Of a DNA stretch of 64,000 bases, positions 1 through 64,000 are shown piece by piece. The stretch lies in contig NZ_CP101416.1 in assembly GCF_027942295.1 (NCBI RefSeq), forward strand, positions 4,140,501 through 4,204,500, given 5' to 3'. The position numbers and the translations under genes are program-made. The notes beneath the pieces are model-generated. The model made no database searches and was not told the origin of the DNA. It was given only the letters and a program-made list of their open reading frames with translations. Numbering within the stretch: position 1 is the stretch's first letter; each line of letters opens with the position of its first letter. Origin of the DNA: Pseudanabaena sp. Chao 1811. GTDB lineage: Bacteria > Cyanobacteriota > Cyanobacteriia > Pseudanabaenales > Pseudanabaenaceae.

Positions 1-1613
1 TAGATATATCCAACTTGAGCGAGCATCGCTGCTTCCGAAGTGCGATTCCCTGATTGCTTAAAGAAATCCAACAAGCTGAGAGCCGATTGTAGTCTTGCTT
101 GAGGATTTCTGCTAGCAGAGGAACTTAAAGCATCAAACTGAGCGACTAGTTCCTTTGCCATTTCTTGTAATTGCGGCGAGTTTTTGGTTAGTGCTGGCAG
201 TCGCTTCAAGATTTCATTGATTTTTGTAGTTTCTCCTAGTTGGATATACAGAGTTGCCAGATACATCGAAGCAACCCCTTCGCCTTGGGTATCGCCAATA
301 GCTTGATAAATCGATCGCGCATCTTGTAAAGCACTGAGTGCCTTCGGAAACTGACTAAGGGCTGTATAGAGACTACCTTCACCGATGAGGATACTCGCAA
401 GGGTTTGGCGATCGCTGGGCTTGACATTAGGAACATTGGTTAGAGCTTGGTATATAGCCTTTGCCTGTTCATAGAGAGCCAAAGCCTCACGATTTTGACT
501 TTGGGCAAGACGAACTTCAGCGATGTTTTTGAGATTCCGTCCTTCCCCTGCGCGATCGCCTAATTCCTGATAAACCTTTTGCGCTTGCCCATAGAATTCA
601 ATTGCTTGGGGATATTCACTTAGATTCCGATAGGATGTAGCAACAGCATTTAAAATCTCTGCTTCAAGAGGTCGATCCCCTGCTTGTCGCACTAGTTCTA
701 AAGCCTTGAGATTGAGCTGAACAACCTTTTTATACTCAAAGGATAGACTGAAAATATTACCTTCCAGATTTAACGCATTTGCCTGTCCTAATGGATTACC
801 TAAGGCTTGATAGGCTGTGTAACTTTGTTGAGCCAGTGCTAGGGCTTGATCCTTTTGTCCCAGTAAACTATAAATAGAAGCTAGATAAAAGAGAATTTGT
901 CCTTCGGCAGCGCGATTTCCTTCAGCACGGCTCAGTTTGAGTCCATCCTCGAAATAGGCAACTGATTTAGGGAATTCATACTTCTTAACATAAATCACTC
1001 CAATTGTGGCTAGAGTTTTGCCTTCGCGGTAGCGATCGCCTACTTCCTTGCGAATGGCTAATGACTGTTCCAGCAATGGTAAAGCATTAGCATATTGCTC
1101 CAAATTGAGATAAGCCCGTCCCAATTGATATCTTGTTTCCCCTTCGGCTTGGCGATAGCGTAACTTGTCGGCGGGGGCTAGGCTTGAGGATGGAGATTGG
1201 AGGATGGTCAATGCTTGTTGTAAATTGGCGATCGCTTGAGTTTCTTGTCTTAAACTCACCTGCACCATCCCCAAGCCTGTAAGGGCAATGGATTCTCCTA
1301 AGCGATCGCTTTGTTGGCGATAGAGATTGAGAACCTGTTGATATTGTTTTAAAGATTCCTGAAATCTTCCCTGATCAAACAATTTTTCTGCCTTGGGGAG
1401 CAAGTCTATGGATTTAGAAGTATTGTCGGCACTGGGTTTCTCACTGGGTTTCTCACTGGTTTCCGCAGCAATAAGCTGATGCAGATCGTTGTCTAAAACT
1501 TTCAAAGCATAGACGGGATTTAGACCAACTTCACCAAACATTTCGCCCCCAATGAGCAACATCCCCACAATAGCTGTGATAGACAGGCGATCGCGAATCA
1601 ATTTCCCTTGCAT
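1..1613 (-). CDS. TPR-repeat protein (3' end beyond window)
   Basis: The minus-strand frame opens with ATG at 1613 and stays open to the left edge, so at least 537 residues are present and the C-terminus is missing. An N-terminal hydrophobic stretch (about residues 9-25, SITAIVGMLLIGGEMF) suggests a signal anchor or export signal. From about residue 75 the protein is made of tetratricopeptide units of roughly 40 residues, each with the pattern ALxxYxQAxxIYxxLGDRxGE or ALPLLEQSLAIRKEVGDR. Repeats of the latter kind are usual in cyanobacterial TPR proteins that end in a CHAT protease-like domain. Such a domain would lie outside this window and cannot be confirmed. TPR arrays bind protein partners; no specific partner is visible. 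The gene is divergent from the DUF4337 gene at 1911. Confidence 0.8.
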   Translation of the reverse strand, partial: MQGKLIRDRLSITAIVGMLLIGGEMFGEVGLNPVYALKVLDNDLHQLIAAETSEKPSEKPSADNTSKSIDLLPKAEKLFDQGRFQESLKQYQQVLNLYRQQSDRLGESIALTGLGMVQVSLRQETQAIANLQQALTILQSPSSSLAPADKLRYRQAEGETRYQLGRAYLNLEQYANALPLLEQSLAIRKEVGDRYREGKTLATIGVIYVKKYEFPKSVAYFEDGLKLSRAEGNRAAEGQILFYLASIYSLLGQKDQALALAQQSYTAYQALGNPLGQANALNLEGNIFSLSFEYKKVVQLNLKALELVRQAGDRPLEAEILNAVATSYRNLSEYPQAIEFYGQAQKVYQELGDRAGEGRNLKNIAEVRLAQSQNREALALYEQAKAIYQALTNVPNVKPSDRQTLASILIGEGSLYTALSQFPKALSALQDARSIYQAIGDTQGEGVASMYLATLYIQLGETTKINEILKRLPALTKNSPQLQEMAKELVAQFDALSSSASRNPQARLQSALSLLDFFKQSGNRTSEAAMLAQVGYI

Positions 1614-1693
1614 AAATACTTGTATAGATATCTTTTGGAGCATAAATTTCTAAACTAGACTTTATAGCGGTTTTAATTTTGACCTAGTCAAAT

Positions 1694-1736
1694 GGTTTGT
1701 GGAAGCGCACCCCGAAGGGGTGCGCTTCCACAAACC
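1694..1736. repeat. Perfect 20-bp stem hairpin, GAA loop
   Basis: Two 20-base arms (1694-1713 and 1717-1736) are perfect reverse complements around the loop GAA. It lies between two divergent genes, so it is not a terminator for either. It belongs to the class of long hairpins seen at 42503, 47735, 23821 and 51816. The rest of 1614-1910 holds no gene; TATAAT at 1797-1802 is a possible -10 box. Confidence 0.85.
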
Positions 1737-1910
1737 CTATATGTATCTGCAAGGGGCAATCCCTTACATGCCGCGAGATGACCCATCATGTTGGCTTATA
1801 ATTTAACAGCTAAAGATAGGATGGTTGTTTTTTTATACTTGTTATCTTAACTAATCTAAATCCAGTCTAAATTTAACAAATATTTTTATAGGAGAATATA
1901 GCCAAAAGTT

Positions 1911-2651
1911 ATGGAAATATCTGATCTTTCTGAAGTTATTGAAGAAAACAATGATGAAGAGGAGCATAAAGCATCTGAAGATCATGGCAAATCCCCAAAG
2001 TCAGATGATCCTCATAAAAAAGAAGCAAAACCCAAAAAGAGTCAACTCAATAACTATGTCGCAATTACCGTAGTGGTGTTTGTCACCTTTATGGGGATCT
2101 GCAAAGTTAAGAGCGATAATGTGGTGCAGGCTATGCAAAAGGCTCAGGCCGATCGTATTGATACATGGTCTTTTTATCAAGCACGCAATATTCGCGCAGA
2201 GGTGGCTAAATCCACGGTTGCTCAATTACAACTGCAAGCTTTAGCTCAACAACAGCCTAAAGTTCGTGCTGAGTATGAAAAAGAGATTGCTAAGTACTCG
2301 GCGATCGCGACCAAGCAGGACAAAGAAAAGGACACATTGCAACAACAAGCTCAGGACGCAGAAAAACTATATGAGCAATTGAATGTTCATGATGACCAGT
2401 TTGACCTGTCTGAGGCTGCCTTTGCCCTTGCGATCGCGATGTTGGCAATGACCTCTCTCACCCAAAAGAATTGGCTCTATGGTGCTGCGATGGTTCCTGC
2501 TGCCTTTGGTTTGTTTATGGGACTCGCAGGTTTGCTTAACTGGGATTATCATCCAGATGCGATGACCAAGCTTTTATCAAATAATGCGATTCACCAACCC
2601 TATAAGCAGGCTTCCAAAATTAATAACAACATTTCCTATCGCCTACATTAA
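1911..2651 (+). CDS. DUF4337 family membrane protein
   Basis: The 246-residue protein starts with an acidic, lysine-rich cytoplasmic tail (residues 1-45). A membrane segment follows (about 48-64, YVAITVVVFVTFMGICKVK), then a charged helical stretch rich in Q, K and E (about 70-160) and two further hydrophobic segments near 165-205 (FALAIAMLAMTSL and AAMVPAAFGLFMGLAGLL). The signature around NYVAITVVVFVTFMGICKVK, followed by DNVVQAMQKAQADRIDTW and FYQARNIR, is typical of DUF4337. Function is unknown. An AGGAG at 1890-1894 lies 16 nt before the ATG, rather far. The downstream Ycf33-like gene follows after 37 nt on the same strand and may be co-transcribed. Confidence 0.8.
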   Translation: MEISDLSEVIEENNDEEEHKASEDHGKSPKSDDPHKKEAKPKKSQLNNYVAITVVVFVTFMGICKVKSDNVVQAMQKAQADRIDTWSFYQARNIRAEVAKSTVAQLQLQALAQQQPKVRAEYEKEIAKYSAIATKQDKEKDTLQQQAQDAEKLYEQLNVHDDQFDLSEAAFALAIAMLAMTSLTQKNWLYGAAMVPAAFGLFMGLAGLLNWDYHPDAMTKLLSNNAIHQPYKQASKINNNISYRLH

Positions 2652-2688
2652 TTCTAAAATTCTAAGTAGCTATTTAAGTAAGTAATCT

Positions 2689-2892
2689 ATGAAAAACTTT
2701 ATCCTCAATCTACTCCGCTATCCCAAATTCTTAGCTCTCATCACTGGCGGAGTTCTGTCCATCGTCATTGCACCGATCATCCCTTTGTTCAAAAAACCTG
2801 TAACGGCGATCGCTATGCTTACTGCCCTAGTTAGTGGATTTATTGGCGTATCCCTAGTATTAAGAGCTATGCTAGGACTAGACATTGCCTAG
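2689..2892 (+). CDS. Ycf33-like small membrane protein (DUF751)
   Basis: This 67-residue protein has two hydrophobic segments (about residues 16-32 and 42-60) separated by the polar turn PLFKKPVTAIAM. The pattern of an N-terminal LLRYPKF, a middle PLFKKPVTAIAMLTALVSG and a C-terminal LRAMLG matches the DUF751/Ycf33 family, which occurs in cyanobacteria and on some algal plastid genomes. The family is short, so this is full length. Its role is unknown, though co-occurrence with thylakoid-bearing lineages has suggested a photosynthesis-related function. It lies 37 nt after the DUF4337 gene and is followed by a stem-loop. Confidence 0.8.
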   Translation: MKNFILNLLRYPKFLALITGGVLSIVIAPIIPLFKKPVTAIAMLTALVSGFIGVSLVLRAMLGLDIA

Positions 2893-2909
2893 TGATGTGT
2901 TTTTAATGT

Positions 2910-2941
2910 GTTTTTACTTTGCCTAATAGTAAAGTAAAAAC
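2910..2941 (+). terminator. Stem-loop after the Ycf33-like gene
   Basis: Arms of 11 bases (2910-2920 and 2931-2941) are perfect complements around a 10-base loop, 17 nt after the stop codon. The stem is AT-rich and no U-run follows it, so its efficiency as an intrinsic terminator is uncertain. Confidence 0.45.
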
Positions 2942-3026
2942 TTGACTCAGGCTAGGTTTTAGAACTAGGGTCAATGCGCGAATTTACAGCAGATTGAAAT
3001 ATCAATGTGTTGGACATGTAGTCAAT

Positions 3027-3320
3027 ATGTTAGACATCGTCATCATTTTATTTCTCGGTATAGCGCCGCCAATCCTATCTCTATGGATGCTGCATCGCGC
3101 TCAAGTTAGTTATCAGCAAACTACTAATAGGCAAATTCCTCGCATTTCCCAAGCCCCAAGCCTCAAAGCGTTACCTCCCGCCGATATGACTTGCATTGAG
3201 GGATATGGCTATGTGATCGGCAAAGTTAGCTGTAAATACAATGCGCGATCGCCTTATATTCGCTGTACCGTTAACCCTAGTGGACCTTGTCAAGATTGTC
3301 GGCATTACGAAAGCCTGTAG
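3027..3320 (+). CDS. DUF6464 family protein
   Basis: The product is 97 residues from the ATG at 3027. A longer reading from a TTG at 2994 adds 11 polar residues ahead of the membrane segment and has no better ribosome site. Residues 2-22 (LDIVIILFLGIAPPILSLWML) form one membrane segment. The C-terminal half ends in a cysteine-rich block: MTCIEGYGYVIG, CKYNARSPYIRC, then PSGPCQDCRHY. This set of five or six cysteines with N-A-R-S-P-Y and N-P-x-G-P-C is what I know from the cyanobacterial DUF6464 family. It may bind metal or form disulfides; the function is unknown. Its position just before rbfA gives no clear clue. Confidence 0.65.
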   Translation: MLDIVIILFLGIAPPILSLWMLHRAQVSYQQTTNRQIPRISQAPSLKALPPADMTCIEGYGYVIGKVSCKYNARSPYIRCTVNPSGPCQDCRHYESL

Positions 3321-3327
3321 GGTTAAA

Positions 3328-3370
3328 AGTTTTAATTTTGTTTAATTTCATCTTAGGCAAAATTAAAACT
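3328..3370 (+). terminator. AT-rich stem-loop between DUF6464 gene and rbfA
   Basis: Two 13-base perfect arms (3328-3340 and 3358-3370) flank a 17-base loop just after the stop codon at 3320. The arms are T-rich and A-rich. It could end transcription of the upstream gene before rbfA. Confidence 0.45.
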
Positions 3371-3414
3371 GAATTCTAAGCAAAAAATCAAATTTACCGT
3401 GTAAAAGTAAAAAT

Positions 3415-3798
3415 ATGGCTACTACAAGACGAGTTGCTCGTGTCGCCGAATTAATTAAACGAGAAGTCAGCAATATGTTGCTGAAAGATATTAAAGACGA
3501 TCGCGTAGGTATGGGCATGGTTAGCGTTACCGATGCGGAACTATCGGGCGATTTGCAACATGTGAAAATATTTGTCAGCATCTACGGTACTGAGGAGGCT
3601 CGTCAGCAAACGATGGAAGCTCTAGCCTCGGCGACAGGCTACATCAAACGCGAAGTCGGACAAAGATTAGCATTACGCCGTGTTCCTGAGGTGGTCTTCC
3701 ATGAGGATCGTTCCTTTGAACGTGGGGTCAAGGTTCTATCGCTGATTAATCAACTTAGCCGCGAGCGTGAAGAGAAGGAGTCAAATTCTAGTGATTGA
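3415..3798 (+). CDS. rbfA: Ribosome-binding factor A
   Basis: RbfA is a small KH-fold protein that binds the 30S subunit late in assembly and helps 16S rRNA 5'-end maturation and cold adaptation. The 127 residues match family length. Typical features are the basic N-terminus [18 protein letters not shown], the core [19 protein letters not shown], the strand [10 protein letters not shown] and the C-terminal [18 protein letters not shown] (D-x-S-x-E-x-G signature). The start ATG at 3415 gives the normal N-terminus. The last 8 nt overlap the next gene (GTG at 3791), and an AAGGAG inside rbfA serves that gene, so translational coupling is likely. Confidence 0.95.
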
Positions 3799-4426
3799 GT
3801 TATTTAAGGCAGGTGGGATCGTCATGTACCCACTTGCGGCTCTATCAATATTTGCCTTTGCGGGGATCATGGAACGTCTAATTTTTTGGTTTGGCATCCT
3901 GAGGCTGGAGAAACAAACTGGAGAAAATATTTTGGCGATCGCGCGTCAAGATTTAAAATTAGCGGCTCAATTAGCTGAAAACTCGCTTAAGGTTCCCGTT
4001 GGACGCTTTCTCTATGCTCCTTTAGCCCTAGAAGATCCTGATCCTGAATTGTTTCGCTTAGCCCTTGAAAGCTCTGCTGATGAGGAGCTAGCAGGAATGC
4101 TCAAGGGTGAACAGCTCCTAGAGGCGGCGATTACTCTTGCACCTTTGTTAGGTCTGTTAGGAACGGTGACAGGATTAATCATCTCTTTTGGTTCTCTCAA
4201 AATTGGTGATGTTGCGGCAAATGCAAAGTCGGGATCGCTGACTCAAGGTATCGGAGAGGCTTTAATTACAACTGCGACAGGTTTAATCATTGCAATTTTC
4301 ACCTCTGCATTTCACCGTCTATTTCTAGCCTTTCAAGATCAGCAAGCCAAGCTATTTATGAAGTTCGGCAATCAACTAGAGCTAATCTATCGACAACATT
4401 GGCAACAAAATAAATCTCATTCATAA
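3791..4426 (+). CDS. MotA/TolQ/ExbB proton channel family protein
   Basis: The product of 211 residues (GTG at 3791) is an inner-membrane protein of the TolQ/ExbB/MotA family, which uses proton flow to drive a partner. An upstream in-frame GTG at 3767 exists, but AAGGAG at 3775-3780 sits 10 nt before 3791 and favours the later start. Membrane segments are near residues 5-30 ([19 protein letters not shown]), 115-140 ([20 protein letters not shown]) and 155-180 ([20 protein letters not shown]). The [14 protein letters not shown] and [13 protein letters not shown] motifs are diagnostic of the family. No ExbD/TolR partner follows: an intrinsic terminator comes at once, so the partner must be encoded elsewhere. 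Confidence 0.88.
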
Positions 4427-4455
4427 AAAAGGGTTCGCAATGCGAACCCTTTTTT
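4425..4455 (+). terminator. Rho-independent terminator
   Basis: The stem AAAAAAGGGTTCGCA pairs perfectly with TGCGAACCCTTTTTT around a one-base centre and ends in a U-run. It starts at the stop codon of the ExbB-like gene and closes the rbfA transcription unit. Confidence 0.92.
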
Positions 4456-4468
4456 ATAAGCATAAAAT

Positions 4469-4648
4469 AAATGAACATATTTAACCCAAGTTGCTACCTA
4501 TTCATTTAAGACTAAAGTTAAAATAAAAAATGCTAGATTTTTATATAAAAATAGCGTCATTTTGGACTTAGCGAGGCTGTTTTTAACTTGTTTTGAGCCG
4601 ATTTTTAATAGGTAGCAACTTGGGTTATTTATGAGTATATGTTCATTT
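4469..4648. repeat. MITE-like element with nested terminal inverted repeats
   Basis: A 12-base outer arm (4469-4480) is repeated inverted at 4637-4648, and a 21-base inner arm (4482-4502) is repeated inverted at 4607-4627. All arms are perfect. The 104-bp centre is AT-rich and has no reading frame. No target duplication could be seen. The structure is that of a non-autonomous foldback or miniature inverted-repeat element. Confidence 0.7.
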
Positions 4649-4736
4649 TTGAGATTGAGAGTGTTAAATCCCATTTATCTTGTCTATAAATTATTTAGAA
4701 ATATGTATTGTTGCTCCATAAATAAGGCTTTAAGCA

Positions 4737-4765
4737 TTGACAGTTGGTCACACAAATGAGAATAT
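4737..4765 (+). promoter_or_regulatory. Candidate sigma-70 promoter
   Basis: TTGACA at 4737-4742 is followed after 17 nt by GAATAT at 4760-4765, which has four of six consensus -10 bases. It points at the unknown gene whose ATG is at 4805, about 40 nt downstream. Confidence 0.4.
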
Positions 4766-4804
4766 TAAGTGGGCTAGCGAAGCAACTATATATGTATTTC
4801 TTAT

Positions 4805-5479
4805 ATGGATATCAGTCCTCTTTCTTTTATCTTTATCTTAACTAAAGATGCTCTCGAAATTCTAAATAAGCTTGGCATAGATACTTCCAAAGCATTTAGG
4901 GGAAAAATTACTAGCGAAAAGATCAATCTGCAAGAATTAAGCACAATCCTAATAAAAGAAGGAAAGCCTCTTGATGAGATAATATTGCTACTAAATGATA
5001 AAAGAAATGGAATCCTGAATGAGATATCGGAACTAAGTAAAAAAATCATTGAAATCAATAGTCAAATTGGATACATCAATGACGGAATTGATAGGCTAAA
5101 AGAAACAAGTGAGAAAGAAGGTAGATATCCAGAATTTATACAATGGATAGACCAACACACGCTAGAACTGTCAAATAGAGCTTACAATTCATCATTTAGT
5201 CAAAATGACAGAAATAGACACCAGCCAGAAGAGAAAGAAGCTTATATATGGTGCATTAAGTCTTGCATCGAACTTACACGAGATAAATTATTTAGTAAAA
5301 AAGCTTCAGATGGCTCTGTTCTACCGATAAGAATGATAAGTGAGAAGATAAAGTTTCCTAGATCGGCATATCTTAAATCAATAGAACTCATTAAGAAAGA
5401 AGTAGATAAAAATGGTTCTAAGATTCCAGTTAGTGAATTTAAAAAACTTCTAGATAATATAATTCAAAGAATTGTTTAA
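4805..5479 (+). CDS. Hypothetical protein with central coiled coil
   Basis: I do not recognise this 224-residue protein. It is lysine- and isoleucine-rich and AT-rich in its DNA, with no HIP1 site, unlike most neighbours. Residues about 62-105 (NGILNEISELSKKIIEIN, then QIGYINDGIDRLKET) look like a coiled coil. Residues about 120-170 contain W-I-D-Q-H-T and a Y-I-W-C-I-K-S-C cluster. The C-terminal third is a charged helical stretch. No signal peptide or membrane segment is seen. The start ATG has no clear ribosome site. It lies downstream of the MITE-like element and upstream of a convergent small gene, so the patch may have been acquired horizontally. Confidence 0.55.
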   Translation: MDISPLSFIFILTKDALEILNKLGIDTSKAFRGKITSEKINLQELSTILIKEGKPLDEIILLLNDKRNGILNEISELSKKIIEINSQIGYINDGIDRLKETSEKEGRYPEFIQWIDQHTLELSNRAYNSSFSQNDRNRHQPEEKEAYIWCIKSCIELTRDKLFSKKASDGSVLPIRMISEKIKFPRSAYLKSIELIKKEVDKNGSKIPVSEFKKLLDNIIQRIV

Positions 5480-5584
5480 AAAATTTAGTAATTCTCAAGG
5501 CTTTGTTTGTGTAGCAATCATATTTCATTTATGAGGTTAAATGGTTTGAAATAATGCGCTTTAAAGAGAGCGTAATATGGACAT

Positions 5585-5740
5585 CTAACCATTTAGAGTT
5601 GCTATATGTTGTTCCAGAACATCAATTGCCTCTTTTAGTTTTTCAGCTTGTAATGTCTTTTCTTTACCATCCAGTTTTAAGCTGATTAATTTTGCCTCAA
5701 GGTCTAGCTTTTGTTGACGAAGTTTAGATACATCTGGCAT
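5585..5740 (-). CDS. Small coiled-coil protein, 51 residues
   Basis: A short frame reads from ATG at 5740 to TAG at 5585-5587. The predicted peptide begins MPDVSKLRQQKLDLEAKL and continues as one amphipathic, Leu/Lys/Glu-rich helix with regular leucine spacing, as in a short coiled coil. I recognise no family. The ribosome site is weak. A 14-bp perfect palindrome lies just upstream and could be its operator. It is convergent with the 224-residue unknown gene. Coding status rests only on composition and on the long coiled-coil pattern. Confidence 0.45.
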   Translation of the reverse strand: MPDVSKLRQQKLDLEAKLISLKLDGKEKTLQAEKLKEAIDVLEQHIATLNG

Positions 5741-5755
5741 AAATTTGATGTTTTT

Positions 5756-5786
5756 AGATTAACTTAGTTAAAAACTAAGTTAATCT
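5756..5786. promoter_or_regulatory. 14-bp palindrome upstream of small gene
   Basis: Arms 5756-5769 and 5773-5786 are perfect complements around AAA. The site lies 16 nt upstream of the small minus-strand gene, so it may be an operator or a 5' leader hairpin. The rest of 5741-6130 is AT-rich, with no gene seen; it should hold the promoter of the WGR operon. Confidence 0.45.
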
Positions 5787-6130
5787 TATGATTTACAACA
5801 AGAGCCAAAAGTACTAGGTTCTTACTAAATTTTGGGATATCCAGCAAAACAAATCTTATAAATCTTAGTATTACATACAGATTTATAAAATCTAATAGTC
5901 TATGCATCCTATTATTTTATGTTTATCCTGCAAATATATGTTCATAATGACATCTAAATATGGTGGATTGAGGACTTTAACATAGAATAAATTTATTGAA
6001 GAAAATTTTATGTAAGTATAATCATTCGCTTAACTTGCAAACCTTCTGAAGATTTGTAATACAAATACTTTTGCGGTTGATTGATCAGGCAGACTAACTA
6101 TTACATCGTGAAATTACAGAGTGGGACGGT

Positions 6131-7582
6131 ATGGATGCAAATATTCCAGACAACATCACCTATCTGGAACTGTCAGAAGGCGATCAGGGCGCACATAAGT
6201 TTTATGAAGTTATTGTTGAAGGCGTAGAAGTCAAGATTCGCTATGGCAGGATTGGCGATAAAGGGCAGCAGCAAACTAAAGCCTATCCCACTGCCGAAAA
6301 AGCGCAGAAAGAAGCCGCCAAAAAAATCAATGAGAAAATCCATAAGGGCTATGCCCCTGCGGTCATGGGTGCACGTAAAAAGCGATCGCCTACCCTGCGA
6401 TCCATTGAGAGTACTCCTGCCACCGTCACTAGTCGCGCCCCGATTTTATGGTCATTTCGTGCTAACTCAGCCGCCTTTGGGATTTTTATTGATCGCGATC
6501 GCTGCTGGTTAGGCAATCAAGCAGGACAGGTATTTAATCTCGACCATGAGGGAAAAGTAAATAACCAATACCAACTGCCCGACGGAGTAAAGTGCATTGT
6601 TGCCGATGATATGTGGATTTATGTGGGTTGTGATGATGGCAATGTCTATGATCTCAGTGGTAAATTTCCGCGACTCGCCTATGAAATTGACTCCCAGATT
6701 GATATTTACTGGCTCGATATTTGGGATGGCACATTAGCGGTTTCCGATGCCAATGGAGCGATCGTCAAAATCGAACCTACAGGCGAACAATGGACGCGCC
6801 TGAGTCAAGGGCAAGCGGGTTGGATGGTACGTTGCGATCGCCAAAATATCTATCATGGACATAGCGGCGGAGTTACGGCTTATGACTTACAAGCGGGACG
6901 ACAACTATGGCATCAACCAACGGAGGGCATGGTTCTATTTGGTTGGCTAGATCATAGCGGAGTCTATGCAGGCACTTCTGCGAAGAGGCTCTATCGCATG
7001 GATACACAGGGTAATGTACAACAGATTTATAGCTGCGATGCCTCGGTCTATTGCTGTGCCACTTCGCCAAATGGGAAGTATGTCTTTGCAGGTGATAACT
7101 CCTCCGCAATCTACTGTTTTCAAGCATCGGGTAAGCGACTCTGGAAATTAGGCACAGGTTGTGGCTCAGCCCTATCCATGCAGTTTCTCGATGATCGGCT
7201 CTATCTGGTGACAACCGATGGCGTATTAGCCTGTATGGATGCTTCCCAAAATGCGATCGCTTCGGCTCAACAGGGACAAGTTCCTCAAGTGCGGCAAACA
7301 AACACGAGTAATCTTCCCCATGCAGTGGTCGTGAATACCCCCCTAGAAACCACTCGCATCGCCGATCATCAATCATCGCAAGGTGTAATTGTCGAATGTA
7401 TTCGGAAAGGGAATGAACTCAAAATCCATGCTATTTCTGAAGGATATCATCCAGACTGGTTTGTGCAGTTTCCCCGTGACATTCGCGAGGAGGGAGCGAA
7501 ATATTGGGTACAGGAATTAAGAGAAGCAGCAAGAGGTGGCTTCTATCGGGTCTATGGTGATATTAAGCGCTATGAAAGTTAA
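6131..7582 (+). CDS. WGR domain / beta-propeller protein
   Basis: The 483-residue protein starts with a WGR domain (about residues 8-80), recognisable by YGRIGDKGQ at 38-46 and the following KAYPTAEKAQKEAAKK helix. WGR domains are nucleic-acid and protein-binding modules known from poly-ADP-ribose polymerases and from bacterial MolR-like proteins. Residues about 105-385 are PQQ/WD40-like propeller blades (for example VYDLSGKFPRL, VTAYDLQAGRQLW, IYCFQASGKRLWKLG and LYLVTTDGVLACMD). A separate C-terminal module (about 415-483) carries DWFVQFPRDIREEGAKYWV, then REAARGGFYRVYGDI. No signal peptide is seen, so it is probably cytoplasmic. The next gene starts 21 nt later and shares the propeller type, so the two form an operon and may act together. 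Confidence 0.85.
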   Translation: MDANIPDNITYLELSEGDQGAHKFYEVIVEGVEVKIRYGRIGDKGQQQTKAYPTAEKAQKEAAKKINEKIHKGYAPAVMGARKKRSPTLRSIESTPATVTSRAPILWSFRANSAAFGIFIDRDRCWLGNQAGQVFNLDHEGKVNNQYQLPDGVKCIVADDMWIYVGCDDGNVYDLSGKFPRLAYEIDSQIDIYWLDIWDGTLAVSDANGAIVKIEPTGEQWTRLSQGQAGWMVRCDRQNIYHGHSGGVTAYDLQAGRQLWHQPTEGMVLFGWLDHSGVYAGTSAKRLYRMDTQGNVQQIYSCDASVYCCATSPNGKYVFAGDNSSAIYCFQASGKRLWKLGTGCGSALSMQFLDDRLYLVTTDGVLACMDASQNAIASAQQGQVPQVRQTNTSNLPHAVVVNTPLETTRIADHQSSQGVIVECIRKGNELKIHAISEGYHPDWFVQFPRDIREEGAKYWVQELREAARGGFYRVYGDIKRYES

Positions 7583-7603
7583 CCACAATTGAGAGGTGCG
7601 CGT

Positions 7604-9643
7604 ATGTCTTATTTCATCCATCGAGTTCCCAAGGCTCTAATTTTAGAATCAGTGGCTACGGGCGGATTAGCTGGTGTTATGTTCTGCCCACATCCTAACG
7701 AATCCCGTAGAGCCTTTGAATATGACTATGGTTCGACCGAAGGTCGAGATTCATTGGTGAATATTAAGGATTTTCCTGAATTAGACTATTTACAGTTTTA
7801 TTGTATAGAAAGTCCCTCTAGCTACCATTACGATCGCTGCTTTAACGACGCAGATTGGCTACATATCCGCCCCTTATTTTATATCGAAGGGAAAGCAATC
7901 GGCTATAACACGAGGAGGGATAAACCACCCTTACCGAAAGCTCTAAATCCATTATGGGAATATACACCTCCCAATGAAAAGGGAAGTTGGAAAGTTGGTA
8001 CATGGGCTTTATGGGCAGATGAGCAAGCGATCTGGACAGGAAACCGTGAGGGTTTAATTTTGACTTTTGCGCCCGATGGACAGATCCATAATCGTTGGCA
8101 ACTGCCCAAGACGACACGCTGTCTGACGGGAAATTCACAGGGGATCTATGCTACCTGTGATGATGGCAATCTCTACAATCTGATTGGGAAGTTGCCCCAA
8201 GTTGTGTATAACTGTCGTTCCGAAGCGGTTTCTATTTGGTATGACTTTCTGATCTATGGACTAGATAGTTATGGCGATCGCTTACATATTAGCGATGTAT
8301 ATGGCAGAATTACGCAGCTTAATCATCAATTACAAGTGCAATGGCAACAACAGGTCGGCAGTGGACATTCTTGGTTCTTGCAGTCCGATGACTATGCTCT
8401 GTATCGAGGAAACCATCAGGGAGTCACCGCCTATGCGATCGCGACTGGTAAGTTGTTATGGACTTATGCCACTGCCTGCGTTTTATGTGGAGTTTTAACG
8501 GAAGATACGATCATTATCGGTACGGGCGATCACCATCTCTACGAATTACAAAAGTCGGGAGACATTAAGGCAAAAACGACAGAGATTAAATCTTTAGCAC
8601 TATGTGACGGTGCGCCCTATGCCTGCACGCTCACGGATGATCAACAGACTATTTTTGTCGCCGATCATCAAGCCGATCTCTATGCCTTTAATCGCGCAGG
8701 TGAACGTTTATGGAAGTATCCCCTTAGTTGTGGTGTGGCTTTGGCAATGCGCTGTGTTGGCGATCGCCTCTATCTGACTACTACGGAGGGAACGATCGCC
8801 TGTTTTGATCTGATTGTAATTGCCAATCCTGCTCAACCAGTGACCATTACCAAGAAAACAATTCCTCCAATTGCCACCTCACCTGCATCTTCGCCATCAC
8901 CTACGCCAAAATCCCCTAAACTCGCCGAACAACTAAATCTCGATCTGTCTACCTTGCAAGCAGAGTTACAAGCCCTTGCTAATCCTGCGAAAGCGATCGC
9001 ACTGGCACGTTACTTCAAGACAGGCAAAGGGGAATATGGGGAAGGCGATCGCTTTTTAGGAATTACTGTGCCTGCCCAGCGTCAACTTGCTAAAAAATAT
9101 CGTAATTTAGAGTTCAGTGAGATCGCCCAATTACTAGATGGTGAATGGCATGAAGAAAGGCTCACAGGTTTATTGATCCTCACCTACCAGTTACCCAAGG
9201 CGAATCCTGAAAAGCAACAAGCGATCGTTGACTTTTACCTTGCCCATACCAAGGCTGTGAATAATTGGGATCTTGTGGATATTAGCTGCCGTCCCATTTT
9301 AGGCAAATATCTTTTATCACGCGATCGCCAAATTCTCTATCAATTGGCACAATCTTCTAATCTGTGGGAACAACGTATTGCGATCGTCACTACAGGTGAA
9401 TTGATTAAACATCAATCCTATGAAGATACTTTGGCGATCGCCCAAATATTACTAAATCATCCCCATGACCTCATTCATAAGGCAGTGGGCTGGATGCTGC
9501 GAGAAGTTGGCAAACAGGATCGACAGGTTTTAATCAACTTCCTAGATCAATATGCCCCACAGATGCCGAGGGTAATGTTGCGCTATGCGATCGAGCATTT
9601 CGATCAACCACAGCGACAGGACTATTTACAACGTAAAGCTTAG
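7604..9643 (+). CDS. Beta-propeller protein fused to AlkD-type DNA glycosylase
   Basis: The start is taken as ATG 7604 because GAGAGGT at 7591-7597 is a good ribosome site for it; a TTG at 7589 is less likely. The 679-residue protein has an N-terminal region of unknown type (1-110). A PQQ-like propeller homologous to that of the preceding gene follows (about 115-405, with LYAFNRAGERLWKYPL and LYLTTTEGTIACFD), then a Pro/Ser linker (about 410-440). The last 235 residues are an AlkD-family HEAT-like domain. AlkD enzymes excise positively charged alkylated bases. The key residues appear conserved: NNWDLVD with Trp555 and Asp559, Arg591 in EQRIAIVT, and Trp630 in AVGWMLREVG. The end overlaps the convergent CheW gene by 4 nt. 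The fusion is unusual. Confidence 0.88.
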   Translation: MSYFIHRVPKALILESVATGGLAGVMFCPHPNESRRAFEYDYGSTEGRDSLVNIKDFPELDYLQFYCIESPSSYHYDRCFNDADWLHIRPLFYIEGKAIGYNTRRDKPPLPKALNPLWEYTPPNEKGSWKVGTWALWADEQAIWTGNREGLILTFAPDGQIHNRWQLPKTTRCLTGNSQGIYATCDDGNLYNLIGKLPQVVYNCRSEAVSIWYDFLIYGLDSYGDRLHISDVYGRITQLNHQLQVQWQQQVGSGHSWFLQSDDYALYRGNHQGVTAYAIATGKLLWTYATACVLCGVLTEDTIIIGTGDHHLYELQKSGDIKAKTTEIKSLALCDGAPYACTLTDDQQTIFVADHQADLYAFNRAGERLWKYPLSCGVALAMRCVGDRLYLTTTEGTIACFDLIVIANPAQPVTITKKTIPPIATSPASSPSPTPKSPKLAEQLNLDLSTLQAELQALANPAKAIALARYFKTGKGEYGEGDRFLGITVPAQRQLAKKYRNLEFSEIAQLLDGEWHEERLTGLLILTYQLPKANPEKQQAIVDFYLAHTKAVNNWDLVDISCRPILGKYLLSRDRQILYQLAQSSNLWEQRIAIVTTGELIKHQSYEDTLAIAQILLNHPHDLIHKAVGWMLREVGKQDRQVLINFLDQYAPQMPRVMLRYAIEHFDQPQRQDYLQRKA

Positions 9644-10101
9644 GTTCCAGCCATTTTGAGCAATAGTTCCGCATCTAATAAAAAGACCGTTTGCGGCTCT
9701 TCAAATTTTTTGATCGGTATCTGCATCATGTGGCTAGCAATACCTAACGTATCGCGATCGCGATAGTCGGCTGGGATTGGCTGCAAGCTACTTAGAGCCA
9801 CATCCTGCACATTTGGCAAAGTTGCGATCGTAATGCCGTATAAACTGCGTATTCCCCCAAAAATCACCAAGAAGCCTTTGGCAATATTAGACTCTTGACC
9901 GTAAATTTTTTTATATAAATCGATGACGACGATCTCTTGCTCTTCATAGATAATTATGCCTAATAACTTATCACCACTACGATAGATTTTTGGCAAGGGA
10001 ATAATCCGTATGACACTATCAATTCCCACTGCTAAATTGAGATCTCCCATCGAAAAGATGAGGAATTTAAGGGTTTCTTCTTTTTTCTGACTGATGAGCA
10101 T
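9640..10101 (-). CDS. CheW-domain protein
   Basis: From ATG 10101 the product has 153 residues; a TTG at 10113 would add four and GGGA lies correctly for the ATG. The sequence is a CheW fold: LKFLIFSMGDLNLAVGIDSV, then IIPLPKIYR, a central LLGIIIYEEQEIVVIDL and YGITIATLPNVQDVAL. CheW links chemoreceptors to CheA. It is the last gene of the chemotaxis operon, 48 nt after cheA. Its CheW motif is somewhat divergent, as is usual for the second CheW of cyanobacterial tax operons. Confidence 0.8.
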   Translation of the reverse strand: MLISQKKEETLKFLIFSMGDLNLAVGIDSVIRIIPLPKIYRSGDKLLGIIIYEEQEIVVIDLYKKIYGQESNIAKGFLVIFGGIRSLYGITIATLPNVQDVALSSLQPIPADYRDRDTLGIASHMMQIPIKKFEEPQTVFLLDAELLLKMAGT

Positions 10102-10161
10102 AGTGTTTCCCAAATAGTTATTGAGTAAAGTGCGGGAAGTTACGAGATTTGGATTAAGTAA

Positions 10162-13100
10162 TTAAAGCTTTGGTAAAAGATTTTGGATAGTCTTAATGAG
10201 TTCCTGTTCGAGATAGGGCTTAGTCAAATATCCTGAAGCCCCAAGCATCTGAGCAACTCCGCGATGCTTCGCACCACCACGGGAAGTGACCATTACAATC
10301 GGGAGATGGGCAAAACGACTCTCTTTGCGACAGGCAGTTAAAAACTCAAATCCATTCATATTGGGCATTTCTACATCGCATAGCACCGCTTGGATTTCTG
10401 TCGATCTAGAGAGTTGATCGATCGCTTCCCGTCCATCACATGCTTGAATGATTTGATATCCAAACTTTTCTAAAGTGAGATACAAAGCTTGGCGAGTGGT
10501 AAGGGAATCATCCACAATCAAGATAGTTTTCCTTTGGATTGGTTTAAGCTGAGGTGTTGTATTAATTGATTGATCGGCTATTGATTGATTGGATGCAGAA
10601 GTTAGATCGGAACTGGTTGATTTAGTTGGTTTAGATATTGTCTTTGACTGTTTATTAGAAAGCAAGGCGGTACTATCAATTACAGGTACGAGTGTGCCAT
10701 CACCCAAAATCGTACAGCCATAAAGATATGGTGGCGGCGCGATCGCTCTACCAAAGGGCTTAATTGCTAATTCCTGTTCATTGAGTACGCGATCAATTGG
10801 TAGTGCAAATATTTCATCACCACTGGATAGCAATAACAATGTGATTTGCTCCTCATCTGTAAATGCTTCGGTACTTAATAGTTCGATTGAGCGTTTGGGT
10901 AGAGGATAACCATCTTCAAACATAGAAGTGGTATGTAGAGGTATTAGTCGATTCTCAAAACGGTAAAATTTTTCGCCTTGGATGTTTTGAATAGCATCGG
11001 CATCAACAGTATTGATCCCTAATAAAGTATCAATGGGAATCGCTAGCAAACGATCTTGAATACTGAAAATCAATAGCTTAGCAATACTAAGAGTCAAAGG
11101 AAGTTTAATGATAAAAGTAGTTCCTTGTCCCACTTCCGATTTAATCTCAATGGAACCCTTGAGACTGCGTACCTGCTCTTGCACCGTCGATAGCCCCATG
11201 CCTCGCCCTGAAAGCTCAGATACCACCTCAGCCGTAGAAAAACTTGGCTCAAATAAAAGTTGATAAACTTCTTCATTGGTAAGTTGATCGGCTTTTTCAG
11301 GCTTGAGTAAACCCACAGCGATCGCTTTCGATTTTACTTTTTCGAGATTAATCCCATGACCATCATCTTTAATTTCGATATAGGTTTGGTTGCCGCGATA
11401 GTAAGCCCGAATCTCAATGGAAGCAATTACAGATTTACCTCGTTCGAGACGCTCCTGGGTGGATTCTGTACCGTGGTCAAAGGCATTGCGTACCAGATGC
11501 ACAAAGGGATCGTAAAGCTTCTCTAAGACGGACTTATCAACTAAAGTACCCGTGCCGAACATTTTGAGATTGACCTGCTTGTTGTACTTATTCGACATTT
11601 CCCGCACCATGCGCGGCAAGCTGGTGAGAATATCTCCCAAGGGCAACATCCGTGACCAGAGCAAGTCATACCTTACTTGTTTGAGAATTTGCTGTTTGCG
11701 CCGTTGTGTTTGATAGGTTTGCTGCATCAAAACTGTCATGTCACGCATCCCTTCATCCATTTGTGCAATCTCTTCGAGAGCTTCTTGAATGACACCATAT
11801 AGACGATTATAAGAATCCATTTGTAATGGATCGAAGTCCGCCAATAGATTTGCAGTATTAGATAATGTTGCAGCTAGCTGAGGCTTGTTAAATAAATTGA
11901 ACGATGATACGGGACTAAAATTTGGGGTTCTTACCTGCGATCGCTGAGCCTTGTCTAACCAAGTTTGCAGATTTTTAGAAAGATTTTCAAAACCTTTAAA
12001 TTGCTTTTGCAGCCGTTCAATTTTGGCTTGCAATTGTTGATGATGTAAAATCGAAGCATTTTCTTGCGTTACCAGTTCACTAGAAAAATTGTTCAATCTT
12101 TCTAATCTAGAGAGATCAACTCTGACGGTTTCTGATATATAGGGAGCAGCTTTTTCTAAACCTTTAGCATTTTTCTGACTAGTAGTTGCCTTAGCGACAT
12201 TTTTAGAATTAGCGATCGCAATTTTTGATTGAGCAATGGAACTTGCCGTACTAATTATTGGCGTTGGTGCTATTGGATTTTGAGTAATAGCATCTATTGC
12301 TAAATCGGCTAGATATTGATCGGATTTTGAAGGAGTTTCTCCCAATACGCCCTCTTGTTCTCCAAAAAAATCGGACAATTGAGCAACTTCAACAATATCA
12401 TCAGATTTTGAAGGGATTTCTCCAGAAAAGCTCTCTTGCTCTCCAAAAAAATTATATAATTGAGGAACTTCAACAATATCATCAGCAATATCAAAGATAT
12501 TTAGTTCAAGGTCATCATTTTTATCATCTAATCTTGCAGAGAAAACCTCAAAATTTTGATCAAGATTTTCCTCAAGATTTATATCTTCAAAATTTAAATC
12601 CTCAAGATTTAAATTTAAGCTATCAAAACTCTCAAACTCTTCTGTATCTGGGGTTTTATCACTGATTTCCGAATTGAGTTCTGGGGAAATTATCTCATCA
12701 AGAGAATCATCGCTAAGTTGTTCAAAATTTTGTAAATCTAGGTTTAAATCTGGAGAACTTAAATCTGGGGAATGGAGATTCTCTACTTCCAATAAACTAG
12801 CACTAGTATCCTCTAAATCTAGATTTGCTGAACTAAAAATATTTAGCTCTTGTTCTAAAGACTGAAACCATTGATCATCAGATTCTTCAATATCAAAAAC
12901 TAGATCTAAATTGGGAGGATTATCATTAGGTTTAACAGCACTTTGCTGAGGTGGACTAGCTGGAGACTGGACAGTGGGAGATTGATTAGTTTGGGTAAGC
13001 GCAATTAACTCTGGGCTGGGCTGACCACCTTGAGCGCGATCGCCCGCTAAAACTTCAGCACGCGCCGCCACAAAATTAGCAATAGCGACCTTGCCTACTA

Positions 13101-13770
13101 AAATCGGATTATCGGGGTGACGCTCAAGAGCCTGTAAAGTTGCATGGGCAATCGCTTGAAATCCAGACAGATTCAATAATTCGCCAATTCCACTAAATAC
13201 CTCAACCTGCGCTCGAATTTCTCCTTTAACAGGGACACCCTCTGGATTGTCAAGTACATTTTGTAAGCGGAGGATACCTTGTTGGACATCACCATCAAAT
13301 ACGATCTGGACAATATCTACACCCAGCTCAGCCGCCGTTGGTAATTCAGTATCTTCATCGGTATCACCTAAATAGAGCTTTAGGACTTCAAATATTGGTT
13401 CGGCGGTCTCGATTGCCGATGCTTCTTCATAATGCCCCGATTGCAACTGATCCATTAAAGGTAAACGCAAACAGTCATAGGCCTGCAAAAGCAAGCTCTC
13501 TAAGTCAGCATCAATCTCACCCTCAAAGCGATATAGCGATCGGAAGACATCCTCTAACTGATGGGCGATCGTTTTGATTCCTTCTAAATTCAAGCTGGCG
13601 GAACCACCCTTAATAGAGTGGGCAGCTCGCATAATCGCGTGAATATTGTTAGTGCTACGATCTTCTCGCAGGGAGAGTAAGCCAGTCTCAATTGTTTGCA
13701 AAAACTCAGGGGCTTCTTGCTTAAAAAACTGATAAGCCTGATCGTGAATTTCGGTTTCTGTACTATACAT
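10162..13770 (-). CDS. CheA-type hybrid histidine kinase (Hpt-HATPase-CheW-REC)
   Basis: This 1202-residue protein is the central kinase of the operon. The Hpt domain (about 10-115) has the phospho-acceptor His51 in AAHSIKGGSASL. Residues about 280-500 are a very acidic, Leu/Asp/Asn-rich low-complexity linker with a duplicated 27-residue unit. The dimerisation region is near 545-720. The CheA ATPase core follows, with HLVRNAFDHGTE (N box), IKDDGHGINL and SGRGMGLSTVQEQ. The CheW-like regulatory domain is about 905-1045. A C-terminal receiver (about 1080-1200) carries Asp1132 in LCDVEMPNMNG and a KP lysine in YLTKPY. This architecture matches the cyanobacterial PilL/PixL-type CheA of phototaxis systems. 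It sits 18 nt downstream of a chemoreceptor gene. Confidence 0.93.
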   Translation of the reverse strand: MYSTETEIHDQAYQFFKQEAPEFLQTIETGLLSLREDRSTNNIHAIMRAAHSIKGGSASLNLEGIKTIAHQLEDVFRSLYRFEGEIDADLESLLLQAYDCLRLPLMDQLQSGHYEEASAIETAEPIFEVLKLYLGDTDEDTELPTAAELGVDIVQIVFDGDVQQGILRLQNVLDNPEGVPVKGEIRAQVEVFSGIGELLNLSGFQAIAHATLQALERHPDNPILVGKVAIANFVAARAEVLAGDRAQGGQPSPELIALTQTNQSPTVQSPASPPQQSAVKPNDNPPNLDLVFDIEESDDQWFQSLEQELNIFSSANLDLEDTSASLLEVENLHSPDLSSPDLNLDLQNFEQLSDDSLDEIISPELNSEISDKTPDTEEFESFDSLNLNLEDLNFEDINLEENLDQNFEVFSARLDDKNDDLELNIFDIADDIVEVPQLYNFFGEQESFSGEIPSKSDDIVEVAQLSDFFGEQEGVLGETPSKSDQYLADLAIDAITQNPIAPTPIISTASSIAQSKIAIANSKNVAKATTSQKNAKGLEKAAPYISETVRVDLSRLERLNNFSSELVTQENASILHHQQLQAKIERLQKQFKGFENLSKNLQTWLDKAQRSQVRTPNFSPVSSFNLFNKPQLAATLSNTANLLADFDPLQMDSYNRLYGVIQEALEEIAQMDEGMRDMTVLMQQTYQTQRRKQQILKQVRYDLLWSRMLPLGDILTSLPRMVREMSNKYNKQVNLKMFGTGTLVDKSVLEKLYDPFVHLVRNAFDHGTESTQERLERGKSVIASIEIRAYYRGNQTYIEIKDDGHGINLEKVKSKAIAVGLLKPEKADQLTNEEVYQLLFEPSFSTAEVVSELSGRGMGLSTVQEQVRSLKGSIEIKSEVGQGTTFIIKLPLTLSIAKLLIFSIQDRLLAIPIDTLLGINTVDADAIQNIQGEKFYRFENRLIPLHTTSMFEDGYPLPKRSIELLSTEAFTDEEQITLLLLSSGDEIFALPIDRVLNEQELAIKPFGRAIAPPPYLYGCTILGDGTLVPVIDSTALLSNKQSKTISKPTKSTSSDLTSASNQSIADQSINTTPQLKPIQRKTILIVDDSLTTRQALYLTLEKFGYQIIQACDGREAIDQLSRSTEIQAVLCDVEMPNMNGFEFLTACRKESRFAHLPIVMVTSRGGAKHRGVAQMLGASGYLTKPYLEQELIKTIQNLLPKL
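12321..12482. repeat. 81-bp tandem duplication within cheA
   Basis: Copies 12321-12401 and 12402-12482 are adjacent and similar, in frame, and encode two 27-residue units. Each contains D-D/Q, a VEVxQL-like core, FFGEQE and PSKSD. They extend the acidic linker between the Hpt and catalytic parts of the kinase. Confidence 0.75.
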
Positions 13771-13788
13771 AGCTACTATCCTGCTGCT

Positions 13789-16389
13789 CTAGCTAACTTT
13801 AAACTGAGATACGCTGACTTGTAACTCCTGTGCAACCTTCAATAATTCACTGAAAGCTTCGTTGAGACTTTCAGTTTGATGAGAGTTGTTTGATGCAATT
13901 AAGGCAACATTCTGAATTGTGTGACTAACTTCTTCAGAGGTTTGGGCTTGAATTGCCGCCGATCGCGCAATTTCTTCCACAAGTTGGTTTACGCTCTGAC
14001 TGGATGAAGAAATGTCAGTGAGTTTTTTCCGAGACTCTTCAACTAGCTGTGAACCATCGTTTACCTGCGTAGTCCCAATCTCCATCGCTTGAACGAGTTC
14101 ATTGGTTTGGGCTTGAATTTCTTCGATTAACTGTCGAATTTCGGTGGTAGCTTTTGCCGATCGCTGTGCTAAGGCGCGTACTTCGTTAGCAACTACACTA
14201 AAGCCCTGACCTTCCTCACCCGCACGAGCAGCTTCAATGGAAGCGTTCAAGGCTAACATATTCGTCTGAGCAGCAAAACCACTAATCAGCTTGACCACCT
14301 TCGAGATCTTTTGGGAAGCTTCTCCTAAGAGTTTTACTTTCTCCGCAGTTTCCGATACCGTATCACGAATTGCCATAAACCCAGCAACAGTACTATTCAT
14401 CGCCGCATCACCTTGGATCAAGGCTTCGTTTGCATAGTCCACTTGTTCTTTGGCTTGGGCTGCAAAAATTTCTACTCCCTCAATGGACTCGGTAAGTGTA
14501 TGAATCCGCTCAAGGGTTTCAGTAATTGCTTGTAACTGTTGGTTAGCTCCAATAGATACACTTTGTACTGTTTGCTCATTTTCAGTAACAGTTTGCGATA
14601 CAGACTGAGAAGCTTTTTGTACTTCTAGTACCAATTTGCGGAGGTTTCTAATTGTGGAGTTATAGGAGTCAGCAATTGTCCCAATTTCATCCTCAGTGAC
14701 CTTCGCACGAATTGTTAAGTCACCACGACTGATCGGATCAACTTCGATTAGCAATTCGAGCGCTCGTTGTTGTAGAAATTCTTTAGCTTGGCGTTGTTCT
14801 TGAATCCGTAGCTCTGCTTCAGTTTGCGTAACTTCTTGCCTAGCTGCAGCAATGCGTTCTGCTTCTAGTTGTTTTTCGGCAATCAGCACTTCTAGCTGAT
14901 CTGCCATGTTATTTAGCTCTTGAGACAATGTGCCAATTTCATCAAGGCGATCGCTATCGGTTAGACGTTCTCCCATTTCCCCTCGACCAATCTTTTGAGT
15001 AAATCCCGACAAACGTTGCAAGGGAGTAGCAAATGAAACGGCGATCGCAATCCCGATCGCACTAGCAATGACGATGGAAACTATGGCGATCAAATATCCA
15101 GTATTGGACAAACTTGATAATAGCTCTTGAACCTCTACTATGGGTAAACCAACATAGGCAATGCCAACGGGCTTAGAGTTAGGATCGAGCAATTTGCGAT
15201 GGTCATATAGTGGTGCATAAAAGGTTAAGTAGTTGACACCCGTAATATTTGTTTCTCCCACATATTGCTGTCCTTGCTGAAGAACAACATCGGATACTTC
15301 ACGGGCAGCACGAGTACCGATCGCTCTAGTTTTGTCTGGGCTTTTAGTATTTGGGTCAATGTAGGGGACGTTGGTACTAACTCGCCAATCTTGTGCAAAA
15401 ACCGTTGCGGTGGGCATGTTGTACCGTTTAGAAAATTTATCAACAATGCCATAGTTGCGATTGAGTAAAGAACCCACCACCGCAGTGCCAACAACCCGAC
15501 CCTTGACTTTAATCGGATACACTGCCATGCTCACTAGTCCCGATTTACCCTGTTCGATTTCATAGCTTCCTGTGGGGGCTGGCTGTTTAGATTCTTTTAA
15601 TCCTTGGGTTATTTGAGGACGAATACCAATGTTTGCTTGCTTGTCTAAGCCTAAAGCTTGGAGATCCGATGCTTTTACTAACTCGATGCCGTACATCGGC
15701 TTACCTGTAGCGATCGCATTTTTGACAATGGACAGATTTGCCAAATTACTATTAGGTAATGCAGCCTGCTGTTTGTAAGACTGAGGAACTAATTCTTCTT
15801 TACTTTTATCGGCAAGTTGCGGAAACTTAGTAAAATCTTCATCAAGAACTAGCACATTCCCTTCAATACTTTTACCCGTATTGTCTGTAATCAGCTTGAT
15901 ATTTTTAATTGATTCTGGATCAACACCTTCACTATTAATCTGGAGTAAAGGTTGTAGAAGTGAACGTTTGGCAGCAAGTTCATTAGCATCGCTAACATTG
16001 AAATTTGCATCTTCTATAGATTTTGCGATCGCCTCTGCACCTTGTCTACTTTCGGAATTTGTCCACATCACATATTCCGACACAAAGAATGAACCCTTTT
16101 CCTGTACTGTCGTCTTTAAAGCCTTGAGTGAGGATTCTTCCGATGCTTTTACCAAGGTTTGGGTAACGATTAATACTGGAACACCTGAAGCCAGCAACAG
16201 TAAAATCGAAAGCTTCCATCGTACACTTACATTATTCCAAACTTGCAAGGGCAACTTCCAGAAAGGAACCTTTGGTTTTGATGGCGATGCGAATATTTCT
16301 GGCTCTAATTCAGAGACTGGTGTGAGACTTTCTAAGCTTTGTGCCGTATCCTCAGAAGGTGGAATCTCTGATTTATCTTTCAATAACAT
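13789..16389 (-). CDS. Methyl-accepting chemotaxis protein with Cache-type sensor
   Basis: The 866-residue receptor has a long N-terminal cytoplasmic tail (about 1-57). TM1 follows (about 58-82, [20 protein letters not shown]), then an extracytoplasmic region of about 340 residues of the dCache kind ([12 protein letters not shown] and [16 protein letters not shown] are typical strands). TM2 is near 430-450 ([18 protein letters not shown]), with a HAMP domain and a second HAMP-like stretch ([16 protein letters not shown]). The signalling hairpin holds [21 protein letters not shown] leucine-rich tail ends in [11 protein letters not shown], almost the same as in the neighbouring receptor, so the two are paralogs. 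No bilin-binding GAF is present, so it is not PixJ-like. It probably senses a small molecule in the periplasm. Confidence 0.92.
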
Positions 16390-16460
16390 AATTTCTCCAA
16401 ATAGTCATCAATTGACAGGAATTGATTTATAGAATTGATTTGTAGGGGCAGTCACAGGGG

Positions 16461-16495
16461 ACTCCCCATTAATGATTAACTTCAGGATGGGGAGT
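16461..16495 (-). terminator. Stem-loop between the two receptor genes
   Basis: Arms 16461-16469 and 16487-16495 (ACTCCCCAT and ATGGGGAGT) flank a 17-base loop in the 111-bp gap between the receptor genes. It lies just after the stop codon of the upstream receptor and could tune downstream expression or protect the message. No U-run is seen. Confidence 0.35.
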
Positions 16496-16500
16496 TCTCT

Positions 16501-18822
16501 CTATACAACTTTGAACTGCGATACGCTAACTTGTAAATCTTGCGCAACTTGTAAAAGTTCCGAGAACGATCTCGCGACTTCCTCCGATTGTTTGGAGGTC
16601 TCTTCAGCAATTACGGCAATATCCTGCATCGTTTTACCCATGTGATCGGATGTTTTGGTCTGGGTATTTGCAGCGATCGCAATATCTCTAACAATGGTAT
16701 TAACCTGTTGGCTCACCGTGGCAATTTGAGTCAATTTTTCACGGGCGTTTTGTACCAGTTTTGTCCCTTCAACCACTTGCTCTGTACCAGTTTCCATCGC
16801 CGCAACTACTTCGTTAGTTTGAGCCTGAATCTCTTCTACTAACTGTTCGATTTCCGCCGTTGATGTTGCGGACTGTTCCGCAAGGTCACGGACTTCTTCG
16901 GCGACAACACTAAAACCTCGACCTTCTTCCCCTGCACGGGCTGCCTCAATCGCTGCATTGAGAGCAAGAAGGTTGGTTTGTGCTGCGAAGTTACTAATGA
17001 GGTTAACGATCCGTGAGATCTTTTGAGAGGTTTCTCCAAGGCGTTTAACTTTTTTCGCTGTTTCCGACACAGTTTCACGGATATCAGAAATACCCAAAAC
17101 TGTAAGGTTCATTGCTTCATCGCCTTCTTGGAGTACCACCGAGGCAACCTGCATTCCTTGCTCAGCTTGTTTGGCTTTGATTTCTACACCTCGGCTCGAT
17201 TCTGCCATTACGGTAATTTCTGCCAGCGCTGAGTTGATTGATTCTGCCTGTTTCATGGCTTCAGCAGATACCGATCGCACAGATATTTCATTACTTGTTG
17301 CCGTCTCACTCACTGCCTGCGAAACCCCTTGCACTTCTAATACAAGTTTCCGCAAGTTGCGAATAATGGCGTTATAGGAGTCAGCGATCGTCCCTACCTC
17401 ATCAGCGGTTACATTTGCCCGAATCGTCAAATCACCACGGCTGACAGGATCTACTTCCATCAATAGCTCTAAGGCTCGACGTTGCAAAAATTCTTTTTCT
17501 TGTCTTTGCTGTTCAGCGCGTTCATCTGCCTCAGCCCTTGCTTCTCTTCGGGCTTTTTCTAGTCTTCCTGCTTCCTGTTGTTGTGCTTCACTGAGGTACT
17601 TAAGTTGTTCCGCCATCCCGTTGATGTTCGCCGACAAAATGCCTAGCTCATCTTCGCTCTTAACTTCCAGTCGGCTATCGAGATCGCCCTGCCCAATTTT
17701 AGCTACCACATCAGCAGCATCCTGAATCGGCTTCACACTTCGATTTACTAACAAAGTGGCAAGAAATCCAACGATTAAGGCGGTAATACCAGTTCCTGCG
17801 GCAAAGGCGATTGTGAGGTCTCTATTAGACTTAAATGCCGAGTCAACATCATTCGTAATAATTAATCCCATATTGAGATTTGGCATATTACGATAGCTTG
17901 GTAATGGACTATAAGTAGCTAGTTCCGCCTGTCCGCCAAAAGCCTCTATCAATTCTTTAGTATTTGGCTTTTTACTATTGATATCTGAGGCTAGGTCTGG
18001 GAAATTTTCTTGAGCTTGACGACCGTGCTGCGATACCTCATTCGACAGTACAATTTTCCCCTTAGCGTCAATTAAATAATATTCGTCATCCTCTTTTAAA
18101 CTTCCTTCGATACTCTCACTCAGTTGATCAACAGGCACTTGCGATCGCATTACCCCAATCAGCTTGTCAGTGCTATTCTCTTTGACAGGTGCAGCCAGAA
18201 AAAAGCTGATAGTTTTATCAGTTGCTGACAGAATTGGCTGGCTGATAAATATACTACCCTTTATGGCAGCTTTGAAAAATTCACTATCTTTGATGTTAGT
18301 GTTTGGATCTTGTGTAGATGTAGAACGAATTGATGTAGTTCCGTTTAAATCAGCAAAGGCAATTAAGTTATATACTCCATAGGACTTGGCATAGTCATTT
18401 AACACTGCCTCACGTTCAGTTTGAGCAATCGATGCTTGGACTTTGCGATTCGTAATAATTGGATGGGATGCTAAGACTTGAATATCACCATAGCGCTCGT
18501 ACATAAAACGATTAACCTTGTCGGAGATGGCAATAGTCTTTTGCAATTGGGTATCACGAATTCTTTCATCAAGGGATCGGCTAGACAGATAGCCAGCCAC
18601 ACTACCGACTACCACCACAGGGATGGTACTAATTGCCACCGCCAGCAATGTTGCTTTAGCACGCAGCGATGGCGATCGCCACCCTCGTTTCTTGGGCTTA
18701 ATAGGCTCAATCAGCAGATCTGTTAACTCAGGTATCTCATCAAAGTTAGGTAGTTCCTGCCCTTGGAAAGCCTCTTTACTATTGGCATTGACTTGTTTGG
18801 GTTGGTTATCCTGTGTGAGCAT
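16501..18822 (-). CDS. Methyl-accepting chemotaxis protein with Cache-type sensor
   Basis: The 773-residue receptor is a paralog of the next gene in the operon. It has an N-terminal cytoplasmic tail rich in charged residues (about 1-50) and TM1 (about 53-75, [19 protein letters not shown]). The periplasmic Cache sensor (about 80-335) includes [12 protein letters not shown] and [19 protein letters not shown]2 (about 340-362, [20 protein letters not shown]) is followed by a HAMP domain with [16 protein letters not shown] and a second HAMP-like [20 protein letters not shown]. The conserved hairpin [20 protein letters not shown] and the tail [11 protein letters not shown] complete it. The Cache signature of an aspartate and a tyrosine next to a hydrophobic strand suggests an amino-acid- or nucleoside-type ligand, but the ligand cannot be read off. 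Confidence 0.92.
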
Positions 18823-18951
18823 AGTTTTTATTCCTGAAATATTAAAGATCTAAAAAATTTGTAGCGTTGAAGAACCTGATTGCATCCCCGTTAAGCACCA
18901 AAAACATTTCTTTAAGCATGTATTGGTAACAGCCAAATACTGAAAAGTGGT

Positions 18952-20184
18952 CTACTTACCCGTACTCTCAATACCCTGCACCAACTTAGTAAAGTACCAT
19001 ATCTGCTGTGGGGTCGCAATTTCACCTGCCTTCAGAAAAGGACTTCCATCTTGATAGTTAATTGCTCCTTTATAAAGATTAATACTGCGATCGCCTAGCC
19101 CCTTAATAAACTCCGTTAGGAACTTATCATTCTCAGGAGTCAAAGCCTTACCCTTCTCAAATCCTACCGATGAAGTGTCAATGTTATTTAAGTCCTGCCA
19201 ATCGGGCTTAGATAAAACAAATTCACCAGTAAATTTTCCTTCCCTCGCTTTGACAATCTGATCTAGATAGGCAGGTCCCCAATTGTAATAGGGAACACCA
19301 ATACAGATATCTGGAGCAAGGTTACAACCAGTTCTGATATCGTAATGGAGAAATTTGACTTTTTTGCCAGCTTCAACAGCCTTTTTGCTCTGTACTGACA
19401 CTTCTGGAGTATCGATTCCACTCAGTACGACATCAAATCCATTGTTGTAAAAGTCATCAGTGACCTTGCTGGGATCAAGGGTTTTACCGGGAATGTTGAA
19501 CCAAAATCCAATCCATGCGACTTTAAATTTTAGATCGCTCGGATTTTTCTTACGATAGTTCTGCCAACAATATTTAGCACCCAAATAACTAGCTGAAACT
19601 AATCTGCGAGTTTCATCATTACTTAGAGGTCCTACATAGCCGATTTTACCTGTCTCCGAGCTAAGGGCTGCCGAACAACCTGCAATCATTGTGCCGTACT
19701 CAACCTGCGGCATGATGTTACCAAGGTTAGGTTGGTTTTTAAAGTTCTTGCCCTCTTTCCAAGCATAATCACCACTAGCATGAATAACTGATACATTAGG
19801 ATGCTTTTTAGCTGTTTCTAGAGCCTCCTCTTTAAAATCATCGGAATTGAAAATGACCAGCTTAGCCCCCTTAGCAATTAGGTCATCAGCCACCTTCGAT
19901 GCTTTAACATTTGGGCGATCGCCAGGGTTGACGAGATCCACATACTGAAACTGAATATTTGATTGCTTTTCCATTACGTATTTTGTTGCCTCGTAATGGG
20001 CTTGGTTCCAGCCAGAATCATTTTTAGGTCCGACTAAAATCATTGCAACCTGAAATTTTTTTTCATCTGAGATAGAAGTTGTAGAATTGCTATTGCAAGC
20101 TCCAGCTAGAATTCCCACTAGTGCGGCTGCCCATAAGCGTTTAAAAAAAACTATAGATAAAAACTTATTAGAATTTGGTTTCAT
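18952..20184 (-). CDS. BMP-family substrate-binding lipoprotein
   Basis: The 410-residue protein has an N-terminal hydrophobic signal ending in a lipobox-like AGAC (Cys about 30), so it should be anchored outside the inner membrane. The body matches the Bmp/Med/PnrA family of periplasmic binding proteins: FQVAMILVGPKNDSGWNQAH, then LIAKGAKLVIFNSDDF, IMPQVEYGTMIAGCSAAL and KIGYVGPLSNDETRRL. Members usually bind nucleosides or purines for an ABC transporter. Here no ATPase or permease gene is adjacent. The gene sits between cheW and two receptor genes on the same strand, 129 nt before the first receptor. That suggests it presents a ligand to the receptors, which is an inference. Confidence 0.85.
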   Translation of the reverse strand: MKPNSNKFLSIVFFKRLWAAALVGILAGACNSNSTTSISDEKKFQVAMILVGPKNDSGWNQAHYEATKYVMEKQSNIQFQYVDLVNPGDRPNVKASKVADDLIAKGAKLVIFNSDDFKEEALETAKKHPNVSVIHASGDYAWKEGKNFKNQPNLGNIMPQVEYGTMIAGCSAALSSETGKIGYVGPLSNDETRRLVSASYLGAKYCWQNYRKKNPSDLKFKVAWIGFWFNIPGKTLDPSKVTDDFYNNGFDVVLSGIDTPEVSVQSKKAVEAGKKVKFLHYDIRTGCNLAPDICIGVPYYNWGPAYLDQIVKAREGKFTGEFVLSKPDWQDLNNIDTSSVGFEKGKALTPENDKFLTEFIKGLGDRSINLYKGAINYQDGSPFLKAGEIATPQQIWYFTKLVQGIESTGK

Positions 20185-20556
20185 GGCAAGTTCATTCAGT
20201 TGTGTTTAGATTATATTTAGATGTTTGATGCTTTTTGATGTTGCACTTAAAGGCATCTCTAAAAATTTAAATTCAGGATCAAAGGACAAAGGGAAATTAG
20301 TACTTTTATCTTAATTTTTCAAGTAAAAAAGAATTAGTAGAAACATCTTTAAAACAGACTGACAAAGTAAATCGCCATAGGTAAAAGATATATAAATCCT
20401 AAATTAATTGTGTTTTTTTGGGTTTAGGAAAGTCTTGTGCAAATAGTAAGCTTTTTAGCAAATTAATTAAGATTACCGTCTTAAGAGATCCTATAGCTGC
20501 AATTTGATTAGTTGTAATACAAACCTAAACATAGTATGTAACCTTATTTGCAATTT
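20185..20556. other. Gene-free gap inside the chemotaxis cluster
   Basis: These 372 bases are AT-rich and hold no reading frame or recognisable RNA. They follow the cheW gene and precede the lipoprotein gene, so a separate promoter for the lipoprotein-receptor-cheA unit is likely here. Confidence 0.5.
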
Positions 20557-21090
20557 CTAGGCTGATGAGGTTTGGGCGATTTGTGCGATCGCATCTCCAT
20601 CAAGCACCAAAAATGTTTCGTTACTCCCATTTAGCCAATATCCTCGACAGGCTTTCATCATGGCTGGATTTGTAAATGAGAAGCCTGAAGTCTGAATTGT
20701 TGCAGTATCACACCTAATCATTTGCCCCACTTGCGACACTGCAAAGCCTAGTACGCAATCTTGACTACGCACAAAGATAATATGGCACTTGTCTTGAAAT
20801 TTCCCCTGTTCATATTCCTGTGCATAGAGGGGCTTATACCCCAACATACTTGCAAGATCGACTACCCAAATTACGTCACCTCGCCAGTTATAAACCCCCA
20901 TAACACTCGTCGAAATAACTGCGATCGCCGTTAACTGTGACAAATTAACCTTAACAATTTCTAGCAATTGCTGAGTTGGCAATAGGGCTTGCTGCTCAGG
21001 GGCTAAAGCAAAAGTCAAAAACTGATCCAATGATTGATTTTTGCTTTTTCTGGACAAATTTTGCTGACTGCCAATGATTTGATTTGCCAC
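20557..21090 (-). CDS. CheW-domain protein (PilI/PixI-like)
   Basis: The 177 residues form one CheW domain: LTFALAPEQQALLPTQQLLE, then VMGVYNWRGDVIWVVDLASM and VLGFAVSQVGQMIRCD. The N-terminal 25 residues are polar and variable. In cyanobacterial pil/pix/tax loci the order is PATAN regulator, CheY, CheW, receptor, CheA, and this gene holds the third place, 13 nt after the cheY stop. It should couple the receptors to CheA. Confidence 0.88.
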   Translation of the reverse strand: MANQIIGSQQNLSRKSKNQSLDQFLTFALAPEQQALLPTQQLLEIVKVNLSQLTAIAVISTSVMGVYNWRGDVIWVVDLASMLGYKPLYAQEYEQGKFQDKCHIIFVRSQDCVLGFAVSQVGQMIRCDTATIQTSGFSFTNPAMMKACRGYWLNGSNETFLVLDGDAIAQIAQTSSA

Positions 21091-21103
21091 GGCGATCGCC
21101 CTC

Positions 21104-21469
21104 CTAATCCTTAACTAATAGTCTGATGGTACGAACTAGTTCAGCCGCATCAATTGGTTTTGTGAGATAAGCGGAAGCCCCTTGTTTCATTCCCCAGAAC
21201 TTATCCATCTCACCACTCTTAGTCGAACAAAGCACGATGGGAATGTCTTTAGTCTCAGGCTTTTCCTTTAAATCACGACAGAGTTCAAATCCACTCTCAT
21301 TCGGTAAAACCACATCTAAGACGATGGCACTAGGCTTTTGCTGGCTAATTTTAGTTCTCGCATCATCGCCACTAGTGGCTAAAATCGTCGTGAAGCCAGC
21401 ATTTCTAAGACTACCTGTGATAATTTCAGCTTGGGTCATGGTATCTTCAACCACTAAAATCGTACTCAT
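21104..21469 (-). CDS. CheY-like response regulator (PilH/PixH-like)
   Basis: The 121-residue single receiver has the acidic pair ED near the N-terminus (ILVVEDTMTQAE), the phospho-acceptor in IVLDVVLPNESG, a conserved Thr/Ser region (IVLCSTKSGEMDKFW) and the lysine in AYLTKPIDAAEL. The pattern WGMKQGASAYLTKP is typical of the PixH/PilH/TaxY group. It is second in the operon, 44 nt after the PATAN regulator and 13 nt before cheW. Confidence 0.9.
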   Translation of the reverse strand: MSTILVVEDTMTQAEIITGSLRNAGFTTILATSGDDARTKISQQKPSAIVLDVVLPNESGFELCRDLKEKPETKDIPIVLCSTKSGEMDKFWGMKQGASAYLTKPIDAAELVRTIRLLVKD

Positions 21470-21513
21470 ATCTCGATTGTTTCCTAAATTTATTTGATAC
21501 TTAGGGATTATCC

Positions 21514-22728
21514 CTATAGAGTTTCCGCTGTTTGCAAAAACTTGCGAAGTATTTGCAAGACTTTGCTAGGATCTGGCGGTTTACTCAAAAAGTCTGATGA
21601 TCCTGCCATTTTGGCACGCACCCGATCAATTACACCATCACGACCTGTCAAAATCACAATTGGAATTTCTTGAAATGTTGTGGTTTTTCGCAAAAACGTA
21701 CATAGTTCATAGCCATTCGTATTGGGCATGATTAAATCGAGAAAAATTAAATCGGGCTTGCGCTGTAATAAAGTACTAACACTCTGTAGAGGGTCAGTAA
21801 TACCCAAGACTTCATAGCCCAATGGTTCCAGAATCCGCCGCATCTCTATTTCCATTTGAGGACTATCATCAATGCAGGCAATTAAACCTCGGCGTGGTAC
21901 TTCGCGAGACTTGCTCGTATGCTTCCAGCTAGGAGAAGACCAATCAGGAATTTCTCGGAAAGCAACAATGCCATCAATCACCAACGGTAAAAGCGATCGC
22001 ATGACGGCAATCATTGAGCAATGCATGATAATTGACAAATCCCAGAGGGTATTTGTCCCATTTAAAATCTTTTTGAGACTGTTATAGGTTTTGCTAGAAA
22101 TTGCATCGGCATCTAGCATCACTTGCAACTGCTCAGGATTAGCGATATAAGGTGCTATATCAAAGGAGAAGCCCTGAATCATATTCTGCACATGGGATAG
22201 ACCTGCTTTGTGCCATTTATCCTGTGCTGCCACAATATTTTCTAAGGTCTGTACCGTTGAGAGCGCAACGATTGGCTTAAAAGAAAGAGCTTCTAAGGGA
22301 TTCCATGATGATTTTGGTTGCTTCTGCTCACTCAGGCTATAGAAAACCTCATGAATACTTGTCTGGATAATCGCACGAGCCTGTTCAGTTGTAAGTTGAT
22401 GTTCTTGAATTGCTTGTTCAATTAATCTTAGCTCCCAAGCTTCAGACTCAGGGTTAACCTGTTTTAACAACTCTTGAATGTTGATGTTGTGAGCATGTTG
22501 ACGGATTGCCCTTGCTAGTCTACGCACACGATGCTTACCACCTGTTGCATATACCAATCTTCCTAAGTAAAAATATATGTTCCAACTAGGCTCTGATGCG
22601 TCCTCATCAGTTACTATCAATTCGCCAGTAGCCTGTTGAAACACTACATGTATCTGTTTCAAATCTTGAATAAACTTCGGAGTTGACTGTGTTGGTGTAT
22701 CCACTGGAGAAAGTTTAGTAAGTAGCAT
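21514..22728 (-). CDS. PatA-type response regulator (PATAN/DUF4388 + REC)
   Basis: The 404-residue protein has an N-terminal PATAN region (about 20-110, including the motif for a low-complexity signalling domain FYLGRLVYATGGKHRVRRL), a middle helical region (about 120-270) and a C-terminal receiver (about 283-400). The receiver has ACIDDSPQMEIEM, the acceptor in IFLDLIMPNTNG and FLSKPPDPSK. Proteins of this build (PixG, PilG, TaxP1, PatA) are the first gene of cyanobacterial chemotaxis-like operons and steer type IV pili motility or, for PatA, heterocyst placement. It is the first gene here, with its promoter in the long gap upstream. Confidence 0.88.
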   Translation of the reverse strand: MLLTKLSPVDTPTQSTPKFIQDLKQIHVVFQQATGELIVTDEDASEPSWNIYFYLGRLVYATGGKHRVRRLARAIRQHAHNINIQELLKQVNPESEAWELRLIEQAIQEHQLTTEQARAIIQTSIHEVFYSLSEQKQPKSSWNPLEALSFKPIVALSTVQTLENIVAAQDKWHKAGLSHVQNMIQGFSFDIAPYIANPEQLQVMLDADAISSKTYNSLKKILNGTNTLWDLSIIMHCSMIAVMRSLLPLVIDGIVAFREIPDWSSPSWKHTSKSREVPRRGLIACIDDSPQMEIEMRRILEPLGYEVLGITDPLQSVSTLLQRKPDLIFLDLIMPNTNGYELCTFLRKTTTFQEIPIVILTGRDGVIDRVRAKMAGSSDFLSKPPDPSKVLQILRKFLQTAETL

Positions 22729-23708
22729 TTACAAGAAATATTTGAAATGAGAGAATCGCAATAATTAAGGATCACTTGCTAACATGAATATTTCCTCAAA
22801 GTGTCTGTTAAATGACTCTAAAATATAACTACAGGATGTCTTTTGGGCTGAGCGAGTATCTTGCGATTTGATTTTTTGATTTGATTTTTGATATATTACT
22901 ATACTATATTCCAACGATTTTAAGCTCTTATCTTAAATAATCTTTGAAGATCACTGAAAATCGTTTAAGATCCTCCAAATCCAGCTAATACTCTACCCAT
23001 ACGGATATGGAAAAGTCCTAAACCAGAATATAGTCTTCGTTTTTATAATTTCATAAAAACACTTATTTTTTGATTGTCTCTCTTAGTAGTTGAAGTATAG
23101 CTTTAGCCAATTTGATCAAATAATCATTATGATTCATTATAGTATAATTCCAATGATTATCTGTGTAAATCCTTGAAATATTATGAGATTTATTTGTAAT
23201 CTTAAGATATTAAATAAAATCACTTTTGGATTGACCAATAAATATTCTGCTAATAATTTCCAAGTGATTAATAGCCTAATTCCAAAAAAATCACATGTTG
23301 TTTATACAATAGTATGCTCACAGTAATTACAGAAATAAACAATTCCCAAGATATATAAAGGATGACATTCTTAGATATACAAGTTGTATATTCTTGAAAA
23401 TGTTAATAGATAGATTATTTATTGTTTTGGGGATTTTAAAAGATACTTAATTTACATATCGATTCCTAGTCAAATTTAATTTGCAATTAGAAGTTAGTTT
23501 ATAACCTATTGCTATATATTCATAAAAATAAAAGATATTTTTGTAAATGTATTTGATCTCTATAATATCGCTATAAATTTTTGCTGATAAATTTCATTGG
23601 CACAAAGCCATAAATTTTGGGTAGCAGTCCCGCAACATATGTTGCCCTAATTTTCTAGATTTACTATCAGCAATTTCCACTATATAGCGTGTATCAATCT
23701 AATGAAGT

Positions 23709-23738
23709 AGAGGGTTGTGTCCGAGGACACAACCCTCT
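23709..23738. repeat. Palindrome, 14-bp arms
   Basis: Arms 23709-23722 and 23725-23738 are perfect complements separated by only GA. It lies in the long gene-free stretch, with no gene ending here, so it is more likely a dispersed palindrome than a terminator. Confidence 0.7.
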
Positions 23739-23820
23739 GTACCTCGCTTGAAAAGCGCTATAAGCAAAGCAACTAAATCTAAATTCTTAAAAAGTAAGTA
23801 GCTGGATGCAATTAAACATA

Positions 23821-23871
23821 AAGCCCAAAATCTGTAGCGCACGCTGCGCGTGCGCTACAGATTTTGGGCTT
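23821..23871. repeat. Perfect 24-bp stem hairpin, TGC loop
   Basis: Arms 23821-23844 and 23848-23871 pair perfectly. Its central 29 bases (23832-23860) match those of the hairpin at 51823-51851 except for one base pair, G-C here and T-A there, so the pairing is conserved. Confidence 0.85.
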
Positions 23872-24214
23872 GGGTTTGCTACTTAACACAAAATATTGAG
23901 ATAGATATTTTCATTTATAGATTAGTGACGATCATCGAATTATGACAATTTATACTGAAGTATTTTTGATTGTTTTTTATAAAGTTAATAATTTTATGCA
24001 ATTAATCTATTTTTTTTAGGATAATTCCGATCTAAAAAATAAAGGTTAACTACCAAACAATGTCTCTTATTTCTAAATTTGAGAGTTTATCTAAGTTGTA
24101 CTCCATACATTAGGATCTACAGATCGCAACATTGTCTAAAAAATCAGAAAATTAAAGTAAGATTTATTTGGGGATGTTTTGCTATATATTTTGTAAAATT
24201 TTAGAGCCGAGCCT

Positions 24215-27200
24215 ATGTCTGCAAAAAATAGAGAAGTATCTATCGAACAGGCTATTGTGCGCGAGCCATTAACGATCGCTGCAAATGCAACAGTTGCCGA
24301 GGCGATCGCTTTAATGAGTTCAAGTGCTAAAACTTGCAACTTATTTTGTGGTATTGACTCAGAGCCAAGCTTACAGCTAGCCCATGCTCAAAATAGCTGC
24401 ATTTTAGTGACAGAGGCAAATAAACTTGTTGGCATCTTGACGGAAAGGGACTTAATCAAGCTCTGTGGTCAGATTGCCAATGTTGAGCCAAATCAAAATG
24501 CGGAGGGGGTGGGGCAGAATCTCTCAGAAACAGCGATCGCTGAAGTGATGAGCTTTCCCGTTTATGCACTTTTAGAATGGGAATTCACCGATATATTTGT
24601 AGCCATTAATCGCTTTCAGCGCTATAACATTCGGCATTTACCGTTGGTTAATGATCGTGGCGAACTTGTGGGACTAGTTACCCATGAAAGTTTGCGCCAA
24701 TTATTGCGACCCATTGATATGCTGCGGTTGCTGGTAGTTAATGAGGTAATGGTTACGGATGTTGTTTGTGCCCAGCCAACAGATTCGGTTGCCCGCATCG
24801 CTAATTTAATGTCAGAACATCAAGTCAGTTCTGTAGTCATTGTCGAACAGAAAAATTGTAATTTATTCCCTTTAGGAATTGTTACTGAAAGCGATATTGT
24901 TCAATACTTGGCGCTAGAGCTAAATCTATCGCAAACCGAAGCACAAATGGTGATGAGTTTTCCTGCTATTGCCGTACAACCCAAAGAAACCCTTTGGACG
25001 GTAAGAGAACTCATGCAGGAACGTATGATTAACCATATTCTGGTTACCAATGCCGATGGACAGATGGTAGGAATTATTACCCAAAGTTCTATCCTCAAAA
25101 CACTACAACCAATGGAGGTTTATAAATTAGCTACAGCTTTAGAAACGAAAATATTACGTCTCGAACAAGAAAATCAGGAATTACGGAAAAGTCAGAATAA
25201 ATTACCAGATAAATTGCCAGAGATTAAGACTCCCGACAGTCCAGACAATAGGCAGTCAGAAACTTCAGAGACAAACTTGGATAGCCATGACATGTTTCGT
25301 CAGTTTGCCGAGAATAGTCATGGGGTTATTGTGATCCGCGAAGTATCGGGTAAGTTGCTGTATGTCAGCCCTGCATACGAGGCTATATGGGGCAAATCCT
25401 GTGAGAGTCTCTATCAAGATCCGAACTCTTGGATGGATATCATTCATCCTGAAGATATTGATCGCGTTATACAGGCCTATACAGTTGCAGCGAATTCTGG
25501 TTACTTTAGCGAAGAGTATCGAATTATTCGTCCTGATGGAGAGACCCGATGGCTTTGGAGTCGATGTTTTCCTATCAAAAATATTGATGGAGAAAACTAT
25601 CGAATGGCGGCAATTGTTGAAGATATTAGCGATCGCAAACAAGCTGAACTTGCTTTGAGAGAAAGTGAAAGTAAGCAAAAAGCCTTGATCAATGCTCTGC
25701 CAGATTTAATTTTGCGAATATCTAGCGATGGAACTTTTCTAGAGTTTATTGCAACTGATACTTTTGAGGTGTTAGGGGATGAAAGTTTAATTGGCAAAAG
25801 TATTTATAGTGATGATTTGCCATTGCGATTGACAGAAGCCCGAATGCAATATATTGCTGAGGCATTGCGAACAGGGAATATTCAAGTTTACGACCAAGAA
25901 ATTACGATTAATGGCAAACTTCACATTGAGGAAGTTCGGATTGCAGTTTGTGGAGAGAATGAAGTTTTAGTCATTGTTCGAGATATTAGTGAGCGCAAAA
26001 GTACGGAAATCGCTTTAAAGGAAAGTGAACAACGATTAAAATCGAGCGAATCTCTGTTAAGTGGGATGTTTGAACGCTCGGTTGTGGGCATGGCAATTAC
26101 TGATATGAATGGAAAGTTCGTGAGGACGAATCCCTTTTATCAAGAAATGGTTGGCTATTCGGACAGTGAATTGAAAGAGATGCGATTTACTGACAATATG
26201 CTGCCTGAAGATATAGAAGAGAACTTGCGATTGCGAAACCTTGTTTTGTCGGGGGAGAGTGAAGGCTACCAAATGGAAAAGCGACTCTTACATCGCGATG
26301 GTCACGTCATTTGGGTAAGAACCACAAGTTCGATTATTGTAGATGATACAGGCAGTCCACCCCTATTCATCGGCGTAATTGAAGATATTAGCGATCGCAA
26401 ACAAGCGGAAGAATCTCTACAAAGTCTCGTTGAAGGTGCTAAGACCCACACAGGGGAGAGATTTTTGCCTGCATTAGTAGAATATATTGCCAACGCTTTA
26501 GGGGTTCTCCATGTTTCGATTGGCAAACAACATAATGACTGTCTGGAGTTAATTGTCGTTTGGGCAGATGGGCAAATACAGGCTCCATCAATTATTCCTT
26601 TAAAACACTCTCCCTGTAACTTAACTATTTCTGAAGGGAAGTTTTTCTGTGCTACAAATTTACAACAAAAGTTTCCTGAATGCGAATTCATTAGAAGTTT
26701 GGAAGCAACTTCTTACTTTGGGATAGCAATTACGAATAGTAAAGGAGAAACTATCGGCAATCTATGTATTCTTGACGACAAGCCAATCAGAAATATCCAG
26801 CGTGCAAATGCAATGCTACAGGTTTTTGCCGCTAGGGTCAGTGCTGAACTCGAACGACAAGAAGCGATCGCCGAGCTTTATCAACTCAATCAGCAATTAG
26901 AATCAAGGGTTGAGCAGCGTACTCGTGAACTTAAATATGCTAATCAGCAACTAATTGTGGAAATGGCAGAACGCCAAAAATTAATTGCACTGGTGGAAAA
27001 TAGCACTGACTTTATTGCTTTAGCTGATAGTGACGGACGTATAAACTATGTCAATAGCGCAGGTCGTGAATTATTAGGGCTTCCATCGAATCACCAAACT
27101 CTGACACTCTTTGATCTCCACTTCCCTGAAGACCATCCAGAAGTAAAGCGAAATATCCTTGATGCAGTTGCACAGGACAGCACATGGGAAGGGGAGTTTC

Positions 27201-28597
27201 GTTTGCGCCACTATCAAACCCATGCAGTAATACCAGTCCTATTTAGCGCATTTCCTGTACAAAATTCATGGATTGATGAGACACTTTCCCTTGCCTGTAT
27301 TGTTAAGGATATTAGCGATCGCAAGAAAGCTGAAGAAATAGTACTTCAAACTAATGAAGAATTAATTCGGACGAACAAAGAGCTAGCTCGTGCTACGAGG
27401 CTAAAAGATGAATTTCTTGCCAATATGAGTCATGAATTGCGAACTCCCCTGAATGCCATTTTAGGAATGTCTGAAGGTCTACTATCGAGTGTGTTTGGGG
27501 ATATCAATGAGCGACAAAAGCGATCGCTATCACTGATCGAAACTAGTGGTAGGCATTTGCTAGAGTTAATTAATGACATCTTGGATGTTGCCAAAATCGG
27601 CGCAGGCAAGCTCAAACTAGAAATTCACTCCGTTGCGATCGAGCATCTATGCAAGTCGAGCCTGAGCTTTGTAAAGCAAATGGCAAACCAAAAAAATATT
27701 CAATTGAGATTGTCGATCCAGCCAAACTTAGGGACAATTACCGTAGATGAGCGACGCATCAGGCAAGCCTTGATCAATTTACTGAGTAACGCTGTAAAGT
27801 TTACGCCAACGACTGGTCAGGTCTGTTTAGAAGTCAAGCTAGTCCAGACAGAAGACTCAGACAACCATGAATTTCCCTATACGCTCATTTTTTCAGTAAT
27901 TGATACAGGTATTGGGATCGCTCCTGAAAATCTCAATAAATTATTCCAAACATTTGTTCAGATTGATAGCAGCCTGAGTCGCCAATATACGGGGACTGGG
28001 CTAGGCTTAACATTAGTCAAGCAGATTGCAGAGTTGCATGATGGTCGAGTCAGCGTAACTAGTCAAGTTGGGCAAGGTAGTTGCTTCTCTATATTACTGC
28101 CCCACACAGGTAAGATCCGATTACCCAAAGCATTACCTTCTAACTATCCTTTGACAAATAGTAGTAATGCTAATGATTTAGAGGAGAATTTAAATTATGA
28201 CTTAGAAATTGATCTACCAATTAATCCTTTAATTTTGTTGGCAGAAGATAACCCCACCAATACAGAAACCTTTAATGATTATTTGTCTAACCGAGGCTAT
28301 CGCCTGATTTTGGCAACTAATGGTCAAGAAGCTATTGATTTAGCGATCGAGCAGATTCCTGACTTGATCCTCATGGATATTCAGATGCCTATAGTAGATG
28401 GCTTAGAGGCAATTCAGCAGATTCGGGCAAACCCTAAATCTCGACATATTCCGATTGTGGCTTTGACCGCTTTAGCCATGCCTAGCGATCGCGATAGATG
28501 CTTTCAGGCAGGAGCCGATGAATATATCGCAAAACCAGTTAAACTAGCGCAACTAGCTATTATCATTCAACAACAACTAAAAAAAGTTAGGACTTAG
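24215..28597 (+). CDS. CBS-PAS-GAF hybrid histidine kinase
   Basis: This is a 1460-residue soluble hybrid kinase. Residues about 5-310 are four CBS motifs (two Bateman modules; KLVGILTERDLIKL, ELVGLVTHESLRQL, LGIVTESDIVQYLA and QMVGIITQSSI). Three PAS domains with PAC follow at about 358-480, 487-605 and 614-730; each PAC ends in EDISDRKQAE or DISERKSTE. A GAF domain is at about 735-885 and a fourth PAS at about 918-1030. The HisKA has His1073 in MSHELRTPLNAIL. The ATPase has NLLSNAVKFTP and TGTGLGLTLV. A receiver ends the chain with Asp1388 in LMDIQMPIVDG. CBS modules usually bind adenosyl nucleotides, so it may sense energy state. A related REC-kinase gene follows after 64 nt. Confidence 0.92.
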   Translation: MSAKNREVSIEQAIVREPLTIAANATVAEAIALMSSSAKTCNLFCGIDSEPSLQLAHAQNSCILVTEANKLVGILTERDLIKLCGQIANVEPNQNAEGVGQNLSETAIAEVMSFPVYALLEWEFTDIFVAINRFQRYNIRHLPLVNDRGELVGLVTHESLRQLLRPIDMLRLLVVNEVMVTDVVCAQPTDSVARIANLMSEHQVSSVVIVEQKNCNLFPLGIVTESDIVQYLALELNLSQTEAQMVMSFPAIAVQPKETLWTVRELMQERMINHILVTNADGQMVGIITQSSILKTLQPMEVYKLATALETKILRLEQENQELRKSQNKLPDKLPEIKTPDSPDNRQSETSETNLDSHDMFRQFAENSHGVIVIREVSGKLLYVSPAYEAIWGKSCESLYQDPNSWMDIIHPEDIDRVIQAYTVAANSGYFSEEYRIIRPDGETRWLWSRCFPIKNIDGENYRMAAIVEDISDRKQAELALRESESKQKALINALPDLILRISSDGTFLEFIATDTFEVLGDESLIGKSIYSDDLPLRLTEARMQYIAEALRTGNIQVYDQEITINGKLHIEEVRIAVCGENEVLVIVRDISERKSTEIALKESEQRLKSSESLLSGMFERSVVGMAITDMNGKFVRTNPFYQEMVGYSDSELKEMRFTDNMLPEDIEENLRLRNLVLSGESEGYQMEKRLLHRDGHVIWVRTTSSIIVDDTGSPPLFIGVIEDISDRKQAEESLQSLVEGAKTHTGERFLPALVEYIANALGVLHVSIGKQHNDCLELIVVWADGQIQAPSIIPLKHSPCNLTISEGKFFCATNLQQKFPECEFIRSLEATSYFGIAITNSKGETIGNLCILDDKPIRNIQRANAMLQVFAARVSAELERQEAIAELYQLNQQLESRVEQRTRELKYANQQLIVEMAERQKLIALVENSTDFIALADSDGRINYVNSAGRELLGLPSNHQTLTLFDLHFPEDHPEVKRNILDAVAQDSTWEGEFRLRHYQTHAVIPVLFSAFPVQNSWIDETLSLACIVKDISDRKKAEEIVLQTNEELIRTNKELARATRLKDEFLANMSHELRTPLNAILGMSEGLLSSVFGDINERQKRSLSLIETSGRHLLELINDILDVAKIGAGKLKLEIHSVAIEHLCKSSLSFVKQMANQKNIQLRLSIQPNLGTITVDERRIRQALINLLSNAVKFTPTTGQVCLEVKLVQTEDSDNHEFPYTLIFSVIDTGIGIAPENLNKLFQTFVQIDSSLSRQYTGTGLGLTLVKQIAELHDGRVSVTSQVGQGSCFSILLPHTGKIRLPKALPSNYPLTNSSNANDLEENLNYDLEIDLPINPLILLAEDNPTNTETFNDYLSNRGYRLILATNGQEAIDLAIEQIPDLILMDIQMPIVDGLEAIQQIRANPKSRHIPIVALTALAMPSDRDRCFQAGADEYIAKPVKLAQLAIIIQQQLKKVRT

Positions 28598-28661
28598 GTA
28601 CGATACTTCGCACCATACATCCTAAACTGCCATAAGTGAAATAATTGTTTAAGATCAAGTT

Positions 28662-29732
28662 ATGAAAAATTCTCCTTCTATTCTGATTGTCGATGACGAG
28701 CCAAATAACTTTGACGTGATTGAGGCACTTTTGGATAGTGAAGATTATGATCTCAATTATGCTTCTAATGGATATAAGGCTCTAGAGCGTCTAGAAATAT
28801 TTCAGCCTGATGTCATCCTCTTGGATGTCATGATGCCAGAATTAAATGGAATAGAAGTATGTAAAAAGATTAAGGCAAATGCCCAATGGAAGGCAATTCC
28901 CATCATTATGGTCACAGCGCTAACGTCAAAAGAAGACATGGCGCAATGTCTAGATGCGGGCGCTAGTGATTTTTTAAGCAAGCCTGTTAATGGATTAGAG
29001 CTACGGGCAAGGATCAAATCGATGATTCGGATCAAGCAGCAATACGATGATCTCGAGACTCTCCTACAGATGCGTGAAGATATGGTGCATATGATCGTCC
29101 ATGATTTACGCAATCCTCTAACAACGATCTTGCTTTCCGCCGAACTTTTGAGTGATCCATATTTACCTGAATCCCGCAAACCCGAAAAAATTGAACGGAT
29201 TGCCCGTGGTGGTCATCGTCTGCAATCTCTGATTGACAGTTTGTTATTAATGGCAAAGATTGAAGCTGGCAAGATGGTTCTGAAATATACCAGTGCCGAT
29301 CTCAATCAAATGTGTTTGGCTTTGGTTGAAGATTTTGACGCGATCGCGACCCAAAAGAAATTAAAATTAGTCCTCAATTTACCTGACAAGAAGTTAATAA
29401 ATATTGATTTACCCGTATTTAGACGGATTCTCGATAACTTACTATCTAATGCGATCAAATTCTCGCCAGCCAATAGCGAAATTACAATTAGTGTTGAATA
29501 TCCTGACTCTGGTGGCGTAAGTATTAGCATGGCAGATCAGGGTGTGGGGATTAGTGAGGACATGAAGTCCGTAATTTTTGAGAAATACGAAATCGGTACA
29601 CCCATTCAAAACACGTCCCAATTGGGCTTAGGATTAGCATTTTGTAAGCTCGCGATCGAGGCGCATGGTGGCAGCATTGCTGTGCAAAATAATGAGCCAA
29701 ACGGATCGGTTTTTACGATCGCAATCCCATAA
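28662..29732 (+). CDS. Response regulator-histidine kinase (REC-HisKA-HATPase)
   Basis: The 356-residue protein has an N-terminal receiver with Asp55 in LLDVMMPELNG and the lysine in FLSKPVNG. A kinase core follows, with His147 in VHDLRNPLTTILLSAELL, the N box LDNLLSNAIKFSP and the G boxes DQGVGISEDM and LGLGLAFCKLAIEAHGG. Such REC-kinases often receive phosphate from a hybrid kinase and pass it on, or tune its output. It lies 64 nt after the CBS-PAS kinase on the same strand and probably belongs to the same unit. A bidirectional hairpin separates it from convergent murF. Confidence 0.92.
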   Translation: MKNSPSILIVDDEPNNFDVIEALLDSEDYDLNYASNGYKALERLEIFQPDVILLDVMMPELNGIEVCKKIKANAQWKAIPIIMVTALTSKEDMAQCLDAGASDFLSKPVNGLELRARIKSMIRIKQQYDDLETLLQMREDMVHMIVHDLRNPLTTILLSAELLSDPYLPESRKPEKIERIARGGHRLQSLIDSLLLMAKIEAGKMVLKYTSADLNQMCLALVEDFDAIATQKKLKLVLNLPDKKLINIDLPVFRRILDNLLSNAIKFSPANSEITISVEYPDSGGVSISMADQGVGISEDMKSVIFEKYEIGTPIQNTSQLGLGLAFCKLAIEAHGGSIAVQNNEPNGSVFTIAIP

Positions 29733-29759
29733 AAGCATTGCCTAGCAATGCTTTTATGG
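29727..29759. terminator. Bidirectional terminator between convergent genes
   Basis: Arms 29727-29741 and 29745-29759 are perfect 15-base complements around CTA, each containing an A-run or T-run. The hairpin overlaps the stop of the REC-kinase gene and abuts that of murF, so it can act in both directions. Confidence 0.85.
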
Positions 29760-31145
29760 CTATTGCCAAGTTTTGCGAAAAGCTTCGACAACGCGATCCA
29801 TCCCGACCGATCGCGAAGCTTTAAAGAGAATCCGATCGCCACTTTCGACTTTTTGCAAAAGGGTTTGGGTAATTTCCTCGTAGGACTGACAGGAGATCGC
29901 ATATTTGAGGGAGCCATTTGCACCAGCGAGAATAGCATCGGCTTCCCCATCCGCTAAAATGATTGCCCCCTCGATGCCCAATTTACTAATCGATTCACCG
30001 ATTTGACGATGTAGCTGTGTAGACATCTCCCCTAATTCCTTCATTGTGCCGAGAACTGCCCAGTGACGTTTAGCGGGCATATCGGACAATTGCCGCAAAG
30101 CTGCCAACATCCCCTCTGGGGAAGCATTGTAGGTTTCATCAAGAATAGTGACATCTTGGGGTAATTGATACAGTTGCGCCCTACCAAAGGGGAGATCAAG
30201 TTTCCCAATTCCTTGTCTGGTCTGTTGCCAATCGAGATTTAGAGCCTTGAGAACTGCTAAGCCTGCCAAAAAATTCAAAGCATTGTGACGGCCAGGTAAG
30301 GGCAGATCCCATGTTAAACCTTCAACATGGAGTTGATCGTCGATCAGTTCGCCATTGACATCGCCAACACCAAGCCCGTAAGTAATCGTTTTCCCTTGCC
30401 AAACCTTGCTAGCGGTTTCTAGTAATAGGGGATTACTAGCATTAAGAATTGCGGTTCCATGAATGGGAGTCTCCGCCAGCAGTTCACATTTAGCTTGGGC
30501 GATCGCCTCACGGGAGCCTAATCTGCCAATATGCGCTGTGCCAACATTGGTAATCACACTCACCGTTGGTAAAGCCGTTCTGGCGAGACGCTCGATTTCC
30601 CCTAAACCACGCATCCCCATTTCTACGACCACAAAATCATGCTGCTCTGGGACGATCGCCAATAGCGTTTGGGCAACCCCAATATCATTATTATGATTGG
30701 CTTGGCTTTTATGGACTTGCTTATTTGGTGCGACATAGCAAGCCAGCATACTCGCAATTATTTCTTTAGTTGTCGTTTTACCGACGGAGCCTGTCACCGA
30801 TACAACGGGGCGCAAAAACTGCGATCGCCACCATCGTGCCAAGTCCTGATAAGCCGCAAGCGTATTACCTACCGCGAGTACAGGTAATCCCTGTGCTGCT
30901 GCTGAATTTGCCCACTCCTGACTAACGATCGCAGCCACTGCCCCTTGGGCGATCGCTGCTGCCACAAAACCATGACCATCAAAATTTTCGCCAGTTAATG
31001 CCACAAATAACTCACCAGCTTTGAGCTTGCGACTATCGGAAACAACGCCCCTTACCTCTGTGTTGGTTTGTGCATTTTCATCAATATTAGCTACTGTTGC
31101 CGATGTAATGGCGATCGCTTGGCTAATCGTACAAATAAAGGTCAT
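29760..31145 (-). CDS. murF: UDP-N-acetylmuramoyl-tripeptide-D-alanyl-D-alanine ligase
   Basis: MurF adds D-Ala-D-Ala to the UDP-MurNAc-tripeptide in the last cytoplasmic step of peptidoglycan precursor synthesis. The 461 residues show the three Mur ligase domains. The N-terminal substrate domain carries DSRKLKAGELFVALTGENFD. The central ATPase has the P-loop SVTGSVGKTTTKEII, HKSQANHNNDIGVAQTLL and VVEMGMRGLGEI. The C-terminal domain has ILDETYNASPEGMLAAL and LGTMKELGE. Length is normal. It is not in a dcw cluster here, as is usual in cyanobacteria. Its neighbour on the same strand upstream (31260-32399) is 114 nt away. Confidence 0.95.
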   Translation of the reverse strand: MTFICTISQAIAITSATVANIDENAQTNTEVRGVVSDSRKLKAGELFVALTGENFDGHGFVAAAIAQGAVAAIVSQEWANSAAAQGLPVLAVGNTLAAYQDLARWWRSQFLRPVVSVTGSVGKTTTKEIIASMLACYVAPNKQVHKSQANHNNDIGVAQTLLAIVPEQHDFVVVEMGMRGLGEIERLARTALPTVSVITNVGTAHIGRLGSREAIAQAKCELLAETPIHGTAILNASNPLLLETASKVWQGKTITYGLGVGDVNGELIDDQLHVEGLTWDLPLPGRHNALNFLAGLAVLKALNLDWQQTRQGIGKLDLPFGRAQLYQLPQDVTILDETYNASPEGMLAALRQLSDMPAKRHWAVLGTMKELGEMSTQLHRQIGESISKLGIEGAIILADGEADAILAGANGSLKYAISCQSYEEITQTLLQKVESGDRILFKASRSVGMDRVVEAFRKTWQ

Positions 31146-31259
31146 GCTTGATTTTTTCTGTTCTTAGCTGTTCTGTGCTTACGATATAGCGCTTGCTGCT
31201 TTGTGAGTGAAAAGCAAAAACTTTTACCCACAAAAAAGATATCTTCAGCTCTACTATTA

Positions 31260-32399
31260 TCAGGCTTCAGGCAGCACATCATCACCAAACATTTCGCCTA
31301 AAGCAATAAGATAGGGGTCAAATACCTTGACATGCTGCTCATCGAGACAACTGTGAATTTCCTGATTAAGTAACCTTAGCAAGGTACGCACCAGTTCCCA
31401 ACTCACTTTTAAGGGAGGATAAAGCATAATGCAAAGGGGGAAAAGTTCTTGCTGGATTGCGGCTACATTTTTTTCCAGTACGCATAGACAGAGATAAACT
31501 TGAAACATTTCAATATCACGCAAACTAGAGATCCGCACCTGTGGTGAACTTAACTCCCCGCTATAGCACCGATAGTCAGAATACATAATTAGGGTTTTTT
31601 GAGAAACTTGACGAGCAATCTCGCTGGTGAGGGGTAGTAGTTGGCGCACTGATTCCAAGGCAATATCGTTATAGTCCAAATTTGCGGCGGCTTCGTAGGC
31701 TCTCTGCAATGGCATATAAAGATGATCGTCAATCACTTTGAAGTAGGAGTTCACCACCAATTGCTCTAAAGGGGGCAGCGAGTTCATCAGTATTTGTCCA
31801 CTGTAATGAAACTGCATACTCACAAACCCAAGAATCCGAGGGTCTTCGGATGTATATTTTTGGCGAATTTGTCCAACCGTAGGCGCGATCGCTACTGACA
31901 GTTGCCCAATTGTTGGTAATTGGGTATAGGTTTCCATTTTTAAATTTTGTCCATCGACCAACCAATCTATCTCCACCAAGCGATGTTCAGCATTTGCTGT
32001 ATAAACTTTGAGCGCTTGATCTAACAAAATCCGTGAGTCAGTGGCAATCTGCCAAGGGTCGATTAGGTCTGGAGAGATGCCGTGAGATTTTAATTGTCCA
32101 ATTAGGAGATTCTCCGTTTTTGCCCAAGCCTGAGCGCTAGAAAAACGTAAGGATTGCAATAGATTGGCTGCCGTTGAAGTTCGCCTTTCTGGTGATAGAA
32201 TTTCTGCCAAATTATTAGACTGAATCTCTTGTTTGGTAGAGTCCCCTTGTAAATTTTGAATATATTTTTTCGCCCAAATATTTGCGAGCGAAGGAACAGA
32301 GGCATTTGTATTGCTATTAAAATCCTGCGCTAGACTATCTATAAGAGTCGGTCTAATCATTTGGGTTCCGAGAGTAAAAGATTTTGTTAAATTAGTCAC
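31260..32399 (-). CDS. Conserved hypothetical protein
   Basis: I do not recognise a family for this 379-residue protein. It has no signal peptide and no convincing membrane segment. The N-terminal 60 residues are polar and probably disordered; the remainder looks like a well-folded mixed helical protein, with blocks such as YFKVIDDHLYMPLQRAYEAA and VYLCLCVLEKNVAAIQQEL. Good codon use with HIP1 sites in the region argues for a long-resident cyanobacterial gene. It is divergent from the MOSC gene (78-bp shared promoter region) and upstream of murF. No function is proposed. Confidence 0.7.
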   Translation of the reverse strand: MTNLTKSFTLGTQMIRPTLIDSLAQDFNSNTNASVPSLANIWAKKYIQNLQGDSTKQEIQSNNLAEILSPERRTSTAANLLQSLRFSSAQAWAKTENLLIGQLKSHGISPDLIDPWQIATDSRILLDQALKVYTANAEHRLVEIDWLVDGQNLKMETYTQLPTIGQLSVAIAPTVGQIRQKYTSEDPRILGFVSMQFHYSGQILMNSLPPLEQLVVNSYFKVIDDHLYMPLQRAYEAAANLDYNDIALESVRQLLPLTSEIARQVSQKTLIMYSDYRCYSGELSSPQVRISSLRDIEMFQVYLCLCVLEKNVAAIQQELFPLCIMLYPPLKVSWELVRTLLRLLNQEIHSCLDEQHVKVFDPYLIALGEMFGDDVLPEA

Positions 32400-32476
32400 A
32401 TTATATTTGCTCTTTCTCAGATAGTTAAGGTTTCGTTAAACTTTTATCAAACTACCATTGGATTATAAGAATTTTT

Positions 32477-33259
32477 ATGGCAAGGCTGAGTAGGATTTTG
32501 ATTTTTCCCATCAAGTCTCTCGATCCGATCGCTTTAAATGAAGTAGAGATTTCTGCTGGCGGAGCGTTAAAAGGCGATCGCGAGTTTGCCATGTTTGATC
32601 GGCAGGGGAAATTCGTCAATGGTAAGCACAATCCCAAAATCCATCTCATCCGAGCTAGCTACAATTTAGGCGATCGCCAAGTTTCTCTACAGATTCAAAA
32701 CCAGAATGCAGTATTTACATTCCATTTAGATCAACAAAGAGAAGCTTTAACTAATTGGCTCAGCGAATTTTTGGGACAAGCCATAGATTTACGGCAAAAT
32801 ACGATGAATGGATTTCCTGATGACCCTGACGCATGGGGTGCTACGGTTGTCTCAGAGGCATCTCTCAAGACTGTGCAAAGTTGGTATCAGCAACCCAGCA
32901 TTGATCTAGAGCAAATACGTCGCCGCTTCCGTACTAATTTGGAAATTGCTGATACAGAAACATTTTGGGAAGATCAATTATTTGCTAAGTCGGGGGAAAC
33001 AGTTCCCTTTCAGATTGGCGATGTTCAGTTTCTTGGTACAAATCCCTGTCAACGCTGCCCTGTGCCCACTCGCGATGTCTTTACAGGGGATGTTTATCCT
33101 GAGTTTCAAAAGATATTTACCAGATTTAGGGAATCAAGTTTACCTAATAATGTAGAGCGATCGCGTTTCAATCATTTCTATCGTTTTGCCGTCAATACGC
33201 GCATCCCCTTAACGGAAGCAGGCAAGATTCTCAAATTGGATGATTTTGTATCTAAGTGA
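32477..33259 (+). CDS. MOSC domain-containing protein
   Basis: The 260-residue protein carries the N-terminal beta-barrel domain (about 1-90; LSRILIFPIKSLDPI and GDREFAMFDRQGKFVNGK) that precedes MOSC in the YcbX/mARC group. The MOSC domain (about 110-255) shows RRFRTNLEI, LFAKSGETVPFQIGD and the conserved cysteine motif NPCQRCPVPTRD. MOSC proteins bind the molybdenum cofactor through such a cysteine or carry sulfur for it. It ends with LTEAGKILKLDD, as family members do. It converges on moaB, another molybdenum cofactor gene, with foldback repeats between them. No ferredoxin domain is fused. Confidence 0.88.
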   Translation: MARLSRILIFPIKSLDPIALNEVEISAGGALKGDREFAMFDRQGKFVNGKHNPKIHLIRASYNLGDRQVSLQIQNQNAVFTFHLDQQREALTNWLSEFLGQAIDLRQNTMNGFPDDPDAWGATVVSEASLKTVQSWYQQPSIDLEQIRRRFRTNLEIADTETFWEDQLFAKSGETVPFQIGDVQFLGTNPCQRCPVPTRDVFTGDVYPEFQKIFTRFRESSLPNNVERSRFNHFYRFAVNTRIPLTEAGKILKLDDFVSK

Positions 33260-33406
33260 TGTTACACGGAACGAAGAGCGCCCCTCATCCCCCAACCCCT
33301 TCTCCCGCAGGAGAAGGGGAGCAAAACCCATATTATTTTCTTGTTCCCCTCTCCTACGGGAGAGGGGCTAGGGGTGAGGGCTTTGGAAAACTTCAACGTA
33401 ACATCA
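33257..33406. repeat. 150-bp foldback element with 9-bp terminal inverted repeats
   Basis: TGATGTTAC at 33257-33265 is repeated inverted at 33398-33406. Inside lie two GC-rich hairpins (CCCCTTCTCCC and GAGAAGGGG; CCCCTCTCC and GGAGAGGGG) and a long imperfect complement between the two halves. The left end overlaps the stop codon of the MOSC gene, so it also follows that gene as a 3' structure. Confidence 0.65.
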
Positions 33407-33431
33407 GTATCTAAGCAAAAAGTTTCAAGGG

Positions 33432-33619
33432 ATCCGCCCAGCCCCTCTTTTTAAGGGCGTTAATATACTTGACACACTGCGCAGATTTTTACCCCCCTCA
33501 GTCCCCCCTTTCAAGGGGGGAAGTCTAAGTTCTCCCCCTTCCAAGGGGGAGTTAGAGGGGGTTTTAGAGATTTGGTGCGTCAAGTATGTTAATGCCTTTT
33601 TAAGGGGAGTTGGGCGGAT
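33432..33619. repeat. Foldback element inserted in a palindrome (family B, copy 1)
   Basis: A 138-bp core (33458-33595) has inverted ends GTTAATATACTTGAC and GTCAAGTATGTTAAT and two internal C/G-tract hairpins. It is flanked by the 11-bp direct repeats CTTTTTAAGGG at 33447-33457 and 33596-33606. Outside these is a further imperfect inverted repeat (33432-33446 and 33607-33619). The core is nearly identical, in reverse orientation, to 42318-42456. Confidence 0.75.
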
Positions 33620-33678
33620 TTAGATAATTCTTAAATAGTTGCTTAGAGAGTTGCGGCGCAACTCTCTTGGGCTTTTGA

Positions 33679-34194
33679 TTAATGTAAACCCTTTAATTGA
33701 CGCACTAGATGAATAATTTCTGGCAAAATTAGCTGCTCGATCGCTAACTTCACAGCATTACTTGAGCCGGGGAGTGAAAACACTAATTTCCCTCGATAAA
33801 TCCCTGCCTCCGATCGCGAGGCAATCGCCCTAGAGCCAACCTCTTGCCAACTTAGATAACGAAACATCTCACCAAAGCCGGGCAAGGTTTTTTCGAGCAA
33901 CGCGGCGATCGCATCGTAGGTTGTATCTCTTGGCGCAATCCCCGTCCCACCATTGAGAATGATTGCGTCAAGATCAGCGATCGCGGACAAATGGTGCATC
34001 TGTTCACGAATCTCATCAGGTTCATCTTTGACAATGGCGTAGTAGTCCAGTAGATGTCCTGCATTGATCATTGATTGTTTGATAAAGTTACCGCTTTTGT
34101 CGTTTTCTGGTGTGCGCGTATCGCTAACGGTAATCACGGCAAAATGAACTTGATAGGACGGTGGATCTGGACAAGGGTTTTGAGACGGTTTCAT
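33679..34194 (-). CDS. moaB: Molybdenum cofactor biosynthesis protein B
   Basis: The 171-residue protein is a MoaB/MogA-type molybdopterin adenylyltransferase, which activates molybdopterin by AMP transfer before metal insertion. Family motifs are VITVSDTRTPENDKSG, then ADLDAIILNGGTGIAPRD (the GGTG loop), EKTLPGFGEMFRYLSW, GSRAIASRSEAGIYRGK and FSLPGSSNAVKLAIE. The length and the LPGFGE motif favour MoaB over MogA. It stands alone on the minus strand, converging with the MOSC gene. Confidence 0.93.
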   Translation of the reverse strand: MKPSQNPCPDPPSYQVHFAVITVSDTRTPENDKSGNFIKQSMINAGHLLDYYAIVKDEPDEIREQMHHLSAIADLDAIILNGGTGIAPRDTTYDAIAALLEKTLPGFGEMFRYLSWQEVGSRAIASRSEAGIYRGKLVFSLPGSSNAVKLAIEQLILPEIIHLVRQLKGLH

Positions 34195-34251
34195 TATTTT
34201 TAAATCAATGTCTATCTATTTCAGTATGGGCTAAAAAAACTGCGATCGTTA

Positions 34252-34451
34252 AGAGTATGTTTGAGAAGTTTTTACCACCTCTAACTCCCCCTTACAAAGG
34301 GCATTAACATACTTGACGCACCAAATCTCTAAAACCCCCTCTAACTCCCCCTTGGAAGGGGGAGAACTTAGACTTCCCCCATTTCAAGGGGGGACTGAGG
34401 GGGGTAAAAGCAGAAATTTATGCTAAACAGGATACTTCTCAAACATGCTCT
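34252..34451. repeat. Foldback element (family B, copy 2, composite)
   Basis: An 18-base outer arm at 34252-34269 is repeated inverted at 34434-34451 with one mismatch. Inside, 34301 to about 34413 repeats most of the family B core in the same orientation as 42318-42456 but lacks its far end. Its right part (near 34414-34433) matches, inverted, the left part of the repeat at 42246. Confidence 0.7.
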
Positions 34452-34634
34452 AAAGTTACGAAGAAACATAGGGATTTGGATGTTAGCCTGTGCTTAGCTA
34501 AATCTAACATGAGTTCAATAATGCCATTTTCCGCCTTCGTCGAACTAACGTTAAATCTAGCATCATTCGCCAATTTTTCAGCCGACATGTTAGATAGTGA
34601 CAACTATAAGATCCAGTCACACAACACCAATAAC

Positions 34635-35018
34635 TTACCAATTAAGAATTTGAGAGAGTTCAGAAGTAATCTGTGTGGGATGAAAAGGCTTAACGATTAC
34701 ACCTTGTACTCCTAGTTCCGCAATTTTATGAGCCTCGGCTAGGTCAGCACGGGCTGTCAGTAAAACTATGGGGATATCTACCGATTTAGTACTAGCTTTT
34801 AATCGTTTCAGGACTGCAAACCCATCCATATTTGGCATTAGCATATCTAATAAAATCGCATCAGGATGAGTTATGGCGATCGCTGCTAATCCCTCTTTAG
34901 CCGATCTAGCAGTTATTATTTTCCAATTGCTGAATACTTCAACACAAGTTTTCACAATTTGGCAAATATATTCTTCATCATCGATCAGTACAATTGTTTT
35001 GCTGGATGTATTTTCCAT
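34635..35018 (-). CDS. CheY-like single-domain response regulator
   Basis: The 127-residue receiver has ETIVLIDDEEYICQIV-like acidic residues near the N-terminus, the acceptor in ILLDMLMPNMDGFAVL, VLLTARADLAEAHK and the lysine in VIVKPFHPTQI. No output domain is present. It resembles the small receivers at 35117 and 41765 (same DDExxxxQIV start, CVEVFSNWKIITARSAKEGL block and C-terminal tryptophan), so the three are paralogs. A 21-bp motif shared with 41716 and 42204 lies 66 nt upstream. Confidence 0.9.
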   Translation of the reverse strand: MENTSSKTIVLIDDEEYICQIVKTCVEVFSNWKIITARSAKEGLAAIAITHPDAILLDMLMPNMDGFAVLKRLKASTKSVDIPIVLLTARADLAEAHKIAELGVQGVIVKPFHPTQITSELSQILNW

Positions 35019-35083
35019 TTGGCTTAGAAGCGCAATATATCTTCTGTATATAGATTTAGAACTATGAACCTATAGTAAAAAAT

Positions 35084-35104
35084 AAAAATGAGGATAATCT
35101 GAGG
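35084..35104 (-). promoter_or_regulatory. 21-bp motif upstream of receiver gene (copy 1)
   Basis: The plus-strand motif AAAAATGAGGATAATCTGAGG matches the copies at 41716 and 42204 in 19 of 21 positions. It lies about 66 nt upstream of the minus-strand receiver gene starting at 35018 and may be an operator or a promoter element. Confidence 0.45.
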
Positions 35105-35116
35105 AATTGAGAACAC

Positions 35117-35488
35117 TTACCAATCTAAAAGCTCGGCAATTTGATCGGCAATTTTGAGTGGTTCAAAGGGCTTCGCAATTGTGCCAACTATGCCTAGCTG
35201 AGCAAACCTTTCGCGATCGCTGACTTGTACCTTAGCCGTTAGGAAAATCACAGGAATATTTTGAGTCTCTGAATTATTTTGTAGGTTTTGGTAAACACTA
35301 ATGCCATCCATCTCAGGCATCATCACATCAAGGAGAATTGCATCAGGCTTGATGGTTTCTAATAGTCTCAGCCCCTCTTTGCCAGAATTAGCTACCGTTA
35401 CTTTCCAGCCTTTAAAGCTTTCTAGACAAACAGCAACGACTTGAGCCAGATTGACTTCGTCATCAATTAGTAATATCGATTTGTTCAT
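35117..35488 (-). CDS. CheY-like single-domain response regulator
   Basis: The 123-residue receiver starts KSILLIDDEVNLAQVV and has the acceptor in ILLDVMMPEMDGISVY, the block VIFLTAKVQVSD and TIAKPFEPLKIA. It ends in ELLDW like its paralogs. It lies 64 nt downstream of the cyanobacteriochrome kinase gene, whose end is joined to it by an array of 13-bp repeats, so it may be the output receiver of that kinase. Confidence 0.9.
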   Translation of the reverse strand: MNKSILLIDDEVNLAQVVAVCLESFKGWKVTVANSGKEGLRLLETIKPDAILLDVMMPEMDGISVYQNLQNNSETQNIPVIFLTAKVQVSDRERFAQLGIVGTIAKPFEPLKIADQIAELLDW

Positions 35489-35494
35489 AAAGGT

Positions 35495-35559
35495 AATCTC
35501 TAAACATAATTTCTAAACTTAATCTCTAAACTTAATCTCTAAACTTAATCTCTAAATAC
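35495..35559. repeat. Five tandem 13-bp repeats
   Basis: Five adjacent copies of AATCTCTAAACTT or close variants (35495, 35508, 35521, 35534, 35547) span the gap between the receiver gene and the kinase gene. The last copy overlaps the kinase stop codon. Copies 3 and 4 are identical. Confidence 0.8.
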
Positions 35560-37999
35560 GATGGGGAATCGTAAATGAAACGGTACTGCCTTGATTTAAA
35601 ACACTCTCAGCCCAAATTTTGCCTCCATGTTGTTGCACAATGCTTCGACAAATCGCCAAGCCCAAACCTGTACCTCCCATTTGGCGAGAGTCAGAGGCAT
35701 CGACTTGATTGAAGCGTTCAAAGATACTTTCTAGATTGCTTTCAGGAATTCCCCGCCCATGATCTCTGACACGAAAAATAATCTCATCAGTGATTGCTTC
35801 AACTTCTAGATGAACTTGACTATGCGGCATAGAAAACTTAACTGCATTACTCAGTAAATTAACTAGCGTTTGGACGAGGCGATCGCGATCGGCAAAAATT
35901 TGTTGGGAAGGAACATTACTAATTATTTCAATTTGACTTTTAGCAGCGATCGCCTCCATCGTTTCTATAACCTGTTGACAGATCTCAGCCGTATCAGACC
36001 ATTGGCGATTGAGAGTGACATTATTGGATTCTAAACGCTCTAAATCGAGAATGTCATTCACCAGTCTGACTAGCCTCTCGGTATCAGAGGAGGCAATATT
36101 GAGCATATTCTGAGCGACTTCAGGTTGATTGGCTAATACCCCTGAGGCCAGCAATCCTAAAGCCCCCCGAATCGACGACAGGGGAGTTCGGAGTTCATGA
36201 CTAGCAATGGAAATAAACTCACTTTTGAGCCGTTCAACCTTTAACTTATCTGTAATATCTTCCCCAATACTCATTGTCCCAATAACTTCATTGTTCTGCT
36301 TGCGGAGGATTGTGTTGTTCCAAGACACCACTCTTTCTTGACCTGACTTCGTTACAATCGCATTTTGATAATACTTAAGGAATTTGTCGGGGTTGTTTAA
36401 GAATCCTCCAAAATCTCGCCTTATGTTTTCTTGTTCAGACTGGGGTACAAAACAAGAGAGCCAGTCCTTGCCGATTACTTCTGCTAATTCATAACCCATA
36501 GATTCGAGAAAGAATGGATTAGCATATTCCACTTTCCATTCATTGTCCAATCCAATCACAATTAAGCGTACATTGTCTAATAAAGATTGCCAGCGTCGAT
36601 TGGCTTCTTGAAGCGCAAATTCACTGAGCTTATTGGATGTAATATCTGCAAAAACCATGAGAATTGTTGAGATTTCGCCATCAGCATCATATTCAGGGAT
36701 GACGCTAACTTGGTAATGTGCGGTTCCTCGGTTATCTGACAAGGGAAACTCAATCTCATACTGTTGGGAAATCCCTGTTGTCACTAAGGTTCTAATCGCA
36801 TCCTCGGCGACCAAAATACTTCTCTCAGGCAATCCCATTTCGCGAAATGTTTTGCCAATAAATGCGGCGGGAGGAATGCCTAATATTTTCTCTATGGCTG
36901 AATTGATATAGAGGTGTCGCAATTGACGATCAAGGCGCAGAATCAAATTGGGTGAATTTTCGACAAGGGCAGTTGATTCCTGTTGACGTTTAAAAAGTTC
37001 GGCAGTGCGTTCATTAACCCGATTTTCTAAGTCTGTATTGCTGATCTGGAGACTGCGATAGAGTTCCGCTTGTTGTAGAGCGATCGCCAATTGTACAGAT
37101 AGCTGTTGCAGTAAGCGAATATCTAATTCATCCCAAAAATGTGGCTCAAAACACTGATAGGTGCATAGCAGACCCCATAGAGGGTGATCTAGATTATTAG
37201 GGTGGAGAATCGGTACGATCAAACTTGCCCTTGTGGGGAACTGCTCTAGCATGTGCAGATGGCATTCACTGAGATTGGCTGTGTATATGTCAGGAGCAAT
37301 AAAAACTCTGCCTTCGCGATATTCACCTCCCATATTTTCAGGAAAGTATTCATCGCTGAGTTGTCTATGGATACAGGTTTCCCAAGGGGGAAAAACCGAC
37401 TCAGCGATAATTACACCACTCATATCAGAATTGAACCGATAAATCACCGTGCGATCGGCTTTTAAAAATGCGCGGATTTCTTGCACGATCGCATTAGATA
37501 TTTCTTCTAAATCAAAATATTGGCGAATATGCAGGGCAATTTTAGCTATAACAATTTCTTGATTTTGCAATCGTTGCAATTTGCGGCTGAGGAGCAGATG
37601 ATCGACCACTCGCCCAACTCGATTACATAGCGATAGGGCGGTTACTTCACTTTTCGATAAATAATCGGCGGCTCCTAACCGCATCGTCTGGAGAATAAGC
37701 TGTTCATTGCCACGATGTCCAGTTAAAACGATCGCTTCAAGTTTTGGCACAAGCACACCTTCGCCCATTGCCTCGAGTAACTCTAAGCCCTCTCCATCAG
37801 GTAGAGAATAATCCACAAGAACAATGTCAGGTTGATGCGATCGCCAAAAAATTAAGCCTTCTTCTAAGGTGGCTGCTTCTAGAAAATTGTAGGAACGGGA
37901 TAGGTCTGATTGCAGATAGCGCATGTAAGTAACGCGATCTTCTTCAGAATCATCGACGATCAAAATAGTGATAGCTACATCTAAGGTTGGCGATGTCAT
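35552..37999 (-). CDS. Cyanobacteriochrome-type hybrid kinase (REC-GAF-PAS-PAS-HK)
   Basis: The 815-residue protein begins with a receiver (about 8-135; acceptor in VLVDYSLPDGEG). Residues about 150-325 are a cyanobacteriochrome GAF domain with TVIYRFNSDMSGVIIAESV, then GRVFIAPDIYTANLSECHLH and FPTRASLIVPIL. Cys246-His247 sit where bilin-binding GAF domains attach phycocyanobilin. The DXCF motif is replaced by DEYF, so a single-cysteine type is expected. Two PAS domains follow (about 340-455 and 470-580). The kinase has SHELRTPLSSIRGALGLLAS and GGTGLGLAICRSIVQQHGG. Kinase and PAS resemble the CHASE3 kinase at 42548. Its start overlaps the Rcp1-like gene stop by 4 nt, so the two are co-translated. 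Confidence 0.88.
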   Translation of the reverse strand: MTSPTLDVAITILIVDDSEEDRVTYMRYLQSDLSRSYNFLEAATLEEGLIFWRSHQPDIVLVDYSLPDGEGLELLEAMGEGVLVPKLEAIVLTGHRGNEQLILQTMRLGAADYLSKSEVTALSLCNRVGRVVDHLLLSRKLQRLQNQEIVIAKIALHIRQYFDLEEISNAIVQEIRAFLKADRTVIYRFNSDMSGVIIAESVFPPWETCIHRQLSDEYFPENMGGEYREGRVFIAPDIYTANLSECHLHMLEQFPTRASLIVPILHPNNLDHPLWGLLCTYQCFEPHFWDELDIRLLQQLSVQLAIALQQAELYRSLQISNTDLENRVNERTAELFKRQQESTALVENSPNLILRLDRQLRHLYINSAIEKILGIPPAAFIGKTFREMGLPERSILVAEDAIRTLVTTGISQQYEIEFPLSDNRGTAHYQVSVIPEYDADGEISTILMVFADITSNKLSEFALQEANRRWQSLLDNVRLIVIGLDNEWKVEYANPFFLESMGYELAEVIGKDWLSCFVPQSEQENIRRDFGGFLNNPDKFLKYYQNAIVTKSGQERVVSWNNTILRKQNNEVIGTMSIGEDITDKLKVERLKSEFISIASHELRTPLSSIRGALGLLASGVLANQPEVAQNMLNIASSDTERLVRLVNDILDLERLESNNVTLNRQWSDTAEICQQVIETMEAIAAKSQIEIISNVPSQQIFADRDRLVQTLVNLLSNAVKFSMPHSQVHLEVEAITDEIIFRVRDHGRGIPESNLESIFERFNQVDASDSRQMGGTGLGLAICRSIVQQHGGKIWAESVLNQGSTVSFTIPHRI

Positions 38000-38499
38000 A
38001 GATTTTTAGCTGTGAATTGTTCGTAACTGGGCAACACCACTATTTGGAACCAGTATTTAAAAATGTTTTGGATAGCCTGCTGCATTAACGCAACACCCAT
38101 TGGCTTGATCACATAACAATTTGCGCCGTATTCGTAGCAGGTTTGAATATCGCGATGACTATTTGATGTTGTCAAAACAATAATTGGGATCGTTTTGAGA
38201 TTTGGAGATTGCTTTACCTGTTGAATAACTTCCCGACCATCGGTTCCGGGGAGATTTAGATCAAGCAAAATCGCAACGGGCAAAGGTGCATTTAGCTCTT
38301 GATATGCTCCTGCGCGAAATAGGTAGTCTAAAGTCTCATCCCCATCGTGAAATCGTAAAAAACGATAAGGAGATCGGTCGATTTCATCCATATTCTGAAT
38401 AGCTCGCATAAACATATAAAAGTCCTCATCGCTATCTTCAACAATCAGAATGACGGGATGGGAAAGATCCTCCCAAGGTGAATTTAAGCTCTTATTCAT
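37996..38499 (-). CDS. Rcp1-like response regulator
   Basis: The 167-residue receiver resembles Rcp1, the phosphate acceptor of cyanobacterial phytochrome Cph1. It has VILIVEDSDEDFYMFMRAI, the acceptor in ILLDLNLPGTDGREVI, IIVLTTSNSHRDIQTCYEYG and the lysine region CYVIKPMGVALM. The insertion before the acceptor (LDYLFRAGAYQELNAPLPVA) is typical of Rcp1-type proteins. It is 5 nt after the phytochrome kinase gene and overlaps the next kinase gene by 4 nt, so it probably serves one or both. Confidence 0.9.
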   Translation of the reverse strand: MNKSLNSPWEDLSHPVILIVEDSDEDFYMFMRAIQNMDEIDRSPYRFLRFHDGDETLDYLFRAGAYQELNAPLPVAILLDLNLPGTDGREVIQQVKQSPNLKTIPIIVLTTSNSHRDIQTCYEYGANCYVIKPMGVALMQQAIQNIFKYWFQIVVLPSYEQFTAKNL

Positions 38500-38504
38500 T
38501 AACC

Positions 38505-40829
38505 TTACTTATTTGGATTAGATGTAGGTAAAGAGAATGAAAATGTGGTTCCTTGGTCTGGATGAGACTTTGCTTGAATGCTACCACCATGCCGTTCGAC
38601 AATTTTTCTGACAATGGTTAGTCCCGCGCCTGTGCCTCCACCATATTTATTGGGGGAATTCAAGCGTTTGAAGATTTGAAACACAGTTTCTAAATGTTTT
38701 TCTCGAATACCAATGCCATTATCGCGCACAGAGATACTGACAAAATGGTTGTTACTCTGATTTCGATCCATCAGCCAGTCAATTTCCACCCATTTTTCAG
38801 GAGACTCGTTGTATTTAAAGGCATTGGCAATTAGATTAATAAAAACTTCTTCAATTAATAACCGATCGCCCCAGATGGTCGGGAGCGATCGCGGCACGCG
38901 GATTTCGCAGTTTACCCATTGAGGATTCATCGCAAATATTTCTGTTACATTGTGCAGTAACTGATTGAGATCAATTTGCTCCATTTGTAGCTCTTGCCGA
39001 CCTAGACGCGAGAACTTTAAGAGGGAGTCGATCAAAGATTCCATCCGTTTGGTCAGACGCACCAAGGTATGTAATTTGTCTGCACCATCTTCCTTGAGAA
39101 TTTCACCATAGTCTTCTAATAGAAAAGTGGCGTAGTTATGAATACCGCGTAAAGGTTCTTTTAAATCATGGGAAGCTATATAAGCAAAGGCATCAAGTTC
39201 GCTATTACTGCGTTTTAGTTCGGAGTTAATGATGGCAATTTCGCTAGTTTGCTTCAGAACGATATTAACGATCGCCTGTTGCAATTCCAATACACCTTCG
39301 ATCTCACAGGATAACCAAGGGTTAGACTTGCCGCAGACAATCTGTTTCCAAGCCTCAAAGGACTGACGGGGAAAGAGGAGAATACTACCATCCTCAGCAA
39401 CCCGTTCATTTTTATCGATCTGTCCTGCCCATGTCACAGTTTGCAATTGCTCAGGACGGAACCAGAGGATGTAGCGGTGCTGTGTTTTAGAAATCGCCAT
39501 AGCAATCAAGCCACTCGCGATCGCTTGATATTCCTTTGCTTCAGGATAGAGGCTAGACAAAGCATCAGTCACAAATAGATCTAGATCAGATTGAGCTTGC
39601 TCAAATTGATCTTGTAGCCAAGTCATCAGAGATTGCAGATCTTGCTCACTTGGTGTTTCTCCGATCAAGATCAGGCGATCGCCATCGCAAATCACCGCAC
39701 CTTGAGCGCTAGTTAAATTCAACAAAGATTCGCGATCGGCAGCAATCTCATCCACAAATTCCGTTGCTTTTGCCAGACGTTCGAGAAATTGACCTTGGAT
39801 TTTTTTGAGCTGGAGTTTGTAGTCAAGATTTATGTTGGATTCTTTATTTGCTAGCTCTGTAGACATTAATTGCCCCAAAAACTCACAAATCGTCCGAATT
39901 TCATAGGGGACAAATTTGGGTACACCATGATGACAAGCAATCAGTCCCCAGAGCTTTTGGTTTTGAATGAGAGAAACGGACATGGAAGCTGCAACCCCCA
40001 TATTTTGCAAATACTCAATGTGCATTGGTGAGACCGATCGCAAGTTGCAATAGCTCATATCAAGGGGTTGTGATCTGAGAAATTGCTCAGAGCTGACTAA
40101 ACCCGTCGGTTGATAATTGACATTGGGAATGAGTCGCAACCAGTTGAGGGTATAGAGATGTTTTGCCTGTTTGGGGATATCTGAATCGGGATAATGTAGT
40201 CCTAAAAAGGGTTCTAAATCGGGCTGTTTCGTTTCCGCAATAACCGTACCGTCACCTTGCTCATTAAAGCGATAGATCATGACCCGATCAAATCCTGTTA
40301 AGGATTGCACCTCTTGCACTACTAAATCACAGAGTTCTGTCAAGTCTTGCGCCATCTGCATTTTGGTGAGGGTACTTTTAACTTGGCGATAGAATTGAAA
40401 GAAATCATGTTCTAGCTTTGTTTCTAGCGGCTCTAACTCTAAGACGATTTCGTTACTAGGAGAACGATGGACAATTCCATTAAAAGATTGATATAACGCA
40501 TCTGTTAATCCATAAAAATTAATACAGATAGGATTAGTTTTTTCAAAACTGCGCTCAAGACATTCCCAAATAGATGTAATTATTTCTGTCTCTATAAATT
40601 CTTCTAAAGGACGATCAAGTAAATCCTCAGAGGCAATTCCTAAAATTTCAAGGGAGTTCCCGCTCACCTGAGCAATCCGCAAATCTGGATCAGTTAGCAC
40701 TAACAATAATCCATGAGGTTGAATCAAACTCGGAATGTGAATCGGTTCGCGATCGCAATTAGTGAGATTAACCGCCTCAAATTGAAATTCATTAAGTTCA
40801 TTGGGAAGTGTTTTTAGCCGTTTATTCAT
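38505..40829 (-). CDS. Bacteriophytochrome-type photoreceptor kinase
   Basis: The ATG at 40829 gives 774 residues; a TTG at 40841 would add four. The PAS domain has VNLTNCDREPIHIP and IQPHG. Cys25 in this N-terminal segment is where biliverdin attaches in bacteriophytochromes. The GAF domain has HYPDSDIPKQAKHLY, and the position that carries Cys in Cph1 is Met in SPMHIEYLQNMGV, so a biliverdin-type (BphP/CphB-like) receptor is likely rather than Cph1. A PHY domain follows (about 325-510, with WFRPEQLQTVTWAG). The kinase has AYIASHDLKEPLRGIHNYAT and GGTGAGLTIVRKIVERHGG. It is first of a unit with the Rcp1-like receiver and the cyanobacteriochrome kinase. Confidence 0.93.
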   Translation of the reverse strand: MNKRLKTLPNELNEFQFEAVNLTNCDREPIHIPSLIQPHGLLLVLTDPDLRIAQVSGNSLEILGIASEDLLDRPLEEFIETEIITSIWECLERSFEKTNPICINFYGLTDALYQSFNGIVHRSPSNEIVLELEPLETKLEHDFFQFYRQVKSTLTKMQMAQDLTELCDLVVQEVQSLTGFDRVMIYRFNEQGDGTVIAETKQPDLEPFLGLHYPDSDIPKQAKHLYTLNWLRLIPNVNYQPTGLVSSEQFLRSQPLDMSYCNLRSVSPMHIEYLQNMGVAASMSVSLIQNQKLWGLIACHHGVPKFVPYEIRTICEFLGQLMSTELANKESNINLDYKLQLKKIQGQFLERLAKATEFVDEIAADRESLLNLTSAQGAVICDGDRLILIGETPSEQDLQSLMTWLQDQFEQAQSDLDLFVTDALSSLYPEAKEYQAIASGLIAMAISKTQHRYILWFRPEQLQTVTWAGQIDKNERVAEDGSILLFPRQSFEAWKQIVCGKSNPWLSCEIEGVLELQQAIVNIVLKQTSEIAIINSELKRSNSELDAFAYIASHDLKEPLRGIHNYATFLLEDYGEILKEDGADKLHTLVRLTKRMESLIDSLLKFSRLGRQELQMEQIDLNQLLHNVTEIFAMNPQWVNCEIRVPRSLPTIWGDRLLIEEVFINLIANAFKYNESPEKWVEIDWLMDRNQSNNHFVSISVRDNGIGIREKHLETVFQIFKRLNSPNKYGGGTGAGLTIVRKIVERHGGSIQAKSHPDQGTTFSFSLPTSNPNK

Positions 40830-40844
40830 ACGATTGTCCAAATT

Positions 40845-41159
40845 TTATGCTTCTGGCAGGATCTGAAAAATACCATCTTGAATTAAGGCTTTGATTTGTA
40901 GATCTTGCTCTGAAAAACTATAGGGTATTTTGGGCTTCTCTGGGCTTTCTTTTGTACAGTCAATTACTTGATAGCGCTGGGGAATGTGGCGAGTAATATG
41001 TTCTAGCGATCGCTGCCGCAGTTCGTGGTTCGACATTTTAACTTGAAATTCGGGCATCGATGAATATTCGGGTTGTAAGCAATTGGGATAATCGCTGAGA
41101 AAAGTATCAATTTCTTCCACAGCAACGAGTAATGTTAATTTGACAAATGTTTTCGGCAT
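40845..41159 (-). CDS. Hypothetical protein
   Basis: The 104-residue product is not recognised. It is mixed helical and polar, begins with a hydrophobic segment FVKLTLLVAVEEIDTFL and ends with IKALIQDGIFQILPEA. No cysteine pair or known motif is visible beyond two single cysteines. It precedes the phytochrome kinase gene on the same strand by 15 nt and could be co-transcribed with it. A light-signalling role would be a guess. Confidence 0.55.
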   Translation of the reverse strand: MPKTFVKLTLLVAVEEIDTFLSDYPNCLQPEYSSMPEFQVKMSNHELRQRSLEHITRHIPQRYQVIDCTKESPEKPKIPYSFSEQDLQIKALIQDGIFQILPEA

Positions 41160-41208
41160 GAGAATATCTGGCTAATGAATGATAGTTAATGAAAGAATTT
41201 GGGTTGAG

Positions 41209-41625
41209 CTAAGATTCTACTAAGGAGGAAAGCAAGAAATTGCTACGCCAAAATAGTCTTTCTTTTACAATCGCTGTTAATGATTCATTAGAGAGCGCTT
41301 TCCATTTTGGCTTTGTAGCGATCCCGTGATGCCATTCAAAGGCAACCTCACTATATTCTGTGCTGATTGGGCGGCTTGCATAGTGGGGATCACATTCAAT
41401 CCAAGTTAAGCGATCGGGGTTAAGCTGAAAGACTCGAACTATATGTGTAGCTAATTGTTCGATCTGATTAGGGATAAACCAGCCAATTTCACAGTTTTGG
41501 ACAGAGACGATCGCAATCTGATGTCCACAGGGTTTATAAATAATACGCAAATGACATTTTAGCTGCCAGATTGCTGACTCTTGACCACTCACATGGCATT
41601 CGTAAAACTGCTCAAATATTTTCAT
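41209..41625 (-). CDS. Hypothetical protein
   Basis: The 138-residue product is not recognised. The N-terminal half is strand-rich (AIWQLKCHLRIIYKPCG, then HQIAIVSVQNCEIGWFIPN) and a later stretch has HIVRVFQLNPDRLTWIECD with conserved-looking charged residues. The C-terminus is SLTAIVKERLFW. There is no signal peptide. It lies 49 nt before the previous hypothetical gene on the same strand and 139 nt after a receiver gene, with the 21-bp motif upstream. Confidence 0.55.
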   Translation of the reverse strand: MKIFEQFYECHVSGQESAIWQLKCHLRIIYKPCGHQIAIVSVQNCEIGWFIPNQIEQLATHIVRVFQLNPDRLTWIECDPHYASRPISTEYSEVAFEWHHGIATKPKWKALSNESLTAIVKERLFWRSNFLLSSLVES

Positions 41626-41715
41626 GTTACAGATTATTTCTTAAGGATAATTAGTAAAAAAGACTATCTACCTATTCAAGAGAGTCAGTTTCACCTATTT
41701 CCAAAGCTAGCAATC

Positions 41716-41736
41716 AAAAATGAGGACAATCTGAAG
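41716..41736 (-). promoter_or_regulatory. 21-bp motif (copy 2)
   Basis: The plus strand reads AAAAATGAGGACAATCTGAA and one further G. It is identical to the copy at 42204 and lies about 91 nt upstream of the minus-strand gene starting at 41625, just after the stop of the receiver gene. Confidence 0.45.
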
Positions 41737-41764
41737 AGAAAAACTGCTTAACAATTCTCTGCTT

Positions 41765-42151
41765 TTACCATCCTAATATGTCCGCAACTTGTGGAACTAG
41801 AGTATTGAGTTCAAATGGCTTGCTAATTACGCCTCTGCATCCTAAGTTCACAAGGTCTGGATGGCTGATCAGATTAGTACAGGATGTTAATAACACCACG
41901 GGAATATTCTTGTATTCTGCATTTTCTTGTAGTTTTTTGACAAAAGTGAAGCCATCCATATCTGGCATCATTACGTCTAGCAAAATTGCGTCGGGTTTAT
42001 TCTTTGCGATCGCGTTTAAGCCATCTTTGCCTGAAGTCGCAGTAATGGGTTTCCAATTGCTGAGATTTTCTAGACAAATTGCCACAATCTGACGAATTAG
42101 ATCTTCATCATCAATCACTAAAACCGTTTTATCGGGACTAATGTTACTCAT
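41765..42151 (-). CDS. CheY-like single-domain response regulator
   Basis: The 128-residue receiver starts KTVLVIDDEDLIRQIVAICL and has ILLDVMMPDMDGFTFV, VVLLTSCTNLISH and GVISKPFELNTLVP, ending in DILGW. It is paralogous to the receivers at 34635 and 35117. It is separated from the CHASE3 kinase gene by nearly 400 nt of repeats. An identical 21-bp motif copy lies 53 nt upstream and another just past its stop. Confidence 0.9.
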   Translation of the reverse strand: MSNISPDKTVLVIDDEDLIRQIVAICLENLSNWKPITATSGKDGLNAIAKNKPDAILLDVMMPDMDGFTFVKKLQENAEYKNIPVVLLTSCTNLISHPDLVNLGCRGVISKPFELNTLVPQVADILGW

Positions 42152-42203
42152 ACATGCAGGTGAACATTACCTTAACGTGACATTAGCTTTAAATTTAATC
42201 CAA

Positions 42204-42224
42204 AAAAATGAGGACAATCTGAAG
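42204..42224 (-). promoter_or_regulatory. 21-bp motif (copy 3)
   Basis: This copy is identical in all 21 positions to 41716-41736. It lies 53 nt upstream of the receiver gene that starts at 42151, in the same orientation relative to the gene as the copy at 35084. Confidence 0.45.
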
Positions 42225-42245
42225 CAAAAAATCCATCATCCCTCA

Positions 42246-42494
42246 AGAGAGTGTTTGGGAATTATCCTATTTAGCATAAATTTCTGCTTTTACCCCCCTT
42301 AATCCACCCTTGGTAAGGCATTAACATACTTGACGCACCAAATCTCTAAAACCCCCTCTAACTCCCCCTTGGAAGGGGGAGAACTTAGACTTCCCCCCTT
42401 TCAAGGGGGGACTGAGGGGGGTAAAAATCTGCGCAGTGTGTCAAGTATATTAACGCCTTTGGTAAGAGGGGAAGTCTAAGTTCTCCCCCTTTGC
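42246..42494. repeat. Nested foldback element (family B, copy 3)
   Basis: The core 42318-42456 is almost the exact reverse complement of 33458-33595, apart from the order of bases at the tip of one C/G hairpin. TTGGTAAG occurs as a direct repeat at 42310-42317 and 42459-42466. The outer sequence (42246-42309 and 42467-42494) is a second, related element, whose left part matches 34414-34451 inverted. So one element has gone into another. Confidence 0.75.
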
Positions 42495-42502
42495 ATTTCA
42501 GT

Positions 42503-42545
42503 CCTGTAAGGATGGACGGCGCGAAGCGCCGCCCATCCTTACAGG
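42503..42545. repeat. 20-bp stem hairpin, GAA loop
   Basis: Arms 42503-42522 and 42526-42545 pair with one mismatch around GAA. It ends 3 nt from the stop codon of the CHASE3 kinase gene and may act as its 3' structure. Its core differs from the hairpin at 47735 by a compensated base pair. Confidence 0.8.
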
Positions 42546-42547
42546 CT

Positions 42548-45190
42548 TCAAGACATTGATGAAATTTGATGGGGAATTGTGAACGAAAAAGTACTTCCTT
42601 TTGTTAAGTCACTTTCTACCCAGATTTTGCCGTTATGTTGCTGGACAATACTGCGACAGATGGCTAAGCCCAAGCCTGTGCCTCCCTTTTGACGGGAATC
42701 AGAGACATCCACCTGCTTGAAACGGTCAAATATGCTTTCTTGATGTTCTATCGGAATGCCGCGCCCATGATCCTGCACATGAAAGACGATCGCATCATTT
42801 TGTGACTGAACCGTTAGTGATACTTCACTTTGAGCTGGTGAAAACTTAATCGCATTGCTGAGTAAGTTCACTAACGTTTGTATAATGCGATCGCGATCGG
42901 CAAAAATCTGTAAAGACTCGACATTACTCGATAGTTGAACCTGATTGATCTCTGCGATCGCCTGCATTGTTTCCATTGCTTGCTGACATAGTTCCGATGT
43001 ATTCCACCATTTGCGATCAAGGGTGATCGTATTCGACTCTAAACGCTCTAAATCGAGAATATCGTTGACTAGGCGAACTAGGCGCTCTGTATCAGCGATA
43101 GCAATATCTAGCATATGTTTAGCAGTATCAGGTTTATTAGCTAAAACACCAGAAGCTAGTAGCCCTAATGCTCCTCGAATAGAAGCGAGAGGTGTTCTCA
43201 ATTCATGACTGACCACTGAGATAAATTCACTCTTGATCTTTTCCATTACCAACTCATCGGTAATATCTGCACCGATACTTAATGAGCCAATAATCTTGCC
43301 CGTGCTATCGCGCAGTGCCGTGTTATTCCAAGCGATCGCTAATTGCTTACCTGCTTTAGTCAAAATCTGATTTTGATAGTGAGGATAATCGCCAGTGGTG
43401 ATCAATTCGGTAAATACCGATCGCGCAGATTGAACTTCATGCTCCTGCAACAATAAGGAGAAGACATTTTTCCCGATTACTTCATCGGTCTCATACCCTG
43501 TTGTCTTAAGGAAAAACGGATTGACATATTCGATGTTGCCCTGACTATTGAGTCCGAGGACGAGTAAGCGCACATTATCTAGCAACGATTGCCAACGATG
43601 GTTGGCAGTTTCTAGTTCGATCTGGCGTTGAGATAACTCCGCAGTGCGATCGGCAACCCTAATTTCGAGATCAGCCTTGGTCGCTTGAAGTTCTTTCTCG
43701 ACAGACTTAAGCGAATTAACCTCCGTAATTGTGCCGACATATCCCAGCATGATGTCATTTTCTATTTCGGGAATTGCTTGAGTAATCACCCATGTAATTG
43801 AGCCATCGGGAGATATAAATCGATATTCGGCATAGAATTTTTGGCGATTTGCGGCGGCGACCTGCCATTGACTGATAACGCGATCGCGATCTTCAGGATG
43901 AAGCCTTTGCGACCAGCCCATATCCATTGTCTCCTCAAGGTTAATTCCCAAAATTTCACAAACACGAGAATTTGCATAAATGCTGTTGCCCTGTAGGTCG
44001 GCGCGAAAGATACCAACAGGAACTACTTCCGCGAGAGTTTCATATTGTCTCTGGCTTGCGCGTAAAGCTTCTTCAGCAAGTTTGCGATCGGTCACATCGA
44101 TCGCGATCGTAATCCATAGGCGTTTGCCATTAGGTTGAATATCTAATGGTGCAGAGTAATAGTCCCAAAATAGCCTTTTACCTTCTTTGCTAATCACTTC
44201 ATGCGTATCTTCACTATTAAATGGTTTATTTCGGGTAAAAGATTTCTGCAAAAAAGCATCAACCTCCACTTGTCTCTCACCATAGGCTTGGCGAGTCCAA
44301 TCTCGCACAGTGGGAATATCCGTGATCGCATAGCCCGATAGGTCTGTCCATGCCTGATTTACTAATAAAAATTCCTCATCTTCGATATGTAAAGTAATCG
44401 GCAAAGGGGCATTAAAAATCGCTAGGCGAAAAAGCTGCTCTTTTTTTTGTAACTCTGCTGTGCGTTCCTCAACTTTCTGCTCTAAGTCTTGATTATTTTG
44501 TTGTAATTGCAGTTCAGCTTGTCTGCGAATAGCAACTTCTTGAGTGAGCAGTAAGTAAACGACTACAAATAAGCTAAAACCAGTTACAGAAGCAAGAATG
44601 ACAAAGATTAGGGTGAGATGAACGCTATCCTCAACAGCTTGCGATCGCACAATGATTAGCTGATCTTCCACCTTTTTCATTTGGGCGATCCGCGCCTCAA
44701 TTTTCTGACGCAATTGCCAACCCTGATAGGTCAATTCCACTTGGGTTGGCGTAAGATTGGGATCTTGTTGCCATAGTTGCAGGGATTTTTCGAGAACCTC
44801 AATACGTTGATTAACTAATGGATCGACAATAGCAAAATGTTTTTGCTGATTAGGATTGTCTTTGATCAATTGGTGTAAGTTTTTGAGGCGATCGCGCAAT
44901 CCTTTGATTTTGGTATCGATACCGATCACAAAAATTGGATCTTTGGTAATAATCTGCCCTCGTCGCCCCAGTTCTGCATCAACTATATCGCCAATGATTC
45001 CCTGTAAATTCTCAATTACCGCACGAGTATGGACTAAACTTTGGCGATTTTCCCTTAAGCGCTGAATACTGACGTAGGAGGCAATTCCACAACCAAATAA
45101 CAGTAAAAATGCTACCCAAAAGCCGTATTTGAGCATATACGCTTTGAGCGACTGAAATTGCGCCCGATTGGAGTGTGATGCTCTCGTCAT
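42548..45190 (-). CDS. CHASE3-PAS histidine kinase
   Basis: The 880-residue membrane kinase has TM1 (about 20-42, YGFWVAFLLLFGCGIASYV). An extracytoplasmic CHASE3-type helical sensor follows (about 43-188; HTRAVIENLQGIIGDIVDAE, then ELGRRGQIIT), then TM2 (about 190-215, LTLIFVILASVTGFSLFVVV) and a coiled coil. Three PAS domains are present (about 250-370, 385-500 and 540-650). The kinase has SHELRTPLASIRGALGLLAS, NLLSNAIKFSPAQ and GGTGLGLAICRSIVQQHNG. The last 370 residues are very like the cyanobacteriochrome kinase at 35552, so one arose from the other by domain exchange at the N-terminus. It starts 8 nt after the broken regulator/cyclase gene, so both share a transcript. Confidence 0.9.
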   Translation of the reverse strand: MTRASHSNRAQFQSLKAYMLKYGFWVAFLLLFGCGIASYVSIQRLRENRQSLVHTRAVIENLQGIIGDIVDAELGRRGQIITKDPIFVIGIDTKIKGLRDRLKNLHQLIKDNPNQQKHFAIVDPLVNQRIEVLEKSLQLWQQDPNLTPTQVELTYQGWQLRQKIEARIAQMKKVEDQLIIVRSQAVEDSVHLTLIFVILASVTGFSLFVVVYLLLTQEVAIRRQAELQLQQNNQDLEQKVEERTAELQKKEQLFRLAIFNAPLPITLHIEDEEFLLVNQAWTDLSGYAITDIPTVRDWTRQAYGERQVEVDAFLQKSFTRNKPFNSEDTHEVISKEGKRLFWDYYSAPLDIQPNGKRLWITIAIDVTDRKLAEEALRASQRQYETLAEVVPVGIFRADLQGNSIYANSRVCEILGINLEETMDMGWSQRLHPEDRDRVISQWQVAAANRQKFYAEYRFISPDGSITWVITQAIPEIENDIMLGYVGTITEVNSLKSVEKELQATKADLEIRVADRTAELSQRQIELETANHRWQSLLDNVRLLVLGLNSQGNIEYVNPFFLKTTGYETDEVIGKNVFSLLLQEHEVQSARSVFTELITTGDYPHYQNQILTKAGKQLAIAWNNTALRDSTGKIIGSLSIGADITDELVMEKIKSEFISVVSHELRTPLASIRGALGLLASGVLANKPDTAKHMLDIAIADTERLVRLVNDILDLERLESNTITLDRKWWNTSELCQQAMETMQAIAEINQVQLSSNVESLQIFADRDRIIQTLVNLLSNAIKFSPAQSEVSLTVQSQNDAIVFHVQDHGRGIPIEHQESIFDRFKQVDVSDSRQKGGTGLGLAICRSIVQQHNGKIWVESDLTKGSTFSFTIPHQISSMS

Positions 45191-45198
45191 ACTGCTGC

Positions 45199-45627
45199 TT
45201 AAAAATCACCTACTATTACAATTTTATTTCTTCCTGTCGCCTTTGCTTGATATAGCGCCGCATCCATCTGGCGATACAAAGTTTCTATATTCGTACCAGA
45301 TTTGGGATATTCCACTAGTCCAGCACTGAAAGTACTGCCAAAAGACACACCTGTATCAGTGACAAATTTTTGCTGCCGCCATACCCGTAATAAAATATTC
45401 AACCGTTCCATACTTTGTTGACAAGTTGCTCCATACAAGCCAACCACAAACTCCTCCCCACCCCAACGCATCACCACATCTTCATTCCGAAAATTTTGGC
45501 GCAACAGGCTCCCAAACTGCTTGAGTACCATGTCACCCATACCATGTCCATAGCGATCATTCACTTGTTTAAATAAATCTAAATCTAAAATCGCTAAACA
45601 GATATTCTGATGATTGCGTGTGGCTAT
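45199..45627 (-). pseudogene. Detached GGDEF domain of the upstream regulator
   Basis: This is the same reading frame as 45628-47571, continuing after the TGA at 45628-45630. It encodes the rest of a diguanylate cyclase domain: CLAILDLDLFKQVNDRYGHG, GDMVLKQFGSLL, an inhibitory-site-like RNED and the active-site RWGGEEFVVG. A separate GTG at 45564 could start a 121-residue piece, but it would lack the metal-binding DLDLFK part. It therefore looks like the cut-off end of one gene, unless TGA is read through or the base is a sequence error. Confidence 0.75.
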
Positions 45628-47571
45628 TCATAAAAGTTGGGTGAGAACTTGAATACCCCGCCGATGGGTATAAACACCCGTCAAACCGTCAAAATCTGCC
45701 TTCTGCCTAGAGATGCGACTACGCTCTAAACGACTAAGAATGCGTGTATACAAGTCTGCTTCTACGATTGGCTTACTGAGATAATCATCAGCACCAGCGA
45801 TAAATAATTGCCGAATCGTTTCGCGATCGCTATGAGCTGATAAAAACACAATCGGTAAATCATGCCAAAGTGAAGACGTTCGCACAGCTTGACACAAATC
45901 TAGTCCGCTATAGTCAGGCATCACCACATCTAAAATTAAGAGGTCAGGAGCAGTTAATTCCAGAACCTGCCAAAAAGTTTGCGGATTTTGTAAAGTGATC
46001 ACCTCAAGATCTGAGCTTTCGAGTAACCGCCGCAGCATTTCGAGCAGCAACAGATCGTCATCGACAATCATCACCTTTAAGCGATCGTGCTGTCGTTGAG
46101 ATAAAATCTGCGAAACCGTACTGAGGATCTCCTCCGATGATGCAGGCTTTTCGATAAATGAGCAGCTACCTTTACGTGCTGCGGTCACGCGATCGCCCAA
46201 ACCACTTGCCGCAGTCATCATGATTATTGGTATTTTGGGTTCCCGTTGCGCGAGTTCATCGAGAAAAGTTAATCCATTCTCCGCAGTATGAGGAAAGAGG
46301 ATATCTAGCAAAACCGCAGCAGGCGGCTCTTGGGCAATCTTTTCCCTAGCAGAGACAATATCTTCAGCAATTTGCACGCGCATCCCCCAAGTTTTCGCCT
46401 CTGTTTTAATCTCTTGAGTGAAATTAGCATCATCATCCACAATCAATAACAATGGCAGTTGTGTATGATATGGCTGAAATATGGTCTTTTCAGGTAAGGC
46501 TTTCGGTGAGTTAGTACTTGATTCTAGCTCGTTAATTAGATGCAGCAGATCCTCTACATTTGTGGGTAATAGAGAAGAATCACTTTTTAAAATTGCCTCA
46601 ATCTGACGAGCGATCTTTGAACCTAAGGGAAACCCTAGTGAACCCATTGAACCAATCAGTCGATGGGCTTCCATATATCCTTCATTCCGTAAATCCGCGT
46701 CTAGTTCTCCCTTTTCTAGCGCAGTCACAATTTGCCGAAAAAGGGCAATCTTGTCTGGCAAACTAGCAATTAATCTATTCGCCATCGTGGCAATTACTTC
46801 CTGAGCTTGCGCCATTTTTTTCTGCGCCAAATCTTCTTCAGGTAAAGGTGCAGGCGTAGATGATGGTAAAGGCTGACTCACCAATGGAACAGGCTCAGGT
46901 TTGAGGCGATACCCCAATCCATACAGAGTCTCAATGGGGTCTATAGGTAGTCCCGCCATTTTCAGCTTGTGACGTAATACTTTAATATGGGTCGTCACCG
47001 CCTCCTCACTGGGAAATTCTCCCGCCGACCATACCTGATCTAGCAAAGCGCTGCGGCTAAATATCTGTTGCGGATGTCGCAGAAATAGTTCTAAAAGACC
47101 ATATTCCTTCTGAGTTAGGCGCAAAGGTTTCTGGTTATAAGTGACTATATTCGTCCTGAGATCGAGGCAGAGGTTTTCCCATACCAATTTTTGAATCAAT
47201 GTGTCGCGATCGCTATAGCGTCGCAACAAAGCCCGAATCCTTGCCACTAATTCCTGAAAGTTATAGGGCTTAACGACATAATCATCCGCACCTGCCTCTA
47301 AACCCATTACGCGATCGCTAGTACTATCCTTAGCTGTGAGTAAAAGGATAGGGATTGTATAGCCAGATTTGCGGATTTTAGTGCATAGCTCAACCCCATT
47401 GCTATCAGGCAAAATAACGTCGAGGATGATTAGGTCATAGTTATAGGTGGTGACATATTGCCATGCAGTTTGGGCATTGGCAGCAGAGTCAATGGTGTAA
47501 TGCGAATCTGCTAATAACTGCAAAAGTATTTCCGCAGAGTGGCGATCGTCTTCAACCAATAAAATCTTCAA
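45628..47571 (-). CDS. REC-wHTH-Hpt-REC-REC regulator, truncated before GGDEF
   Basis: The start is taken as TTG 47571 because AGGAG lies 6 nt before it and the product then begins MKILLVEDDRHSAEILLQLL; a TTG at 47589 would add six residues. Domains in order: receiver (acceptor in IILDVILPDSNG), OmpR-type winged helix (about 125-220, with LTQKEYGLLELFLRHPQQ and VTTHIKVLRHKL), Hpt-like helices (about 255-340, EAHRLIGSMGSLG), receiver 2 (VLLDILFPHTAENG), receiver 3 (LILDVVMPDYSG) and the first residues of a GGDEF domain (DFDGLTGVYTHRRG). It stops at an in-frame TGA inside that domain. The intact gene would be an OmpR/cyclase hybrid that both binds DNA and makes cyclic di-GMP. Confidence 0.85.
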   Translation of the reverse strand: MKILLVEDDRHSAEILLQLLADSHYTIDSAANAQTAWQYVTTYNYDLIILDVILPDSNGVELCTKIRKSGYTIPILLLTAKDSTSDRVMGLEAGADDYVVKPYNFQELVARIRALLRRYSDRDTLIQKLVWENLCLDLRTNIVTYNQKPLRLTQKEYGLLELFLRHPQQIFSRSALLDQVWSAGEFPSEEAVTTHIKVLRHKLKMAGLPIDPIETLYGLGYRLKPEPVPLVSQPLPSSTPAPLPEEDLAQKKMAQAQEVIATMANRLIASLPDKIALFRQIVTALEKGELDADLRNEGYMEAHRLIGSMGSLGFPLGSKIARQIEAILKSDSSLLPTNVEDLLHLINELESSTNSPKALPEKTIFQPYHTQLPLLLIVDDDANFTQEIKTEAKTWGMRVQIAEDIVSAREKIAQEPPAAVLLDILFPHTAENGLTFLDELAQREPKIPIIMMTAASGLGDRVTAARKGSCSFIEKPASSEEILSTVSQILSQRQHDRLKVMIVDDDLLLLEMLRRLLESSDLEVITLQNPQTFWQVLELTAPDLLILDVVMPDYSGLDLCQAVRTSSLWHDLPIVFLSAHSDRETIRQLFIAGADDYLSKPIVEADLYTRILSRLERSRISRQKADFDGLTGVYTHRRGIQVLTQLL

Positions 47572-47734
47572 GATTTGCTCCTGCGACAATGCTAAATTTA
47601 CATGGCGCTCAAGTAAGCATAAAAAATGCGATCGCCTAGCTGAGAATTCCCATAACTCCCATAATCCACATCTTTTTCGCCCAGATACTTTAGTACTTGT
47701 AATACGCTATAAAGCTCATTTTAGTGTAAGTAGC

Positions 47735-47787
47735 TAGCCCCAACAAATGAAGGCGACGCGAAGCGTCGCCTTCATTTGTTGGGGCTA
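47735..47787. repeat. Perfect 25-bp stem hairpin, GAA loop
   Basis: Arms 47735-47759 and 47763-47787 are perfect complements around GAA. It lies in the divergent gap between the regulator gene and the Uma2 gene. The rest of 47590-47831 holds only promoters, as far as can be seen. Confidence 0.85.
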
Positions 47788-47831
47788 TATAATACCAACT
47801 AGATAGCGAAGATACTTTTGAGGTTATTCCG

Positions 47832-48512
47832 ATGCTACAAATCGATCTCAAACATCTGCCCACCAGCGACGAATTACCTGACTCTGACGATACACCTGTG
47901 GATAACGAAGACCAGAATTTTGTACCGAATTTACTATTGTTCTTGTTGGAATATATTTGGAAAAGTCGCGATGATTGGTACTTTGGTGTGGATATGGGGA
48001 TCTATCACACCACTGGCGTAAGTCCTAGAGTTCCTGTAGTTCCTGATGGATTTTTGAGCTTGGGAGTGGAACGGCGTAAAAATGGTGGATCTCGTAGCAG
48101 TTATGTGATGTGGGAAGAAGAAGATACTGCACCGATTTTGGCTTTAGAAGTTGTATCCCATACCTATGGCGATGAGTATGAAAAGAAGTTAGATATTTAT
48201 CGCAAATTAGGTGTCAAGTATTATGTGATTTACAATCCTCAATTCTGGCGGCGCGATGGACATTTGCCCTTTGAGGTTTATACATTAGTTGATGGGGATT
48301 ACCAATTACAGATTGGTGAACCTCTATGGATGCCAGAGATCGGCTTAGGAATTGGACGTGCTGTATTACCAAGCGATCGCTTGAGTCGTGAAGTTTTAAG
48401 CTGGTTTGATCAAAAAGGCGATCGCTACCTCACTGCTGAGGAAAAAGTCGAAAGGTTGGAAAGACTAGCCACTAGATTAAGGGAATTGGGCGAAGATCCT
48501 GATCTGCTTTGA
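47832..48512 (+). CDS. Uma2 family (DUF820) endonuclease-like protein
   Basis: The 226-residue protein belongs to the Uma2/DUF820 group, very common in cyanobacteria, with a PD-(D/E)XK-like nuclease core. Features are VPNLLLFLLEYIWKSRDDWY, VPDGFLSLGVERRK, ILALEVVSHTYGDEYEKKLD (the E-V-x-S segment) and the strand VKYYVIYNPQFW. The C-terminal tail is a short coiled coil (EEKVERLERLATRLREL). Biological substrates are unknown and many copies exist per genome. It is flanked by hairpins on both sides. Confidence 0.85.
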   Translation: MLQIDLKHLPTSDELPDSDDTPVDNEDQNFVPNLLLFLLEYIWKSRDDWYFGVDMGIYHTTGVSPRVPVVPDGFLSLGVERRKNGGSRSSYVMWEEEDTAPILALEVVSHTYGDEYEKKLDIYRKLGVKYYVIYNPQFWRRDGHLPFEVYTLVDGDYQLQIGEPLWMPEIGLGIGRAVLPSDRLSREVLSWFDQKGDRYLTAEEKVERLERLATRLRELGEDPDLL

Positions 48513-48516
48513 TGAA

Positions 48517-48536
48517 CAAGGGGCTTAAGCCCCTTG
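48517..48536. repeat. 20-bp perfect palindrome
   Basis: The sequence CAAGGGGCTTAAGCCCCTTG is its own reverse complement, 4 nt after the Uma2 stop. It may act as a 3' structure or as a dispersed repeat, and resembles the hairpin at 51149. Confidence 0.7.
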
Positions 48537-48582
48537 CCTCAGCCAATGTAAAATAGGGCTAGATCAAATTTTGAAAAACTCT

Positions 48583-51150
48583 ATGCCCGTTCCCGTAGAA
48601 CAATTACTTACCTCCGAAATTCTTAAACCTGCTCGCTATTTAGGCAACGAGTTTGGCGCAGTACATAAACCTTGGGACGAAGCGCTCGTGCGTTGGTCGC
48701 TGACCTATCCCGAAATATACGAGGTCGGTGCGTCAAATTTGGGGCATATCATCCTCTACAGCATTATTAACTCTAAAGATGGTCAACTTTGCGATCGCGC
48801 CTATCTCCCAGCCCCTGACCTCTCCACCAAACTCCGCGAAACCAAAACAGATTTATTTGCGGTCGAATCTAAGCGATCGCTCCGAGAATTTGACATTTTA
48901 GGTTTCAGTCTCAGCTACGAGTTAGGAGCAACCAATGTTCTCGAAATGTTTGATCTTGCCAATATTCCGATGACATGGCGAGAACGGAGTGAATTAAGTA
49001 TTGAGGAATGTCCATTAATCTTTGCAGGAGGACAGACTGCAACTTCCAATCCTGAACCCTATGCAGATTTCTTTGATTTCTTTGCCCTTGGTGACGGGGA
49101 AGATCTATTGCCAGAAATTGGCGAAGTACTTAAGGCAGCTAAACTCGCAGGAAAAACCCGTCGCGAAACCTTACTAGATCTGGCTAATGAAGTTGATGGA
49201 GTTTACGTTCCAGAATTTTATGACATGGACGAGAAAACAGGAGCAGTCACTCCCAATCGTAGCGATGTCTCTCCGCGTATCTTGCGGCGTGTTGCCACAC
49301 CAATGCCTGAGCATAGTATTGGACTAGTTCCCTTAGTAGAAACCGTCCATGATCGCCTAACTATTGAAATTCGACGCGGATGTACCAGAGGCTGCCGTTT
49401 TTGCCAACCGGGGATGCTGACCCGTCCTGCCCGTGATGTTGATCCTGAGAAAGTTGTCGATACAATTGAAAGAGCCATTCGTGAAACTGGCTACAATGAG
49501 TTCTCTTTACTTTCTCTATCCTGTTCCGATTATCTGGCTCTGCCTTCGGTAGGTGTGCAGATTAAGAATCGCTTTAAAGATGAGCATGTGACTCTCTCAT
49601 TACCCAGCCAAAGGGTCGATCGCTTTGATGAGAATATTGCCCATATGCTCCGCAGTGGTGACGGTCGGCAACAGGGCTTAACCTTTGCACCAGAGGCAGG
49701 TACACAGCGATTGCGGGATGTAATCAATAAGGGCTTGACCGATGAAGAATTGCTCCAAGGCGTGAAAACTGCCTATGTAGAAGGATGGGATAAGGTAAAG
49801 CTCTATTTCATGATTGGCTTACCTACGGAAACCGATGAAGATGTCATTGGTATCGTTGATACTGTGGAATGGCTTCAGCGTGAATGCTCTCAAAAAGGTA
49901 GAAAGAAAATATCCTTCAATCTCACTATTTCCAACTTCACTCCCAAACCCCATACACCATTCCAGTGGTACACCGTTTCCAGTGGTGAGTTTGTCCGAAA
50001 GCAACAGTTACTTCGCAAAGAGTTTCGTCGTCTCAGTGGCGTAAAGGTGAACTACACAGAAATTCGCATCAGTGCGATGGAGGATTTCGTTGGACGGGGC
50101 GATCGACGTTTGGGTAAGGTGCTATATCGCGCATGGCAACTGGGCGCAGGCATGGACTCATGGTTTGAGAATAGTGACAAAGCCTTTGGCGCATGGACAC
50201 AGGCGATCGCGGAAGCTGATCTCGTTTGGGATGCACCATCGCTAAAAATGCAGGATGCTTTACCTTGGGATCATATTGACACAGGTATCGATAAACAATG
50301 GCTAATCGAAGACTGGGAAAGAGCGATCGCTGCTCAGATAATTCCCGATTGCTCCTTTGGTGGTTGCTCAGAATGTGGTGTCTGTGGTCCCGAATTTGGA
50401 CATAATGAGGTAATTCCACCACCAGAAGTGCCTCCTATTTCCCTAGAGAAGCCCAAGATTCCACCTAGAGTCCAGCGTATCCGTCTCAAATTTGGTAAAT
50501 TAGGCGATATGAGCTTGATTTCCCATTTAGATCTCCAACGCTTCTTTCAACGTGCAGCCCGTCGTGCGGCTCTGCCCGTTGCCCATACCGAAGGCTTTAA
50601 CCCTTTACCGCGTATTTCTATTGCTAAGGCTTTGCCCCTCGGTCAAACTAGCAGTGCGGAGTTTGTCGATTTTGAGTTAACTCAAACAGTTACGCTTGAG
50701 GATTTTCAACAACGTTTTACAGCGGAATTGGATGAGGATTTACCAATTTATGCGATCGAGGAAGTTGAGGTGCATTCGCCATCCTTAGATTCCCTGCTAG
50801 AAGTTGCAGAATACACAATTACCTGTGCTTTTATGACAAACAAGGAGCGCAATGCGGCGGACATTATGGATTTGTTAGAAGGTGCAAGTTACTGTGTACT
50901 TGCTGCGACTTCCATTCAAATGCCGAAGGTGTCAAAATCTGGGCGCAATCAAATGTTGGAATTACGCGATCGCATCTTTACGATCAATGTCATCAACCCC
51001 GATCCTGAGTTTCCGAAAATCCATTTCATGGGCAGTTGTAAACCTGACAGTAATCTCAAACCTGAGTATGTAATCTATATGATGAACAAATATCTAATGG
51101 AAGAGGATGAACTCAAACTAGTCAAAGTCCATCGCGAATCAATGCGTTAA
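48583..51150 (+). CDS. Radical SAM protein with DUF2344 (TIGR03960-type fusion)
   Basis: The start is ATG 48583 (855 residues; a TTG at 48571 would add four), because the product then begins MPVPVEQLLTSEILKPARYL as homologs do. The N-terminal part (about 1-240) is B12-binding-like. The radical SAM domain has Cys267, Cys271 and Cys274 in GCTRGCRFCQPG, which should hold a 4Fe-4S cluster. A second cysteine group, CSFGGCSECGVCG, is near 585-600. The C-terminal third is a DUF2344 domain (RLKFGKLGDMSLISHLDLQR and HTEGFNPLPRISIAKALPLG). Its chemistry is not established; DUF2344 is often next to RNase E/G genes, but none is present here. The gene is expressed alone and is followed by a hairpin. Confidence 0.93.
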   Translation: MPVPVEQLLTSEILKPARYLGNEFGAVHKPWDEALVRWSLTYPEIYEVGASNLGHIILYSIINSKDGQLCDRAYLPAPDLSTKLRETKTDLFAVESKRSLREFDILGFSLSYELGATNVLEMFDLANIPMTWRERSELSIEECPLIFAGGQTATSNPEPYADFFDFFALGDGEDLLPEIGEVLKAAKLAGKTRRETLLDLANEVDGVYVPEFYDMDEKTGAVTPNRSDVSPRILRRVATPMPEHSIGLVPLVETVHDRLTIEIRRGCTRGCRFCQPGMLTRPARDVDPEKVVDTIERAIRETGYNEFSLLSLSCSDYLALPSVGVQIKNRFKDEHVTLSLPSQRVDRFDENIAHMLRSGDGRQQGLTFAPEAGTQRLRDVINKGLTDEELLQGVKTAYVEGWDKVKLYFMIGLPTETDEDVIGIVDTVEWLQRECSQKGRKKISFNLTISNFTPKPHTPFQWYTVSSGEFVRKQQLLRKEFRRLSGVKVNYTEIRISAMEDFVGRGDRRLGKVLYRAWQLGAGMDSWFENSDKAFGAWTQAIAEADLVWDAPSLKMQDALPWDHIDTGIDKQWLIEDWERAIAAQIIPDCSFGGCSECGVCGPEFGHNEVIPPPEVPPISLEKPKIPPRVQRIRLKFGKLGDMSLISHLDLQRFFQRAARRAALPVAHTEGFNPLPRISIAKALPLGQTSSAEFVDFELTQTVTLEDFQQRFTAELDEDLPIYAIEEVEVHSPSLDSLLEVAEYTITCAFMTNKERNAADIMDLLEGASYCVLAATSIQMPKVSKSGRNQMLELRDRIFTINVINPDPEFPKIHFMGSCKPDSNLKPEYVIYMMNKYLMEEDELKLVKVHRESMR

Positions 51151-51184
51151 TCTCAGAGAGGGGCTGAAGCCCCTCTCTGAGATT
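51149..51184 (+). terminator. Hairpin at the stop of the radical SAM gene
   Basis: Arms of 16 bases (51149-51164 and 51169-51184) are perfect complements around TGAA and start within the stop codon. There is no U-run, so it may terminate weakly or stabilise the 3' end. It contains the GGGGCTGAAGCCCC core common among cyanobacterial palindromes. Confidence 0.6.
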
Positions 51185-51230
51185 ACTGACAATAGCTCAG
51201 ATTTGTTTTTTCAAAAATTAGGAGTTGTTT

Positions 51231-51812
51231 ATGTCTTCACTTACTATCTCACCTCCAACGCCAAAAAAAATCTGGACTGATGCTGAGTTAATGGCTTTAA
51301 CTGATGGGAACTGCTATGAACTTGTGAATGGAGAATTAGTTGATATGGGAAATTCAGGGGCTTTGCATGGATATACTTGCAGCATCCTCGTTATGGCTTT
51401 GATGAATTACATTCTGCCCAGAAAGCTAGGTATCATTCTCGATTCTAGTACAGCCTTTACGATGAAAAATGGTAATAAGCGATCGCCTGATATTTCCTTT
51501 GTATCGAAAGAAAAATTGCAAGGACTTACAGAACTACCCGATGGATTTTTAGATGGATCGCCAGACTTAGCGATCGAAGTTCTCTCGCCTAATAACACAA
51601 TCGCTGAAATCGATCAAAAAATTGTGGAATATTTTGAGAATGGGGCGCGATTAGTGTGGGTAATTAACCTCAAGCTTCATTATGTAATTGTTTATCGGTC
51701 TTCTCAAGAACCCGATCGCCTACTCAAACAATCTGATTCTTTAGATGGAGAAGATGTGATTGCTGGGTTTACAATGCCATTATCTGAACTATTCCAAAAG
51801 CTATCCTTATAA
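51231..51812 (+). CDS. Uma2 family (DUF820) endonuclease-like protein
   Basis: The start is ATG 51231, as TAGGAG at 51219-51224 lies 6 nt before it; the TTG at 51225 is inside that spacing. The 193-residue protein is a second Uma2 member: KIWTDAELMALTDGNCYELV, then NGELVDMGNSGALHGYT, RSPDISFVSKEKL, DLAIEVLSPNNTIAEIDQK and GARLVWVINLKLHYVIVY. These are the DUF820 landmarks. It is more typical of the family than the copy at 47832. Function in the cell is unknown. Confidence 0.88.
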   Translation: MSSLTISPPTPKKIWTDAELMALTDGNCYELVNGELVDMGNSGALHGYTCSILVMALMNYILPRKLGIILDSSTAFTMKNGNKRSPDISFVSKEKLQGLTELPDGFLDGSPDLAIEVLSPNNTIAEIDQKIVEYFENGARLVWVINLKLHYVIVYRSSQEPDRLLKQSDSLDGEDVIAGFTMPLSELFQKLSL

Positions 51813-51815
51813 TAC

Positions 51816-51858
51816 CTAAAAACTGTAGCTCACGCTGCGCGTGAGCTACAGTTTTTAG
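51816..51858. repeat. Perfect 20-bp stem hairpin, TGC loop
   Basis: Arms 51816-51835 and 51839-51858 are perfect complements. The core equals that of 23821-23871 with one compensated pair (T51830-A51844). It follows the Uma2 stop by 3 nt. The remainder of 51859-52165 is AT-rich, with no gene seen, and should carry the promoter of the oxidase operon. Confidence 0.85.
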
Positions 51859-52165
51859 ATATATCTATAGAGAGTTGCGAAATAGAATCTTAGAACAATC
51901 CTTATTGCTAATGATTTATCAATATCAATAAGCGACTGTTTTTAATTCTTCGCTTTGACGGGATGTCTTTTGACTTAAACGAGCTTATAACGTAAGGATA
52001 TCAATGCTTAAACTAGTTGTATTGAAGCATCTAGAATCCAAACTCAACGAACATTCTTAAATCTAGATGAACATTTTGCTAAGCTCTTGATGATTGCCTT
52101 AGCCTAATATCAACATCCGACAATCAACCACCTCAATCAGTATTGAAAACCCCATTGAAAATACT

Positions 52166-52666
52166 ATGCTGGAATACCTTCCGCCATTAAATGACCATAA
52201 CTTACCTTATCCCGATACGATTCATCCAATCGTGGTGCATTTTGTAATTGCGATGGTGTTGTTTGCCGTAGTATGCGATGCGATCGGCTACTTCACCCGT
52301 AATCCTCGACTATACGAAGTTAGCTGGTGGAATCTATTTTTTGCCACTATTTCTATCTTTATTGCGATTATCTTTGGGCAAATTGAAGCAGGACTCGCAG
52401 AACCTTATAGTTCAGTAGAAGCTACTCTAAACCTACATACCATCATCGGTTGGTCACTTTCGGGAATCATTGCTGCGATTACAGGATGGCGCTATGTCTT
52501 GCGTGTCCGTGATCCCAAGACTTTACCTGTTTCCTTTCTTGGTGCAGGCTTGTTGCTCACAGTAATAGTTCTTTTTCAAGTTTATTTAGGTGATTTACTG
52601 GTTTGGGTTTATGGACTGCACACCGTGCCAGTGGTAGAAGCTTTAAGGGAGGCTAGTTTGAAATGA
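52166..52666 (+). CDS. DUF2231 family membrane protein
   Basis: The 166-residue protein has about four membrane segments (near residues 22-45, 57-78, 90-115 and 123-150). The N-terminal motif DTIHPIVVHFVIAMVLFAVV is the hallmark of DUF2231. A second histidine lies at LNLHTIIGWSLSGIIAAITG. Conserved histidines on membrane helices suggest heme or metal binding, which is an inference. It overlaps the next gene by 4 nt (ATGA), so the two are translationally coupled. Both sit before the oxidase genes, which suggests an assembly or electron-transfer role. Confidence 0.82.
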   Translation: MLEYLPPLNDHNLPYPDTIHPIVVHFVIAMVLFAVVCDAIGYFTRNPRLYEVSWWNLFFATISIFIAIIFGQIEAGLAEPYSSVEATLNLHTIIGWSLSGIIAAITGWRYVLRVRDPKTLPVSFLGAGLLLTVIVLFQVYLGDLLVWVYGLHTVPVVEALREASLK

Positions 52667-53262
52667 TAGCAACTTTAATCGATCAATTACATGGTCAATT
52701 GGGCATGAATGGTTTACCCTACAGCATTCCCATTCATCCGAATCTGGTTCACTTGACCCTCGGCTTGTTTATTGTAGCGATCGGGTTTGATATTGTGGGC
52801 GTATTTTTCGTTTTGGAAAAGCCTCTATTCAAATTTATGGCAATTCCTGCGGCAAGGTCGAATTTCTTTGATGTTGGTTGGTACAACATGGTCGGGGCAG
52901 CGATCGTCACCTTCTTTACAGTGGGAGCAGGCTTTTATGAAATCCTTCTCGCGACACCAGATGAGAATGTGAAGAGCGCTTGGGGTTTACAAGCGATGGA
53001 AACAATGATCTGGCATGGTGTGGGCGGTGTCCTGTTATTAGCTCTGATTGTGGGCATGACGGTCTGGCGTGGATTTCAGCGCTATCTCTGGCGCAAAGAT
53101 CTTGGTCAGCAGGTACAGTGGAGCTATTTGTTAGCAGGATTGGTAATTTTTGCGATTATGTTTGTGCATGGGACTTTGGGCGCACAGCTTGCCTCAGAGT
53201 TTGGGGTACATATCACCGCCGATCGCCTGTTACGTTTAGGTCAAGATCTGAATTCGTTATAG
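52663..53262 (+). CDS. DUF2231 family membrane protein
   Basis: The 199-residue paralog has PYSIPIHPNLVHLTLGLFIV, again a histidine-bearing first helix, with further membrane segments near 70-95, 110-135 and 150-175. Additional histidines occur in MIWHGVGGVLLLALI and VHGTLGAQL. It ends 8 nt before the subunit II gene start. The tandem pair plus oxidase arrangement is known to me from other cyanobacterial alternative oxidase loci, but the function is unassigned. Confidence 0.8.
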   Translation: MIATLIDQLHGQLGMNGLPYSIPIHPNLVHLTLGLFIVAIGFDIVGVFFVLEKPLFKFMAIPAARSNFFDVGWYNMVGAAIVTFFTVGAGFYEILLATPDENVKSAWGLQAMETMIWHGVGGVLLLALIVGMTVWRGFQRYLWRKDLGQQVQWSYLLAGLVIFAIMFVHGTLGAQLASEFGVHITADRLLRLGQDLNSL

Positions 53263-53270
53263 GGAGATCT

Positions 53271-54173
53271 ATGAAACTACGCACGATTTTAATTTTGGTG
53301 GGTGTAGCGATCGCGATCGCCCTGATTAGTCTCTGGATGGGACAAGCCGCCTACACATGGTTTCCACCCCAAGCTTCCGCCGAATCAATCTTAGTGGATA
53401 ACCTATTTAGCTTTTTGGTAACCTTAGGAACTTTCATCTTTCTGGGTGTGGTCGGAACTTTAACCTATTCTGTTCTGTTTCAACGCGCTGAGAAATACGA
53501 TCTTAGTGATGGACCTCACATCGAAGGCAATGTCAAATTAGAAATCATCTGGACAGTAATTCCCTTTGCATTGGTGATTTGGATTGCCGCCTATAGCTAT
53601 CAAATCTATGACCAGATGTCGATTTTAGGACCAATGGAACATGCGCATCATGGATCGATGATGGCATCGGCAAATGCAGATGAAGTCAGTAAACCGAAGG
53701 CTGAAGAAATTGAAAAAATCCAAGTGCTAGCAAGGCAATGGGCTTGGGAATTTCATTACGCTAATGGCACAAATGGTGAAGTCAGCAGTACTGAGTTACA
53801 TTTGCCGAATAATCGCCGTATTAAGCTTGTCCTCCATTCTGAAGATGTGTTGCATGGCTTATTTATTCCTGCTTTTCGAGTGAAGCAAGATGTAATTCCG
53901 GGACATGATATTGATTTTGAATTTACGCCCATCCGTGAAGGCAAATATCGCTTGCGCGATTCGCAATATAGCGGCACTTATTTTGCGGCGATGCAAACGG
54001 ATGTAGTAGTGGAATCGCCTGAAGCCTATCAAAAATGGTTAGCGGATGCTTCTATCGCTACGCCTGTAGCTGCCTATAATCGTGCATCTAATGAATATGC
54101 TAAACGAGCGAATGCAAATAATTGGGCGACAGTTATCCCTGCGGCTCCGCCTGTGGTGAATTATTCCAATTAA
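53271..54173 (+). CDS. ctaC: Cytochrome oxidase subunit II lacking CuA (alternative oxidase)
   Basis: The start is ATG 53271, preceded by AGGGAG at 53261-53266; a longer open frame upstream lies within the DUF2231 gene in another frame. The 300-residue protein has an N-terminal signal-like helix, two membrane segments (about 45-70, FSFLVTLGTFIFLGVVGTLT, and 92-112) and a cupredoxin domain (about 145-250). The CuA loop is altered. Where oxidases with CuA have Cys, Cys and His, here Asp230, Ser234 and Phe238 stand (DSQYSGTYFAAM). Met241 and the earlier histidine in DVLHGLFIP remain. This matches cyanobacterial alternative respiratory oxidases (ARTO), thought to oxidise quinol rather than cytochrome c. 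The symbol is by position. Confidence 0.88.
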   Translation: MKLRTILILVGVAIAIALISLWMGQAAYTWFPPQASAESILVDNLFSFLVTLGTFIFLGVVGTLTYSVLFQRAEKYDLSDGPHIEGNVKLEIIWTVIPFALVIWIAAYSYQIYDQMSILGPMEHAHHGSMMASANADEVSKPKAEEIEKIQVLARQWAWEFHYANGTNGEVSSTELHLPNNRRIKLVLHSEDVLHGLFIPAFRVKQDVIPGHDIDFEFTPIREGKYRLRDSQYSGTYFAAMQTDVVVESPEAYQKWLADASIATPVAAYNRASNEYAKRANANNWATVIPAAPPVVNYSN

Positions 54174-54189
54174 ATATGGAGGTCAACCT

Positions 54190-54735
54190 ATGTCTGATCT
54201 ATTAGAAAAAAATCTAAAAGAAGGTTCTAGGAAGAGAAACCCTAAACGAATTATTGCATTGACTGCTATTGGGGCAATTCCTGTGGGTATTGGAATTTGT
54301 TTTATTCAAGTTCCGATCGGTTGCGCTTGCGGTAATCCGGGAATTCAAGCGTCTGGTACTTATCTGAGATCCCAAGAAGCTTACTACCTAGAGCATCAGA
54401 CTTTTAGCAAATCTTTCGAGTCCCTAAAGATTGCACCGATTCCTGACACAACAACTCGTTATCTCTTCTCTACAGAAGTAATTAGCGATCGCGCATATAT
54501 TTATGCAACGCCCAGAGAAGTACCTACTGATCTATTTCGCTTAGGAATCACTAAAGCTGAGATCGCTGGGCTTGTTGGTGCTGTTGCCTACGATAAGAAA
54601 CGCCAAGCTACAGTTTCCATTCTATGTATATCGGAAAGTAATACTTTCGATAAGCCACCTACGCCTATATTCAATGGTGAGCAATTTACTTGTCCCAGTG
54701 GATTTTCAGGCAGCTCGCGATCGGGCATCAACTAA
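54190..54735 (+). CDS. Type IV pilin-like (GspG/H) protein
   Basis: The 181-residue protein has a basic N-terminus and one hydrophobic helix (about 22-43, IIALTAIGAIPVGIGICFI). An extracytoplasmic domain follows, starting with TYLRSQEAYYLEHQTFSKSF, a pattern seen in cyanobacterial pilin-like GspG/H proteins. There is no clear prepilin peptidase site with a Gly-Phe junction and conserved Glu5, so it is atypical. Four cysteines (CACG early, C and C late) could form disulfides. It is set between subunits II and I of the oxidase, with gaps of 16 and 47 nt, so it is transcribed with them. Confidence 0.65.
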   Translation: MSDLLEKNLKEGSRKRNPKRIIALTAIGAIPVGIGICFIQVPIGCACGNPGIQASGTYLRSQEAYYLEHQTFSKSFESLKIAPIPDTTTRYLFSTEVISDRAYIYATPREVPTDLFRLGITKAEIAGLVGAVAYDKKRQATVSILCISESNTFDKPPTPIFNGEQFTCPSGFSGSSRSGIN

Positions 54736-54782
54736 TTCAACATGTCATCCGTTCCCACAATCCTTAATCAGGTTTATTCTTT

Positions 54783-56459
54783 ATGACTAATATTTCTATT
54801 GATGCGATCGCGGATACGCGCCCACCAGAAAAGCCTGAAGACTGGCGGCGATTCTTTGGATTTAGTACCGATCATAAAGTGATTGGGATTCAATATATCG
54901 TTACTTCCTTTTTCTTCTTTCTCATTGGTGGCATTCTGGCGATGGTAATTCGGGGTGAACTGATTACCCCCGAATCGGATTTAGTCGATCGCGCAGTGTA
55001 TAACTCCATGTTCACGATGCACGGCACGATCATGCTGTTCCTGTGGACATTTCCTGTGTTGGTAGGTTTATCCAACTACTTAGTGCCATTGATGATCGGC
55101 GCACGCGACATGGCTTTCCCGCGTTTAAATGCCGTTGCCTTTTGGATGGTTCCCGTATTTGGGATTATTCTGATGGCAAGCTTCTTTATTCCAGGGGGAA
55201 CTTCGCAATCAGGCTGGTGGGCTTATCCGCCTGTGAGTTTGCAAAATCCTACGGGGAAGATTGTTAACGGTCAGTTCCTTTGGTTGCTTGCAGTCGCTAT
55301 TTCGGGCGTATCTTCGATTATGGGCGCGATTAACTTCGTGACCACGATTTTCCGAATGCGAACTACAGGCATGACTTGGTTCAAAATGCCTGTGTTTGTC
55401 TGGACAGTGCTTGCCGCACAGCTAATTCAGTTATTTGGATTGCCAGCGCTGACCGCAGGAGCGGTGATGCTCTTATCTGACTTAACCTTCGGCACTAGCT
55501 TTTTCGATCCTGCTAAAGGCGGCGATCCCGTTCTCTTTCAACACTTTTTTTGGTTCTATTCCCATCCTGCGGTCTATGTGATTATCCTGCCCATATTTGG
55601 GATTTTCTCGGAAATTTTCCCTGTCTATGCCCGTAAGCCTCTCTTTGGTTATAAATTTGTCGCAGTTTCTTCGCTAATCATTACGGGACTGAGCGCTACG
55701 GTTTGGGTGCATCATATGTTTGCCAGTGGCACGCCTAGTTGGATGCGGATGTTCTTCATGGCAACCTCAATGTTAATTTCTGTACCTACAGGAATCAAAG
55801 TTTTTGCATGGGTCGCCACCATTTGGGGCGGTAAGATCAAGCTCAATACAGCGATGCTATTTGGGTTAGGAGCGTTGGTGATGTTCGTGTTCGCAGGGAT
55901 TACAGGCATCATGCTTGCCTCTGTGCCTGTGGATATTCATGTGAATAACACCTACTTTGTGGTTGGACATTTCCATTATGTAATCTATGGTGCGGCGGTT
56001 TTGGGTATCTATGCAGCGCTCTATCATTGGTTCCCCAAGATGACAGGGAGAATGTATTCCGAAGGTTTAGGAAAACTCCATTTTATCCTCACCTTTATCG
56101 GCACAAATGCTTGTTTTTTCCCGATGCATCCCCTCGGTTTGCAAGGAATGCCCCGTCGCGTTGCCTCCTACGATCCAGAGTTTGCTTTCTGGAATGTGAT
56201 TGCTAGTTTAGGCGGATTTCTCTTAGGAGTATCGACATTACCATTCTTGCTTAACATGATTGGCTCATGGGTACAGGGTGAAAAAGCTCCCAAAAATCCT
56301 TGGCGGGCGATCGGTCTGGAATGGCTAGTTTCTTCGCCGCCATCCCATGAGAACTTTGAGGAGTTGCCGATTGTAATTTCCGAACCCTACGGCTATGGCA
56401 AAGATGAACCCTTAGTTTCTAATCCTGATAAATTGGAGGTAGCTCATGCAACCAGTTGA
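54783..56459 (+). CDS. ctaD: Heme-copper oxidase subunit I
   Basis: The 558-residue catalytic subunit reduces oxygen to water at the heme a3-CuB site in the membrane. It has twelve expected membrane helices. Ligands are seen in MHGTIMLFLW (heme), SHPAVYVIILP (CuB histidine with the cross-linked tyrosine), VHHMFASG (two CuB histidines) and VVGHFHYVIYG (heme histidines). The K-channel lysine is in VPTGIKVF. The D-channel aspartate is in MIGARDMAFP. The glutamate of A1-type oxidases is absent: the motif YSHPAVY places it in the A2 group. It lies before and overlaps ctaE by 14 nt. Its neighbours mark it as the alternative oxidase. Confidence 0.95.
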   Translation: MTNISIDAIADTRPPEKPEDWRRFFGFSTDHKVIGIQYIVTSFFFFLIGGILAMVIRGELITPESDLVDRAVYNSMFTMHGTIMLFLWTFPVLVGLSNYLVPLMIGARDMAFPRLNAVAFWMVPVFGIILMASFFIPGGTSQSGWWAYPPVSLQNPTGKIVNGQFLWLLAVAISGVSSIMGAINFVTTIFRMRTTGMTWFKMPVFVWTVLAAQLIQLFGLPALTAGAVMLLSDLTFGTSFFDPAKGGDPVLFQHFFWFYSHPAVYVIILPIFGIFSEIFPVYARKPLFGYKFVAVSSLIITGLSATVWVHHMFASGTPSWMRMFFMATSMLISVPTGIKVFAWVATIWGGKIKLNTAMLFGLGALVMFVFAGITGIMLASVPVDIHVNNTYFVVGHFHYVIYGAAVLGIYAALYHWFPKMTGRMYSEGLGKLHFILTFIGTNACFFPMHPLGLQGMPRRVASYDPEFAFWNVIASLGGFLLGVSTLPFLLNMIGSWVQGEKAPKNPWRAIGLEWLVSSPPSHENFEELPIVISEPYGYGKDEPLVSNPDKLEVAHATS

Positions 56460-57060
56460 TACTTCTGTTGGTGACAATCCCATTCTGGAAGTTACCCACG
56501 AATCTGCCCATAGCGATCATCCCGACAATCGGCTATTTGGCTTTGTCGTATTCCTACTTTCTGAAAGCGTCATTTTCCTGAGCTTTTTTACTGCCTATAT
56601 TGTTTATAAAACGACAGCCCTCCACTGGCGACCTGATGGTGTCACAGGCTTAGAAATTAAAGATCCCACGATTAATACAATCGTTCTCGTATCAAGTAGT
56701 TTCACGATCTACATTGCTGAGAAATTTCTCCATAAAAAGCAACTATGGAGGTTTCGCGCCTTCTGGCTCCTGACGATCGCTATGGGTAGTTATTTCCTCT
56801 ACGGTCAAGCCGTGGAATGGAGTGGTTTAGCCTTTGGCTTCGGGGATGGCGTGTTTGGCGGTAGTTTCTATTTGCTAACTGGGTTTCACGGTTTACACGT
56901 TTTAACGGGTGTACTTTTGCAGTTAATAATATTAGTGCGATCGTTCCTTCCCAATGAATATGACAAGGGTTTATATGGCATTGAAGCAACTTCGCTATTC
57001 TGGCATTTTGTCGATGTGATTTGGATTGCGTTGTTTACGTTGATTTATGTGTGGCAATGA
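56446..57060 (+). CDS. ctaE: Cytochrome oxidase subunit III
   Basis: The 204-residue protein has about five membrane segments and the family motifs FLLSESVIFLSFFTAYIVY, GSFYLLTGFHGLHVLTGVL and LFWHFVDVIWIALFTLIYVW. Short five-helix versions lacking the first two helices are normal for cyanobacteria and other bacteria. It begins inside the last codons of ctaD and should be translated together with it. It ends the oxidase operon; a repeat follows. Confidence 0.95.
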   Translation: MQPVDTSVGDNPILEVTHESAHSDHPDNRLFGFVVFLLSESVIFLSFFTAYIVYKTTALHWRPDGVTGLEIKDPTINTIVLVSSSFTIYIAEKFLHKKQLWRFRAFWLLTIAMGSYFLYGQAVEWSGLAFGFGDGVFGGSFYLLTGFHGLHVLTGVLLQLIILVRSFLPNEYDKGLYGIEATSLFWHFVDVIWIALFTLIYVWQ

Positions 57061-57071
57061 TTATGGGGCTA

Positions 57072-57199
57072 TTGGCTGTTAGCGATTAGCTTTTAGCTTT
57101 TAGCCTTTTGTAACGTGATTTAGTTATCTCTGCATTCTTTAGCTAAATAACTTCTACATTCAATTAAAGCTAATAGCTAAAAGCTAACAGCTAAAAGCC
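57072..57199. repeat. Heptamer-rich inverted repeat array
   Basis: Clusters of seven-base units such as TTAGCTT, TTAGCGA, AGCTAAA and AGCTAAC occur at about 57072-57105 and, in reverse complement, at about 57168-57199. The spacer between them has no gene. Short tandemly repeated heptamers are known from cyanobacterial genomes. The arms could pair to a large stem-loop after the oxidase operon. Confidence 0.6.
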
Positions 57200-57221
57200 A
57201 TTTCCAAATAAGGAGAACCCA

Positions 57222-58739
57222 ATGATTATTGATGACAATTATTACGATGTGATTATTATTGGAACTGGTGCAGGTGGTGGAACCCTTGCCTATAAACTCG
57301 CTTCCACAGGTAAAAAAATCCTGATTCTGGAACGTGGTGACTTCATGCCCCTCGAAGAACAGAATCGCAGCAATATCGATATCTTTCAGCGCGATCGCTA
57401 TCATGCCCCTGAGCAATGGTATGACCACACAGGCGAGCCATTCTCACCGCAAACTAACTATGCGATCGGTGGGAATACCAAAATCTATGGTGCGGCTCTA
57501 TTGCGGCGGCGCGAGAAGGACTTTGAAGCAGTCACTCATCAAGCGGGAATTTCCCCAGAATGGTGCGTGAAGTATGACGAATTTGAGCCTTACTACACCG
57601 AAGCCGAAAATCTCTACAAGGTGCATGGAGAGACAAATTCTGATAGCACTGAACCAACTCACAGCGCTGATTATCCCTATCCTGCGGTCAGCCATGAGCC
57701 TGAGATCCAGAAGATCTATGAGGCGATCGCTAATCAAGGTTTGCATCCCTCCACAATCCCCCTCGGTTTGACCCGTCAAGAGGATGACCCCACTAGCGAC
57801 TCTGAAGAAAGTTGCCTCGTCCCTGCCTTGAAATCTGCCAATGTCACCTTGAAAACTCAAGCCAAAGTCATCAGTCTCCATACCAATCCATCGGGGCGAT
57901 CGGTGAAGGGAGTAGAAGCAGAAGTCGGTGGACAGTCCTATCTCTTTTTAGGCGATATTGTCGTGCTTGCCTGTGGTGCGATCAATTCGGCGGCGTTGCT
58001 ATTGCGATCGGCTAATGATTCCCATCCCAAAGGGCTTGCCAATAGCTCCGATCAGGTGGGACGGAATTTGATGAAAAGCCTGTTTTCATCGGTAGTCCAA
58101 CTCAGTACTAAGCCCAATAATGGCTCTTTCCAAAAGTCGATTTATGTAAATGATTTCTATTGGGGTGATGCAGATTTTCCCTATCCAATGGGACATATTC
58201 AGAACTCTGGTGGACTACTCACCGACATCATTTTTGCGGAATCTCCTCCTGTATTTTCCATTGTTGCCAAGCTCATGCCCAACTTTGGATTGAAGCAGTT
58301 AGCCACCCATTCCATCGGCTGGTGGGCTCAAACGGAGGATTTGCCAGACTCCAATAATCGGGTGCGTCTTGAAAATAATAAAATCCATATCGATTACAAT
58401 CCCAACAATACGGAAGCCCACGATCGCTTAATTTATCGCTGGACTGATGTGTTAAAAAATATCGAGAAGTCTCTAGATGGCTTCCGCACGGGATTCCTGC
58501 ATCCCCGTGCCGAGTCGCCTTTGCAAGTGGTTGCCAATCAATGCGGAACCTGTCGCTTTGGTGACGATCCCTCAACTTCCGTTTTAGATCGCAATTGCCG
58601 CGCCCACGATCTCGATAATCTCTACGTTGTCGATGGCAGTTTCTTTCCATCTAATGCGGCGGTGAGTCCTGCTTTGACGATTATTGCTAATGCTTTGAGA
58701 GTAGGCGATCGGTTGATCGAGAGGTTGAATACAGGTTGA
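57222..58739 (+). CDS. GMC-family FAD oxidoreductase
   Basis: The 505-residue enzyme has the FAD-binding start YDVIIIGTGAGGGTLAYKLA with ERGD at the end of the second strand. GGNTKIYGAALLRRRE corresponds to the family G-N-x-x-Y/W FAD loop. A central region (residues about 170-260) leads to ACGAINSAALLLRSAND. The C-terminal block has QCGTCRFGDDP and LYVVDGSFFPSNAAVSPAL, the GMC C-terminal signature. These enzymes oxidise alcohols or sugars. The substrate cannot be read off. An AAGGAGA lies 7-13 nt before the ATG. The gene follows the oxidase operon after 161 nt and may feed electrons to it, but that is a guess. Confidence 0.88.
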   Translation: MIIDDNYYDVIIIGTGAGGGTLAYKLASTGKKILILERGDFMPLEEQNRSNIDIFQRDRYHAPEQWYDHTGEPFSPQTNYAIGGNTKIYGAALLRRREKDFEAVTHQAGISPEWCVKYDEFEPYYTEAENLYKVHGETNSDSTEPTHSADYPYPAVSHEPEIQKIYEAIANQGLHPSTIPLGLTRQEDDPTSDSEESCLVPALKSANVTLKTQAKVISLHTNPSGRSVKGVEAEVGGQSYLFLGDIVVLACGAINSAALLLRSANDSHPKGLANSSDQVGRNLMKSLFSSVVQLSTKPNNGSFQKSIYVNDFYWGDADFPYPMGHIQNSGGLLTDIIFAESPPVFSIVAKLMPNFGLKQLATHSIGWWAQTEDLPDSNNRVRLENNKIHIDYNPNNTEAHDRLIYRWTDVLKNIEKSLDGFRTGFLHPRAESPLQVVANQCGTCRFGDDPSTSVLDRNCRAHDLDNLYVVDGSFFPSNAAVSPALTIIANALRVGDRLIERLNTG

Positions 58740-58774
58740 ACTTGAAGTATCTTTATGTCTTTAAATTACTTAAG

Positions 58775-58837
58775 CTAGATAACCAAGTTTACGATATTTA
58801 GCAAAAAATTGCTTTTTCCGTAAACTTCGTTATCTAG
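58775..58837. repeat. 19-bp inverted repeat with inner hairpin
   Basis: Arms 58775-58793 and 58819-58837 match with one mismatch and enclose an AT-rich loop with its own small stem (GCAAAAAATTGC). It lies after the GMC gene stop, so it could be a terminator or a small mobile palindrome. Confidence 0.55.
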
Positions 58838-58891
58838 GTAGAAAAACTGATAAATTAGTTAACTTCTTCAATCTCTTTAAGACTAACTTTT

Positions 58892-60136
58892 ATGTTTAAC
58901 AATAACACTTTTAAAATATTTGCAGAAAAAGAGATTTACAAGGTAATTCAAGATAAAAATCAGAGTATTGAAATTGAGATTAATAGCAAGTCAGAAAACT
59001 ATATTTTAAATGTTAATGAGATTGATTTTATAAATTACTTAGTTGATAAATACTCTATCAAAAATATCAATCTTAAATTTAATGAGAAATTTATTACAAC
59101 ACATGAAAAAGACATTCCTTTGGAACAATTCCCTTCGCTAGGATTTCGTAGTATTGGACGTAGTGAGGTATATAAAAAAGGCGTTATAAGATATCATATC
59201 CCATATGAAGGACGTGAAGAGCTACTGCATTGTATTCCCAGTAGTCGTCTTATGTGGACACTTGACGTTTTAGTAGAAAATAATTGCTTGTGTTTCGATA
59301 TTATCAACTTTTATGATGATTCCCAAAGAATAGTGAATGAGGCTAATGGAAATATTCACAATATAGAACGTCAATCTAATAATATTATAGCTGATGTTAG
59401 TGCTTATAATTCCACTTTATTCTATTCTATTGAAACTTTAGTTAAACAACGTAAACAGCATTTTTTTAAAACAAATAATCTACTTAATTCTCTTGGCGTA
59501 CCAATCAGAAAAACTGAGAATCTCCCAAATACTTTTGCTATCCCGACTGCTCAAACAAGTAAAAAATTTAAAATTCCTGAACCGATAGTTACAGAGCAAG
59601 GATACAAACCAGACCCAACTTTAGAAGTTTCTATTTATCAAGAGATACTACAAACAATACATGATGTTGGCAAACAGTTTGAGCGTATGCCTTCGACTTA
59701 TGCAAGTAAAAATGAGGAGGATTTACGAGATCATATACTACTATTCTTAGAGCCTCGATTTGAAGGATCTGCAACTGGCGAAACATTCAATAAAAAAGGA
59801 AAGACTGATATCTTGCTTCGCTATCAAAATTCAAATGTTTTTATTGCTGAATGTAAGTTTTGGAAAGGGGCAAAAAGTTTTCTTAAAACAATTACTCAGT
59901 TGCTTGGATATTTAACGTGGCGTGACTCAAAAGCTGCTGTAGTAATTTTTTCTCAGAATCAAGATTTTTCATCTGTCATTAAAACAGTTGAAAAAGAAGC
60001 GCCAGAGCATCCAAACTTTTTAGGTTTTGTAAACAAAAATGAGGAGACATGGCTCAACTACCGATTTCACATTGATGGTGATCCTAATCGTGAGATAAAA
60101 GTTGCAGTTTTACTGTTTCATATACCAGACAAATAA
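58892..60136 (+). CDS. PD-(D/E)XK nuclease-like protein, AT-rich
   Basis: The 414-residue protein has an N-terminal part of unknown fold (1-210) and a C-terminal domain that resembles a restriction-endonuclease core. The likely active residues are Asp306 in KGKTDILLRY and Glu320-Cys-Lys322 in VFIAECKFWKG, after a helix with EDLRDHILLFLEPRFEG. Such motifs occur in Mrr-like and other defence nucleases. The DNA is markedly AT-rich and lacks HIP1 sites, unlike the GMC gene before it, which points to horizontal gain. It ends 24 nt before an IS1-family element. No methylase or helicase partner is seen, so the role is open. Confidence 0.7.
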   Translation: MFNNNTFKIFAEKEIYKVIQDKNQSIEIEINSKSENYILNVNEIDFINYLVDKYSIKNINLKFNEKFITTHEKDIPLEQFPSLGFRSIGRSEVYKKGVIRYHIPYEGREELLHCIPSSRLMWTLDVLVENNCLCFDIINFYDDSQRIVNEANGNIHNIERQSNNIIADVSAYNSTLFYSIETLVKQRKQHFFKTNNLLNSLGVPIRKTENLPNTFAIPTAQTSKKFKIPEPIVTEQGYKPDPTLEVSIYQEILQTIHDVGKQFERMPSTYASKNEEDLRDHILLFLEPRFEGSATGETFNKKGKTDILLRYQNSNVFIAECKFWKGAKSFLKTITQLLGYLTWRDSKAAVVIFSQNQDFSSVIKTVEKEAPEHPNFLGFVNKNEETWLNYRFHIDGDPNREIKVAVLLFHIPDK

Positions 60137-60218
60137 GTAACACAAAAATCAAAATCTTTAGGCACTGGTCAGTAAATTAGTGGCATGAGAAAATAGAAGC
60201 AGAGCCAAGGAGAAAGCC

Positions 60219-61149
60219 ATGGAATGCCCCCACTGCCAAAGCCAAAAGACAATCAAAAACGGCAAACATCACCACCAAGACGGAAAAGTTGTTCAGAATT
60301 ATTTATGTAAAGGATGCGGCAAGAGATTCAGTGAAAGGACAGGAACGCCAATGTCAAGGCTGAGAACACCAGCAAGTGTAGTGTCCTTAGCGATGAAGAT
60401 GAGGAGTGAAGGGATGGGAATCAGAGCAAGTGGGAGAGTACTGGAAAAATCCCATGTCAGCATCATGAGATGGGAGCAAAAATTAGCAGCCCAATCCCAA
60501 CAATGGAGTCCATCCGCCCCAACAGGAGGAGATGTCACAATCGAGGGCGATGAAGTTTATACTCGCGTAGGCGAGAACCTTTCCCCCCAGTGAGTCAAAA
60601 GGCTGGACAGTGACATTCATTGAGCGTAAGAGTCGCTATTGGATTGAAGCAAGAGCAGGACTCAAAAATACTGAACTATTTGCTAAAGCCACAGAAACAG
60701 CATGGCAATGGGCAAAAATGAGTCAATACATCCGATGGTTTACTGATGGCGAAAGACGCTACGCTCAGCAACTGTGGCAAATGGCAAGTGTGCACCTCAA
60801 ATCCACCGAAGTAAGCCGTGAGTATGGACATCGGAAAGTATGGCGACATGACTTAGAAGTTGCGATCAAAATCAAGGGTTCACAGGGAAATCGTCGGGTC
60901 GAATGGCTCAAACCTGAGCATCCCTATACGGCTATTAGCGACAAGTGTGACATTCATGCCAATCACAATGAAGCTAACAACAGTGCTTTGAGAAGGAGAT
61001 GTAGTGCTTATCGTCGCAGACAGAACCTGTACGCGAAAAATACCAAAGGATTACAACGAGCAGTCACTGTGCAAAGACTAGTTCACAACTGGGTGAGACC
61101 TCATGTGGGCTTGGGTAAGAATAAGACTCCTGCTATGGCGAGAGTGTAA
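60219..61149 (+). pseudogene. IS1-family transposase, frame-broken and cut by IS256
   Basis: The first part (60219-60593, AAGGAG ahead of the ATG) has the zinc-binding start MECPHCQSQKTIKNG and CKGCGKRF. The second part has WFTDGERRYAQQLWQ, then HNEANNSALRRRCSAYRRRQ. Between them the frame changes by one base at CTTTCCCCCC (60579-60588), either a programmed frameshift, as known in IS1, or an insertion. The reading then stops in the IS256 terminal repeat. The lost C-terminus (RPVSMLELLSSRGFHCLTN) is found beyond IS256 at about 62484-62546, in a frame one base off the continuation. So this copy is inactive at least once over. Confidence 0.85.
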
Positions 61150-62466
61150 AGTGAAGTGTGTAAAGTCTGGGATATATACAGAGAGATGATCTAGACACAC
61201 AATTACCAACACTAAAACTGATGAATATACGCAAAGAATTGCTCGACGAATTGCTGCAAGAATGTAAAACACCACCTGACCTATTCGGAGAAGGAGGCAT
61301 TCTGAAGCAACTGACGACCGCATTAGTGGAGCGAGCATTGGAAGCAGAACTATCCATGCATCTGGGCTACGGAAAACATGAACCAAGACCAGAAGGACAA
61401 ACTAACAGTCGCAATGGCTATAGCCAGAAAAAAGTGCAAGGTGACTTTGGCGTAGCCGAAATCGCAGTCCCCCGAGATCGGCAAGGGGAGTTTGAACCGC
61501 AGATGGTGAAGAAAGGACAAAGTCGCTTGTCAGGACTAGATGAAAAGATCATTGCTCTCTACGCACGAGGTATGAGTGTCAGGGATATTCAAGCCCAGTT
61601 GCAAGAAATGGATGGTGTTGAAGTATCACCAACACTTATTTCCAATGTTACAGATGCAGTAATTGACGAGGTGAAGCAATGGCAAAACCGTCCCCTTGAA
61701 GCAGTCTATCCAATCGTCTTTCTGGACTGTCTAGTCATCAAAGTCCGAGACAATGGCAGAGTGATTAACAAATCCTTGTACTTTGCCTTGGGCGTGAATA
61801 TGGACGGGTACAAGGAATTACTGGGTATGTGGATTTCTCCGAATGAAGGTGCGAAATTCTGGTTGTCAGTACTCACCGAAATTCACAACCGTGGGGTCAA
61901 AGATATTTTGATTGCCTGTGTCGATGGCTTGACTGGTTTCCCTAATGCGATTGAGACGGTATTTCCTAAAACTCAGGTGCAGTTATGCATTGTCCACATG
62001 GTCAGAAACTCGGTCGCTTTTGTACCTTGGCAACAACGCAAGCAAGTTTGTGCTGACCTCAAGGCTATTTATAGCGCGGCGACGGAATCGGAGGCTGAGT
62101 TTAATCTCGAACTCTTTGCTGAAAAGTGGGACAAGCAATATCCATCAATCTCCAAGTCTTGGCGCAGTCATTGGGCAAACATTATCCCCTTCTTTGCTTT
62201 CCCGACCGAGATTCGCAGGGCGATTTATACCACCAATGCGATTGAGTCGATGAACAGTAGTTTGCGGAAGGTGATTAAATCCCAACAGATTTTTCCCTCT
62301 GATGATGCTGCTTTCAAGCTCGTTTATTTAGCAATGCGGAATATCTCGAAGAAGTGGACGATGCCGATTCGTGATTGGAAACCTGCTCTTAATCGCTTTG
62401 CCATCCTCTTCGAGGATCGTCTCCACGTCTAGCTTCTAGACTTTACACATTTTACTTGACAGTCTC
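61141..62466. mobile_element. IS256-family insertion sequence, complete
   Basis: The element is 1326 bp long. Its ends form imperfect inverted repeats: a left end with GTGTGTAAAGTCTGG and a right end with CTAGACTTTACACATTTTACT, followed by GACAGTCTC. The target duplication GCTATGGCG is at 61132-61140 and 62467-62475. IS256 elements make 8-9 bp duplications, and this copy has one intact transposase gene. Confidence 0.92.
61221..62432 (+). CDS. IS256-family transposase
   Basis: The 403-residue DDE transposase is complete. Catalytic residues by position are Asp169 in [10 protein letters not shown], Asp235 in [14 protein letters not shown] and Glu342 in [14 protein letters not shown]. The N-terminal part has [20 protein letters not shown] and the family landmarks [36 protein letters not shown] and the final [20 protein letters not shown] are also standard. 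The gene fills its element. The presence of a perfect 9-bp target duplication and an intact frame means recent arrival. Confidence 0.95.
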
Positions 62467-62583
62467 GCTATGGCGGACTTTTTTATCGTCCCGTTTCTAT
62501 GCTGGAATTATTATCCTCTAGGGGATTTCATTGTCTCACTAATTAACTCACCAGTGCCTTGAAATGATCGCTTTCCCGAAAAG

Positions 62584-62673
62584 ATGAGTAGTAAAGATAT
62601 TTTGCCTGTTTTAGATGTTTTAAATTGGCAGATAACAGTGGATGACGTATTTAATTTGTTCTGTTTGGAATAG
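62584..62673 (+). other. 29-codon open frame beside the IS1 element
   Basis: An ATG-initiated frame of 29 codons encodes MSSKDILPVLDVLNWQITVD and a short hydrophobic end. It lies 25 bp outside the IS1 right end. It may be a fragment of a gene or chance; no family is recognised. Confidence 0.2.
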
Positions 62674-62680
62674 CACAATG

Positions 62681-62719
62681 TTTGTCTGCATACAACGCAA
62701 AGCTCTGTATGCAAACAAA
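62681..62719 (-). terminator. Stem-loop after the dynamin-like gene
   Basis: Arms 62681-62693 and 62707-62719 are 13 bases with one mismatch and enclose a 13-base loop. It starts 4 nt after the stop codon of the minus-strand gene at 62724. T-runs in the arm suit an intrinsic terminator. Confidence 0.55.
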
Positions 62720-62723
62720 TTAT

Positions 62724-64000
62724 TTATACTTCTGAGTCACTAACTTCATCAACGATAAAAGATTCGGCATCAATTACATCAGTAATAACTGTTGGAATTA
62801 GCAAATCTGATTCGCTGATAATTGGTAAATTCTTGCGCGATAAATCTAATGCCTCTAAACATTGATTGATGCCAGAAACTGCCTCATTATAAATAGCAAT
62901 ATTTTTCTCTACAGCAATTTGTAAACTGCGATTTTTGTCGAGTTTGATTTGAGCTTCTCGCTCCAAAGTTTGCGCCAAATAATCACGGGCATGATCATAT
63001 TGTTGCAAAATTGCATCCGATTGTTTCTCCACACTTGCTAGCAAATGTGTACTCAAAGTTTGATTTATCGACTGACGAAAAGTACGAATAATCGTGTCTT
63101 TAACCTTTAGTTCAAAATCAAGCTTTAACAACTGCCGAATCGCTGGCTCAGCCTCGATCATGCTCTGATAGTCATAGCCACGACAGGCTTGTTGCAAGGT
63201 TTGACGTAACTGATAGATGGAGTTGGTTCCTTCTGCATAAAACTCTGGACGTTCACGCACATAGCGATCGCATTCTGTCCTCGCCTCATTGACCAAAGCA
63301 TCAGATGCCGTAATCGCAAGCTTTTCGAGACGTGATTCGATACCACCATCGTTACCCAATAGTCGATAGAGTTCCCGATAATATTCTGTCTTCTTGATGG
63401 ACTCAATCAAATTCTGGAAGAAATTTTCCACAATCCTTTGTGAATTCTCCACCAATACATCTTCTAGCTCATTGGCTAAATAGTAGAAACCTTCTGCCAA
63501 AATCCCCATCACAGGCACAACGGAATTGCGTCGGTGACTGGCTTGGGCGCGTTGATGTACTTCGGCAACAGAGAAATAGCCAATCAACTCATCCAAACGC
63601 CGCACCATACTCTCTTTGAGTCTGCGATAGTCTGCCTCCAAACTTTGATTTTTATTGCTTGCCACCGCATCATTTAGCTCTTGGGCAATATGCTCCCGTA
63701 GGCGATCGCCAATTTGTTTGAGGTCATGCCCCAGCTTTTGCAACTCCTGCAACTTAATCGCGGCAATGTCGCGGGGTTGACTTTCGAGCTTATGCCATGA
63801 ATCTAGATAGGACTGACGCAGGGCAATGCAAATAGGCTGTAAGTCATCGGCAAGATCGGCGAATAGTAGGGGACGCTTCTCATTGGTGAGGTAATGCGTA
63901 ATCGCGTTGCGAAATTCCTCAATGCCGCTATCCTTAATCAGTTGATCGATTAGCCCTGTTCCCAAACTACCCAGCAAACGAACATACTTTTCATTCTTGG
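62724..64000 (-). CDS. Dynamin-like protein, C-terminal part (5' end outside window)
   Basis: The frame is open to the right edge, giving 425 C-terminal codons. A TTG at 63977 is not the true start, because the coding pattern continues upstream with KNEKYVRLLGSLG. The visible part is long helix after long helix: DSGIEEFRNAITHYLTNEKR, then REHIAQELNDAVASNKNQSL and EDVLVENSQRIVENFFQNLI. This is as expected for the stalk and assembly domain that follows the GTPase of bacterial dynamin-like proteins. The S-G-I-x-E-F-R-N-A-I-x-x-Y-L-x-x-E segment typically follows the GTPase. The GTP-binding motifs would lie outside the window. Bacterial dynamin-like proteins remodel membranes. Confidence 0.6.
   Translation of the reverse strand, partial: KNEKYVRLLGSLGTGLIDQLIKDSGIEEFRNAITHYLTNEKRPLLFADLADDLQPICIALRQSYLDSWHKLESQPRDIAAIKLQELQKLGHDLKQIGDRLREHIAQELNDAVASNKNQSLEADYRRLKESMVRRLDELIGYFSVAEVHQRAQASHRRNSVVPVMGILAEGFYYLANELEDVLVENSQRIVENFFQNLIESIKKTEYYRELYRLLGNDGGIESRLEKLAITASDALVNEARTECDRYVRERPEFYAEGTNSIYQLRQTLQQACRGYDYQSMIEAEPAIRQLLKLDFELKVKDTIIRTFRQSINQTLSTHLLASVEKQSDAILQQYDHARDYLAQTLEREAQIKLDKNRSLQIAVEKNIAIYNEAVSGINQCLEALDLSRKNLPIISESDLLIPTVITDVIDAESFIVDEVSDSEV

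What the first reader, a model, noticed from the sequence alone, without database searches (positions are those of the whole stretch)
6131..9643. Two-gene operon pairing a WGR protein with a propeller-AlkD glycosylase fusion
The two genes, 21 nt apart, share a homologous PQQ-like propeller, but one has a WGR domain at the front and the other an AlkD-type glycosylase at the back. Asp559, Trp555, Arg591 and Trp630 match the residues known in AlkD (Asp113, Trp109, Arg148, Trp187 of the Bacillus enzyme), so the enzyme may be active. WGR domains bind nucleic acid or partners at DNA breaks. A propeller linking a sensor domain to a base-excision enzyme suggests a two-protein DNA-damage or modified-base surveillance system that I do not know to be described.
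Basis: partly seen in the sequence, partly recalled or inferred. Interest (0 to 1): 0.78.

Follow-up and report, generated by a model that had tools for sequence, protein, structure and literature searches.

The report
WGR-propeller pair with fused AlkD glycosylase
Two neighbouring cyanobacterial genes encode a propeller protein with a WGR (nucleic-acid-binding type) domain and a sister propeller that, in this lineage only, has become joined to an ordinary DNA-repair glycosylase; relatives of the first protein also sit in retron defence operons, hinting at a portable sensor module whose partner can change.

Summary
In detail: coordinates, 21-nt gap, homologous propellers (34%), WGR at the front of A, AlkD at the back of B, and the four AlkD residues W555, D559, R591, W630 all check out; the residues are invariant in 21 of 21 AlkD copies. 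The A-B propeller pair is recurrent (other cyanobacterial genera, a Calothrix plasmid), but outside one Pseudanabaena clade B has no AlkD. There the cell's single AlkD gene became the C-terminus of B; three sister genomes keep AlkD without the propeller. So AlkD is a late addition, not part of the conserved pair. The A family is large (448 GTDB hits in several phyla), often a lone gene. It is also a close companion of type XIII retrons: all 12 A-bearing Myxococcales genomes found have the WGR_XIII gene after an A gene, and 7 of 19 SWIM_XIII-positive cyanobacteria have A near the RT. PADLOC has no model for it. The window's genome has no type XIII retron. Most likely A is a nucleic-acid-sensing propeller scaffold that swaps partners and here tethers a working AlkD. 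The function is inferred, not shown.

The parts
6131..7582 (+). Gene A: WGR - beta-propeller - CtA protein, 483 aa
6158..6361 (+). WGR domain of A (residues 10-77; the motif reads YGR or FGR in the aligned relatives)
   Evidence: PF05406 E 1.1e-17; alignment A1; only WGR match in the genome
6443..7243 (+). PQQ/BamB-like beta-propeller of A (residues ~105-371)
7379..7576 (+). CtA: conserved C-terminal domain of A, no Pfam or PDB match; also found twice in VWA proteins beside A or the type XIII RT
7591..7596 (+). Ribosome-binding-site-like GAGAGG before ATG 7604
   Evidence: sequence
7604..9643 (+). Gene B: NtB - beta-propeller - linker - AlkD, 679 aa
7604..7963 (+). NtB: N-terminal domain of B, unassigned; in G040 and in Cyanosarcina (L186) it is fused in front of an A homologue
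8000..8824 (+). Beta-propeller of B (residues ~133-407)
8825..8938 (+). Pro/Ser-rich low-confidence linker; fastest-evolving part of B
8939..9640 (+). AlkD-type glycosylase domain (residues 446-679); W555 at 9266-9268, D559 at 9278-9280, R591 at 9374-9376, W630 at 9491-9493
   Evidence: PF08713 E 9.9e-64; PDB AlkD; residues
5756..5786 (+). Terminator-like hairpin (14-bp perfect stem, weak T tail) between the upstream ORF and A; suggests A-B is its own unit
   Evidence: number of such sites in the scan is not above shuffles

Best explanation
A and B form a two-protein propeller module. A belongs to a widespread WGR-propeller-CtA family: by inference its WGR domain binds a nucleic-acid feature (end, nick, hybrid or modified strand), and its propeller and CtA dock partners. 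B (NtB-propeller), whose propeller is a diverged sister of A's, is one such partner and probably pairs with A. In the ancestor of one Pseudanabaena clade the gene for B lay in front of the cell's single AlkD gene and the two were joined, so AlkD, still an ordinary alkylpurine glycosylase by its residues, is carried to whatever DNA A recognises. Shown: the architecture, recurrence of the pair, the lineage-restricted AlkD fusion, intact catalytic residues, purifying selection, and the separate association of A's family with type XIII retrons. Inferred: nucleic-acid sensing by WGR, A-B contact, recruitment of AlkD, and any benefit of it.
For: A-B adjacency in G000, G020, G021 (with AlkD) and in G029, G096, Prochloron L159 and Calothrix brevissima plasmid5 (without AlkD), plus NtB fused to A in G040 and Cyanosarcina L186. 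One PF08713 gene per genome in all fused and unfused Pseudanabaena tested, so the fused copy is the cell's AlkD. AlkD tree: the 4 fused plus 3 stub-bearing copies are one clade, 99/93; homology of the standalone G023 locus runs into the linker about 30 nt before its first possible start. G011 has A - [type I R-M + Septu-like genes] - AlkD, collinear with A - B - AlkD, as if the propeller part had been replaced. Catalytic residues 21/21. A family linked to type XIII retrons: in 12/12 A-bearing Myxococcales genomes the WGR_XIII gene follows an A gene, within about 20 nt in 11 and 0.8 kb in one, with SWIM_XIII and RT_XIII following in all 8 loci with enough flank read; in cyanobacteria Fisher p = 1e-7 by genome, 1e-3 by genus.
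Against: In G004 A and B-AlkD lie on different contigs; G352 has B without a full A; G023, G025 and G011 lack the propeller yet keep AlkD, so the tether is dispensable. Most A genes, including all actinobacterial ones examined, have no B, AlkD or other conserved neighbour. No complex could be modelled. The WGR motif carries Y/F instead of W and no binding was tested. G000 also has an AAG-type glycosylase, so AlkD is not its only alkylbase glycosylase.
Confidence: 0.5

Rival explanations
1. The AlkD fusion is a near-neutral accident of gene order: B came to lie in front of AlkD and ran into it, and the two halves work independently (AlkD in repair, A-B in something else).
For: Fusion confined to one clade; propeller absent from three of its seven members while AlkD stays; linker evolves fast (dN/dS ~0.4-0.5); A-B exist without AlkD elsewhere.
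Against: The fused frame is intact in four genomes on both sides of the deepest split of the clade, with both halves under purifying selection.
Confidence: 0.3
2. A-B is an anti-phage or anti-plasmid module: A is a sensor of foreign nucleic acid, shared with type XIII retrons, and in this lineage AlkD serves as an effector that makes abasic sites in foreign DNA.
For: A heads type XIII retron operons in myxobacteria and lies beside the RT in several cyanobacteria; NtB is fused to a retron-linked A in G040; R-M and Septu-like genes sit in or beside the same locus in G011 and G021; A-B travels on a plasmid.
Against: G000 has no RT_XIII or SWIM_XIII; the AlkD is the cell's single copy and related to the standalone AlkDs of the genus; in the A tree the retron-linked and the B-linked proteins are separate groups; A is a lone gene in actinobacteria.
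Confidence: 0.15

Closest known systems
AlkD (PF08713), B. cereus alkylpurine glycosylase
   Same: Whole domain present; W109/D113/R148/W187 equivalents kept
   Different: Joined through a linker to a propeller protein; the solved B. cereus AlkD chains are about 220-240 residues, a single domain
Type XIII retron (RT_XIII, SWIM_XIII, WGR_XIII, HEAT-ARM_XIII in PADLOC)
   Same: Homologues of A are embedded in or next to these loci in myxobacteria, a planctomycete and cyanobacteria
   Different: The window's genome has no type XIII RT or SWIM gene; A has no PADLOC model of its own; no WGR-HEAT protein beside it
'WGR domain-containing protein' of NCBI annotation (e.g. Deinococcus deserti WP_012695089.1, Streptomyces fungicidicus WP_121549380.1)
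   Same: Full-length homologues of A (49-54% identity)
   Different: Those copies are single genes without B or AlkD beside them

Membership tests
AlkD / DNA_alkylation PF08713 | Profile match over the curated cut-off across the full domain | tested here: met
   215.4 bits against 21, positions 1-213/213
AlkD / DNA_alkylation PF08713 | Catalytic and DNA-contacting residues W109, D113, R148, W187 | tested here: met
   W555, D559, R591, W630; invariant 21/21
AlkD / DNA_alkylation PF08713 | Excision of alkylated purines | not testable with these tools
   needs purified protein
WGR domain PF05406 | Profile match over the curated cut-off | tested here: met
   64.3 bits against 22; central motif YGR/FGR
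Type XIII retron | RT_XIII and SWIM_XIII genes in the same genome or locus | tested here: not met
   no match in G000, G020, G021, G004 at the thresholds used
Type XIII retron | Homologue of A within the locus in other organisms (supporting, not defining in PADLOC) | tested here: met
   12/12 A-bearing Myxococcales genomes with WGR_XIII after an A gene; 7 cyanobacteria with A within 8 kb of the RT; Gemmataceae L199
Type XIII retron | Retron non-coding RNA / RT-DNA | not tested
   no type XIII RT in the genome; Rfam has no hit in the window

The most novel reading that the evidence does not exclude
The WGR-propeller-CtA protein is an overlooked core component of type XIII retrons and, more widely, a stand-alone sensor family; A-B(-AlkD) is its retron-free form, in which the retron's parts were replaced by a sister propeller and then a base-excision enzyme, so that base excision takes the place of the retron effector.
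Probability: 0.15. Interest if true: 0.75.

Novelty: new variant of a known kind. Interest (0 to 1): 0.55.

Why it matters
It gives a natural fusion tying an AlkD glycosylase to a scaffold partner, which can be tested directly for targeted base excision. It also points to a conserved WGR-propeller gene at the head of type XIII retron operons in Myxococcales and beside the RT in several cyanobacteria; PADLOC has no model for it, so it is a concrete lead for how those retrons sense or act.

Tried and rejected
Retron in the window's own genome: none found, so 'this is a retron' was rejected. Phage origin of A: no relative in viral contigs or phage records. Identity of NtB and CtA: no Pfam or PDB sequence match. 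Structure search returned only generic propellers at the top. Conserved neighbour of A in actinobacteria: none beyond reading-frame shadows of A itself. A WGR comparison alignment failed on a coordinate slip and was dropped. The paper that I recall as defining the retron types (doi 10.1093/nar/gkaa1149) is not held, so whether its authors noticed the propeller gene could not be checked; paper searches found no description of the pair.

Full report
Observation. A (483 aa) has a WGR domain, a propeller and a conserved, unassigned C-terminal domain (CtA). B (679 aa) has an unassigned N-terminal domain (NtB), a propeller homologous to A's (34%, E 1.5e-47), a Pro/Ser-rich linker and a complete PF08713 domain (E 9.9e-64). 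The four AlkD residues are correctly numbered from ATG 7604 and are invariant in 21 copies. The DNA contacts of R148, W109 and W187 in B. cereus AlkD are described in PMC4081403; the catalytic role of Asp113 is from general knowledge.

The AlkD part. Among 58 relatives and 390 genomes of the class, AlkD is joined to B only in G000, G020, G021 and G004, all of the window's genus. That genus is Pseudanabaena as judged from records whose contigs match G004, G007, G011 and G014 (Pseudanabaena sp. SR411, Pseudanabaena sp. UWO311, Phormidium tenue FACHB-1050, P. biceps). Each Pseudanabaena genome tested has exactly one PF08713 gene. In the AlkD tree the four fused copies and the standalone copies of G023, G025 and G011 form one clade (99/93), with G004+G011 and G000/G020/G021/G023/G025 as its halves. 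These three standalone copies carry a stub that resembles the linker, which the other standalone copies lack; in G023 DNA homology extends about 30 nt ahead of its first possible start. One joining event followed by two losses of the propeller is the simplest account; two joinings from a shared A-B-AlkD gene order cannot be excluded. In G011 a type I R-M set with Septu-like genes lies exactly between A and AlkD, where NtB-propeller would be. G021 has a type IIG R-M gene and G000 a strain-specific ORF just upstream of A: a variable, defence-rich spot.

The pair. NtB-propeller genes without AlkD lie directly after A in G029, G096, a Prochloron MAG (L159) and a mobilizable Calothrix plasmid; NtB is fused in front of A in G040 and Cyanosarcina. 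G352 has B alone. So the A-B partnership is recurrent and partly mobile, and AlkD is not needed for it.

The A family and retrons. A finds 448 relatives in GTDB contigs. In the order searched around Archangium, 12 of 145 genomes have A, and in all 12 the WGR_XIII gene follows an A gene, within about 20 nt in 11 and 0.8 kb in one; one genome has a second A copy without it. SWIM_XIII and RT_XIII follow in all eight myxobacterial loci where enough flank was read (five, three). In cyanobacteria 19 of 390 genomes have SWIM_XIII and 23 a full A; 9 have both (p = 1e-7; genus level p = 1e-3; relatedness is only partly allowed for), and in 7 of them A lies within 8 kb of the RT, in five overlapping or within about 10 nt of it, counting the longer NtB-fused gene in G040. 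A Gemmataceae MAG has A followed by RT_XIII. The window's genome has neither RT_XIII nor SWIM_XIII, and in the A tree the retron-linked and B-linked proteins do not mix (quick method, midpoint root). Actinobacterial A genes stand alone. No PADLOC model is built on A; the only hit is a weak one of its propeller to a HEAT-ARM_XIII model, E 5e-5.

Reading. A looks like a portable nucleic-acid-sensing scaffold with exchangeable partners; B is one partner, and AlkD a recent passenger on B. Whether the passenger is used for targeted repair, for attack on foreign DNA, or not at all, the sequence cannot say.

Noticed in passing
L192:12742-14580, L189:8633-10522: VWA proteins carrying two copies of the CtA domain sit beside a type XIII RT or beside A, so CtA is a shared domain of these loci.
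   Followed up: partly
L072 (G011) 3859-13351: Type I R-M set with PtuA and an HNH-like gene (Septu-like) between A and AlkD.
   Followed up: partly
L062 (G021) 3677-6583; window 4805-5479: Type IIG restriction-methylation gene just upstream of A in G021; at the same spot the window has a 224-aa ORF with no family and no close relative in 58 genomes.
   Followed up: yes
L070 (G014), L071 (G016), G003: Two A paralogues in one genome, tandem in G014 and G016.
   Followed up: no
window 9640-22000, minus strand: Chemotaxis-type cluster: a CheW-like gene overlapping B's stop by 4 nt, then reading frames that look like a CheA hybrid kinase and chemoreceptors (by eye).
   Followed up: no
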